DNA of 41,874 nt. Origin: an uncultured Bacteroidales bacterium (lineage in GTDB: Bacteria > Bacteroidota > Bacteroidia > Bacteroidales > Paludibacteraceae). The notes under the pieces were generated by a model. It was not told where the DNA came from. It did not search any database and was given only the letters and a program-made list of their open reading frames with translations. Made by a program: the position numbers and the translations under genes. The DNA is taken from contig ONQO01000016.1 in assembly GCA_900319995.1 (NCBI GenBank), positions 1 through 41,874 of the forward strand. Reading direction: 5' to 3'. Below, piece after piece: positions 1 to 41,874 of the stretch; the first letter of the stretch is position 1, and each line of letters begins with the position of its first letter.

Positions 1-2
1 CT

Positions 3-383
3 GACTGTTTGGCGTGCGAGTACTGCCACGGCAAGGGCAACGGCGCGTGCATCCAGAAAGATGACATGCAGGAACTCTATCCGTTGATGGCAGAGGCAGA
101 AGCGTTGGTTTTGGCTGCTCCGATCTATTATTTCACGCTCTGCGCGCAGATACAGGCGCCTATTCAGCGAATGTACTGCGTTAACGCGCCGGCTAAGGTA
201 AAGAAGATGGCGTTGCTCTGTTCGTCTTATTCGCCGGGTGTGTATGATGGCGCGACGGCTGAGTTCCGCGACATCTGCAACTACTGGCATGCCGAGAATA
301 TGGGCGTTATAACCGCCAAGATCGACGAGCAGAAGACAGAGGCTACGAAACAGAAAATCGTTGAGTTGGTAGCGAAACTGTAA
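3..383 (+). CDS. Flavodoxin-fold iron-sulfur flavoprotein, 5'-truncated
   Basis: This is the C-terminal part of an NADPH-dependent FMN reductase / iron-sulfur flavoprotein-type protein; the N-terminus lies left of the window. The reading frame is open from base 3. Visible features are a cysteine cluster (C-x2-C-x2-C, then GNGAC) followed by the DDM that normally follows this cluster, and the APIYYFTLCAQIQAP segment that forms the flavin-binding loop (usually TPIYYf-mSaqmK). Related genes occur at 22980 and, as a fragment, at 27082. Such proteins reduce flavins or quinones in the cytoplasm, but the substrate cannot be inferred. A terminator follows at once. The family call is secure; the exact function is open. 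Confidence 0.85.
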   Translation, partial: DCLACEYCHGKGNGACIQKDDMQELYPLMAEAEALVLAAPIYYFTLCAQIQAPIQRMYCVNAPAKVKKMALLCSSYSPGVYDGATAEFRDICNYWHAENMGVITAKIDEQKTEATKQKIVELVAKL

Positions 384-393
384 AAATTCTTTG

Positions 394-422
394 AAATCTG
401 CATCAAAAGTGCAGATTTTTTT
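394..422 (+). terminator. Rho-independent terminator
   Basis: A perfect 9-bp stem (394-402 with 410-418) with a 7-base loop is followed by a T run. It ends the flavoprotein gene, and its T run overlaps the -33 element of the next promoter. Confidence 0.8.
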
Positions 423-451
423 GTATATGTCAAAAAAAAGTTGTAACTTTG
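420..451 (+). promoter_or_regulatory. Bacteroidetes-type promoter of the AbiE-like pair
   Basis: TTTG at 420-423, a 20-base spacer, then TAACTTTG at 444-451, matching the -33/-7 consensus of the primary sigma factor in Bacteroidetes. Transcription should start near 458. Confidence 0.75.
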
Positions 452-490
452 CAGCCGAAAGTTGCAAAGATGTCCGTTCAAAGGAATCAT

Positions 491-793
491 ATGGCTAAAA
501 AACAATCGCTCTCGAAGCAGTTGTACGATAGTGGTTACTTGTGGTCCTATGAGGCTGCGAGTAAAGACGCTCTGCTACCGGATGAGGAGCTGATTTTGAA
601 TGGTTTGGCACATCTTGAGTTTGAAGACATGCCTATGCTTTTTGCGGCTTTCCCGTATCGGCAAATCAAGTCTGTTTGGCAGCGGCGCATGTTGCCTTAC
701 CCCGATTACTATGGAACTCTCAACTTGCTTTTAGCGGCGCTCTTCTTCCATATTAAATCACCCAAGAAATATACCTCTAAATATGTGGCGTAG
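491..793 (+). CDS. Putative antitoxin (DUF6922-like) of an AbiE-type pair
   Basis: A 100-residue protein counted from the ATG at 491. An ATG at 470 is possible but would leave only about 12 bases of leader. The pattern (LWSY near the start, a central LEFEDMPMLFAAFPYRQIKSVW, then RMLPYPDYY and an LLAALFFHI helix) resembles small proteins found directly upstream of AbiEii nucleotidyltransferases in Bacteroidetes. It overlaps the AbiEii gene by 11 bases, so the two are translationally coupled. By analogy with AbiEi/AbiEii systems the upstream member neutralises the toxin and may repress the operon. No clear HTH is visible. Antitoxin function is inferred mainly from position. Confidence 0.6.
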   Translation: MAKKQSLSKQLYDSGYLWSYEAASKDALLPDEELILNGLAHLEFEDMPMLFAAFPYRQIKSVWQRRMLPYPDYYGTLNLLLAALFFHIKSPKKYTSKYVA

Positions 794-1439
794 CGGACTT
801 CGTGAAAATACAGCGGACGTGTTCGAACAGGTCTCCCGTTTGAATTGCATCAAAGACTTGTACCTCTGTGGAGGAACAGGAATTTCGTTGCTCTTGCAAC
901 ATCGTCAGAGCGAAGACTTGGACTTTGAACTCCTGAACTACAGGGGTGACATTCGACATTTGGATGTTTCTAACATCAATAATGAATTGGTCTCTGTTTT
1001 TCCGGAATGCAAGCGTGAGATATTAGGTCCGCAACATATCCAGTACTATGTTGGCGACCACGTGAAGTTATCGTTCTTTGAACCTAAAAACCGAGTTCCC
1101 GCCTTGAATACCGGCTTTACATACAACAATCTCAAAACAGTTGACGCACAAGATGCTTTGGGGATGAAACTTTTCACGATTACCGTCAGGAGTTTGTATC
1201 GCGATTATTATGATATCTATTCGTTGCTGCAGGCAGGCTTTTCTTTTGAGGAAGGCTTGGATTATGCGTTGAAGTTTACTCGGCATCAGGTTCATTCGAA
1301 GGCAATCTTGTCGGCATTGATAACTCCCGCTTTGTATCCCAAGCCTCAGGAATTTGACATTATGCAGCCGAAATATAATGTCTCTGCCGATGAAATGGCG
1401 GATTACTTTATGCAAGTAATCGCATCCCGAAAAAAGTGA
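783..1439 (+). CDS. AbiEii/AbiGii family nucleotidyltransferase toxin
   Basis: A 218-residue protein. The nucleotidyltransferase signature is clear: GGTGISLLLQHR followed by SEDLDFE (the GG-T ... R-x-S-x-D-x-D pattern carrying the metal-binding aspartates), and further on DALGMK and YRDYYDIYSLL (the K ... R-D-x-x-D-hydrophobic part). Known AbiEii toxins transfer nucleotides to tRNA and stop growth, for example on phage infection. The gene starts inside the end of the small upstream gene. Length and motifs fit a full-length, active protein. Confidence 0.9.
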   Translation: MWRSGLRENTADVFEQVSRLNCIKDLYLCGGTGISLLLQHRQSEDLDFELLNYRGDIRHLDVSNINNELVSVFPECKREILGPQHIQYYVGDHVKLSFFEPKNRVPALNTGFTYNNLKTVDAQDALGMKLFTITVRSLYRDYYDIYSLLQAGFSFEEGLDYALKFTRHQVHSKAILSALITPALYPKPQEFDIMQPKYNVSADEMADYFMQVIASRKK

Positions 1440-1502
1440 CACAATAATCATCGTCCCTCTCCGAGACGGTGCTTCCGAGCACTCCGGAAAAGGAGAAAGA
1501 CA

Positions 1503-1520
1503 AGCGCAAAGCGTTGCGCT
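1503..1520 (+). terminator. Possible terminator hairpin after AbiEii
   Basis: Perfect 7-bp stem (1503-1509 with 1514-1520) and a 4-base loop. It is followed by AT-rich sequence but no clean T run, so termination is uncertain. Confidence 0.4.
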
Positions 1521-1553
1521 AATTAAATAAAAACAAAGCATTACTATTATTTC

Positions 1554-1747
1554 GTATCTACCGAAAGCGTCGGAAACTTTAGGAAATAAGATTTATCGAA
1601 ATAATACAGAGGCATCATTGTAAGTAATGAGTCTCTTTATATCCAATTATAGTAGTGTTCGCATTTAGATGTGAACTTTCTTATTGGATATAGAGGCTTC
1701 ATTTCCGACGCTGCCTTGGTAGATACATAAGAGGTTCACATCTTTTT
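1554..1747 (+). ncRNA. Candidate structured leader RNA (nested inverted repeats)
   Basis: This gene-free stretch folds on paper into a branched structure. P1 is 1554-1562 with 1718-1726 (9 bp). P2 is 1567-1576 with 1702-1711 (10 bp). P3 is 1638-1647 with 1683-1692 (10 bp), extended by CTC 1633-1635 with GAG 1693-1695. P4 is 1657-1664 with 1669-1676 (8 bp, one G-U) closed by a TTAG loop. A small hairpin lies at 1616-1630. In addition, 1667-1676 is perfectly complementary to 1734-1743, which is followed by TTTT; that pairing would compete with P4 like an attenuator. No consensus promoter was found inside or just upstream. The outer repeats could instead flank an invertible DNA element. Confidence 0.45.
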
Positions 1748-1756
1748 ATGTATTCG

Positions 1757-1789
1757 GATTGATAGTTATGCGCAAAATAACTATCAATC
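1757..1789 (+). promoter_or_regulatory. 13-bp hairpin abutting the start codon
   Basis: Perfect 13-bp inverted repeat (1757-1769 with 1777-1789) with a 7-base loop. Its last base touches the ATG at 1790, so in RNA it would bury the ribosome-landing region of the downstream gene. It could alternatively be a DNA operator. Confidence 0.6.
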
Positions 1790-2677
1790 ATGTTTCAAAA
1801 ACTAACTTCTTGCCGTTGGGATTTGGCTTTTATTGATGAAAGCATAGACGACATCCTTTCTGGCAAAACAATCCACTTCACTAAAGTACTCAATCCATTT
1901 TCGGATAAGTACTGGTTTGCTGATCCTTTCATCTTGGATGTTACACCAGAGCATATTTATGTTCTGGCAGAAGCAATGCCAAGTACCACACACAAAGGAG
2001 TTATTGCAAAACTAACAATTTTGCGTTCTTCAATGACCATTACAGATGTTGAAATTATTCTCGAAGAGCCTTGGCATCTCAGTTTCCCTAATATAATGCG
2101 TAAAGACGGGCATGTTTATGTGTATCCGGAGTCGGCATATGGCAAGAAACTCTATTTGTATGAATTGCAAGAAATAAACGGAAAGACCTCATTAAAACGC
2201 ATAAAGACGCTTTGCGACGATGTTATTTGGGATACCGATATTTCTAATTTGTTTGGAGAACCATTACTATTTACGGCACACCAGAATGATTTCAATTTGG
2301 ACATCTACAAATGGAATAATTCTACAGAGAGGTTCGAATATTTTGAGTCTCTTGAAAGTACTAAGCAGAATATGCGTATGGCAGGTTCTTTCTTTGAGCA
2401 TAAAGACATAATTGTATATCCCTCACAGATCAGTACACCTTATGTTTATGGAAAAGCAGTCGAGTTACGTGAGATTAGCCGTAATGACGGTAAATGGAGT
2501 TTAAAAGACATCCAAACGATCCTTCCACCAAAAGGAATTCTACACAGAGGATTACACACCTTCAATACCTATAAAGGACTTACTATTGTAGATTTGAACC
2601 AATACAATCATTATTTCGGACTTGTTATTGGTAAACTTGTTGAATTAAAGAAACGTTTACTCAAAGCATTAAAATAA
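1790..2677 (+). CDS. GINT1 N-terminal-like beta-propeller protein, putative glycan enzyme
   Basis: A 295-residue protein resembling the N-terminal domain of glucosamine inositolphosphorylceramide transferase 1, a five-bladed propeller related to GH43/GH32 folds. In bacteria this domain occurs in polysaccharide and lipid-glycan loci. Supporting motifs are WFADPFIL (residues 42-49), the VLAEAM acidic strand (58-63), KGVIAKLTI (69-77), WHLSFPNIMRKDGHVYVYPE (95-114) and HRGLHTFN near the end. It has no signal peptide. The gene begins at the ATG touching the 13-bp hairpin and is followed after 5 bases by an ATP-grasp gene, so the two form an operon. The substrate is unknown. By eye its coding is more AT-rich than the flanking metabolic genes, which fits acquired surface-glycan genes. 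Confidence 0.7.
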   Translation: MFQKLTSCRWDLAFIDESIDDILSGKTIHFTKVLNPFSDKYWFADPFILDVTPEHIYVLAEAMPSTTHKGVIAKLTILRSSMTITDVEIILEEPWHLSFPNIMRKDGHVYVYPESAYGKKLYLYELQEINGKTSLKRIKTLCDDVIWDTDISNLFGEPLLFTAHQNDFNLDIYKWNNSTERFEYFESLESTKQNMRMAGSFFEHKDIIVYPSQISTPYVYGKAVELREISRNDGKWSLKDIQTILPPKGILHRGLHTFNTYKGLTIVDLNQYNHYFGLVIGKLVELKKRLLKALK

Positions 2678-2682
2678 AGGTT

Positions 2683-3840
2683 ATGAACAACTTGTTGGAA
2701 CATAAGTTTATCATCTTTGGCGGAGATGGAATAAATGCACTTGGAGTAGTGCGCAGTTTGGGAGAAAAAGGAATAAATTCCTATGTTATTCGTTTACATC
2801 CGACAGAACATATTCCTCCAATTGAAACGTCCAAATATGTAATCCGAACATGGCTCGCAAAATCACCTGAAGAAGTATTGCAGATTCTATTAGAAAATTT
2901 CTCAAACGAAGTTGAGAAACCGATATTGTTCTTTACGGATGAGCTTCATACTGAAGTATTTGACAAGCATTATGAAGAACTAAAAGACAAGTTCATATCT
3001 TACAATGCTGGGAAATCAGGTGCTCTCATAGCTTTATTGAATAAGGCGTATCAATGTCAGTTGGCTGAAGAATGTGGCATAAAAGTACCTAAATATGAGA
3101 TTGTTAAGAAAGGGGATCTGCCCAAGAATGTTCCTTATCCGATAATTACAAAAACTATCACTTCTAATGAAGGACGTTGGAAACGAGATATGATTGTATG
3201 TCAAAATCAGGAAGAGTTAAAAGAGGCGTATAAAGAAATAGAAGCTGACAGATTGCAAATTGAGGAATATATTGATTCAACCAACGAGGTAGATCTAAAA
3301 GGCTTTTCCATTTTGGGCGGGCAACAGATATTCTTTACACACATTAAAAGATGGCATTATAAAGATCCTTCAAAAGGACATTTTATGTATTTTGAGTCAT
3401 GCAAAGACGAAGAGTTTAAAGCAAAAATAGCACAACTGATAAAGAGAGCTAATTATAGCGGAATTTTCGATGCTGAGTTTATACAAGACAAGCAGGGTAA
3501 TCTATACTTCTTGGAAGTTAATTGGAGAACAGGTATGTATAATTACAACCATACGTATGAAGGAGTGAACCTTCCATATTTATGGGCAAAGTCAACCTTA
3601 GAAGGTCGCATTAAAGAAGATGAAATCCACGTGAAGGATGTTAACTATACAACATTGTGCGAGCTTACTTCATTTGGAGATGCGCTTCGCCGTCCAAAAC
3701 AAATTCCTAATTGGATCCAAGAGATAAGAAAAGCGGATGTACTATATTACTACAATAAGAAAGATAAATATCCTTGCTTGGTAGCGTGGTGTAAATTTTT
3801 CCATCGTAAAGTGAGAAATATTTTACGTAAATTATTGTAA
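2683..3840 (+). CDS. ATP-grasp carboxylate-amine/thiol ligase-like protein
   Basis: A 385-residue protein. The N-terminus has a Rossmann-like pre-ATP-grasp segment (FIIFGGDGINALGVVRSLG) and a FFTDELHTEVF strand. A central lysine-containing segment (PYPIITKTI) is typical of the ATP-grasp lid. The adenine-loop position (RLQIEEYI) and the metal-binding end (GIFDAEFIQDKQGNLYFLEV) followed by NWRTG match D-x-E-F and E-x-N-x-R of ATP-grasp enzymes. These join a carboxylate to an amine or thiol through an acyl phosphate. It shares a transcript with the propeller gene, suggesting an amide substituent on a surface glycan, but the substrate is not inferable. Residues after about 340 are a basic tail. 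Confidence 0.75.
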   Translation: MNNLLEHKFIIFGGDGINALGVVRSLGEKGINSYVIRLHPTEHIPPIETSKYVIRTWLAKSPEEVLQILLENFSNEVEKPILFFTDELHTEVFDKHYEELKDKFISYNAGKSGALIALLNKAYQCQLAEECGIKVPKYEIVKKGDLPKNVPYPIITKTITSNEGRWKRDMIVCQNQEELKEAYKEIEADRLQIEEYIDSTNEVDLKGFSILGGQQIFFTHIKRWHYKDPSKGHFMYFESCKDEEFKAKIAQLIKRANYSGIFDAEFIQDKQGNLYFLEVNWRTGMYNYNHTYEGVNLPYLWAKSTLEGRIKEDEIHVKDVNYTTLCELTSFGDALRRPKQIPNWIQEIRKADVLYYYNKKDKYPCLVAWCKFFHRKVRNILRKLL

Positions 3841-4095
3841 TCTCGCATATAGTGGTAAAAAAGTAATGTACTAAGTACATTATGCGATATACAAAGCAAT
3901 CAAGCGGGGACTCGTTGGGTAGCCCGCTTGTATATAGACACTTATTCTTAATAACCGTATACCTTTCAACTACATTATAAAAACCTGCCAAACAGCATAT
4001 CTCGCGCCTCTCTTAGGCGGATGTTAGTATTAGGGTCAAATCTTAATAATCGTACATTGAAAAAGCATAACTTAATAGAGGCGCACGCAGGACAA
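3841..4095. other. Gene-free spacer with nested inverted repeats
   Basis: No convincing gene on either strand. Hairpins seen: 3865-3871 with 3875-3881, flanked by an outer pair 3843-3849 with 3881-3887; an 8-bp stem 3901-3908 with 3923-3930; and 4004-4011 with 4077-4084 (8 bp). Part of the last repeat can instead pair locally (4005-4009 with 4015-4019). None is followed by a clear T run. The 3843-3930 part may end the glycan transcript; the rest is unexplained. Confidence 0.45.
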
Positions 4096-4205
4096 TTTGA
4101 GTAAATATCACATTAGATTTGAGTAAAATTCTATATACTTTTGAGTAAAAACTCATGGCTCTTTGAGAATTTTCTCGTGCTACTTTGAGAATTTTTTGTA
4201 CGTCT
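4096..4205 (+). repeat. Five-copy 22-bp-periodic TTTGAG array
   Basis: TTTGAG begins at exactly 4096, 4118, 4140, 4162 and 4184, a constant 22-base step (about two helical turns). The first three copies continue TAAA and the last two AATTTT; the remainder of each unit is variable. A degenerate sixth unit may follow at 4206. The array ends about 45 bases before the promoter of the lipoprotein gene, so stacked binding of a regulator on one DNA face is plausible. Confidence 0.8.
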
Positions 4206-4248
4206 TTATACGTTTCTGCAAAAATGGTAGATATTTAGCGAATTTGTG

Positions 4249-4280
4249 TTTGTGTATGTCAAGAAAAAGTAGTACCTTTG
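4249..4280 (+). promoter_or_regulatory. Bacteroidetes-type promoter of the lipoprotein pair
   Basis: TTTG at 4249-4252, a 20-base spacer, then TACCTTTG at 4273-4280. A start codon at 4278 would lie inside the -7 element, so translation must begin further down, at 4305. Confidence 0.8.
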
Positions 4281-4304
4281 CCGCAAATTTTCAATTGGTC
4301 AAAT

Positions 4305-5399
4305 ATGAAAATGAGTAAATGTAAAATTTTTTTATTCTTTTTGCTCGCGGTAATGACTTTCGCTGCTTGCACAAATACAAATGAGAAAATGAGTAAATGC
4401 GAAAATGAGAAATTGGAGCTCAGTTTTTCGGCTGAGCAGGCAGCGTGGATGAGTGTCATCGCTTGCGATGAGGCAAAGGGCGATTTGGTGGCGTTGGAAT
4501 CGGTCATTCATAATGGGTTGGAGGCGGAATTGACGGTTAGCCAGATCAAAGAAGCGCTCTCGCAGTTGTATGCTTATACGGGTTTTCCGCGGAGTCTGAA
4601 TTCGCTGGGTGTTTTGCAGCGTGTTATCGGAGATCGCCAGGCGAAAGGTGTGAAGGTTATTATGGGCGAGGACGCAAGTCCGCTTGGCGATGACTACGAT
4701 GCACTTAAAGAAGGTACGCGCGTGCAGACGCAACTGGTGGGAAAGGCTTTTGAGTATGAGTTTGCGCCGGCGACGGATTATTACCTGAAGGCGCATTTAT
4801 TCGGAGATATTTTTGCTCGTGATAACTTGACTTATGCTGACCGCGAGTTGGTGACCGTTTCTGCGTTGAGCGGTCTCGAAGGCGTTGAGCCGCAACTGAA
4901 AGCACACATCGCCGGAGCACGCAATATGGGTGTGACCGAAGAGCAGTTACAAGGTATCGTAGTTGCCCTCGCGGCAAATGGTCTTCTGTCCGAAGCCGGA
5001 CGCTTGGCAGGATTGCTTGAAACGGAGTGGCCGCAAGGCAAATCGAATGATGCTTACGCGCAGTATTTCGTGGGCCAGAGTTTTCTGCAACCGTATTTCG
5101 GCGGTGTGGCGAATGTGACATTCGAGCCTCGTTGCCGCAATAACTGGCATGTTCACCACGGAGCGGTTCAAGTGCTGATCTGCGTGAGCGGCAAAGGTTG
5201 GTATCAGGAATGGAATAAGCCTGCTGTTGCGCTTACTCCGGGAACGGTGATTGCCATTCCCGAAGGCGTTAAACACTGGCATGGAGCCGCGGCGGACTCG
5301 TGGATGCAGCATTTGGCAATCCACACCCAAGAACAACCGGACGCCACAAACGAATGGCTCGAACCCGTTAATGACACACAATATAATTCTTTACAATAA
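4305..5399 (+). CDS. Lipoprotein with two carboxymuconolactone-decarboxylase domains and a cupin
   Basis: A 364-residue protein from ATG 4305. A hydrophobic signal ends in the lipobox FAAC (Cys22), so it is probably anchored in the envelope after Cys lipidation. Residues about 43-115 and 155-240 are two CMD/AhpD-like alpha-helical domains (SAEQAAWMSVIACDEAKGD; DRELVTVSALSGLEG). Residues about 265-345 are a cupin with metal-ligand candidates H282, H284, H285 (WHVHH) and H324/H326 (VKHWHG). CMD-cupin fusions are common in Bacteroidetes, where they are annotated as decarboxylase or redox-related proteins. The reaction is unproven, and no CxxC of the AhpD peroxidase type is evident in the CMD domains. 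The gene overlaps the next by one base. Confidence 0.85.
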   Translation: MKMSKCKIFLFFLLAVMTFAACTNTNEKMSKCENEKLELSFSAEQAAWMSVIACDEAKGDLVALESVIHNGLEAELTVSQIKEALSQLYAYTGFPRSLNSLGVLQRVIGDRQAKGVKVIMGEDASPLGDDYDALKEGTRVQTQLVGKAFEYEFAPATDYYLKAHLFGDIFARDNLTYADRELVTVSALSGLEGVEPQLKAHIAGARNMGVTEEQLQGIVVALAANGLLSEAGRLAGLLETEWPQGKSNDAYAQYFVGQSFLQPYFGGVANVTFEPRCRNNWHVHHGAVQVLICVSGKGWYQEWNKPAVALTPGTVIAIPEGVKHWHGAAADSWMQHLAIHTQEQPDATNEWLEPVNDTQYNSLQ

Positions 5400-6520
5400 T
5401 GAGAAAGTTTTTCTCCCTTATGCTTGCAGCACTATGTTTTGCTGCTTGCACAAATTCAAATGAGAAAATGAATACATGCGTAAATGACACATGGGACAAA
5501 GTGTTCCCGCTAAGTGAGAAAGTAAACCATAAAAAGGTATCTTTCCAAACCCAGTACGGCTTTACGTTGGTTGGAGATTTATACCAACCGAAGGGACTAA
5601 GTGACCAAGTACCAAGTACCAAATACGCCGCTATCGCGGTGTCGGGTCCTTTTGGTGCAACGAAAGAGCAGAGTTCGGGTCTGTATGCGATGAAGATGGC
5701 GGAACGCGGATTTGTCGCTTTGGCTTTTGATCCGTCTTTCACCGGCGAGAGTTCGGGTGAACCGCGTCGTACGGCGTCACCGGATATCAATACGGAGGAC
5801 TTCATGGCGGCGGTGGATTATCTGAGTAAACTGCCCGAAGTGGATGCAAACCGCATTGGTATCATCGGAATATGCGGATGGGGTGGTATTGCCCTCAATG
5901 CGGCGGCAGCGGATACGCGCATTAAAGCGACCGTCGCTTCCACGATGTACGACATGACCCGCGTCAGCGGTAACGGTTATTTCGATTCCGCTGACACCGA
6001 AGAGGCGCGTCACGAAGCGCGTGTGGCACTCGCCGCACAACGTCATGCAGACCCTGCTGCTATGGCAGGAGGCGTGATAGACCCACTGCCGGACGATGCA
6101 CCGCAGTTCGTCAAGGACTACTACGATTACTACAAGACCGCCCGTGGTTATCACGCCCGTTCCGGCAACTCGAATGACGGTTGGCGTCTCATCGGTACGC
6201 AGGCTTATGCCAACAGCCGTTTTCTGTATTACATCAACGAGATCCGTTCGGCGGTTCTGATCATGCACGGTGAGAACGCCCACAGCCGTTATTTTGGCGA
6301 AGCGGCGTACCATTACATGGTGGACGGCAAGGCAGAAGGCTACAAAACCGTGGTAGCTCCTAATTCATGTCCCGAGAACAAAGAGTTGCTTATCATTCCT
6401 GATGCTTCGCATTGCGATCTCTATGATGGCGGTTATACCGAACCGGCAGGCAAAGGCGAACCCAAGAACCTCATCCCGTGGGATAAGTTGGCTGAGTTCT
6501 TCAACAAGAATCTGAAATAA
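5399..6520 (+). CDS. Alpha/beta-hydrolase lipoprotein, dienelactone-hydrolase-like
   Basis: A 373-residue protein with a signal ending in the lipobox CFAAC (Cys17). It is followed by a CTNSNEKM linker almost identical to that of the upstream lipoprotein. The hydrolase core has the nucleophile elbow GICGWGG with Cys159 where serine hydrolases have Ser; a Cys nucleophile is characteristic of dienelactone hydrolase. An oxyanion-region SGPFGATKEQ and a catalytic-His candidate in PDASHCDLYDGG are visible. Its start overlaps the stop of the CMD-cupin gene, and the pairing of a muconolactone-decarboxylase homolog with a dienelactone-hydrolase homolog suggests related cyclic-ester or lactone chemistry, though this is inference. 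A terminator follows. Confidence 0.85.
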   Translation: MRKFFSLMLAALCFAACTNSNEKMNTCVNDTWDKVFPLSEKVNHKKVSFQTQYGFTLVGDLYQPKGLSDQVPSTKYAAIAVSGPFGATKEQSSGLYAMKMAERGFVALAFDPSFTGESSGEPRRTASPDINTEDFMAAVDYLSKLPEVDANRIGIIGICGWGGIALNAAAADTRIKATVASTMYDMTRVSGNGYFDSADTEEARHEARVALAAQRHADPAAMAGGVIDPLPDDAPQFVKDYYDYYKTARGYHARSGNSNDGWRLIGTQAYANSRFLYYINEIRSAVLIMHGENAHSRYFGEAAYHYMVDGKAEGYKTVVAPNSCPENKELLIIPDASHCDLYDGGYTEPAGKGEPKNLIPWDKLAEFFNKNLK

Positions 6521-6552
6521 GATATCTCAAATATCGGTGTTAAATCAATAAG

Positions 6553-6583
6553 CGGCATTCCTTCTTTCGGGTTGCCGTTTTTT
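6553..6583 (+). terminator. Rho-independent terminator
   Basis: CGGCA 6553-6557 pairs with TGCCG 6573-6577, with partial pairing inside, followed by six T. It ends the lipoprotein operon. Confidence 0.75.
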
Positions 6584-6648
6584 GTATATGCTATGATTGA
6601 TTATGACAAAAAATGCGCCTATCATTTTTTTATTTGAACTCTTTGTTG

Positions 6649-6656
6649 TACTTTTG
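6649..6656 (+). promoter_or_regulatory. Promoter -7 element of the Sel1 operon
   Basis: TACTTTTG at 6649-6656 followed by GCA fits the -7 element. Only a T-rich stretch lies where the -33 TTTG should be, so strength is uncertain. Confidence 0.5.
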
Positions 6657-6683
6657 CACCGTGAATGAAAAAATAATAGTTTT

Positions 6684-6929
6684 ATGAAAGTACAACATTT
6701 CCCAAACACCCGCACGTTTACGTTGCGACCATCGTTCCAGGCAATCAAGCAAGTTGCCCGATTCGGTTATCCATACAAAATAGAGGTTGTTGGTCTCGCT
6801 TATGAAACGAGCACTACCACTTCCGAAAACACCGAATTGGACAGCGAATGGTTTGTAATCAGCGAGAATCCGCATGTGCTTTATTCCCGCCGTTTTGTTG
6901 AACAAAATTATGAGGAGGAGACATTATGA
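6684..6929 (+). CDS. Small hypothetical protein, 81 residues
   Basis: Not recognised. The start ATG at 6684 lies about 20 bases after the expected transcription start. The protein is soluble, with a basic aromatic first half (FTLRPSFQAIKQVARFGYPYKIEV) and an acidic tail; there is no signal or membrane segment. Its stop overlaps the start of the Sel1-repeat gene (ATGA), so it is translationally coupled to it. Position suggests a partner of the Sel1 protein. Confidence 0.6.
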   Translation: MKVQHFPNTRTFTLRPSFQAIKQVARFGYPYKIEVVGLAYETSTTTSENTELDSEWFVISENPHVLYSRRFVEQNYEEETL

Positions 6930-7747
6930 GTTGCAGAACAATACCCAAAGTGATCTTTGACAGCCTTTTGAAATACGCCAAAGAAGGCAATGCAGAATGC
7001 CAGAATTATATCGGCTATTATATTATAGAAGGAGAAACACCCGATGATGTAGCGGTAAACGAAGACCCGGTTGAGTTGATTCGTCAATCTGCCGAAAAAG
7101 GCTGGCCTGCGGCACAATATAACCTCGGTTTGCTCTATGAGCAGGGCCTATATGTGGATGAAGATGGAGCGAAAGCCTTTGAATGGTATCTCAAAGCGGC
7201 TATGCAAGGCAGCACGGAAGGCATGACCTCTGTCGGCATGTGCTATTATAATGGAATAGGCGTTACACCCGATTTGAGAAAAGCCCTGTCTTGGCTTAAC
7301 AAAGCAGCCATGTCAAAAGATGCTCGTGCACAACTCCTTTTAGCGGAGATTTATGCCAAGGATCATCGTTGCCAACACAAAGACAAAGCCTTAATGTGGT
7401 TTTGCGAGGCAGCGAAACATGATCTGACACGCGATGCCGAACTGAAGAAGTTCGTACTTGTGCCGCCGTATTATGACCAGTTACCGCCGGAGTCGATGTC
7501 TATCAACCTCCATGACCTGCGCGTGGATGAAGAGGCAGATTGGTATCCGCCTTACCCGGATCCGATGACGGAAGAGGAATTTGCTGCTTTGTTAGAAAAA
7601 GCCAAGGCGGGAGATGTGCCCGCTATGTGTCATGTAGCCGACTGCTACAAAGTCGGAAATGGCACCGAAGTGAACGTGGAGCAACTGATTTATTGGGGCA
7701 ACCGCTATTTGGATGCTATCCACGGCGAAACACCTCACGAAGAATAA
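6926..7747 (+). CDS. Sel1-like (TPR-like) repeat protein
   Basis: A 273-residue protein containing four or five Sel1-type repeats: AKEGNAECQNYIGYYI, SAEKGWPAAQYNLGLLYEQG, AMQGSTEGMTSVGMCYYNGI, AMSKDARAQLLLAEIY and a last divergent one near AKAGDVPAMCHVADCY. Sel1 repeats form alpha-solenoids that bind proteins. No signal peptide is present, so it probably acts in the cytoplasm. Its last third is duplicated as a damaged fragment at 13704-13894, which lies upstream of a paralog of the gene that follows here. Its function in the island is unknown; it may be an adaptor or an immunity-type protein. Confidence 0.85.
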   Translation: MSCRTIPKVIFDSLLKYAKEGNAECQNYIGYYIIEGETPDDVAVNEDPVELIRQSAEKGWPAAQYNLGLLYEQGLYVDEDGAKAFEWYLKAAMQGSTEGMTSVGMCYYNGIGVTPDLRKALSWLNKAAMSKDARAQLLLAEIYAKDHRCQHKDKALMWFCEAAKHDLTRDAELKKFVLVPPYYDQLPPESMSINLHDLRVDEEADWYPPYPDPMTEEEFAALLEKAKAGDVPAMCHVADCYKVGNGTEVNVEQLIYWGNRYLDAIHGETPHEE

Positions 7748-7754
7748 AAATCCT

Positions 7755-7788
7755 TCTCCTATGCATTTTTTGTGTGGGAGATTTTTTT
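7755..7788 (+). terminator. Terminator, first copy of duplicated module
   Basis: TCTCC 7755-7759 pairs with GGAGA 7777-7781 around a 17-base loop, followed by seven T. Nearly the same sequence recurs at 14485-14519. Confidence 0.65.
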
Positions 7789-7805
7789 ATTTTTTAAAAA
7801 AGTAG

Positions 7806-7813
7806 TACCTTTG
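7806..7813 (+). promoter_or_regulatory. Promoter -7 element of the decayed family member
   Basis: TACCTTTG at 7806-7813 followed by GCA. The module from the terminator through the start codon is repeated at 14481-14591. Confidence 0.6.
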
Positions 7814-7859
7814 CATCATCAAAAGAAAAAGAAGTTTAATCTAATAAATTTTGTAAGAT

Positions 7860-8724
7860 ATGTTAGATTTTAATGCAATTCAGGAACAAAAAAATACAAT
7901 TAAGGAAACAGTTTTAGGTGTTCACATCGAGTCTTGGGCTGAGGTATTTAGCTTTGATTATGATAAGAGTAATTTGAACCAATTGAGCCAAAATCATGCT
8001 TGCCGGAACCACAAGAAGGCGTGTATCGTACTGAATTCGATAAAATATACTCCAAACCGAAGCCAAATCCATACAAAGGCTTAAACGAAAAAGACAAAAA
8101 ATATGTCTTTGAATTTACAGAACCAATTTGGCCGAACGATCATGCGCACATTTGCCATAATTTTCATTTAGTCAAGTGCGCATAGATAAATACCCGCCTT
8201 ATATCTATTCCACATTCAAAATCTCTCCTGCTGTGTATGAACAGGACTGGGTAAATGCTATTAATGAATTGGAGGCCGCCATAACAATGGGAGATATGAA
8301 TGGTGTTTACACGAGGGAAGGAGCCGGCAATATAAATGACGGTCTGTTTTATCTTTCTTTCCTAAAATCACAAGTGATGGTTATGCCTTTGAATGCCGCA
8401 TTTATCAAGAATGCTCAGCTTAAAGAAGGTGCTATTTCTATCGATGACCTTGGCGTGTATTGTCCTTGCTATGATTTTGCAGGTTGTATTCGTCCTGCTG
8501 TTCTGCTTGATTTGAATGCTATTCGTAACTTTGCATCAAAAGAGAAAAAGGATGTAAAAGAACTTTATAAATATACTTTGCTCAAATTGTTTGCCTATGC
8601 GTATCAAGACCCGACGAATACAATTGACGAAACAGGAGCCTTTGTCAAAAAGGATTGGAATCCTTCTTTCTCGTATGACGAGCAGGAAGCAAATAAGTTT
8701 GTAAAGAAATACTTGGGATATTAG
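7860..8724 (+). pseudogene. Frameshifted copy of the island's unrecognised family
   Basis: Three frames together match the intact paralog at 14591-15457. Aligning the nucleotides locates two single-base losses: one T from a TTTT run near 7973-7975 and one G from a GG pair near 8170-8171. Otherwise the frame is restored, giving YPPYIYST, a C-P-C-Y element, LLKLFAYAYQD and DEQEANKFVKKYL at the end. The last 140 coding bases differ from the paralog at only three positions, while the middle is strongly divergent. Both losses fall in short homopolymers, so they could be sequencing or assembly errors; if real, the gene is dead. A GTG at 8176 could express only the C-terminal 182 residues. Confidence 0.8.
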
Positions 8725-8762
8725 TCCCAAGTACATCTCATTTAGAATAGTCTCTTTGATGC

Positions 8763-10826
8763 TTATTTGATTTCGTGATGGAAATACTCCCAAATAAACA
8801 CCATAGCCATAGTATCTAACTCGCAGTAACGGAGCAATGCGGAGCGCAGAGCATCTTCTATCTTGTCGTCGCAAAACATCATGCGGCTATATGCGGTAAG
8901 TGCAGCTCCGCCGTTTGCTACTGTCATGTCGTCTTCATAATCCAATTCTTCGTCTTGGATGCGTTGCATTTCCTCTTCGGAGATGTCCAGATACGTAGCC
9001 ATGGACGGCAAATGATGATACGGATTGTCTATTGTGCCATCAGCTGTACGGAAAATCCAAGCAATAGGAGAACTCGGATCGATATTCTGGCTTGGTATCT
9101 CTTTTCCGTATATGGCTTGGCTATATTTACTTTGCAAAAACTCCGAACTATTCAATACTGCCGGAAGCACTTTCTTGATAGAGTTAGAGCCGTGCATTTG
9201 GCTGTAGCAATAATAGTACCGTTTGACAATATCCAACAAATCCACCATGTCGCGATAGCCCTTTCTCTTTGTATCTTTGTCGTGCGTGATATTATCGATG
9301 AAGTCAATCAGTTCGCCTTTGTCTGTTTCGCGGCTTTCCTCTAACTGTGCACGAATAGCATTGAGAATCGAATTCTCATGATTCGCATAGCGGAAAATAG
9401 TTCCCTTATCCTTGGTTAGTTGACGTTTCAGTTCACGCACGAACTCAAAGTTAGGGAAAGTTTTCACATCTTCATTGAGGTATTGCCCCGCATGACGAAT
9501 GGTGTATGAGCCATCCGGCTTTTTGTCGATAATATGATGCGAGAACTGGAATGCTACCTGTTCGTAAGGATGCATGCCTTGATAAAACGGCAGGGCAACA
9601 GCTGTCGTCTCAAAATCAATCATGTGAAGTGGGTATATCCATTTATCCATTTCTGCTTTTAATCCATTACGATCGAGGTAAATGTCTCCTTGCAGGCTGT
9701 CGCCAAAATACTCTTTCCATTTGGCATTGTTGGTAGCGATCGCAACTTGTAGCCAGTGTCGTTCAGAAGCATTTAAGCCTTCCTGCGGTTTGGGATTCTC
9801 CCTAAGAGGCATGATTTCTTGCGTCAATTGGCTCTGTTTGTAGATTCCATTTTTTATCCACTCGCCTCTTCGAATATAAAGCCCCCACAAATCGCTTATT
9901 TGTGCATCTATAGCTTCGGAAGGTTTATATCCGGCTTTCTTTTGCCAGCACTCGTCTCGTCCGTCTAATAACATACCATCTGCTCCGTGACCACAGAATG
10001 GACACTTGAAGCATTTTGCATCTATGTCAGACGATAAACGTTCATCGTTTTCCCACGCTTTACGTGTGTCCTCTACAAAAGTGGCAAATTCCTTCCCAAG
10101 AACATCAATTTGCTCGGTTGTTTTTCCGTCTATGACTTGGTTGACAATACCGTCTATATCAAAAGCTGTCAGTATTGGAACTTGCGACTTAGCAATTAAG
10201 TTTGCGGCATTGGGATTCACCTCAACGGATGAACTACCATCCGTATGTTTGATTTTGAATAGCTGGTTTAGATTATCGACGTCTACTATTTGACTTTTGT
10301 CCGCCATCATTAGGTACGCGTGTACCTCGTAATCTTTATACGCGTGTGTAAGAACATATTTCTGGAATGCCAAATCATAGATATATTCCCGCCATCCGCT
10401 GGCAACGGAATGCGTCTGCTTCTTTCCCATCCAATGGTCGGTATTCGGATTAAACGATTTGGCTTTTACCTCAATAATATCTATACGCTTTCCATTCTTG
10501 CGGATAATATCTGCCCGAACAAAACAGTTCTCCCATGCGAAAGCAGCTTCTGCAATAACTACTTTCTCGAGTTTTAGCAGTTCTTCGGTTTTATCTAAAG
10601 ATTCTTTGTAACCCTTAATTTCTTTCAAATCCACCTCAACATGCTCATAGAGTTTCGCAAGTTCTCCTACTTGAAAACCGCCTTCAGCAAGCGATTGTAA
10701 GAACTCGTCATCGGTCATGCAGTTAGCATATTTCTCCGGATGTTTGGCATAATGTAGACCTGTGGGACATTCCAATGCAGCCTTGAATAACGATTTAGTA
10801 AACGGATGAGCAGTCTTCAGTTGCAT
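8763..10826 (-). CDS. DUF2779 protein with Cas4-like Fe-S nuclease and DEDD-like domains
   Basis: A 687-residue protein. The N-terminal half looks like a PD-(D/E)XK nuclease of the Cas4/AddB type: E93, D106 (VRADI) and E119-V-K121 (DIIEVKAKS). Cys20 and a later cluster (Cys272, 275, 278, 293; CFKCPFCGHG ... ECW) could bind Fe-S or zinc. The second half is DUF2779 with a DEDD-exonuclease-like DFET (404-407) and PFYQGMHPYEQVAFQFSHH, and a late RYCELDTMAMV element. It is longer than its relative at 17288 and lies on the opposite strand. It is downstream of a small nuclease-like gene (38-base gap) under a common promoter near 11460. DUF2779 proteins are associated with defence and mobile regions; the substrate is unknown. 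Confidence 0.85.
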   Translation of the reverse strand: MQLKTAHPFTKSLFKAALECPTGLHYAKHPEKYANCMTDDEFLQSLAEGGFQVGELAKLYEHVEVDLKEIKGYKESLDKTEELLKLEKVVIAEAAFAWENCFVRADIIRKNGKRIDIIEVKAKSFNPNTDHWMGKKQTHSVASGWREYIYDLAFQKYVLTHAYKDYEVHAYLMMADKSQIVDVDNLNQLFKIKHTDGSSSVEVNPNAANLIAKSQVPILTAFDIDGIVNQVIDGKTTEQIDVLGKEFATFVEDTRKAWENDERLSSDIDAKCFKCPFCGHGADGMLLDGRDECWQKKAGYKPSEAIDAQISDLWGLYIRRGEWIKNGIYKQSQLTQEIMPLRENPKPQEGLNASERHWLQVAIATNNAKWKEYFGDSLQGDIYLDRNGLKAEMDKWIYPLHMIDFETTAVALPFYQGMHPYEQVAFQFSHHIIDKKPDGSYTIRHAGQYLNEDVKTFPNFEFVRELKRQLTKDKGTIFRYANHENSILNAIRAQLEESRETDKGELIDFIDNITHDKDTKRKGYRDMVDLLDIVKRYYYCYSQMHGSNSIKKVLPAVLNSSEFLQSKYSQAIYGKEIPSQNIDPSSPIAWIFRTADGTIDNPYHHLPSMATYLDISEEEMQRIQDEELDYEDDMTVANGGAALTAYSRMMFCDDKIEDALRSALLRYCELDTMAMVFIWEYFHHEIK

Positions 10827-10864
10827 AGCAAAAAGGGTTAAGAGTATTTTTGAAAAAAAACTTA

Positions 10865-11416
10865 TTAATTGAACAATTTGGGGTATTTGTTTTTGAAATC
10901 TCCAGTAAGATCTGTTGTCTTATCTAAAAATTTATCGGAAAGGCTTATAACCCATGCGGTTCCATTTTTGCGTTTTTTAGCATCGCATTGTTCGTTATTG
11001 ACATTATATTTTTCTTGTATTTTAATTTTATCTTTAGGTATGCTACGAACGCTTTTAATAGAGCCATCTTCTTTAAATAACACTATGATTAATGTATCAA
11101 ATTCCCAACTATGAATGTCGCTTAAATTCTTACCTGTATTAGCAGTTATCCTTCTAGTTTTAACTTGTATTTTCTCTTTAATATCTCCGTTTTTTTCTAT
11201 ATCGTATCCTGCTTTTGAGGCAGTTGCTAACTTATAAGTACATCCATCATTTAATTTTTCAAAATATTCACGTACCAATTGTTCTGCAAACTCTCCGACA
11301 ATATTAGACGTTCTGCCTAATTTTTCATGAATATCATTAGTAGCTTTATTCCAACCTATCCAGGAATTATGAATATCACTAATGGAGTTTAATTTTTTCT
11401 GTTTATTTTTCGCCAT
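10865..11416 (-). CDS. Small PD-(D/E)XK endonuclease-like protein
   Basis: A 183-residue protein. The pattern GEFAEQLVREYF (Glu42), then AGYDI (Asp72), then IQVKTRR (Q84-V-K86) matches a restriction-endonuclease-like core in which Gln replaces the usual Glu of E-x-K, as in several genuine members. A lysine-rich first ten residues and a basic C-terminus suit DNA binding. It is the first gene of a minus-strand operon with the large DUF2779 protein, so the two probably act together. It could be a restriction enzyme without a methylase or a nuclease subunit. No modification gene lies nearby. Confidence 0.65.
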   Translation of the reverse strand: MAKNKQKKLNSISDIHNSWIGWNKATNDIHEKLGRTSNIVGEFAEQLVREYFEKLNDGCTYKLATASKAGYDIEKNGDIKEKIQVKTRRITANTGKNLSDIHSWEFDTLIIVLFKEDGSIKSVRSIPKDKIKIQEKYNVNNEQCDAKKRKNGTAWVISLSDKFLDKTTDLTGDFKNKYPKLFN

Positions 11417-11455
11417 AAAGTGTAAAATTTATAGTTAATATTCAAAAATTTGCTG

Positions 11456-11487
11456 CAAAGTTACAAAAAAACAATGAAATATGCAAA
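11456..11487 (-). promoter_or_regulatory. Promoter of the minus-strand nuclease operon
   Basis: Read on the minus strand: TTTG (11484-11487), 20 bases, then TAACTTTG (11456-11463). It is divergent to the promoter at 11516. Confidence 0.75.
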
Positions 11488-11515
11488 TTTATTTTTCTAA
11501 TTGAATTATTTTTCG

Positions 11516-11523
11516 TATTTTTG
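11516..11523 (+). promoter_or_regulatory. Promoter -7 element of the 355-residue family member
   Basis: TATTTTTG at 11516-11523 followed by GCAC. No good -33 TTTG. A very similar stretch precedes the gene at 14016. Confidence 0.5.
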
Positions 11524-11570
11524 CACTCGCAAAAGAAAAAATGTCTAACAATTAAAAATTAATTTAAAAT

Positions 11571-12638
11571 ATGCCATTTAAATTTGAAAATCTAAATGCA
11601 GGAGAAATGGCTGCGCAAGGTGGTTTTCTATCACAGATAGATTCTTCTATTAAAGTTGCGTGGTGTAACTTATTGCATTGCGATGAGGAATACTTGAATT
11701 ATTTATTTCGCGAAAATGATGCAAAACTCCATTTCCCAGAGGATAAGCCGATATTTGCTACAGCGGACAAATTGGAGAAAATACATGTCTCCAATAGTGA
11801 CAGTGATTTTTTGAATTTTATAGAAATTGACACATACCCCTCATATATTTATTCTCCCTTAAAGACGTTAGATAATACATGCTTTTCTAAAGCGATAGAT
11901 GAATTGGAGCAGATTATTACGCGAGGCGACATGTCTTTCAAGGCAAAATCATTAGGCTTAAGTGCTGTTGATAATCAGCCCTTTGTCCTGTCTCTTCGAA
12001 AAGCCGATGTGCCTATTGTAAGAGTAAATAGCAGCATATTTGAATCTTTAAAAAACGCAAATACCCTTTCATGTGATTCATGTGCATGTTATCTACCCGA
12101 AGACAAGCCTAATAAAAAATCTCCCACTATCATGATCAATGCAGAGATGTTAGAAGAGAGGTTTGATCGCATCAAGGATAGCAACAAGAGAGAAGCCGAG
12201 CTCATCAAAGCTTATCAATTTGATATTTTAGAGATGTTTGCTTATTCCATTAGAGAGCTTTATCCTAATGCATATGAAGGAGGTGACATTCATTTTGCAT
12301 TGGATTTTGCACTCCAATATATGAAGAATTTTGGGAAATCAGTAGATTTGTATTACAAGACTGTGCATCTTATTTCTGATTTTGATGAAGTGAAGTTTCT
12401 TGCAATAGAAGAAAAAGACCTTGAAACACTACGTGATATATTGAAAAATTTGCACAAAAGCGGATACTTGACAGATGATGCATTTGCGGCTGGTATATTA
12501 TATGACGATAACCTGCTTGACATTGATTGGAGAGAAGAAATCATTAAGCAATATGGCGATGATTATCTAACAAAGGACTACGTGAGACCACTCTCTGTCG
12601 ATTTAAAGCATCCTTATCCATGGTGGGCGATTGTATGA
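11571..12638 (+). CDS. Unrecognised island family, long member (355 residues)
   Basis: No known function recognised. It is a diverged paralog of the genes at 7860 and 14591: YPSYIYSPLK (89-98), ELEQIITRGDMSF (111-123), a C-D-S-C-A-C-Y segment (168-174), PTIMIN (185-190) and DILEMFAYSI (218-227) match the paralogs in order. After about residue 255 it has an extra helical region of about 100 residues not present in them. The DILEMFAYSI helix sits where zincin metallopeptidases have an HExxH helix, but no zinc ligands remain. There is no signal or membrane segment. It has its own promoter and terminator, so it is an independent cassette. Confidence 0.7.
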   Translation: MPFKFENLNAGEMAAQGGFLSQIDSSIKVAWCNLLHCDEEYLNYLFRENDAKLHFPEDKPIFATADKLEKIHVSNSDSDFLNFIEIDTYPSYIYSPLKTLDNTCFSKAIDELEQIITRGDMSFKAKSLGLSAVDNQPFVLSLRKADVPIVRVNSSIFESLKNANTLSCDSCACYLPEDKPNKKSPTIMINAEMLEERFDRIKDSNKREAELIKAYQFDILEMFAYSIRELYPNAYEGGDIHFALDFALQYMKNFGKSVDLYYKTVHLISDFDEVKFLAIEEKDLETLRDILKNLHKSGYLTDDAFAAGILYDDNLLDIDWREEIIKQYGDDYLTKDYVRPLSVDLKHPYPWWAIV

Positions 12639-12646
12639 CATCCTTC

Positions 12647-12694
12647 AAGCCCGTCTCATTAGCAAAAGCCGATGGGACGGGTTTGTTTTTTGTT
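12647..12694 (+). terminator. Terminator, left copy of a 48-bp direct repeat
   Basis: A 10-bp stem (12650-12659 with 12672-12681) with one G-U, then a T-rich run. It matches 20964-21011 at 45 of 48 positions in the same orientation. Confidence 0.85.
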
Positions 12695-12757
12695 TGGGAC
12701 ACAAAGCAAAAAAATGCAAAAAAATAACTTCTATTTTTTTATCCCAACTATTTGTTG

Positions 12758-12765
12758 TACCTTTG
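12758..12765 (+). promoter_or_regulatory. Promoter -7 element of the 296-residue gene
   Basis: TACCTTTG followed by GCA, preceded by AACTTCTATTTTTT, which also occurs before the promoters at 18866 and 20812. Confidence 0.6.
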
Positions 12766-12812
12766 CAGTGGAAATAAGAAAAAAGCTGACATCTAATATA
12801 ACATTAAGAAAT

Positions 12813-13703
12813 ATGAATATTATTTTTATCAAAGGAGCAAAGCAATCCGTAGTGGATTTTATCAATCGCGGTCTTAAAGGCTGCAAGTCTAAAGTACGCA
12901 TCTCTGCGAACTTGTCTGGAGAACAAATCGCCGACCGCCTCAACGGTCATGATTGTTCCATAGACATGAATTCGTATCTGCCTATTCCTGCTACCTTCCT
13001 TCATTATGACACCACTAATGGTCCATTGTCTTTCTGCGAATGGTATGCGTTGGGATGTCTTGATTACTCCGACAACTTTGATAAGGATATGTACCATACC
13101 AGATGGCAAGAAATAAACGACTATCTCAAGGCTCATCCGGAGCGGTTTACTGCGGACGAAGACGAAGAATATTCAGCAGCCGATTTGGATAAGGCACTAA
13201 AGGAAATTCACCCGGAATTGTTCGATGCGTATCGCAAATATATTCATCGCTATTATTGTGCCGCATCGTATCAAAAACGTAAATACGGAGTTGTCGGATG
13301 GGAAGATTGGGGAATGGAACACTATGGATGTCCGGCAAGTGTTCCTATGAATCAATGGAAAGTCAAAAGCGAAACGCAAGAACAACTCTGCTTGTCATTT
13401 GAGCTCATAGATACACTCGATAATCCTATTTCGTTCTTGAAATACATCAACGGTATAGATGGTATTGCTGTCTCTGCCTACGGCTTTGAGGAGAATTTCG
13501 TTCCATCTTGGTACCATTATGATGGTCAGAAAGACGAAGTAGTTTGGAAAGAAGAAGCTGAAGAAGATCTGAAATTTACGGAATATTTAGAGGCATACAA
13601 AAAGCAGGCAGAGTCCAATCCGAGGATGGCCAATTCCGAAGCATTGTATAAAATGCTGGAGGATTACGTCCGGGAATTTAAAAAGAACATGCCTAAGAAA
13701 TAG
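12813..13703 (+). CDS. Hypothetical protein, possibly Api92-like
   Basis: A 296-residue protein. The ATG at 12813 is chosen because earlier in-frame codons lie in or before the promoter. The pattern GVVGWEDWGMEHYGCPA, then LSFELIDTLDNPISFLKYI and SAYGFEENFVPSWYHYDGQ, resembles the WYxWxxxNWGTKW ... F.TAWSPP ... YxE..f.G layout of phage/mobile Api92-like proteins, but the match is loose. The protein is acidic, cytoplasmic and has a charged helical tail. It stops exactly where a fragment of the Sel1 gene begins, so its 3' end may have been reshaped by recombination. Function is unknown. Confidence 0.55.
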   Translation: MNIIFIKGAKQSVVDFINRGLKGCKSKVRISANLSGEQIADRLNGHDCSIDMNSYLPIPATFLHYDTTNGPLSFCEWYALGCLDYSDNFDKDMYHTRWQEINDYLKAHPERFTADEDEEYSAADLDKALKEIHPELFDAYRKYIHRYYCAASYQKRKYGVVGWEDWGMEHYGCPASVPMNQWKVKSETQEQLCLSFELIDTLDNPISFLKYINGIDGIAVSAYGFEENFVPSWYHYDGQKDEVVWKEEAEEDLKFTEYLEAYKKQAESNPRMANSEALYKMLEDYVREFKKNMPKK

Positions 13704-13894
13704 GCTGCGAAGCATGATTTGACTCGCGATGCTGAACAGAAAAAAGTTTGTATTCGTACCGCTATGTGTCAGGTAGCGGATTGCTACAAGGTAGGAAATG
13801 GCACCGAAGTGAACATAGAGCAACTGATCTACTGGGGTAACCGGTATTTGGATACTCTTCAGGGTGAATGCCTCGTGAAGAGGAAGAAGAATAG
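13704..13894 (+). pseudogene. Partial, internally deleted copy of the Sel1-repeat gene
   Basis: 13704-13747 matches about 7405-7451, and 13759-13868 matches about 7621-7731 of the intact gene; roughly 170 bases between them are missing and the whole N-terminal part is absent. The encoded stretch VADCYKVGNGTEVN, EQLIYWGNRYLD is recognisable. The frame is lost near the end (GECLVKRKK instead of GETPHEE). It is a relic of a duplicated cassette, not a working gene. Confidence 0.8.
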
Positions 13895-13956
13895 GTGTAA
13901 AATTACAAAAAAATATACAAATTTGCAATTATATTTTTCTATATGAATTATTTTTG

Positions 13957-13964
13957 TATCTTTG
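13957..13964 (+). promoter_or_regulatory. Promoter -7 element of the 139-residue gene
   Basis: TATCTTTG followed by GCACTC. The preceding AT-rich 40 bases resemble those before 11516. Confidence 0.6.
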
Positions 13965-14015
13965 CACTCGAAAAACAAAAACTAGTATATGAATCACCGA
14001 AAATAACTTAATTCT

Positions 14016-14435
14016 ATGTGGAAAGATACGAATCTTCAAATTACCGTCATCGGTTTATTGGTTGATGAGACCTATAAGACGATGAAATCATCTGAACCTG
14101 AAAAGTTCAAGCAGGTTGTAGATCAGTTTAGCGACATCGTTACTGATGTTGATACGACAATTGTAAAGAATGAGCAAGGTGACTTAGCTATTCGTTGCGC
14201 AGGGCAATATTATCCTATTCAAAGCGGAAGTTGGATACAAAAGGAATGTTGGACGGATGATGACGCACCCGAAGATGTACGATATAATGCGCTAGTTCCT
14301 TTTGGTGACCTTAATCATCTGCTGATGTTAGAAGCCTTTGTAAAGGTGGGACCGGATAGAGATACTCTTGCTAAAATGATTAGAGATGCTTGGGATGATT
14401 TCAAACAAGAGAGGAAGAACAAAAAGAAAGAATGA
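14016..14435 (+). CDS. Hypothetical protein, 139 residues
   Basis: Not recognised. It starts with an ATG about 45 bases after the predicted transcription start. A helical N-terminus is followed by DVDTTIVKNEQGDLAIRC and YYPIQSGSWIQKECWTDDD, which look like beta strands, then an acidic DWDD-type helical C-terminus ending in a lysine-rich tail. There is no signal peptide. It sits between the Sel1 fragment and the duplicated terminator/promoter module, where the other cassette copy has no gene, so it was inserted here or lost there. Confidence 0.55.
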   Translation: MWKDTNLQITVIGLLVDETYKTMKSSEPEKFKQVVDQFSDIVTDVDTTIVKNEQGDLAIRCAGQYYPIQSGSWIQKECWTDDDAPEDVRYNALVPFGDLNHLLMLEAFVKVGPDRDTLAKMIRDAWDDFKQERKNKKKE

Positions 14436-14484
14436 CTAACGATTCTTCTGCGAGGGCATTCCTAATGTATATGACTAAAATCCT

Positions 14485-14519
14485 TCTCCTATGCATTTTT
14501 TTGTGTGGGAGATTTTTTT
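14485..14519 (+). terminator. Terminator, second copy of duplicated module
   Basis: TCTCC 14485-14489 with GGAGA 14508-14512, then seven T. Homologous to 7755-7788. Confidence 0.65.
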
Positions 14520-14536
14520 ATTTGAAAGAAAAGTAG

Positions 14537-14544
14537 TACCTTTG
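14537..14544 (+). promoter_or_regulatory. Promoter -7 element of the intact family member
   Basis: TACCTTTG followed by GCATC, homologous to the element at 7806. Confidence 0.6.
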
Positions 14545-14590
14545 CATCGTTAAAAGAAAAAGAAGTTTAATTTAATAATTTTTGTAAGGA

Positions 14591-15457
14591 ATGGTAGATT
14601 TTAATAACATCCAAACCGAAGAAACTAATATTGCGCAAGAAATGTTAGATGTTTTCGTCAAACCATGGGCAGATGTATTTGGCTTTGAGTATGATAAGAG
14701 CAATTTTGAACCCATTGAGCCAAAATCATGCCTGCCGGAACCCCAAGAAGGCGTATATCGTACAGAAACAGATAAAATATACTCTAATCCGAAGCCATAT
14801 CCATACAAAGGAATGAAAGACGGAAAAATTGTCCTTGAATTTACGGATCCGATTTGGCCGAATGTTATCAAGGCTAAGCTTTTTAATAGCTCTAAATTAT
14901 CATTAGGTCAGATTAATAGATACCCTCCTTATATCTATTCTACATTAAAAGTAGTATATACATGTAAATCGGATGATTCTTTTACGGAAGCATTAACCGA
15001 ACTGGATGCTATTATCACGAGACAAGATATGAATTTTATAAACGAAAAACTGTTTCCTGATAATATCACTTGTCCTTTCTATTTGTCATTTCTAAAAACT
15101 CGGGTGATAATCCTGGTACTTGAAGACATTTCACTTGTTAATATTACTGCACAAAAGCCACAAAATAGAACTGTTATAAATCTTGGCTTATATTGTCCTT
15201 ATTATGATCGTAATTTTTATGATCATCACCCGACTATTATGCTTTTTTCGAATGCTATTCGTGCTTATGCTAAAAATGAGCAGAAAGATCTAAAGGAAGT
15301 GTATATGCGGACTTTGCTCAAATTGTTTGCCTATGCGTATCAAGACCTGACGAATACAATTGACGAAACAGGAGCCTTTGTCAAAAAGGAATGGAATCCT
15401 TCTTTCTCTTATGACGAGCAGGAAGCAAATAAGTTTGTAAAGAAATACTTATCTTAA
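14591..15457 (+). CDS. Unrecognised island family, intact member (288 residues)
   Basis: No known function recognised. Ordered features are CLPEPQEGVYRT (47-58), a WP-N loop (89-91), YPPYIYSTLK (111-120), ELDAIITRQDMNF (137-149), LGLYCPYYD (198-206), PTIML (214-218), LLKLFAYAYQD (242-252) and DEQEAN at 275-280 near the C-terminus. The last two occupy the spacing of the HExxHA helix and the ExxAN helix of ImmA/IrrE-like zincins, but both histidines are missing, so if the fold is shared the protein is catalytically dead. It is cytoplasmic, without membrane segments. The gene is a single-gene cassette between the duplicated promoter and a nuclease gene. Confidence 0.75.
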   Translation: MVDFNNIQTEETNIAQEMLDVFVKPWADVFGFEYDKSNFEPIEPKSCLPEPQEGVYRTETDKIYSNPKPYPYKGMKDGKIVLEFTDPIWPNVIKAKLFNSSKLSLGQINRYPPYIYSTLKVVYTCKSDDSFTEALTELDAIITRQDMNFINEKLFPDNITCPFYLSFLKTRVIILVLEDISLVNITAQKPQNRTVINLGLYCPYYDRNFYDHHPTIMLFSNAIRAYAKNEQKDLKEVYMRTLLKLFAYAYQDLTNTIDETGAFVKKEWNPSFSYDEQEANKFVKKYLS

Positions 15458-15488
15458 GATGCAAAAAATCACAAAAAACGAATTTCTA

Positions 15489-15520
15489 TTTGCATATTTG
15501 CCCAAAAAGTAGTATCTTTG
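15489..15520 (+). promoter_or_regulatory. Promoter of the two-gene nuclease unit
   Basis: TTTG 15489-15492, 20 bases, TATCTTTG 15513-15520. Confidence 0.75.
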
Positions 15521-15599
15521 CAACGAATTTTAATGAAAATCCTTAAAAAACATAGTATCAACTTTAAGAAGGAGCTTCCGATACCTCAGTTCGGGAATC

Positions 15600-17258
15600 A
15601 TGATGACAGATAATTCAAAAAGCATAGAGGATGAAATCCTCGAATTCAACAATGATTCAGATGTATTTGCATTGCGCACTCGTTATTCCCAAAAAACATT
15701 TTTGGATATAATGTCTGTGGCACGTTCTGAAAATAGGCATAGCGCGTTTCTTGCGTGGTTACTAAAAGGAGATGATTTTGCGGTTTCTCCTCAGGATCAT
15801 CCTATTGTGCATTTGTTGGATTCAATAATAACGAGAGTTGGTGAGAATAAAATTGCCGAAAGCGAAAGAGAGAACAGTCAAGAGTGTAAGATAAAAGATT
15901 ATGACCTATTAAAGAAAGCAATTCTAACTCGGGATATTAAGTCGATAGAAATTGAGGAAATAAAGACAGAAAAGTCTTTGGGTGATTTATGTGTGGATGC
16001 TACTGGAAAATCATTAACCGGTCTTCCTAAACTTGATAGAATTGATGTATATATACGATTTTCTATCGTTCGAAAAACAGAACCAAGAAAATCATTAAAT
16101 TATGAAATTATTATCGAAAACAAAATAGGTTCTTTAGAAGGCGGTAAGCCTAAAAAAACGGATAAATCTGTCGCTGGGAAAGAAATATCACCAGAATTTA
16201 ATGTCCAGCAAACTGTTAGATACTTCAAGGCTTGTACTCATAACAATAGGAAAAATAAGCCTGCTGATGGTAGTATTTTTGTATATCTAACGCCTGATCT
16301 TGAGAAAAATCCCGCTTCTCCCTATTTCATTCATATCACATATCAAGATGTATTAGATAGGATTATTGATCCGCTTCTATTACCCGATGTGAACACATCT
16401 GACAGGGTGCGTTTGTTTCTTGAAGAGTATATCTCTTCTTTATCACTTCCCGCATATGAACAAAGCGATGATTCTGAAGAGAATGCCAAGCAGATGAAGG
16501 ATGCCATAATCATGGCAGTACGTTCTAAAGAAAGAGAACAACTATCTAATTTGTGGAATGAAAATTATAAGGATTTGCTAACATCGGCAATTGAAGCATA
16601 TAATCAAACAGACGAAGAAGTTCTTAAAGATTCTGGCAATCAAATACTAAAGCAATTTTGCGAGGTAAATAAAGAATTGATAATTGCCATTTTGCGTGTC
16701 GCAGTAGAAGCTAATCCAAACGATAGTGAATTAAAAGAAGCATACAAAGATCTTATCCGTCAAAAACATGATTATTCGACTTTTAAAATTAATGATCAGG
16801 GAACAGAATACCAAAAGGGCAAGTTCTTTTTAGAAATAATAAAACGTTGGGCAAAAGCATATAATAATAATGATAGTACTATTTGCAATCCGGTAGAAAA
16901 AATAAAAGAACTGAATCTAAAAGGAGGAAAAGACGATACAATCATTAGCCAAGGAGAATATGATAATTTAATGAAACAAGTTAATGCAAAAAAAGATCCA
17001 AAGGATAGATATTATAATGAAGAAAATGATATTATTGTGGTAGATGGATTAAATTATTATGTTTCTACGCAATGGGGACAAAGCGGAAAGAGATTTCAAA
17101 ATTGGCTTGTTTTTATAGGAATAAACAATGATGAATTCAATAAGACACCAAATGGAGAAACTGGCAAACTGGATGTGAATCAAAGAACAGGAGCCGGTGC
17201 TAAAATTCTTATGGATCTAGGGATTGCAAAGATTACGTGGAAACGAATTTTGAAATAG
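15600..17258 (+). CDS. PD-(D/E)XK nuclease family protein (PDDEXK_4-like)
   Basis: A 552-residue protein. The N-terminal SENRHSAFLAWLL (43-55) is the typical helix of this family. The catalytic core is LDRIDVYI (Asp149) and EIIIENKI (Glu173, Lys175), followed by QTVRYFKA and an IFVYLTPD strand. The second half is mostly helical, with a C-terminal domain containing YYVSTQWGQSGKRFQNWLVF that recurs in Bacteroidetes proteins of this type. A second ATG at 15603 is equally possible. It probably cuts DNA in a defence context. A DUF2779 gene follows after 29 bases, likely in the same transcript. Confidence 0.8.
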   Translation: MMTDNSKSIEDEILEFNNDSDVFALRTRYSQKTFLDIMSVARSENRHSAFLAWLLKGDDFAVSPQDHPIVHLLDSIITRVGENKIAESERENSQECKIKDYDLLKKAILTRDIKSIEIEEIKTEKSLGDLCVDATGKSLTGLPKLDRIDVYIRFSIVRKTEPRKSLNYEIIIENKIGSLEGGKPKKTDKSVAGKEISPEFNVQQTVRYFKACTHNNRKNKPADGSIFVYLTPDLEKNPASPYFIHITYQDVLDRIIDPLLLPDVNTSDRVRLFLEEYISSLSLPAYEQSDDSEENAKQMKDAIIMAVRSKEREQLSNLWNENYKDLLTSAIEAYNQTDEEVLKDSGNQILKQFCEVNKELIIAILRVAVEANPNDSELKEAYKDLIRQKHDYSTFKINDQGTEYQKGKFFLEIIKRWAKAYNNNDSTICNPVEKIKELNLKGGKDDTIISQGEYDNLMKQVNAKKDPKDRYYNEENDIIVVDGLNYYVSTQWGQSGKRFQNWLVFIGINNDEFNKTPNGETGKLDVNQRTGAGAKILMDLGIAKITWKRILK

Positions 17259-17287
17259 ATTATACTTATCAGCAATTATAATTTCAT

Positions 17288-18799
17288 ATGAACCTCACTA
17301 AATCACGTTATGTAGCGTTTCGGCAGTGTCCGAAATTGTTGTGGCTGAGAATCAATAAGCCGCAAGAAGCAGCGGAGGCGGATGAGTCGCGGTTGGCTGC
17401 CGGAATAGCCGTGGGCAACTTAGCAAAGGGCTATTTCGGTGCATACCAAGAAGCAACGGCTACCAAAGCCGATGGTAATTTGGATATTCCCGCTATGATT
17501 GAGCGCACGAAAACGCTCATGGCAGATTCTTCGGTAGAAACGATCTGCGAGGCAGCGTTCTTAACAGATGGCTGTTACTGCGCTGTGGATCTGCTGCATC
17601 GAGAAAACGGAGGATGGGCGATATATGAAGTGAAGAGTTCGTCCGGAGATGATACCAAAGACCCGGATGAGGTGTATATCATGGATATCGCATATCAGCG
17701 TTATGTGTTGGATCAATGCGGAGTAAAAATCACTGGAACGTACCTGATGCGGTTGGACAGAAACTATGTCCTGCAAGGAAATTTGGACACAAAAGCGCTG
17801 TTCTATATCGATGACGTGAAGAATTCGGTAAGCACTGAATATCCCAAGGTGGCACCTAACTGCGCGAAAGCAAAAGAAATACTTTCCTTGACTACCGAAC
17901 CGGACAAAGACTTACATGAAGGATGCAATGCGCCTTACGAATGTGCATTCAAGGCGTATTGTATGAAAGCACATAATGTACCTTCGCCAAGCGTGTTTGA
18001 TCTATACCGAATGAGTTGGAAAAAAGCGTTGGAGATGTACCAAAACGGCAAGGTTAGTTTTGAATCTCTGCAAGACGAAAAGGCTATCAATGAGCATCAA
18101 CGGATGCAGATAGAACGCACCTTAAAGAATATGGATTTTATTGACAAAGATACCATCCGCGCTTTTTTAGCAACGCTCAAATATCCCATTTATCAACTTG
18201 ACTTTGAGACCGTTCAGCCTGCTATACCAGTTTATCAAGATACACATCCTTACCAGCAGGTTCCGACGCAGTACTCCCTGCATATTCTGCCTTCTGCTTT
18301 CGGCGAATGTGAGCATCTTGAGTTCTTGGCAGATGCCAGAAGTGAGAACCCTATGCGCGAAGTGGCGGAGCAATTATGCCATGATATACCGACAAATGTG
18401 ATGGTCATGGCATACAACGCAAGTTTTGAAAAAGGCCGCATCAAAGAGATGGCAGAAGCTTTTCCTGATCTGCGAGACCATCTGATGGCTATTCATGAGA
18501 ATGTAGTCGATTTGCTGGTGCCTTTCCGTAATTGGGCATATTATCGTCCGGCTATGAACGGATCATTTAGTATCAAGAAAGTGCTGCCGGCTCTGTTCCC
18601 TGATGACCCGACCTTGGATTATCACAACCTGTCCGGCTGTGTGCATAACGGCGGCGAAGCGATGGACATCTTCCCGAAAATGCGGGATATGGAAGGTCAA
18701 GAATTGGCAGACACGCGCGAATCGCTTCTTCGCTACTGCGAATTGGATACATGGTCCATGGTCGTCGTGTTAAGAAAACTATACGAAGTGTCCAAATAG
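17288..18799 (+). CDS. DUF2779 protein with Cas4-like Fe-S nuclease and DEDD-like domains
   Basis: A 503-residue protein with a clearer domain layout than the related 687-residue one. RQCPKLLWL (Cys14) and CNAPYECAFKAYC (Cys213, 219, 225) give the four cysteines of Cas4/AddB-type Fe-S nucleases; Asp101 and Glu114-V-Lys116 form the PD-(D/E)XK site. DUF2779 starts near 298 with YQLDFETVQPAIPVYQDTHP and ends with RYCELDTWSMV, consistent with a DEDD exonuclease-like fold. Base composition is less AT-rich than the gene upstream, so the pair may be of mixed origin. Likely processes DNA ends or foreign DNA; the substrate is unknown. Confidence 0.88.
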   Translation: MNLTKSRYVAFRQCPKLLWLRINKPQEAAEADESRLAAGIAVGNLAKGYFGAYQEATATKADGNLDIPAMIERTKTLMADSSVETICEAAFLTDGCYCAVDLLHRENGGWAIYEVKSSSGDDTKDPDEVYIMDIAYQRYVLDQCGVKITGTYLMRLDRNYVLQGNLDTKALFYIDDVKNSVSTEYPKVAPNCAKAKEILSLTTEPDKDLHEGCNAPYECAFKAYCMKAHNVPSPSVFDLYRMSWKKALEMYQNGKVSFESLQDEKAINEHQRMQIERTLKNMDFIDKDTIRAFLATLKYPIYQLDFETVQPAIPVYQDTHPYQQVPTQYSLHILPSAFGECEHLEFLADARSENPMREVAEQLCHDIPTNVMVMAYNASFEKGRIKEMAEAFPDLRDHLMAIHENVVDLLVPFRNWAYYRPAMNGSFSIKKVLPALFPDDPTLDYHNLSGCVHNGGEAMDIFPKMRDMEGQELADTRESLLRYCELDTWSMVVVLRKLYEVSK

Positions 18800-18830
18800 A
18801 AAGCTTGACTTAGGGCGAGATGCAAAAAAG

Positions 18831-18877
18831 ATTAACTTCTATTTTTTAATTTGAAAATAAAGTATTATCTTTGCAGC
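18831..18877 (+). promoter_or_regulatory. Promoter in a 47-bp sequence used twice
   Basis: The -7 element TATCTTTG is at 18866-18873 followed by GCAGC. The whole 47 bases are identical to 20777-20823. Confidence 0.75.
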
Positions 18878-18942
18878 GAGATAATCGGAAAGTGCCCAAT
18901 GCCGGACAATAAACGGGCGAAAACTTTAAAATTTATAATACG

Positions 18943-20679
18943 ATGTCACCAAGAATTTTAAATGATTCCATTATTGGAGTTTTATCCAAAATCCCTTCTA
19001 ATGATCTTATCTTGCCTGCTTTGCAGCGTGAGTTCGTGTGGAAAACAAAAGATATATGTGAATTGTTTGACAGTTTGATGCAGGACTATCCAATAAATAC
19101 CATGATGTTTTGGAAAACTAATAATCTTCCCTCTCAACCGATCGCTTTTTACCAATTCTTACCGGCACATCATGTAAATGGAACCACTAATCCTTTTTTC
19201 AATCATAAAGCTGCAACAGCGAACAAACCATATGAAATAGTAATTGATGGTCAACAGCGATTGACCAGTTTGTGGATTGGGTTATATGGTTCCTATAAAA
19301 CGCCCGCCGGTAAACAACGTGCGGAGTTATATCTTCGTTTAGATAAGTCCAACACGAATCCAGATTTGAAATATGATTTTCAATTCTTAACACCGTCCAA
19401 ATTGACGAGCAATCAAAAGAAGGGGGAAGTTTGGTTTAGGGTAAAAGATGTTCTTCCCGCATCTTTTAATATCGTGAATACATTGCAGGGATTAGGATTG
19501 CAGAATAATGAATATGCACAAACCTCTATTCAGCAGTTGTGGCAATTAATAAATAACAATGCTATTATTAATTATTACGAGATCAATAGTAATAATATAG
19601 ATGATGTTTTGGAAATCTTTGTTCGTACGAATAGCGGTGGATATGTTCTTAAAAAAGGCGATCTGCTAATGTCTGCCCTTACAGTTAGTTGGGCAAATAA
19701 TGGTTATACGATTAGTGCACGGGATTATGTGGGAGATATAATCGATTTAGTGGAAAAAAAGAACTATGAGGTGGATAAAGATTGGGTATTCAAGATGTTC
19801 TTGATGTTATTTGGCAATACCCTTAGTGTACAACCATCCGATTTTATGGCAACTGATACTACACCAAATATCCCACAATCCATATATATGAATAGCCAAC
19901 TGATAATGGATAGTGTGGAAAAAGCATTTGACTTGGTGGCTGATTTTCATCTGTTAGAAAAAGGCTTGACTACAAAATTAGCAGTTATTCCTCTGGTATA
20001 TTATATATACAAGCATAAACTTTCACATACAGCCATCCAATCAACAAACGCTATGAGTGGTGTGTATATGGATATCAGAAAATATTTGTTCCGCGCGATT
20101 CTCAAAAACTTATATGAAGCTGGAACGGATGAGATTTTGAAGAATATAAGAGATATCATAGATTCTCACTCTTCAAAAAGCAAATTCCCATATCGAGAAA
20201 TTGAAAATGCATACAATAAACTAATCATTACAAACGCAGATGCTGATAGTCTTTTAGCCACCAGAAAACAGAACGCATTCCCAGTTTTGAATATCATTTA
20301 TGCATTGGGGGCATCAAGTGGACTATGTATGACACCGGTTGCCGGACAAGTATATGACGTGGATCATATGCACCCTAAAACCACATTTGCTCCCGCGGTA
20401 TTAAATACCATCAATTTTAATACTCCAAATGATGCAAATGTTGCGAATGATGGCATTACGTATGACACAGTTGCAAATCTCGAACTATTGGACAATGATA
20501 CTAATCGTTCCAAGAACAAGAAACCTTTAAAAGATTGGCTGAATGCCGCTACTCCGGCAGATCAAATCAAATATCCCCAAGATCATTTCTTCAAGGGTTT
20601 GTCCATTGATATCGCTGATTTTGGAACATTTGTAGATGCACGTAAGAAATTATTAAATCAAGCACTTTGTCTATTATAA
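18943..20679 (+). CDS. GmrSD-like DUF262 / HNH (DUF1524) protein
   Basis: A 578-residue protein. The N-terminal DUF262 domain, a ParB/Srx-like nucleotidase fold, has LPALQREFVWK (24-34) and the hallmark IDGQQRLTSL (101-110). The C-terminal HNH domain has YDVDHMHPKTTF (His475 region) and NLELLDNDTNRSKNKKPLKDWL near 510-530. Single-chain GmrSD-type enzymes cut modified (for example glucosylated) phage DNA using NTP; related DUF262-HNH proteins act in several defence systems. The gene has its own promoter and no modification partner, which fits a type IV-like system. Both domains appear complete. Confidence 0.88.
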   Translation: MSPRILNDSIIGVLSKIPSNDLILPALQREFVWKTKDICELFDSLMQDYPINTMMFWKTNNLPSQPIAFYQFLPAHHVNGTTNPFFNHKAATANKPYEIVIDGQQRLTSLWIGLYGSYKTPAGKQRAELYLRLDKSNTNPDLKYDFQFLTPSKLTSNQKKGEVWFRVKDVLPASFNIVNTLQGLGLQNNEYAQTSIQQLWQLINNNAIINYYEINSNNIDDVLEIFVRTNSGGYVLKKGDLLMSALTVSWANNGYTISARDYVGDIIDLVEKKNYEVDKDWVFKMFLMLFGNTLSVQPSDFMATDTTPNIPQSIYMNSQLIMDSVEKAFDLVADFHLLEKGLTTKLAVIPLVYYIYKHKLSHTAIQSTNAMSGVYMDIRKYLFRAILKNLYEAGTDEILKNIRDIIDSHSSKSKFPYREIENAYNKLIITNADADSLLATRKQNAFPVLNIIYALGASSGLCMTPVAGQVYDVDHMHPKTTFAPAVLNTINFNTPNDANVANDGITYDTVANLELLDNDTNRSKNKKPLKDWLNAATPADQIKYPQDHFFKGLSIDIADFGTFVDARKKLLNQALCLL

Positions 20680-20686
20680 GTAATTA

Positions 20687-20734
20687 GTCGCTATCGTCCC
20701 GTATGTGAGTCGTATGTCGCTCGTAAGCAAGTCG
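20687..20734. repeat. Degenerate 22-bp-step GTCG repeat
   Basis: AGTCG occurs with G of GTCG at 20687, 20709 and 20731, a 22-base step, with additional GTCG/GTCC in between. GAGTCGTA inside it also occurs in the 11-bp array at 39465. Confidence 0.5.
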
Positions 20735-20776
20735 GCAAACATTCATGAGCTAATTAGGGCTAATTGCAAAAAAAAA

Positions 20777-20823
20777 ATTAACTTCTATTTTTTAATTTGA
20801 AAATAAAGTATTATCTTTGCAGC
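20777..20823 (+). promoter_or_regulatory. Orphan promoter, second copy of the 47-bp sequence
   Basis: Identical to 18831-18877, with -7 TATCTTTG at 20812-20819. No credible coding gene follows before the terminator at 20964. Confidence 0.7.
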
Positions 20824-20825
20824 CC

Positions 20826-21008
20826 AATAATATTGTGCGTAATAAATAGAACAAATAAATAATATACCTATTAAAATCAATTCTAAACGATTGGTGTATT
20901 CTGCACGACATCATCTATTGTGTGACAATCGATGCAGAAACGCTCTTGGCGTAATCGTAAACAAAGCCCGTCTCATCAGCAGAAGCCGATGGGACGAGTT
21001 TGTTTTTT
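20826..21008 (+). ncRNA. Candidate small RNA between orphan promoter and terminator
   Basis: A transcript from the promoter at 20812 would be about 180 bases and end at the 20964-21011 terminator. It contains a hairpin bounded by CTGCA (about 20901) and TGCAG (about 20934). No convincing ORF exists in it. It could equally be what remains after a gene was deleted from behind the promoter. Confidence 0.35.
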
Positions 21009-21011
21009 GTT
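20964..21011. terminator. Bidirectional terminator, right copy of 48-bp direct repeat
   Basis: CGTCTCATC 20969-20977 pairs with GATGGGACG 20988-20996, followed by a T run on the plus strand. It overlaps the last codons of the minus-strand AAA gene. 45 of 48 bases match 12647-12694. Confidence 0.8.
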
Positions 21012-22625
21012 CAGGTACTCGCTGTCACAAGCTTGACGGATTTTGTTCAGATCTCTGCCTTCCGAGGGAAAGAGGATAGCGTTCACGATCTGCTTGCGGG
21101 CGATATTCTCTATCTGTCCGCCGGAGAAAGCATACTGCTTTGCAAGCATCAGGGCATCGTCTTCGCTGATTTCCGGCAACATAGCCTTCCAGATATGACG
21201 GCTTTCCTCTGCCGTCGGTTTGAGAAACTCTACTTTGTAGAGGAAGCGGCGATCGAATGCCGAATCAAGGTTTTGGGTAAGGTTCGTCGTGGCGATGAGG
21301 ATGCCGTCAAGGTTCTCCATCTCCTGCAACAGGATGTTCTGCATCGTGTTCGCCATCTGATCTACCGAGTGCTCCACTTTCGACAGACGCACGCCGAGCA
21401 ACGCGTCCGCTTCGTTGAGCAGCAGAATAGGCGTGAGGTCGGATTCGCGGCATAGTTGACGGTAACGCGTGAAGATCTGCTTCACGTTCTTCTCGCTTTA
21501 ACCGACGTACTTGTCGCGCATCTGCGACATATCGACCTGCATGATATTGCGACCTGTTTTGCGGGCAAGTTGCAGAACGGTCTCGGTCTTACCTGTTCCC
21601 GGCGTACCATAGAACAGGCACGCAAAACCTTTGCGCATTCCATGCGCCTCCAAACTATCCTGCACACGGCTGAACTCTTCCGGTGAGAGCAGTTTCTCCA
21701 GTTCAGACACTTGACGAGCCGTTTTGACGGGGTAGAAAAGCGCTTTTGTACCGATACCATCGGCATTGAGAACATCTCTTTTGGAACTCTCCATGATGTT
21801 CGGGCACAATTCGCCCATCAGTTCTTTGGCTGCACGGTGCGACAAACACCATTCGTTTTCACTCGCCAGCTCATCTCCCGCCGGCTCCAGAATCCCTTTC
21901 GTTAGTAAAATATGTTTGTTTGCGCGGAAAAGACGAGCTTGCTTAAATCCGGCGCCCGAAGATAAGAACTCATGAATTTCATCTAGATCTAATTTGGATT
22001 GACGGTTGCGATAGTAAGCGCAGCAGACATGCAAAAGGAGTAGCCAATCCTCGTCTTTCAGTCCGTACTCATTGATTTGGCGGCAGAAAGAGAGGTGTGG
22101 GTTGGCGGCAACAATCTCCGATGTGGTATTAAAAGCATCGACGTAATCGATGTCTTCACGGCGGAATGCGTTTAACGTAGAGATGAGTTCGTCCATCATC
22201 TCATCGCCGCTCATATTGCTATAGTCCTTCGGCTTAAGAGCATGGTTCTCCCTAAGCGCAATGATGACATTGATGGGCACATAATACGCGATATTATCAC
22301 GTTCTTTGTACTCGGCGACATATCTCCTTTCGCGAAGCACTTTGATATCCTCGTAGCAGGCGAGGATAGCCAAATTAGTACAGGACAAATGACGTGCAAT
22401 GTCCTTGGAAGAGATGGAACAATCCGGATACAAGTTCACAAACTGCGTAAGCAGCAAGGCTTGTAACGACGTAAAATTCAGGCGATTACCTAATTCGGAT
22501 GCATAGACGGCAATCTCCTTTTTAGAAACGATGGTTTTGGGATCACCTTGACCTCTGCTAATAGAAGAAAGGCTTACCATCAAATCCATCAAACACATTT
22601 CTTTCAAATTAATATTTTTCTTCAT
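20976..22625 (-). pseudogene. AAA family ATPase interrupted by an in-frame stop
   Basis: One continuous frame of about 549 codons is broken by TAA at codon 376. The N-terminal 300 residues are a helical regulatory part; FYGTPGTGKTE (338-348) is the Walker A motif. After the stop the same frame continues SEKNVKQIF, then LLLNEAD (Walker B, Asn in place of the usual first Asp), TTNLTQNLD (sensor 1) and an arginine-finger-type FDRRF. The expected text at the break is YVGESE, so a single GAA-to-TAA change explains it. The last 16 codons run into the 48-bp terminator repeat, so the natural C-terminus may also be lost. A truncated product would lack Walker B and could not hydrolyse ATP. Confidence 0.85.
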
Positions 22626-22961
22626 AACTTATTTCCTTATTTTAAATGATTACTAATGCGATAAATTTATCCTAAAAACTTAGGATATTATAATTATTAC
22701 AAATGCCCCTTAATACCAAAACTATTTTCAAATCAATAAATCAAAGAACACTTGTCATAAATTGGAAATAAGTATTTTAAATTACAAATTACTTTTCCTC
22801 TTTTGACGATGCAAAGGTACTATAAGTTATTCAAATAAAAAAAACGTAGAAACACAAAAAATGAATAATGGTAGATGTTTGGCTATTTTTTATTTGCATA
22901 TATCGCAAAAAAGTTGTACCTTTGCACTCTCTTTCAAAATTAGAACTGAGTAAATGCGAAA
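22626..22961. other. Divergent control region with long AAA leader
   Basis: No gene. The minus-strand -7 element TACCTTTG lies at 22812-22819, giving the AAA gene a leader of about 180 bases. That leader includes a 7-bp hairpin (22669-22675 with 22680-22686). The plus-strand promoter at 22893-22924 serves the flavodoxin gene. Confidence 0.6.
22893..22924 (+). promoter_or_regulatory. Promoter of the flavodoxin-like gene
   Basis: TTTG 22893-22896, 20 bases, TACCTTTG 22917-22924, then GCAC. Confidence 0.8.
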
Positions 22962-22979
22962 ATGAGTAAATGTAAAAAT

Positions 22980-23513
22980 ATGAAAGTCGTTGTTATTTCT
23001 ACGAGTCTCCGGGCGGGATCGAACAGTCATCAGCTGGCGGAGCAGTTTGCGGAAGGTGCCAAGAGTGCCGGACATGAAGTGGAGCTGATCTCGCTTCGCG
23101 GCAAAGAGATTAAGTTCTGTATCGGTTGCCTCAAGTGTCAGGAGACAGGCGCGTGCGTGTTCAAGGACGATGTGCCGGCAATCATGGAGAGCGTGCTCAA
23201 TGCCGATGTCGTTTGCTGGGCGACGCCGATTTATTACTATGAGATGTCGGGCCAGATGAAGACGCTTATCGACCGAATGAACGCTATGTACCCGAAGGAT
23301 TACAAGTTCCGCGACATCTACCTGCTGACCACGGCCGCCGAGGACGAGGAGTTTACGCCCAAACGCGCCGAGAGCGGTTTGCAAGGATGGATTGATTGTT
23401 ACGAGAAATGCGCGCTCAAAGCGCATCTCTTCTGCGGCGGAGTGAATGACCCGAAAGAGATAGCCGGCAACACCAAACTCCAAGAGGCGTACGATTTGGG
23501 CAAGAATATATAA
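22980..23513 (+). CDS. NAD(P)H-dependent flavin oxidoreductase, flavodoxin-like
   Basis: A 177-residue protein from the ATG at 22980, where the fold starts (MKVVVISTSLRAGSNSHQLA: first strand and FMN phosphate loop). An upstream in-frame ATG at 22962 would add MSKCKN. The cysteine motif IGCLKCQETGACVFKDDV and the flavin loop ATPIYYYEMSGQMKTLIDR are typical of iron-sulfur flavoprotein-like / NADPH-dependent FMN reductases. Full length for the family. It is probably cytoplasmic, reducing quinones, flavins or drugs. It is transcribed alone, with its own promoter and terminator. Confidence 0.88.
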   Translation: MKVVVISTSLRAGSNSHQLAEQFAEGAKSAGHEVELISLRGKEIKFCIGCLKCQETGACVFKDDVPAIMESVLNADVVCWATPIYYYEMSGQMKTLIDRMNAMYPKDYKFRDIYLLTTAAEDEEFTPKRAESGLQGWIDCYEKCALKAHLFCGGVNDPKEIAGNTKLQEAYDLGKNI

Positions 23514-23533
23514 AAATCAGTGTCATTCAGATG

Positions 23534-23569
23534 AAAAATCCTGCATATATTTGCGTATGTGGGATTTTT
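23534..23569 (+). terminator. Rho-independent terminator
   Basis: AAAAATCC 23534-23541 pairs with GGATTTTT 23562-23569, with inner CATA/TATG pairing; the T run is part of the stem. Confidence 0.7.
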
Positions 23570-23779
23570 GTTGTATCGTCGGCACGCCCCGCAAGCGGGT
23601 TCCCTCCGAAAGTACAGTCGCGTCCTGCGGGACATACACCACGGCGGATATTTTTTTGCCAAGCCTAATGGCTTTCCTGTTTTACGCTGATACATATCGT
23701 CTTATGCAAGCATAGCCGCTATCTATCCGTGTAAAATAGATAAAATATCATTTTATTTGGCAAAAAAAATATCCGAACG
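23570..23779. other. Gene-free spacer
   Basis: Contains two short GC-rich hairpins (CCCGCAAGCGGG near 23588; GTCCTGCGGGAC near 23623) and otherwise nothing recognised before the promoter at 23780. Confidence 0.4.
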
Positions 23780-23811
23780 TTTGCGTATGTGCAATTTTTG
23801 TTGTACCTTTG
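23780..23811 (+). promoter_or_regulatory. Promoter of the MmcQ/maa unit
   Basis: TTTG 23780-23783, 20 bases, TACCTTTG 23804-23811, then GCAC. Confidence 0.8.
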
Positions 23812-23836
23812 CACTCGAAACAACAAAGTTGCAATT

Positions 23837-24184
23837 ATGAATGTCGAAGAGATTCGGAATTACTGCCTTTCGTTGGGTAATGATGTAGAGGAGAAACTGC
23901 CTTTCGTCATGTTCAAAAATGGTGAAGGAGTACTGGTTTTCTATGTCTGCGGGCATATGTTCTGTTTCTTCGATCTGAATGATTTTCAGGTCATTTCGCT
24001 CAAGTGCCAGCCCGAACGGATCGACGAGTTGAAAGCACAATACGATTGTGTCGGCAACCCATACAACGAGTCGCCCAAACATTGGATAGGTCTTGATCCG
24101 CACACATCGCCGGACGAGTTGGCGCGTGACCTCATTCGCAATTTGTATGAGGTTGTTAAAGCCAAATACAGCAAGAAAAGATGA
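23837..24184 (+). CDS. MmcQ/YjbR family protein
   Basis: A 115-residue protein from the ATG at 23837; the longer frame reaches into the promoter. MNVEEIRNYCLSLGNDVEEKLPF at the start, a central VLVFYVCGHMFCFFDL beta segment, LKCQPERIDELKAQY and PKHWIGLDP are the usual layout of the YjbR/MmcQ CyaY-like fold. Members bind double-stranded DNA weakly or have unknown roles. Its stop overlaps the start of the acetyltransferase gene (ATGA), so the two are coupled. Confidence 0.85.
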   Translation: MNVEEIRNYCLSLGNDVEEKLPFVMFKNGEGVLVFYVCGHMFCFFDLNDFQVISLKCQPERIDELKAQYDCVGNPYNESPKHWIGLDPHTSPDELARDLIRNLYEVVKAKYSKKR

Positions 24185-24738
24185 CAGAACGAGAGAAAAT
24201 GTTAGCAGGCGAAGTGTATGATGCCTGTGATCCGGAGTTATTGCAAGACCTCAACCGCGTGAAAGTACTTTGTCAGCAGTACAACAACCTGCTGCCGACG
24301 GACTTTGCCGCGCGAAACAAAATGATCCGTGAGATATTAGGTCAGGCGGATGAAGACACTTTCATCAACCAGCCGTTTTACTGCGACTACGGCAAGTATA
24401 TCCGCGTCGGCAAACGGTTCTTTGCAAACTTCGGTTTTACCGTGCTGGATGAGGCCTATGTCACCATCGGCGACGATTGCTTTCTTGGACCGGGTGTGCA
24501 TATCTACTGCGCGTGTCATAGTACCGATCCGCGTGAGCGCAAGACCCGTCAGGAATGGGCAAAACCCGTCACCATCGGCAACGATGTGTGGATAGGCGGC
24601 AACGTGACCATCCTGCCCGGCGTCACCATCGGCGATAATTGTACCATAGGCGCCGGATCGGTTGTCACGCACGACATCCCCGCGAACTCTATCGCCGTCG
24701 GCAATCCCGCCAAAATTATTAAACATTTAGAATGGTAA
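24181..24738 (+). CDS. maa: Maltose/galactoside O-acetyltransferase
   Basis: A 185-residue protein. The N-terminal Mac domain (EREKMLAGEVYDACDPELL) is followed by a left-handed beta-helix of hexapeptide repeats: VTIGDDCFLGPGVHIYCACH (catalytic His after the CAC) and VWIGGNVTILPGVTIGDNC. AVGNPAKIIKHL closes it. It transfers acetyl from acetyl-CoA to sugar hydroxyls in the cytoplasm. Length and motifs match full-length Maa/NodL/LacA enzymes; the precise sugar is not inferable. Confidence 0.9.
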   Translation: MTEREKMLAGEVYDACDPELLQDLNRVKVLCQQYNNLLPTDFAARNKMIREILGQADEDTFINQPFYCDYGKYIRVGKRFFANFGFTVLDEAYVTIGDDCFLGPGVHIYCACHSTDPRERKTRQEWAKPVTIGNDVWIGGNVTILPGVTIGDNCTIGAGSVVTHDIPANSIAVGNPAKIIKHLEW

Positions 24739-24768
24739 CACATAATTATATTTTAAATTTTTACACGT

Positions 24769-25362
24769 ATGAAAACCAGTACTAAAATCTGGATGTGCCT
24801 TGCGGGTGTAGCACTCGTAGCACTCGGCGTTATGTGTATCCTCTACCCGGGAACCACATTGTTAAGCCTGGCTTGGGTATTCGGTCTTATGTTTTTCCTC
24901 GGCGGTTGCACAGAGATGGCAGCGTGGTCGGCTACACGCGGATTTATTCCCATGAGCGGACTGATGTTCCTTTCTGCTTTGTTGCAGATCATCCTCGGCG
25001 CAATCATGGTTTTTCATCCGGCTCCGTTGATGGTGGCGCTGCCGTTCATTTTCGCTTTCTGGCTCCTCTTCGAAGGCATCAATCTGGCTATCAGTTCGTT
25101 TGATTTCAAGCGTGTCGGTTTCCGCCGCTGGTGGATTGTCTGTTGCTTTGGTGTGCTGGCGGCATGCTTCGGCGTGTACTGCCTCGTTAACCCGAATGTG
25201 AGCGCAGAGACCATCGCATGGGTTGTGGGACTTGGTATTATCTTAGATGGCATCGGCAATTGGGTCAAAGTGGCTGTTGTCAACAAGGTTGAGAAACGTT
25301 TCATCAAACTGCACGACCGTTTGCGCGAAGTGACAGACATCGACTGGGAAGAAGTGAAATAA
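24769..25362 (+). CDS. HdeD family (DUF308) membrane protein
   Basis: A 197-residue protein with about six membrane segments (from IWMCLAGVALVALGVMCIL to AWVVGLGIILDGIGNWV) in the regular DUF308 pattern of short helices with GxxxxxxP-type turns, and a charged C-terminal tail (HDRLREVTDIDWEEVK). HdeD proteins sit in the inner membrane and are linked to acid resistance in enterobacteria; the role in Bacteroidales is unclear. It overlaps the next gene by one base, starting a three-gene run ending at 27023. Confidence 0.85.
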   Translation: MKTSTKIWMCLAGVALVALGVMCILYPGTTLLSLAWVFGLMFFLGGCTEMAAWSATRGFIPMSGLMFLSALLQIILGAIMVFHPAPLMVALPFIFAFWLLFEGINLAISSFDFKRVGFRRWWIVCCFGVLAACFGVYCLVNPNVSAETIAWVVGLGIILDGIGNWVKVAVVNKVEKRFIKLHDRLREVTDIDWEEVK

Positions 25363-26123
25363 TGAGAGCGAATCGGGAAAAAGGTAACGCTTGGATTACC
25401 CTTGTGGTATTCCTTCTCGCAGCCTCGGGCATGTATGCGCCGCCGGTTGGCGCCCATAACGCTTACCGCGACACTTGCTATTCAATAGGCGCCTCGGCGG
25501 GCTATGCGTATAATATTATTTACGCTCACTATGGTGTCTTCGATGTTGATGCATTTTTGCCACTAAATCCTCATTTTGAGGGAGAGGTGCATTTGCATGC
25601 CACAACCGCCAATACCTATACTGTTGGAATCCAAGCGCAACCTAAATTTCCAATTCGAAGAGACGGAAAAGACTGCGGTGAAATTTTACTGGAGACTCAA
25701 CTGATGTACGAATTATTTCTGCGCAATCGTATTCATGGTTTAAATGCCTCTTTTTTAGTAGGTTACCGTTGGGAATATGTATATGTAAAGATTGGTTACG
25801 GCTTGCGGTTGGCTGCTATGATAGACATCTCTCCACATTCGACGGATAATGGAATCCTGGAACCTCATAACTTGGTTTATCATGCGGAGGTTTTTGTCCG
25901 TCCTCATACCTCTCCTTGGAATCTGTCGTTTTGCGTGACGGATATGACGGAGAGCCAGATGGAGCGCATGTTTACGCCGATTTTTATTGTCAATAGTTAT
26001 GTCGATTTGTCTTCTCATTGGCGTTTGGAGATGAGCGGTCGTTGCAAACCCGTCGGGATTGCCAACATGGCGCCTTCTTTTTTCGGCGCAGAAGGGAGAA
26101 TAGGAGCACGTTATAGATTTTGA
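25362..26123 (+). CDS. Putative outer-membrane beta-barrel protein
   Basis: A 253-residue protein. A signal peptide (WITLVVFLLAASGMYAPPVGA) is followed by alternating polar/hydrophobic strands such as YSIGASAGYAYNIIYA, YVYVKIGYGLRLAAMIDIS and WRLEMSGRCKPVG. It ends in GRIGARYRF, whose terminal Phe is the usual signal for insertion by the Bam machinery. No specific family was recognised. It lies between hdeD and a periplasmic phosphoesterase with tight spacing, so all three are probably transcribed together. Confidence 0.7.
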   Translation: MRANREKGNAWITLVVFLLAASGMYAPPVGAHNAYRDTCYSIGASAGYAYNIIYAHYGVFDVDAFLPLNPHFEGEVHLHATTANTYTVGIQAQPKFPIRRDGKDCGEILLETQLMYELFLRNRIHGLNASFLVGYRWEYVYVKIGYGLRLAAMIDISPHSTDNGILEPHNLVYHAEVFVRPHTSPWNLSFCVTDMTESQMERMFTPIFIVNSYVDLSSHWRLEMSGRCKPVGIANMAPSFFGAEGRIGARYRF

Positions 26124-26126
26124 GAG

Positions 26127-27023
26127 ATGAAAAAAAGATATATTTATATAGCCGTTTTGGTCGCACTCTTTTTCAGTAGCTGTGACGAGAACATGGGCGC
26201 ACTGGTGAAAAGCCACACCCCCACAGTAAACCAGCGGTATCAGCAATACATTCTCTATAACATGGAACACGGCTATACCACCATTCAAGTACACGACGAT
26301 GAATACACGGTATATGTCTGTACGGATACCCATGTGGCGACGGTCAATAAAAAACTGCAAACCTTTATCCAGACGTACCGCAACGACAAGACCTGTCCTG
26401 TTGCGGTGTGTTTAGGAGATTTGATTGAAGCGGATCACTCCTATCTTTAGTTTAAGGAAGCTTTTGACCATGTGAAAACAAATCCCGCTAAGCCCGATAC
26501 GATGTTTGTCACCATTGGCAACCACGATGTGTTCTTCGACCAATGGAATAATTTTATTCAATATTGGCCGACGGCGATGTATTATTTCGTGGTAGAGACC
26601 AACGGAAAAAACAAGGCGAAGGATCTGTATATCTGTCTCGATAATGCGCAAGGGACATTTGGCGAGTTGCAGATTAAATGGTTGAAACATCTCCTCGCGG
26701 AGCATGAGCAATACCGCCATATTATTGTGTATGCGCATATCAATATCTTCCGGCGTGACAATACGTCGGCGGATATCGCTACGGTTTCGCTCGAAGAAAC
26801 CTACGAACTGATGTCGCTGTTTGCCAAATATGGCGTAGAGCAATACTGGTCCGGACACGACCATTCGCGGGAGGAGTTCTCGCACGGCGGAGTGAAGTAT
26901 ATCATCGTGGATAGCATGCAGGAGGAAAATAACGAGTCCGCCTATATGATTCTACATGTGGGCAAGGAGTTAAATAACACCTTCCATCAAATAGAAACGG
27001 ATCCGGCACTTTTGAACGAATAA
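26127..27023 (+). pseudogene. Calcineurin-like phosphoesterase lipoprotein with internal amber stop
   Basis: The frame is continuous apart from TAG at 26448-26450 (codon 108). The start has a lipoprotein signal ending FFSSC (Cys19). Metal-binding motifs appear in the right order on both sides of the stop: CTDTH (Asp67, His69) and CLGDLIEAD (Asp98) before, then TIGNHD (131-134), IVYAHINIF and WSGHDHS after it. Thus only a nonsense change separates it from an intact enzyme. Product would be a truncated inactive lipoprotein unless TAG is read through. Sequencing error is possible. Confidence 0.85.
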
Positions 27024-27081
27024 TACCAACGTAGTGGGATCAACACCTGTACAACAACGAAAATAAGAAACTCTCAATCCT

Positions 27082-27279
27082 ATGAAAGCGATCTTTATCA
27101 ACGGTTCTCCGCGGAAGAACAAAAATACCGCGCAGATGTTAGAAGCCGCTATGAAAGGCGCACAGGAAGCCGGCGCGGAAGTGGAGATGATCCATCTATA
27201 CGGCCTTAATTACAAAGGTTGTATGAGCTGTTTTCTCTGCAAACGCAAGGGCAATACGGCTATTTATTTGGGTCGATAA
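27082..27279 (+). pseudogene. 3'-truncated flavodoxin/FMN reductase fragment
   Basis: The first 60 codons are a good iron-sulfur flavoprotein N-terminus (MKAIFINGSPRKNKNTAQML, then YKGCMSCFLCKRKGN). The reading then departs from the family at about 27255 and stops after a few residues, so the flavin loop and the C-terminal two thirds are missing. Compare the complete gene at 22980. It is a gene remnant left by a deletion. Confidence 0.75.
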
Positions 27280-27334
27280 TTATCAACAATTATGGACAAA
27301 TAATCTGTTTTTGGTCCACTTTCTTCTGTTAATC

Positions 27335-27366
27335 CTTGCATATATCAAATATTTTTTGTACTTTTG
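27335..27366 (+). promoter_or_regulatory. Promoter of the C_GCAxxG_C_C gene
   Basis: CTTG (one off TTTG) at 27335-27338, 20 bases, then TACTTTTG at 27359-27366 and GCAC. Confidence 0.65.
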
Positions 27367-27389
27367 CACGCTCAAATGTTTTACGCAAA

Positions 27390-27860
27390 ATGGCTAAACT
27401 GAATAATGATGAAATAGAAGCACGCGCCCAACGCGCCGTAGAATTATTCAAGCAGGGTTTTAACTGCTCTCAAGCAGTCTTTGCCTCTTGTGCCGATCTA
27501 TACGGCATTCCAGACGAACAATTAGCACTACGATTGTCTGCTTCTTTCGGCGGCGGAATGGGAAGGATGCGCCTTGTCTGCGGAGCCGCCTCCGGCATGT
27601 TCATGTTAGCAGGTCTCCATAACGGCTCTGCTACACCGCACGACAATACCGGCAAAATGGCGAACTATGCGTTTGTGCAACAGTTGGCCGGAGAGTTCAA
27701 AGCCCGATATGGTTCACTTATCTGTGCGGAACTGTTGGGTTTGGCTCCGAGACCCGAAGACCCCAAACCAGCGGAAAGGACTCCACAGTATTACGAGAAA
27801 CGTCCATGTCCGGAAATGATAGCTGAGGCTGTGCGGATTTATTTGAAAAGCCTCCTTTAA
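27390..27860 (+). CDS. C_GCAxxG_C_C family redox-type protein
   Basis: A 156-residue protein from the ATG at 27390. Ordered cysteines define the family: FNCSQAVFAS, then VCGAASGMFMLAG (the GCAxxG-like motif, here CGAASG), a Cys in SLICAELLG and RPCPEMIAEAV at the end. These proteins are small helical, possibly metal- or redox-active; their substrates are unknown and they are often near oxidoreductases, as here. A hairpin (27870-27877 with 27883-27890) follows and may end the transcript. Confidence 0.88.
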   Translation: MAKLNNDEIEARAQRAVELFKQGFNCSQAVFASCADLYGIPDEQLALRLSASFGGGMGRMRLVCGAASGMFMLAGLHNGSATPHDNTGKMANYAFVQQLAGEFKARYGSLICAELLGLAPRPEDPKPAERTPQYYEKRPCPEMIAEAVRIYLKSLL

Positions 27861-27869
27861 AATCACGGG

Positions 27870-27890
27870 ATAATATACATAGTATATTAT
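27870..27890. terminator. AT-rich hairpin, possible terminator
   Basis: Perfect 8-bp A/T stem with a 5-base loop, no T run. Weak evidence for termination. Confidence 0.35.
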
Positions 27891-27989
27891 AGGTATATGT
27901 AGGATGCGATAAAAGCAGTACGTACTCAGTACTTTCCCTGTTACTACCCCTTACAAAACGTTTATTCAACGAAATAAAATAACGGAAAA

Positions 27990-28877
27990 ATGATAGTAAA
28001 GAGTCTGATTGAACTGATAGGCAAAACGCCGATGTTGGAAATCCAACCGGGTTTGCTGCTGAAGTTGGAGCGCTTTAATCCGGGCGGTTCTGTCAAGGAC
28101 CGTACAGCCCTTGCCATGATCGAAGAAGCGGAGAAAAGCGGCAAGTTGTTACCCGGTTCCACGATTATCGAACCGACAAGCGGCAACACCGGTGTTGGAT
28201 TGGCATGGATAGGTCGTCTCAAAGGGTACAAAGTGATTCTTACGATGCCGGAAACGATGTCCGTAGAGCGCCGTAATCTGTTATCGGCGTATGGTGCGGA
28301 ACTGGTTCTGACTCCCGGCAGCGAAGGCATGAAGGGCGCCATCAGCAAAGCGGAGCAGTTACGCGACGAGATCCCCGGTGCTATTATCTTGGGTCAGTTT
28401 GTCAATCCCGCCAACCCCGCTATTCATTATGCGACGACGGGTCAGGAGATATGGGAGGATACGCACGGACAAGTGGATGTGTTCATTGCCGGAGTAGGAA
28501 CCGGCGGCACGGTCAGCGGAGTAGGGAGAGCCCTCAAAGAACATAATTTTACCATTGAAATCATTGCCGTAGAACCGGCGTCCTCTCCTGTTCTCTCCGG
28601 CGGAGTTTCCGGACTGCATAAGATACAGGGCATAGGAGCCGGATTTGTTCCCGAGACCTATCAATCGGGCTATATAGACCGCGTAATGGGCGTGACCAAC
28701 GAAGATGCTTTCAGCGTAGCCCGTACACTCGCCAAAGACTATGGTTTGCTGGTCGGCATTTCTTCCGGCGCAGCCTATTCGGCGGCGCTACAGTTGGCAG
28801 AACAGCCGGAATATAAAGGCAAGACGATTGTTGTTCTCATGCCCGACACCGGCGAAAGATATTTAAGTGTATTATGA
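27990..28877 (+). CDS. cysK: Cysteine synthase A (O-acetylserine sulfhydrylase)
   Basis: A 295-residue protein. NPGGSVKDRTA carries the PLP lysine (Lys36); PTSGNTG binds the substrate carboxylate; AGVGTGGTVSGVGRAL holds the PLP phosphate; GISSGAA and MPDTGERYLS complete the fold II pattern. It makes cysteine from O-acetylserine and sulfide in the cytoplasm. The gene overlaps the serine acetyltransferase gene by four bases, a natural cysteine-biosynthesis operon, but the partner gene is damaged. Confidence 0.93.
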   Translation: MIVKSLIELIGKTPMLEIQPGLLLKLERFNPGGSVKDRTALAMIEEAEKSGKLLPGSTIIEPTSGNTGVGLAWIGRLKGYKVILTMPETMSVERRNLLSAYGAELVLTPGSEGMKGAISKAEQLRDEIPGAIILGQFVNPANPAIHYATTGQEIWEDTHGQVDVFIAGVGTGGTVSGVGRALKEHNFTIEIIAVEPASSPVLSGGVSGLHKIQGIGAGFVPETYQSGYIDRVMGVTNEDAFSVARTLAKDYGLLVGISSGAAYSAALQLAEQPEYKGKTIVVLMPDTGERYLSVL

Positions 28878-29526
28878 CCCGTATTCCTACAATAAGTCAA
28901 TTGAAGCAGTTGGTAGCCCATTTGCAAGGCGTTATATTTCCGGATTATTTTCCTGAGGTGGAAGTCCCTTCGGGTTTATGCCTTCCGGACACATTCTGGG
29001 CAGAGATACCGTCTATTGCACGGATGGTTAATACCGACGTGGACGCCGTACTGCATAACGACCCAGCCGTTTCCGACCGCGGAGAAGTTATTCTTTGTTA
29101 TCCGTTGACCTATGAGATGGTGCATTACCGTGCCGCCCTTGTGCTCTATCTCCTCGGCGTACCGCGTATCCCGCGCATGCTAACTGAATTAGCGCACGCG
29201 CGTACAGGAATCGATATTCATCCTGCCGCTTCTATAGGCGATTATTTTTGTATCGATCACGGAACCGGTGTTGTGATTGGCGAAACGGCTATTATCGGTT
29301 CGCATGTAGTTTTATATCAGGGTGTTACGCTCGGCGCAAAGAGCCGCGTCACCCGATTCTGGAGGATCATGTGACCGTCTATTCCAACACCTCCATTCTC
29401 GGTCGTGTCACCATCGGACATGATACAGTCGTCGGCGGTAACGTCTGGCTTACGCATGATGTTCCTCCCAACTCCTTCGTTCTCCAAACCACACCGGAGA
29501 TCAGAATAAAGATGAAAGGCGAATAA
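28874..29526 (+). pseudogene. cysE: Serine O-acetyltransferase, frameshifted by a small deletion
   Basis: The first frame runs to 29374 and matches CysE/EpsC through ARTGIDIHPAASIGDY, HGTGVVIGETA and LYQGVTLGAKS. The rest of the protein (RHPILEDHVTVYSNTSILG, then VGGNVWLTHDVP) is in another frame to 29526. At the junction near 29344 the loop between LGAKS and RHPIL, usually about a dozen residues in CysE, is missing, so a deletion of a non-multiple of three is likely. The truncated product would lack the end of the beta-helix and the tail that binds CysK. Cysteine synthesis would need another CysE elsewhere. Confidence 0.8.
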
Positions 29527-29536
29527 AAATATTATT

Positions 29537-30883
29537 ATGGATTACTCTACATTCCTACAACGTGCAAAAAGTTTCTTGCACCAACAGTTAAATCTGGCGG
29601 ATTATATAGATGTTAAATCCGCCGGAGAAAATGTCCGTGACAGTATTCATTTCCGCGGACCCAATATTTACATTCTCTTTGTGGCGATAATTATAGCCAG
29701 CGTCGGGTTGAATGTCAACTCAATACCTGTAATTATAGGCGCGATGCTTATATCCCCTTTGATGAGCCCGATTATCGGATTTGGCATGGGGTTAGGAACG
29801 AAAGATACGAGTTTGGTGCTAGGATCGCTCAAGAACTTAGGTATCATGTTCGTAATCAGTTTGTTGGCATCCACTATTTATTTTCTGGTAACGCCATTGG
29901 AGACGGATAATCCGACGGAGTTGTTGGCACGCACACGCCCCTCTATCTACGATGTGTTCATCGCCTTTTTCGGTGGAATAGCGGGCATTCTTGAGTTGGC
30001 ACGAAAGCAAAAAGGAACCGTGATGGCAGGTGTAGCCATCGCCACCGCGTTGATGCCGCCTTTGTGTACGGTCGGCTACGGAATAGCGCAATGGAACTGG
30101 CATTATGCCGGAGGTGCTTTATATCTGTTCTTTATCAACTGTGTCTTTATTGCGCTTGCTACTTTCCTTGCGGTTAAGTTTTTGCGTTTTCCTTCGCTTG
30201 AACAAACAGAAAGCAAATCGCGTCGGAGTGTCATCGTTTACTCCTTGTTTATCTTGGTGGTATTGGTTCCCAGTTTTTTCAGCGCATATAATATCGTCAT
30301 GGAGAATCGTTTTTCCAATGCCGCGAGTCATTTTGTAAAAGACAATCGGACCATAGGAGATACCTATATTTTTGACTACGCGATAGACGTGGAGTCCACT
30401 CCCTATACGGTAACCTTGCGTTTGGCAGGAGGCATGTTGACGCCGGACTCCCGTGCGAAATTATTTAGGGAAGCCGAGAAATACGGTATTTTGTCGTCGC
30501 AGATATTGTTTCATGAAGATGCTACTATTGAAGTGCGTCGATTGAATGAAACAGAAATCATGAAAGACTGGATGGCGACGACCGAGCAGCAATTGAAGCA
30601 AAGGGACGATTCGATACGTATTCTCCTTGCCCGTATGGATGAATACAAAGCCGCTTATCAGTCATTGTTGCTTCCGACGAATCAGATTACCAAAGAGTTA
30701 CGAGCTCAATGGCCTTCCATAGACCAACTATTGCTGGCGCGTGCCGATTCGACTATACTGCTGGTCGTATCTCCGAAGAAAGATTCTACAGAGTATCTGT
30801 TTCAGCCGGAAGACCTGTCGCGCATGGAGCAATGGCTGAAGGTTCGTCTCCAAGCGCCTTCTGCACAAGTAATAACCCGTTAA
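29537..30883 (+). CDS. DUF389 family membrane protein
   Basis: A 448-residue protein. The conserved core NIYILFVAIIIASVGLNVNS, VIIGAMLISPLMSPIIG and ATALMPPLCTVGYGIA is diagnostic for DUF389 (TIGR00341-type). About six membrane segments lie in residues 45-255, followed by a soluble alpha/beta and coiled-coil C-terminus (from about 265). Function unknown; it is suspected to be a transporter-like protein. It starts ten bases after the cysE remnant. Confidence 0.88.
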   Translation: MDYSTFLQRAKSFLHQQLNLADYIDVKSAGENVRDSIHFRGPNIYILFVAIIIASVGLNVNSIPVIIGAMLISPLMSPIIGFGMGLGTKDTSLVLGSLKNLGIMFVISLLASTIYFLVTPLETDNPTELLARTRPSIYDVFIAFFGGIAGILELARKQKGTVMAGVAIATALMPPLCTVGYGIAQWNWHYAGGALYLFFINCVFIALATFLAVKFLRFPSLEQTESKSRRSVIVYSLFILVVLVPSFFSAYNIVMENRFSNAASHFVKDNRTIGDTYIFDYAIDVESTPYTVTLRLAGGMLTPDSRAKLFREAEKYGILSSQILFHEDATIEVRRLNETEIMKDWMATTEQQLKQRDDSIRILLARMDEYKAAYQSLLLPTNQITKELRAQWPSIDQLLLARADSTILLVVSPKKDSTEYLFQPEDLSRMEQWLKVRLQAPSAQVITR

Positions 30884-30906
30884 ACAGCAATTAACCAAAT
30901 CATATA

Positions 30907-32256
30907 ATGAGTAAATACTTTTTAGCAATCATTGGTGGCGGTCCAGCCGGTTATACCGCCGCCGAGAAAGCATCCAAAGCCGGTAAAGATGTGGTACTCT
31001 TTGAGCAAAATGCATTGGGTGGCACATGCCTCAATGTAGGTTGTATTCCCACCAAATCGTTGCTGTACGGCGCCAAACAGTACTACAACGCCACGCACGC
31101 GCAGAAATACGGCGTCACGGCAGAAAACGTCGCTTTCGATTTTGCCGCCATGCAGAAACGCAAGACTATCGTGGTACGCAAACTCGTTGCCGGTATCAAG
31201 CAGCGTCTCAATAATGCGCATTGTACGCTGGTAAACGGGGCAGCCCAAGTCCTCGATTCCATCCACCAAGTATGGCGGATAACCTGTAACGGCGAGATCT
31301 ATGAGGCGGATAACCTGATGATCTGTACGGGTTCTACGAATTTTGTGCCGCCTATTCCCGGTATCCAAGACAATCCTTCCGTATGGGACAGTACAGACGC
31401 GCTTAATGCCACGGAACTGCCCAAGTCCGTTATTATCATCGGCGGCGGAGTAATTGGAATGGAGTTCGCTACGCTCTATCATGAACTCGGTATCCCTGTA
31501 ACGGTCATCGAGGCAACGCCGACGTTATTACCGAATGTGGATCCGGAAATCATGCTTATGCTTTTGGAGAAATACCGAAAAGCAGGAATGCGTATCCTTT
31601 TGGCTTCCAGAGCAGAGGAGATTGACGGAAACCGCGTCAAAGTGCAAGACGAATGGTTGGAAGCGGACAAGATACTGGTGTGTGTCGGCAGGAAAGCGAA
31701 TCTGCAGGGATTGGAGGCTTTGACGGACTTGGAACTCCATCGAGGAACTGTTGTCATCGACGAATACTGCCGGACAAATCTTCCCAATGTTTATGCCTGC
31801 GGCGACGTAACCGGCAAAATCATGCTCGCCCATGTCGCTTCGCGTCAAGCCGAAGTGGCTGTAGATAAAATGCTGAATGAACCGCAAAACGAACAAAAGA
31901 TGGTTTATCATGCCGTTCCTTCAGTAGTTTATACAAATCCGGAAATAGCCAGTGTCGGCGTAACAGATATACAGGCAAAATCCTTAGATATGGAAGTAGA
32001 GGTGAAGAAGCTACCGATGACTTTCTCCGGCCGTTTTATGGCAGAGAACGAAGGCGAGACAGGACTTTGCAAGATAGTTATCCACAAAGATACTCAAGTG
32101 GTGATAGGTGTACATATGATCGGCAACCCGTGCTCGGAGTTCGTTTCTGCGGCTTCCTGTGCCGTACGTCATGAATTAACCCTGTCGGAATTTCGGCAGG
32201 TTGTCTTCCCGCATCCTACCGTCAGCGAAATTCTGCATGAGGTAATTAGCGACTAA
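30907..32256 (+). CDS. lpdA: Dihydrolipoyl dehydrogenase
   Basis: A 449-residue protein. FAD motif IGGGPAGYTAAE, redox disulfide GGTCLNVGCIP (Cys41, Cys46), NAD motif IIIGGGVIGMEFA, FAD-binding YACGDVTGKIMLAH and the catalytic HPTVSEILHE near the C-terminus are all present. It is the E3 component that reoxidises lipoamide in 2-oxoacid dehydrogenases or the glycine cleavage system. The gcvP gene 9 kb away makes a glycine-cleavage role possible but not proven. A terminator follows. Confidence 0.93.
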   Translation: MSKYFLAIIGGGPAGYTAAEKASKAGKDVVLFEQNALGGTCLNVGCIPTKSLLYGAKQYYNATHAQKYGVTAENVAFDFAAMQKRKTIVVRKLVAGIKQRLNNAHCTLVNGAAQVLDSIHQVWRITCNGEIYEADNLMICTGSTNFVPPIPGIQDNPSVWDSTDALNATELPKSVIIIGGGVIGMEFATLYHELGIPVTVIEATPTLLPNVDPEIMLMLLEKYRKAGMRILLASRAEEIDGNRVKVQDEWLEADKILVCVGRKANLQGLEALTDLELHRGTVVIDEYCRTNLPNVYACGDVTGKIMLAHVASRQAEVAVDKMLNEPQNEQKMVYHAVPSVVYTNPEIASVGVTDIQAKSLDMEVEVKKLPMTFSGRFMAENEGETGLCKIVIHKDTQVVIGVHMIGNPCSEFVSAASCAVRHELTLSEFRQVVFPHPTVSEILHEVISD

Positions 32257-32277
32257 GTTTGTCTTTATGTGACCACA

Positions 32278-32312
32278 AAAAATGCCTGAATAGTTATTGT
32301 TTGGGCATTTTT
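32278..32312 (+). terminator. Rho-independent terminator
   Basis: AAATGCC and GGGCATTTTT pair (core 32282-32286 with 32304-32308) ahead of T-rich sequence. Confidence 0.7.
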
Positions 32313-32368
32313 CTTCGTGTTTGCACACTTTCCGTCAAATTTTACACATATATATGCGCGAAAAGCAG

Positions 32369-32376
32369 TAATTTTG
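32369..32376 (+). promoter_or_regulatory. Promoter -7 element of the surface-protein operon
   Basis: TAATTTTG at 32369-32376 followed by TGC; no clear -33. Confidence 0.5.
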
Positions 32377-32407
32377 TGCGCTAATTTGAATAAATACCAA
32401 CGAATCT

Positions 32408-35400
32408 ATGAATACACGTTTACACACTCTCTTTCTATTGACTTTTCTTGTGATGCCTTTCGCGTTGTTTGGCGAGACGATTTTCAGCACGAAGCTTGAT
32501 GACACAAGCCCTACAACAGGTGTTACGGTGACAGGTAGCAGCTGCTCGTTAGCAGATGTCCCCGGTTGGGCAACGGGGTACACAAAAGGGTTTCAAACGG
32601 GCGGTTCGTCAGGCAAGGCAACTATAAGCTTTGAGTCAGAACTCTTTTTGTCAGACTTCACCGATGTTAAGTTGACGATACATTGGGGCGCAGAAAATGG
32701 TCGTCCATTGAAAGTGGCCATGAACGGAGGGAGCGCTACGACCGTACATAGCAACTTGGTTGATGCTGATAGAAAAAAAGTAGTGGAGGATACTTATTCT
32801 ATCACAGTATCTTCTATTAAGTCTATCGCATTGTCTTCAGGAAGTGGTAGTGGTACCTTTTTCTTCGATATATCTATAACCGGTACACGTACAACACCTA
32901 TCGCAACTAACACCAGGACTGTGTGTCTCAATCCCAATGTGCCGAATTGGAAAATAGGCAACGAGCGTTACGCAGTATATTGTTTCGGTGATGGAGAGGA
33001 ATGGTATGATATGACGAAAGTGACGGACGGATGTGGGATGACATATTATAAAGCGGATGTTGACTTGAAGTACACTGCATATATCTTCTGTCGCATGAAT
33101 GGCGGTACCACGGAAAACATATGGGAAAATAAGTGGAACCAAACGAACGATTTACCGAAGGCCACCGGTACGTATTGTACGATTACCAGCGGAGGGGGGG
33201 GCGACACAAAAGCAGGTTGTAATTGGAATCACACCCCGTTTGAAATATGTATTTCCGGACCGGATGTGGCGTTTGCGGATGCCCCGCTTGTATTAGAAGC
33301 AAAGTGTCCGGGTGCAACGTATTTCCAGTGGTACAAAGGCGGAACGGCAGATGCCAACAAGATAGAAGGCGCGACCAGTGCAACGTACCGAAAAGCGAAA
33401 TGCGCATTTGAGGATGCTGGCACTTATTACTGCAAGGCCGGTGGAAGCGAGAGTGCGGTCCGAACCAGCAGTGGACATAATGTCAAAATGTACCGTGCCT
33501 ATTTCAATAACGGACGAGATGGAGGAGAATATGGCTATGTGGATATCAAGCATAATATTGATATCGACCCGAGTAAGCGCCAAGCCGCAGGAATGATTTT
33601 CTTGGGCGAGTCATGGAATTATGCTTTTTCTATTACAGATGGATTTAATCATTGGTATGGCAACAATAATGATGAGTCTCATAAGATGCAGAATGGAAAT
33701 AGTACCAATTGGAACTTTACCCTTGGTCATGACAAATGCTGGCTTCGCACGGACAATGGAGCAACTTATAAAATCATCGTGGATTACACCACGACTCCCC
33801 TAAAAGTGTCTCTTGTATTCCCGCCAGACCACCAAGAGGCAGGGAAAATGATATATTTCGCCAATGACATCGTCAACTGGGACGAAACTAAACTGCATTA
33901 TCGCATAGGAAAAGCTGTAAACCCCGAACATCCGGAAGTGTTCCCTCACACGCAAAAAGAGCCAATGACCAAAGTAAAAGGTACGGCTAATTTCTTCCAA
34001 TACGAAACTAAGGAATACAATAATTTGCATGCATGGCATGTGGCTAACAATTGTGGCTGGTCTGGAACCGGAGCAAATGGAACCGATAACACTCGATCCA
34101 TTTACCTGACAGACACGGGTGACGAGTTTGAAATTACTCACTCTGTCACTTTTGAAGGAGGTGCCACCACGCAAAACATCACCATCATCCCACAAAGTAT
34201 AGGGAATGCATGTACTGATTCTAAGCCGAAGTCTGAGTGTGATCCATTAAACGGAGAATGCAAATTCCATAGTTACGACATGTATCCCGGTATGCTGACG
34301 CATAACGTAGAAATCACTGAGCCGGATCCAGCGCAAGGAACGCTTACTGTCAATTATATGGATATAGATGGTAATGAACAGACTTTCACTTCCGGAGACA
34401 GAGATTTAGCACATACCTGTTATGTCTATGTAACGGCTGAGCCTATATGCGGTTATAAAAAACCCACCGAAATATTCATAAACGGTGCACCTCACGGAAA
34501 CGGCGCACAATATATTCTGACAGAAGACATAATAGTAAGCGCTACGCTTGAAGTGGCAGAATATAGCATCAATTATAAATTGAATGGTGGTACTATCAAT
34601 TCCGGTGAGGTAATAGAATATACGTTTGGTGTCGGTGCCACACTTCCGACGGACGTAACAAGGGCCGAATATGAATTTTTAGGTTGGTATGACAATGCGG
34701 GCTGCACGGGAACGCCGGTAACGGAGATAACGACAACCGACTGTGGAAACAAAGTGTATTGGGCAAAATGGGAAAAAGGCAAACCTGCACCGGTATTCAC
34801 ATGGGACTGCGAAACTACAATCAAGGCAGGAGGAATCTATCCCGTAAGTGTGGCTTCCACCGGTGATGCAGATGTAACGTTGTCTATTGTAGAGACGATA
34901 GCAGGTGTGACAGGTAGTTTCACAGATGGTAATCCGGCAACAGGTATCGTGACCTTAGGCAGTTACCCCGCCGCAACGACTTTCACCTATCAAGCGTATA
35001 GTCCGGAAACATCGACCTATAAGGAAAAGACCGAAACAAAAACGATAACCATCGAGCGATGCGAAACAGAAGATGCAATCCCGATGGCAGGAAGCGAGTA
35101 TGTAGCAGAATCATCGGCATCCGATACTCATGCACGCTATTATTGTGAAGAATCGGGCGTGGGCAGGATTTCTTATAAAACGGGTAACTCATCTATTTCA
35201 AGTAGTAGTTTTAAATCAGGCACGAATGATATATTTGAATATTATATCGAAGGTAAAACTCTTTTATTAGAACCATATACGGATATTCATAAGATAGAGT
35301 TGTATGTAAATTGCGGTACTAATAATCAGACACTTACCGGGGTGTATAAACGGGATACTTACTCCAAAGAAGAAGATGACTATACGACTTCTGCTTCATC

Positions 35401-38400
35401 GACAATTAAATACTACACCGGAAGTACTGAAAGCACTTATTTACCATACAAAACAACAGGGCATGTGGAAATAGCGTTTGCCTCTCCAATTCCGAAAGGG
35501 ACATTTATTTACATCGTTAGTCCAAAACAGATGAATATATATGGAGCTAAACTCTATCGTCCTGAAGGTGACGAACCTACAAGTGTGGAGTTTAGTGGCG
35601 AAGCGGAAATTGAGAAATATCCGGGCGATGCCCCGTTTACAAATGCAGCAACGCAAACGACAACTCCAGTCCTATCCGGAGGAAGTATTACTTATAAGTC
35701 TTCGGACGAGACGGTGGCTACCGTGGATGCCAATACAGGTGAAGTGAACCCAATTGGGGTGGGTCGTACGGTCATCACAGCAACGCTGCAAGCGTATGGT
35801 TGCTTTGACGAAGCGACGGCTACATATTCGGTAGTTGTGAAAAAGTGTATAGATCCAGAATGTACGATAGCTGTGACATCCGGCACCGCCCGCAAATGTG
35901 CCGGCGAAAGTGTGACCATGACTGCTACGGCAGTTGAAGGCGCAGTTGTCCAATGGTTCAAAGACGGAGTTCCCATTTTGGGAGAGACCGGAGCAAGTTA
36001 CACAACAACAGAGGCAGGAGAATACTATGCAACAGCCACCAAGACATGTCTGCAAGTATCGAATACGATAGTGGTGGAGAACCTTGCTGCTCCAACGGCA
36101 GTAGCGTTGCATGACTACTACTATATTAAAGCGGGTCGTGAGCGCCCGGATATTTCGTTGTTCCAATTGACAAATGTGAAGATAGACCCCTCGTCGTTCA
36201 CTATGAGCCATCCTGCTCCGGACGGATGCAGTTATGAGTTGCGCGAGGACGGAATCGTCTATTTAGTGGGAACTCCTTCGTTAACTTTGGCAGCAGCAGA
36301 CTATGACTTAACTTTGACAACGGTCAATGACTGCGGTTTCACAAATGCATCTGCTACTATGCATCTATATAGCCTTGAGACAACGGCAAAGCCGCAGATA
36401 GCATGGATCGCTACCGGAACGAAAGGTCAGACCTTGCCGGGAAATCCGACAGCGTCACAGAGTACAGACCATACGCTATACAAGTACTTGCAAAATTTCT
36501 TCGACATGACAGCTGTGAATGCATATTGTACTACAGATGAGAAGAAAATCAGTGATTACTGCTCGCAGTTCGATTTAGTACTGCTGACCGACTACCCAGA
36601 TACGCATGTTACTCCAACTTCGGACAACGGTAAAAAGAGTGAATCCTACTCGAATGCATTCGGTTGTTTGATGGATGAGTTACCGCTGCTGAGTTTCGAA
36701 GCTTTTGTGGCGGACTGTCCGAACTGGGGAATTAACAGTGACCCAAAGACTCCGGATCCCACACAGAAAGACATGACATTGCTTTGTTCAACGCATAATA
36801 TCTTTGCAGGAACGACTATTGATATAAGTGAAAAAATACCGATGCTTTCCGCTATATCCGGCAATGGATTGCAAGGCTTTACTGGTCTTGAGGCTCCTCC
36901 GGGCATGTTGAATATTGCTACAGTGGACAATAACGAATCGAACGGCGGAACGTTGGTAGTGTGCTGTGAGCGTCAGAAAGTGATAGAGGCTCGTATGATG
37001 ATTATGGGTCTGAACTACAAAGATATGGGCAACCTGACCGATGACGGGAAACTGGTAGTAAAGCAAATCATAGAGTACTTGTTGCAATTCAAAGAGATGG
37101 CAGACTGCTCTATCGTATTTGATGACAATAATAACACTCATGTATGGTCAGACCCCAAAAACTGGTACCCTGCTTACAATGCGCTTCCGAAGCCTCTTCA
37201 GGCGGTACGTGTGGATAAACCCTGTCAAGTGGATATAATGAATGCCCATTGCTCCAGTATCCGTCTGCGCAAAGATGGTGCAGGAGGATGGAATGGAACG
37301 CTGACTATTCAGCCAAACGGAGGTTTGACCGTTGTGGACTATATCAAGGAAGTACATGGAACAAACTTCATGACCACCTATCCAAGTGCAGCAGGTGACC
37401 TTGTTATACAAGCAGGAGAGAACGGACAAAATGGATCGCTTGTATTCGGTAGTGTAGAGGATGATTTGCAAGCTACAGTTGAGTACTATAGCCTTGCGAA
37501 AGATGCGAATGTATCGGGCAAGAAACCGGTTTGGCAGTACATCGGTATTCCTATTACGGACGGACCGTTAGCCATTGACGCATATCATGCTGCATGGATG
37601 TGCAGTTGGGAGTCCGAAGGAAACGTGTCCAGCAACTGGGTTTGGGTGGAGAACGAAGACAAAATCCGACCGTTCAAAGGCTATTGTATCACACAAGCAG
37701 CATCGAAGAAATATATCCATAAAGGTTCACTCAGTAAACCGGAGACAAAAGATCTTCCGCTGTACTATTTCGAGAGTGAAGACGGCGACGGATTCAATAT
37801 GTTCGCCAACTCATGGGTAGCACCGATTGACATCACCAAGATGGAAACCGAAGACTTCGGCGGTGCTGCCGAGCCCACTATCTTTATCTATAATACAGGT
37901 ACGCGCGAGCAATACGACGAGCAATACACAGACCCGCTTGTAACAGACGGTATGCAAGTTGAGGCCGGACAGTTCAATGCGATTCCTGTCAAGGCGGCTT
38001 CGTATCTCGACGGTTCACTGACGAAGATTCCTACCATGCAGGGATTCTTTATCCAAGCCTCCAAAGAGGGGACCATGACGCTCGATTACAAGAAACTCTG
38101 TTTCAATACCGAGACCTATTCGACTACTGCGGAAACCATGCGTGCTCCGAAACGCACGGGTGAAGAACCTGCGGAAGAACCGGTAACGGAGAAAATAGTG
38201 CCGGAAGTAATGCGTATAGATGTCGTTTCCGCCAACTGGGGTGACCGTCTCTATATCCTCATGCATCCTGAGTTCAGCGATGCCTTTGACCGTGGATGGG
38301 ACGGTTCCAAGCAGGAAGGTGACGCCGATGCCCCGATGCTCGCATTGGAGCGCGGAAACGGGCTTCTCGCTGTCGCAGCGGTAGAGAGTGCGGACGAGCG

Positions 38401-38746
38401 GTATCTCGCTTTCCGTGCCGGTAAGGACACCGAATATACCTTCCGCTTCAACTATGACGGAGAGACGATTTACCTATACGACCATCTTACCGGTCAGGCG
38501 ACACGCATCCTCACCGGTAATACGTATTCGTTCAAAGCGGATGACATGACGCCAATCAATAGATTCCTCATTACGAAGAATCCTCCGAAAGTACCGACGG
38601 ATATACCTGCCGTCGATCAGGAAATGACGGCTCAACCGCAGAAATACATAGATCATGGACAGTTGTTTATTCTCTATCACGGTAGAGTATATGACATGAC
38701 CGGAAAACGTGTCGCACCACGAACAGGAAAGGAGGAAACACGATGA
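32408..38746 (+). CDS. Giant surface protein with Ig-like, InlB and Big2-like repeats
   Basis: A 2112-residue protein. Signal peptide: RLHTLFLLTFLVMPFALFG. Residues about 25-155 look like a discoidin/CBM-type beta-sandwich. Ig-like domains lie near 275-350 (FQWYKGG ... DAGTYYC) and 1155-1220 (VQWFKDGVPILGETGASYT). A Listeria-Bacteroides (InlB B) repeat is at about 716-795 (YKLNGGTINSGE ... FLGWYDNAGC ... YWAKW) and a Big2-like domain at about 1065-1150 (YKSSDETVATVDANTGEV). Later parts are beta-rich, with WQYIGIPI, found in many Bacteroidales secreted proteins. The end (YIDHGQLFILYHGRVYDMTG) is a typical Bacteroidales C-terminal motif, perhaps for secretion. No catalytic motif was recognised, so an adhesin or structural role is likely. 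Confidence 0.8.
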   Translation: MNTRLHTLFLLTFLVMPFALFGETIFSTKLDDTSPTTGVTVTGSSCSLADVPGWATGYTKGFQTGGSSGKATISFESELFLSDFTDVKLTIHWGAENGRPLKVAMNGGSATTVHSNLVDADRKKVVEDTYSITVSSIKSIALSSGSGSGTFFFDISITGTRTTPIATNTRTVCLNPNVPNWKIGNERYAVYCFGDGEEWYDMTKVTDGCGMTYYKADVDLKYTAYIFCRMNGGTTENIWENKWNQTNDLPKATGTYCTITSGGGGDTKAGCNWNHTPFEICISGPDVAFADAPLVLEAKCPGATYFQWYKGGTADANKIEGATSATYRKAKCAFEDAGTYYCKAGGSESAVRTSSGHNVKMYRAYFNNGRDGGEYGYVDIKHNIDIDPSKRQAAGMIFLGESWNYAFSITDGFNHWYGNNNDESHKMQNGNSTNWNFTLGHDKCWLRTDNGATYKIIVDYTTTPLKVSLVFPPDHQEAGKMIYFANDIVNWDETKLHYRIGKAVNPEHPEVFPHTQKEPMTKVKGTANFFQYETKEYNNLHAWHVANNCGWSGTGANGTDNTRSIYLTDTGDEFEITHSVTFEGGATTQNITIIPQSIGNACTDSKPKSECDPLNGECKFHSYDMYPGMLTHNVEITEPDPAQGTLTVNYMDIDGNEQTFTSGDRDLAHTCYVYVTAEPICGYKKPTEIFINGAPHGNGAQYILTEDIIVSATLEVAEYSINYKLNGGTINSGEVIEYTFGVGATLPTDVTRAEYEFLGWYDNAGCTGTPVTEITTTDCGNKVYWAKWEKGKPAPVFTWDCETTIKAGGIYPVSVASTGDADVTLSIVETIAGVTGSFTDGNPATGIVTLGSYPAATTFTYQAYSPETSTYKEKTETKTITIERCETEDAIPMAGSEYVAESSASDTHARYYCEESGVGRISYKTGNSSISSSSFKSGTNDIFEYYIEGKTLLLEPYTDIHKIELYVNCGTNNQTLTGVYKRDTYSKEEDDYTTSASSTIKYYTGSTESTYLPYKTTGHVEIAFASPIPKGTFIYIVSPKQMNIYGAKLYRPEGDEPTSVEFSGEAEIEKYPGDAPFTNAATQTTTPVLSGGSITYKSSDETVATVDANTGEVNPIGVGRTVITATLQAYGCFDEATATYSVVVKKCIDPECTIAVTSGTARKCAGESVTMTATAVEGAVVQWFKDGVPILGETGASYTTTEAGEYYATATKTCLQVSNTIVVENLAAPTAVALHDYYYIKAGRERPDISLFQLTNVKIDPSSFTMSHPAPDGCSYELREDGIVYLVGTPSLTLAAADYDLTLTTVNDCGFTNASATMHLYSLETTAKPQIAWIATGTKGQTLPGNPTASQSTDHTLYKYLQNFFDMTAVNAYCTTDEKKISDYCSQFDLVLLTDYPDTHVTPTSDNGKKSESYSNAFGCLMDELPLLSFEAFVADCPNWGINSDPKTPDPTQKDMTLLCSTHNIFAGTTIDISEKIPMLSAISGNGLQGFTGLEAPPGMLNIATVDNNESNGGTLVVCCERQKVIEARMMIMGLNYKDMGNLTDDGKLVVKQIIEYLLQFKEMADCSIVFDDNNNTHVWSDPKNWYPAYNALPKPLQAVRVDKPCQVDIMNAHCSSIRLRKDGAGGWNGTLTIQPNGGLTVVDYIKEVHGTNFMTTYPSAAGDLVIQAGENGQNGSLVFGSVEDDLQATVEYYSLAKDANVSGKKPVWQYIGIPITDGPLAIDAYHAAWMCSWESEGNVSSNWVWVENEDKIRPFKGYCITQAASKKYIHKGSLSKPETKDLPLYYFESEDGDGFNMFANSWVAPIDITKMETEDFGGAAEPTIFIYNTGTREQYDEQYTDPLVTDGMQVEAGQFNAIPVKAASYLDGSLTKIPTMQGFFIQASKEGTMTLDYKKLCFNTETYSTTAETMRAPKRTGEEPAEEPVTEKIVPEVMRIDVVSANWGDRLYILMHPEFSDAFDRGWDGSKQEGDADAPMLALERGNGLLAVAAVESADERYLAFRAGKDTEYTFRFNYDGETIYLYDHLTGQATRILTGNTYSFKADDMTPINRFLITKNPPKVPTDIPAVDQEMTAQPQKYIDHGQLFILYHGRVYDMTGKRVAPRTGKEETR

Positions 38747-39474
38747 ATGCAAAGCAACAAACTCGGAAACGCTTGGTTATCGCGGGTGTGTTTCTCATCT
38801 GCAGCGTTTCCTTCATGGCAATGATATATCTGTTTTTCAACAAGCCGGAAGTGTATGTCATGCCCGGAGTTGTGGTGTCCAAACCGGCACCGGTAGCATC
38901 TCCCGTAGCATCGTTCCCGCCTCGTCTGAATTCGCGTTTGCCACACGCGGTTACTCCCGGTTATAAAGTAAGCTCTTACAAACAGGTAACCCCAGTCGTT
39001 CCGAAAACGTCCTCCTACAGGATATGGACATCGAGTAGTGCTAAAGTGCATGATGCGGGAGGTGGTGGATCCTATGGATCCTCTTACACGGCTTCCGGGG
39101 CAAACACATCCGGCGGTTCGTACGGAGCACCTTCACAACGGGCTGACAGAGGAATCAATTATTCAGGCGCAGTTAATGCGATGCCTTCCACCAGTTTCCT
39201 CGCTCTTGCCTCTTCCCGTCCTATGGCGGCTCCGGAAGCGGAGAGCGCTCCACAGATGGCGAGACTGGCGGCAGACCCGAGACGTGCTCCCGGACCGCCG
39301 AATACAGGAGATGAACCCCTTCCCGGAGACCACCAGCTTGTCGAACATCCTGTAGGTGCTCCGTGGGTAATGATGTTCTTCGCGCTTCTGTATGCGTTGT
39401 ATATATCGTTGACGCCTATAGCAAGAAAGCACGCCGATTTTTTCATTTGTCGTTGTACAGACAGGTCGCGGTGA
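38743..39474 (+). CDS. Membrane-anchored Pro/Ser/Gly-rich partner of the surface protein
   Basis: A 243-residue protein whose start overlaps the previous stop (ATGA), so translation is coupled. A first membrane segment (LVIAGVFLICSVSFMAMIYLFF, about 10-31) is followed by 170 residues of low-complexity sequence rich in Pro, Ser, Gly and Ala with tyrosines. Then come HPVGAPW, a second hydrophobic segment (VMMFFALLYALYISL) and a basic end (RKHADFFICRC). The P-x-G / membrane helix / basic layout resembles C-terminal sorting tails. The last codons lie in an 11-bp repeat array, so the true stop may have shifted. Function unknown. Confidence 0.65.
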   Translation: MNAKQQTRKRLVIAGVFLICSVSFMAMIYLFFNKPEVYVMPGVVVSKPAPVASPVASFPPRLNSRLPHAVTPGYKVSSYKQVTPVVPKTSSYRIWTSSSAKVHDAGGGGSYGSSYTASGANTSGGSYGAPSQRADRGINYSGAVNAMPSTSFLALASSRPMAAPEAESAPQMARLAADPRRAPGPPNTGDEPLPGDHQLVEHPVGAPWVMMFFALLYALYISLTPIARKHADFFICRCTDRSR

Positions 39475-39530
39475 GGTCGCGGTGAGGTCGCGGGGATGTC
39501 GCGGATATGAGTCGTAGTTGAGTCGTATTT
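39465..39530. repeat. 11-bp tandem repeat array (GTCG units)
   Basis: GTCG begins at 39465, 39476, 39487 and 39498 (exact 11-base steps), then 39511 and 39522 after a 2-base insertion. Early units read GTCGCGGTGAG, later ones GTCGTAGTTGA. The array covers the end of the membrane-protein gene. Confidence 0.8.
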
Positions 39531-39822
39531 GACGGGTAATCGGATGGTAGTTGAGGTGGGGGTGGACCTTTCTTGGGCGACAGGCGGACGGCTGACAGGC
39601 GGACACCCTTATTTATAAACTCACACACACGCGCATATGTGTATGTATTTTAGGGAAAGGGTGTCTGCCCGGTCTATCCGGTCTATCCTTTTGCCTCTAA
39701 ACTCCGGTTGGCATTTATCTCCTCTATTTCCCGTTCTCGCACCAACCATCTTTTGCCATCCTCCATATAGGCAATGTGCGGTATTTGTACCCGGCGTCGG
39801 ATGATACCGGATGGTGATGTTG
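39531..39822. other. Repeat-rich spacer
   Basis: Holds GACAGGCGGAC twice (about 39579 and 39594), an inverted repeat 39602-39610 with 39657-39665 enclosing an ACAC/GTGT stem (a possible terminator on either strand), and GGTCTATCC twice near 39672. A minus-strand frame at 39683-39845 may be an HTH relic. No other gene was seen. Confidence 0.5.
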
Positions 39823-39845
39823 TATGACAAATTTGCAGAAGGTGG
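39683..39845 (-). pseudogene. Possible excisionase/HTH-like relic
   Basis: The minus-strand frame reads SGIIRRRVQIPHIAYMEDGK then RWLVREREIEEINANR before its stop. This resembles the R-x-R-I/V-P-x-x-x-x-x-G-x-x-W-x-I/V-x-x-x-E-L/I ending of MerR/excisionase-type small DNA-binding proteins. The upstream part does not look like a recognition helix and lacks a good start. Weak evidence. Confidence 0.25.
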
Positions 39846-39876
39846 ACAATTTGGCATAAAAGTGGACAAAATGGCA
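39825..39876 (+). promoter_or_regulatory. Three activator-like half-palindromes upstream of hsp20
   Basis: TGACAAATTTGCA (39825-39837), TGGACAATTTGGCA (39843-39856) and TGGACAAAATGGCA (39863-39876) are spaced 19-20 bases apart (ACAA at 39827, 39846, 39866). They could be sites for an enhancer-binding protein. Confidence 0.5.
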
Positions 39877-39888
39877 GAGATTTAGGGC

Positions 39889-39904
39889 TTGGCACGTTTA
39901 TTGC
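39889..39904 (+). promoter_or_regulatory. Sigma-54-type (-24/-12) promoter of hsp20
   Basis: TTGGCACG, four bases, TTGC: the GG at 39891-39892 and GC at 39903-39904 are 12 bases apart as required. This is a near-perfect RpoN consensus. No -33/-7 element of the usual kind was seen before this gene. Confidence 0.75.
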
Positions 39905-40003
39905 CCTTATTAGGATGTAAACGCAACAACGCCTATTACGCCAACAACGTAAACTACGCAAACTACGTTAAACATCGTTTAACTTAAATTTGGAGGATTG
40001 ATT

Positions 40004-40450
40004 ATGAAACCTGCAATCTATCGTAGAAACAGTTGGCTGCCGACAAACGGATGGTTCCCGACAGTATTTGATGAGTTTTTGAACAATGACATGCTGAATA
40101 CGGCAAGCAATGTAGCGCCGTCCGTTAATGTCAAAGAAACGGCTGACAGCTATGTAGTCGAGCTGGCTGCTCCGGGTGTCAAGAAAGAGTACTGCCGAGT
40201 ACATGTCGATGAGGAACATAACCTCTGTGTCGCCATCGAGAACAAGTATGAGCACAAGGAAGAAGACAAACATTCGCACTACCTGAGACGCGAGTTTGCT
40301 TACACGAACTTCGAGCAGAAGTACACTTTGCCGGACAATGTAGATGAATCGAAGATCGCCGCAAAGGTAGAAGATGGTATCTTGACCATCGACCTGCCGA
40401 AGATCAAACGCGAAGAAGGCAAGACCGGACGTCAAATCGCCATCTCATAA
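40004..40450 (+). CDS. Hsp20 / alpha-crystallin small heat-shock protein
   Basis: A 148-residue protein. The ATG at 40004 is chosen because GGAGGA (39992-39997) sits six bases before it, an unusually good Shine-Dalgarno for this group. The alpha-crystallin domain runs from PSVNVKETADSYVVELAAPG to KIAAKVEDGILTIDLPK, with LRREFAYTNFEQKYTLPDNV and the final GILTIDLP (the conserved G-x-L-x-I/V-x-x-P). It is an ATP-independent holdase in the cytoplasm. A sigma-54-type promoter lies about 100 bases upstream and a strong terminator follows, so it is transcribed alone. Confidence 0.92.
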   Translation: MKPAIYRRNSWLPTNGWFPTVFDEFLNNDMLNTASNVAPSVNVKETADSYVVELAAPGVKKEYCRVHVDEEHNLCVAIENKYEHKEEDKHSHYLRREFAYTNFEQKYTLPDNVDESKIAAKVEDGILTIDLPKIKREEGKTGRQIAIS

Positions 40451-40472
40451 CGAGGCATGTTTTGCGAAATTG

Positions 40473-40501
40473 GAGCACTCCCGAGCGAGTGCTCTTTTTT
40501 T
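40473..40501 (+). terminator. Rho-independent terminator after hsp20
   Basis: Perfect 8-bp stem GAGCACTC/GAGTGCTC (40473-40480 with 40487-40494), 6-base loop, seven T. Confidence 0.9.
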
Positions 40502-40599
40502 ATGAACATACAAAAAGCGGTGCATCCGTTTTGATACACCGCTGTTGTTTTTGTTGATCGCGAAAGTGGATTGTTTTTCGCATAGGGTAATTCCGTTGG

Positions 40600-40875
40600 T
40601 TAGGCATTTTTGCGGCGCTCAACCTGAGACTCCAAAGCACTCAGACATGCGTCGATGCCCTCCTCAAACGAGTCAGCAGTCTTTTCAGCAAACAAACCGC
40701 TTACGCGAATCTTTACTTCCTTGTTGGCATTTGTTTGAGGTTTGATGACAGACATACGTACTTCCACTTTGTCATCATCGTTGAGGTGACGACCGAAACG
40801 GCTCATCTTTTTGTCAATAAACTGCTCAAGCTTCTCTGCCATTTCGAAGTTAACGGCATTAATAGTCAGATTCAT
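40600..40875 (-). CDS. Ribosome hibernation factor, short HPF/RaiA family
   Basis: A 91-residue protein. LTINAVNFEMAEKLEQFIDKKMSRFGRHL and the strands VEVRMSVIKPQ, EVKIRVSGLFAEKTADSFEEGID match the beta-alpha-beta-beta-beta-alpha fold of HPF/YfiA/RaiA, which sits in the decoding region of the 30S subunit and silences ribosomes in stress or stationary phase. It lacks the long C-terminal domain, so it is the short type. It has its own minus-strand promoter divergent to gcvP. Confidence 0.88.
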   Translation of the reverse strand: MNLTINAVNFEMAEKLEQFIDKKMSRFGRHLNDDDKVEVRMSVIKPQTNANKEVKIRVSGLFAEKTADSFEEGIDACLSALESQVERRKNA

Positions 40876-40933
40876 AATACTATAATTTTAGAGGTTAATA
40901 CCAAAAAATGTTTTAATATCTCATAATCGGCTG

Positions 40934-40965
40934 CAAAATTACAAAAATATTTTGATATGTGCAAA
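40934..40965 (-). promoter_or_regulatory. Promoter of the HPF/RaiA gene
   Basis: On the minus strand: TTTG (40962-40965), 20 bases, TAATTTTG (40934-40941). It overlaps the opposing gcvP promoter. Confidence 0.7.
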
Positions 40966-40981
40966 TTTTTTTGTACCTTTG
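40951..40981 (+). promoter_or_regulatory. Promoter of gcvP
   Basis: TTTG 40951-40954, 19 bases, TACCTTTG 40974-40981. Confidence 0.75.
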
Positions 40982-41020
40982 TGCCCGATTTTTGCAAATA
41001 AAATATTATAACACTATTAT

Positions 41021-41874
41021 ATGAAAGAAAACTACTTGGAGTCCCGCCATATCGGACTCACACCTGAAGATGAAAAACACATGTTGTCCGCCATTGGAGC
41101 CGAGTCAGTCGAGGCACTTGTGCGCGAGACGATGCCGGGAGATATATTGCTGCCGGAATCAATAGAGTTGGACGATCCACGCACGGAGCAAACGCAGATG
41201 GAAGTGGCGGAAGTGCTGCTTGGAGCCAATGAATCAGCCCGTTCCTATATCGGTCGCGGATGGTATGGAACGATCACTCCGGCGGTTATACGTCGTAATA
41301 TTTTGGAAAATCCCGTTTGGTACACCTCCTACACGCCTTATCAGGCAGAAGTGAGTCAGGGACGTTTGGAGGCACTCTTTGTATTCCAGACAATGGTCAG
41401 CGATTTGACGGGTCTTCCTCTTGCCAATTGTTCCCTATTGGACGAAGCGACAGCAGCGGCGGAAGCGGTCACCATGATGCGGAATCTTCGTTCCCGCGAA
41501 CAAGTCAAAGCCGGTGTACGCAAAGTTTTTATAGACGAAAAGATTTGGCCGAACACGTTATCGGTTCTTCATACTCGCGCCCAAGGTCAGGGAATAGAGA
41601 TAGTAACGGGCAGTTATGCTGATTTTCAACCGTCCGCAGAGTATTTCGGTGCGTTGGTTCAATGGCCGAACGCAGACGGTTCGATAGAGGAGTACGACGC
41701 ATTCATTGACGATTGCCATGAGGCGGGACTCAAAGTGACAGTAGTAGCAGACCTCATGGCGCTTGCCTTGCTTAAACCGCTTGACGCAGATATCATGTGT
41801 GGCACGGCTCAACGCTTCGGACTTCCGATGGGTTTCGGTGGTCCTACAGCCGGATATATGGCCACACGTGATGA
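41021..41874 (+). CDS. gcvP: Glycine dehydrogenase (P protein), 3'-truncated by window end
   Basis: Open from the ATG at 41021 to the end of the window, 284 codons. The start SRHIGLTPEDEKHMLSAIG and the stretches YIGRGWYGTITPAVIRRNIL, YTPYQAEVSQGRLEALF, LLDEATAAAEAV and RFGLPMGFGGPTAGYMA are strongly conserved in GcvP. The enzyme decarboxylates glycine with PLP and passes the aminomethyl group to the H protein. The PLP lysine lies beyond the window. Full-length proteins have about 950 residues, so about a third is seen. Confidence 0.93.
   Translation, partial: MKENYLESRHIGLTPEDEKHMLSAIGAESVEALVRETMPGDILLPESIELDDPRTEQTQMEVAEVLLGANESARSYIGRGWYGTITPAVIRRNILENPVWYTSYTPYQAEVSQGRLEALFVFQTMVSDLTGLPLANCSLLDEATAAAEAVTMMRNLRSREQVKAGVRKVFIDEKIWPNTLSVLHTRAQGQGIEIVTGSYADFQPSAEYFGALVQWPNADGSIEEYDAFIDDCHEAGLKVTVVADLMALALLKPLDADIMCGTAQRFGLPMGFGGPTAGYMATRD

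Follow-up and report, generated by a model that had tools for sequence, protein, structure and literature searches.

Three genes in the window (the whole 41,874-nucleotide stretch of Bacteroidales DNA analysed here) are, as judged from their sequences, pseudo-zincin genes that lack HExxH, and profile comparisons support their descent from an HExxH (zincin-type) family whose zinc-binding site they have lost. We propose, with a probability of roughly 0.45, that they are the HExxH-less branch of an undescribed family of this type and that their products act as non-catalytic orphan-immunity or decoy binders in a recombining array.

Three related genes without a named family

The initial annotation had called the three genes (Table 1) related, and they are: by BLASTP, P0001 and P0002 are identical at 49 of 171 residues (E 3e-11), and P0001 is 54% identical to the broken copy at 7860 over residues 104-287. 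A genome search, also by profile, gave these as the only family loci in the genome. The description of the family as unrecognised holds as well, with no match above cut-off to Pfam, NCBIfam, or PADLOC models for any of the three, and none to PADLOC models at E up to 0.1. The shared motifs stand in part: YPxYIYS is common to all three genes, while each of the others listed is altered in one copy, with PTIM in P0001 and P0002 reading PAVL in the 7860 copy, IITRxDM exact in P0001 and P0002 and AITMGDM in the 7860 copy, and LLKLFAYAYQD, which P0001 and the 7860 copy carry unchanged, reading ILEMFAYSIRE in P0002. DEQEANKF is limited to P0001 and the 7860 copy, as claimed.

Outside this genome the searches turned up a single close relative, the gene at locus L008 of the rumen MAG RUG14447, which is intact and orthologous to the broken copy. 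Alignment with it bears out the reported breakage of the 7860 gene, which carries small frame-breaking indels at two places (60-base windows from 7961, with two gap columns, and from 8141, with one) that may be a draft-genome assembly error. The 3' piece of this copy (P0003) and the L008 protein share 94.5% identity across 181 codons. P0001 and the L008 gene form a mosaic with conserved ends and a variable middle: in 60-base windows, identity is 73-93% over 14496-14855 (with one window at 48%), 47-63% over 14856-15275, and 78, 98, 97, and 88% up to 15515, beyond the stop codon. Crude dN/dS is 0.51 for P0001 and L008 and 0.34 for P0003 and L008, values that suggest the gene is kept; both exceed those of the neighbouring Sel1-repeat (SLR, 0.155) and DUF2779 (0.107) genes, so partial decay of the family is conceivable.

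Each family gene is preceded by a promoter-like element (Table 1), and the one before P0001 we take to be a Bacteroidota-type -7 element. With roughly one such element per kb of + strand, a match 180 nt or less from a given gene is hardly unusual. Family and nuclease genes each have an element of their own, and promoter-bearing intergenic repeats recur within the window and in the arrays of other genomes. A structured 5'-UTR before the nuclease was considered and rejected (folding z-scores -0.11 and -0.02), and the window holds no Rfam match.

Table 1. Positions of the family genes, their motifs, and neighbouring features in the window.
Feature	Position	Strand	Remark
Sel1-repeat gene (SLR)	6926..7747	+	90% identical to gene preceding L008 family gene
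TACCTTTG, -7-like element	7806..7813	+	54 nt before broken copy
Broken family copy	7860..8724	+	orthologue of intact L008 gene; pieces ~7860-7988, 7967-8140, 8170-8724
KLFAY in broken copy	8584..8598	+	
Second DUF2779 protein	8763..10826	-	no orthologous stretch in L008
Restriction-enzyme-like gene	10865..11416	-	PADLOC mREase_II, E 2e-12
TATTTTTG, -7-like element	11516..11523	+	55 nt before P0002
P0002, intact divergent member, 355 aa	11571..12638	+	BLASTP vs L062, E 2.7e-5
EMFAY in P0002, at HExxH place	12231..12245	+	alignment with HExxH family
343-aa protein	12672..13703	+	42 and 44% identity in two segments with 205-aa L074 gene
Fragment with SLR 3' end, upstream of P0001 unit	13719..13946	+	repeat D6
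139-aa protein	14016..14435	+	35% identical to L042 array gene
TACCTTTG, -7 element (presumed)	14537..14544	+	54 nt before P0001
P0001, intact member, 288 aa	14591..15457	+	ORF; HExxH-family profile without L062 matches, E 2.2e-6
KLFAY in P0001, at HExxH place	15320..15334	+	alignment with L062 HEYAH
DEQEAN in P0001, at EESLAN place (third-ligand helix)	15413..15430	+	ligand-position glutamate kept
PDDEXK_4 nuclease, 552 aa	15600..17258	+	downstream of P0001
DUF2779 protein	17288..18799	+	96% identical to L008 orthologue
GmrSD_N / HEC-05 gene	18943..20679	+	no counterpart at this place in L008

Descent from an HExxH family and loss of the zinc site

An undescribed family in which HExxH is intact (L044-L046, L049-L063) occurs in genomes of the same family-level group. 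From 17 loci, 14 proteins were used; L057 has no confirmed ORF, and L064 and L065 were left out since their best ORFs duplicate the L051 and L053 proteins. One member, L062, bridges the two sets: its alignment with the window family is collinear (47.7 bits, E 1.2e-14, profile A1, pool of 156 ORFs), the next sequence in that search reaching only E 0.053, and L062 has IYS, GDMN, S-LK, LGxY, P-I, the HExxH helix, and the EExAN helix in common with the window proteins. In the reverse direction, a 13-member HExxH profile built without L062 matches P0001 (2.2e-6), the broken copy (2.5e-6), and the L008 protein (8.1e-6) among 238 ORFs, and P0002 at E 0.05 only. By hhalign, the four window-type proteins match the 13 HExxH members with a probability of 81 and a score of 46.5, against at most 23 for 50 column shuffles, 15.6 for ImmA/IrrE, and 14.2 for DUF2779. 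The suggestion of zincin-type descent with the metal-binding histidines lost thus gains support from profile searches both ways and a bridging homologue.

In the L062 alignment HEYAHA falls on KLFAYA and EESLAN on DEQEAN, so the annotated correspondence of the two helices with HExxHA and ExxAN, histidines replaced, is confirmed at the sequence level against real HExxH homologues. HExxH is absent from all four window-type proteins (KLFAY in P0001, the broken copy, and L008; EMFAY in P0002), which have lost both histidines and the general-base glutamate. The third-ligand glutamate of EExAN is kept as DEQEAN in P0001, the broken copy, and L008 and is lost in P0002, where DIHFAL stands at the EESLAN place. 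Among the other family members (n = 14), HExxH is intact in ten and lost in four (YEFAH twice, CEFAH, HALAH), and the family tree needs three changes of HExxH state. The window proteins differ from the HExxH family not only in this motif but also in that P0001 stops as soon as the EExAN helix ends and lacks the C-terminal part that HExxH proteins have. For the C-terminal third of P0002, no relation to the HExxH family was detectable; a likeness by eye to HExxH C-termini (IDWR) scored below shuffled sequences and was dropped.

The proposal that the fold is ImmA/IrrE-like fared differently. Against six ImmA/IrrE proteins (those of nine PF06114 matches that gave an ORF with the expected motif), the window family has an hhalign probability of 0.2%, with the match lying away from the motif helix, whereas the leave-one-out positive controls recovered all six at 96.8-99.0%, and Pfam gives no PF06114 match to the window proteins. 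On this comparison we reject membership, and HExxH is also absent. A sensor or regulator of the ImmA/IrrE (Peptidase_M78, PF06114) kind that works without zinc is hence most improbable, although the motif order is the same, with an HExxH-position helix preceding an ExxAN helix, and the HExxH family matches ImmA/IrrE weakly (probability 47-53% over 28-80 columns). The HExxH relatives have further weak matches to Zincin_1 (PF06262, best E 0.0014, 6 of 12 members), SprT-like (PF10263, best E 0.00084, 4 of 12), and DUF4344 (PF14247, E 0.082, 1 of 12), with scores under the Pfam cut-off where displayed, and inferred to be so for the best ones; where displayed, the relation spans little beyond the motif helix. 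The window proteins themselves have no Pfam match to these three families, and the 12 HExxH relatives match no PADLOC model at E up to 0.1.

Distribution and genomic setting

As we read the genome-search result, the window family occurs in at least 2 of 358 genomes. Searching with profile A1 did not report L062 in G181, even though A1 scores the L062 protein at E 1.2e-14; distant relatives thus escape this first look, and every count of rarity is a lower bound. Weak profile matches at L007, L016, L017, L020, and L021 lie on or opposite ORFs that we read, from their translations, as unrelated, and are attributed to chance; those at L014, L015, and L019 carry in-frame stops, and L018 and L022 were left out of the ORF reading. 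P0001, P0002, the L045 protein, and L062 found no match in phage, plasmid, or viral-contig sequences, nor did alignments A1 and A6 on viral contigs; these scans by short patterns or tblastn would miss distant relatives. The host genome is of a gut-type Bacteroidales.

The block of nuclease and defence genes around the family is a shuffled and probably fast-recombining array. In both the window and L008 a family gene directly precedes a nuclease-position ORF that is followed by DUF2779, and this ORF has been swapped cleanly at its start codon (PDDEXK_4, 552 aa, in the window and 270 aa in L008), with the intergenic promoter region before it kept. The 270-aa ORF has no significant similarity to the PDDEXK_4 nuclease or match anywhere in the window, and matches no nuclease family, so that 'nuclease-like' describes its place and our reading of it; a YPPYIYS-like piece within it (tblastn E 0.65) was taken as chance. 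The L074 gene that resembles the window's 343-aa protein lies near the L063 family member. The setting among nuclease or defence-type genes was borne out by a neighbourhood survey, in which such neighbours stood at four of nine HExxH-family loci and at none of 11 control windows. The nine neighbourhoods come from the 12 genomes not already known via DUF2779 (G307, G343, and G344 were left out), and of 20 control windows sought, 13 were obtained and 11 used (L083, 350 bp, and L090, 3.3 kb, were dropped). L044-L046, which entered the set through DUF2779, stand outside the count for that reason, and AAA-type ATPase matches (L066, L068, L071) were uncounted because that query came from L066. Elsewhere, HExxH-family members adjoin varied genes, some in similar arrays (DUF2779, GmrSD, Sel1).

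Discussion

Having lost the zinc site and standing in a DNA-cutting and defence block, the window proteins probably grip another protein. The branch would be catalytically dead, its parent family belonging to one Bacteroidales family-level group, and its proteins would keep a zincin-like fold and act by binding a partner rather than by cutting. Each gene would be carried in the recombining array as a separate cassette that includes a promoter-like element. The most likely role is that of an orphan-immunity protein or decoy that neutralises effectors coming in from other bacteria or from phages, with several divergent copies and recombination widening the range recognised. Our searches identified no effector, secretion system, or phage target for these proteins.

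The main rival, which we regard as somewhat unlikely, is that the pseudo-zincin serves the downstream nuclease as a dedicated inhibitor, adaptor, or licence, with a variable middle that tracks the nuclease present. The shared order of family gene, swapped ORF, and DUF2779 would fit it, as would the divergence of P0001 and the L008 protein being greatest in the middle and the window copy nearest the L008 protein being broken and lacking the 270-aa neighbour. However, that pattern comes from two genomes only, the 270-aa ORF lacks a nuclease-family match, P0002 is intact yet no nuclease follows it, promoter-like elements are separate for the two genes, and the HExxH-family members elsewhere have varied neighbours. 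A more speculative extension, which we doubt, is that dead zincins are exchangeable recognition modules before swappable nucleases, so that the array is re-armed with new nuclease-plus-pseudo-zincin pairs; conserved gene ends would then let recombination replace the variable middle together with the downstream nuclease ORF.

Alternatively, these may be decaying accessory genes without present function, gathered as fragments by the array as the family disappears. In favour of this reading are the breakage of one copy out of three, the SLR fragment close by, a dN/dS above that of the neighbours, and the small number of genomes with the family (2 of 358). Decay nevertheless seems doubtful to us, since ORFs of 288 and 355 aa and the L008 orthologue stay intact despite deep divergence (27-29% identity), the HExxH loss preceded that divergence by the tree, dN/dS is below 1, and promoter-like elements are kept. 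Continued enzymatic activity through another active site or metal, for example with the kept glutamate plus new residues, is very unlikely: P0001 retains the EExAN glutamate, but the histidines and general base of HExxH are gone in all four proteins and P0002 also lacks the third-ligand position.

An apparently maintained branch without HExxH, with HExxH relatives in sister genomes, allows a direct test of what becomes of a defence-array protein's role after catalysis is lost, and the nuclease swap, flanked by a promoter region and a DUF2779 gene that are both kept, is a concrete site for studying effector exchange. Because the family is unnamed in the libraries searched, such arrays hold unnamed genes.

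Among known systems, pseudopeptidases likewise have the active-site residues of HExxH peptidases replaced, and inactive metallopeptidase homologues are described as acting via protein-protein interaction (PMC11266112, in the portion available). The cases described in that portion are M1, M12, M13, M14, M24, and M41 proteins, unlike those of the window, and the word 'immunity' is absent from its main text. The available parts of two other sources describe closer parallels in organisation: rAID orphan-immunity arrays, in which copies diverge, GC is low, and intergenic motifs are conserved (PMC12247911), and polymorphic-toxin immunity genes that have blocks of similarity at both the 5' and the 3' end (tipC) or reaching over the gene end into the intergenic region downstream (esaG; PMC9484751). 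The window array differs from rAIDs, as far as that source describes them, in having no recombinase on the contig, full-size nucleases, and mixed strands: of ten genes over 7860-20679, two are on the - strand and four exceed 500 codons, in place of co-oriented genes of ~100-300 codons. No tyrosine recombinase was found at the array, and the two PF00589 matches in the genome, a fragmented assembly, are on C95 and C118, not C122. From both kinds of orphan immunity, as portrayed in these sources, the window proteins differ in having no known cognate toxin. With both kinds, in the parts of these sources available, the window shares several divergent copies, low GC (below 41% in eight of the ten array genes, as in rAIDs), and genes whose ends are conserved and whose middle is variable, and its repeated intergenic sequence may be a further likeness.

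Three related genes in a rebuilt locus

The three genes grouped in the initial annotation are indeed homologous: P0001 and P0002 are 29% identical across a 171-residue alignment (E 3e-11), and the copy called broken, which is interrupted by small indels, has a 3' piece (P0003) whose 181 compared codons show 94.5% identity to the intact gene at L008, a locus in rumen MAG RUG14447. An alignment of P0001, P0002, the L008 protein, and this 3' piece has 35 invariant columns, including Y-P-x-Y-I-Y-S, D-M, F-x-L-S, Y-x-P, and F-A-Y; part of the wording first quoted as shared is common to all three copies and part is not. Each family gene lies 54-55 nt downstream of a TAnnTTTG element, presumably a promoter-type (-7) consensus, of which the plus strand has about one per kb.

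Three blocks of the window match L008, and the stretch between them is rebuilt in the window. The order at L008 is Sel1 gene, family gene, 270-aa ORF, DUF2779 gene; in the window it is Sel1 gene, broken family gene, inserted genes including P0002, Sel1 fragment, 139-aa gene, P0001, PDDEXK_4 nuclease, DUF2779, GmrSD/HEC-05. The L008 match runs past P0001 through the intergenic region, stops at the nuclease start, and restarts at the DUF2779 start. The ORFs that occupy the nuclease position in the two genomes are not significantly similar (best BLASTP E 0.30), and a 24-nt element, GGAGCnTCCGATACCTnAGTTCGG, whose stability as folded RNA is not unusual, is retained directly upstream of both (at L008, just before 9005). 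Promoter-bearing intergenic repeats, found more than once in the window and again in arrays of other genomes (including loci L042 and L043), are common to different cassettes and are likely a substrate for recombination. The split AAA+ ATPase gene of the window is a single 549-aa ORF at L008.

Features in the window and at two other loci
Feature	Location	Strand	Remarks
AbiEii-type nucleotidyltransferase gene	783-1439	+	near contig start; Pfam E 2.5e-14
L008-matching block	6625-8714		92% DNA identity
Broken family copy	7860-8724		frame broken at two places
P0002	11571-12638		355 aa
P0001	14591-15457		288 aa
24-nt element	15571-15594		upstream of nuclease
L008-matching block	17288-18812		95% DNA identity
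Intergenic repeat	18810-18940
Intergenic repeat	20739-20827
L008-matching block	20961-22864		96% DNA identity
AAA+ ATPase gene	20976-22625	-	169- and 375-aa ORFs; IetA/TRIP13-like PADLOC matches
2112-aa ORF	32408-38746	+
Stand-alone protein	L067:3148-3600		weak HExxH-profile match, E 2e-4
Stand-alone protein	L067:4502-4972		weak HExxH-profile match, E 3e-4
454-aa HExxH protein	L042:10311-11675	-	HETMH, EEPLAE

Rarity of the family

The family has no Pfam, NCBIfam, or PADLOC match above cut-off (chance-level Pfam matches: P0002 E 0.075, broken copy E 0.14), its best PHROG match is at E 0.12, and in the PDB neither P0001 nor the family profile finds a match at E up to 10, with a P0002 match (E 0.04) falling outside the shared core. 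Phages, plasmids, and viral contigs gave no match, and L008 was the sole relative from a scan of genome contigs. Three of 358 family-level genomes matched at E <= 0.001: the window's own genome (2.6 Mb in 143 contigs, one of them the window entire), G148, taken as that of L008, and G212, whose match was judged chance because it lies opposite an ORF reading like a thermolysin-type peptidase. Order-level samples of 393 and 149 genomes yielded the own genome alone. These negatives are soft, as the genome search with the family profile did not report a true relative, L062. No title or opening of an abstract found in the literature concerned the family.

Relationship to zincin-type proteins

HExxH proteins turned up in DUF2779 neighbourhoods of congeners, and a search with one of them (L045) matched 15 of 358 genomes, from which 14 proteins of an undescribed zincin-type family were read. 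The window-family profile matches its bridging member, L062, at 47.7 bits (E 1.2e-14, 156 ORFs) over residues 94-259, placing HEYAHAIMD under KLFAYAYQD, and BLASTP against the 14 proteins joins L062 to P0001 (E 2e-6), P0003 (7e-7), the L008 protein (3e-4), and P0002 (3e-5). The link to zincin-type proteins, proposed from the window alone, stands without L062: a profile of the other 13 members ranks P0001, the broken copy, and the L008 protein directly below true members (E 2.2e-6 to 8.1e-6, 238 ORFs), with P0002 at E 0.05 only. The same profile also picks up three more ORFs at E 2e-4 to 1.5e-3; one is another HExxH protein, and the other two look like the N-terminal portion of L058-L060. The profile-profile score between the two families is 46.5; none of 50 column shuffles exceeded 23, and the ImmA/IrrE and DUF2779 controls reached 15.6 and 14.2. 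The ImmA/IrrE likeness suggested earlier is not supported by profile comparison. At L067, two stand-alone proteins encoded close to an HExxH gene resemble, as read, the N-terminal region of L058-L060, which may reflect gene splitting or fusion.

Loss of the metal site

In a 16-row alignment of both families, the HExxH position reads KLFAY in P0001 and the L008 protein and EMFAY in P0002, and at the EESxAN position they have DEQEAN and DIHFAL, respectively. The broken copy also has KLFAY and DEQEAN; the histidines are replaced in all window-type proteins, as first noted. HExxH is intact in 10 of the 14 other members, and the damaged motifs of the rest (YEFAH in L058 and L059, CEFAH in L060, HALAH in L063) suggest repeated loss. 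In a tree built with the motif columns included and with several long branches, a single clade (98/96) unites the four window-type proteins and adjoins L062 (91/88), and the HExxH state requires three changes, of which the starred branches alone force only one. Crude dN/dS values, blurred by recombination, are 0.51 (P0001/L008) and 0.34 (3' piece of the broken copy/L008), with lower values for the neighbouring Sel1-repeat (0.155) and DUF2779 (0.107) genes. Loss of HExxH before the split of P0001 and P0002, followed by long divergence at such values, points to genes maintained in a non-catalytic form.

Neighbourhoods of the relatives

A link of relatives to defence-type genes was seen at four of nine loci found with the HExxH protein itself (112 kb; DUF2779 at L069 and L073, GmrSD at L067, Sel1 and a relative of the 343-aa gene at L074) and at none of 11 control windows (145 kb; one-sided Fisher p 0.026), the controls being placed at positions of our choice in six genomes, five of which are also represented among the nine loci. 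One GmrSD query derived from L067 itself; an independent one also matches there (32%, E 5e-7). Within the genus, a family member (present in 10 genomes) occurs in five of eight genomes with a close DUF2779 relative (0.45 expected), a biased co-occurrence to which we give no weight, the HExxH query having come from a DUF2779 neighbourhood in the first place. The 454-aa protein of L042 is the product of a more distant zincin-type array gene; HEC-05, DUF2779, and the 139-aa family are common to its array and the window. At three loci (L066, L068, and L071, one the source of the query), an ATPase that we take to be of AAA_14/DUF4143 type lies near the HExxH-family gene.

Probable role

Peptidase switches of the CapP/CapH type are known. 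Proteolysis by window-type proteins is unlikely because both histidines and the catalytic glutamate are gone. Inhibition of an active relative in the same genome is also less likely, since no HExxH member was found there, either with the L045 protein (0 matches) or with the 16-row profile (only the three family loci), both soft negatives in a genome 88% complete. The main rival reading, that the proteins are partners of the nuclease, draws on the clean nuclease swap between the window and L008, and we rate it less probable than the reading that follows. Our tentative preference (probability roughly 0.45) is that they bind other proteins, acting as orphan-immunity or decoy proteins, given the loss of the site and parallels in published work. 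Pseudopeptidases act by protein interaction (PMC11266112), and rAID comprises arrays of divergent orphan immunity genes of low GC (PMC12247911). A dead zincin in conflict would not be a new idea, as inactive zincin-like domains fused to STAND NTPases are mentioned in bacterial conflict systems (PMC8195603). The pattern seen between P0001 and the L008 gene, with conserved ends and a variable middle, is one described for the tipC and esaG immunity genes (PMC9484751).
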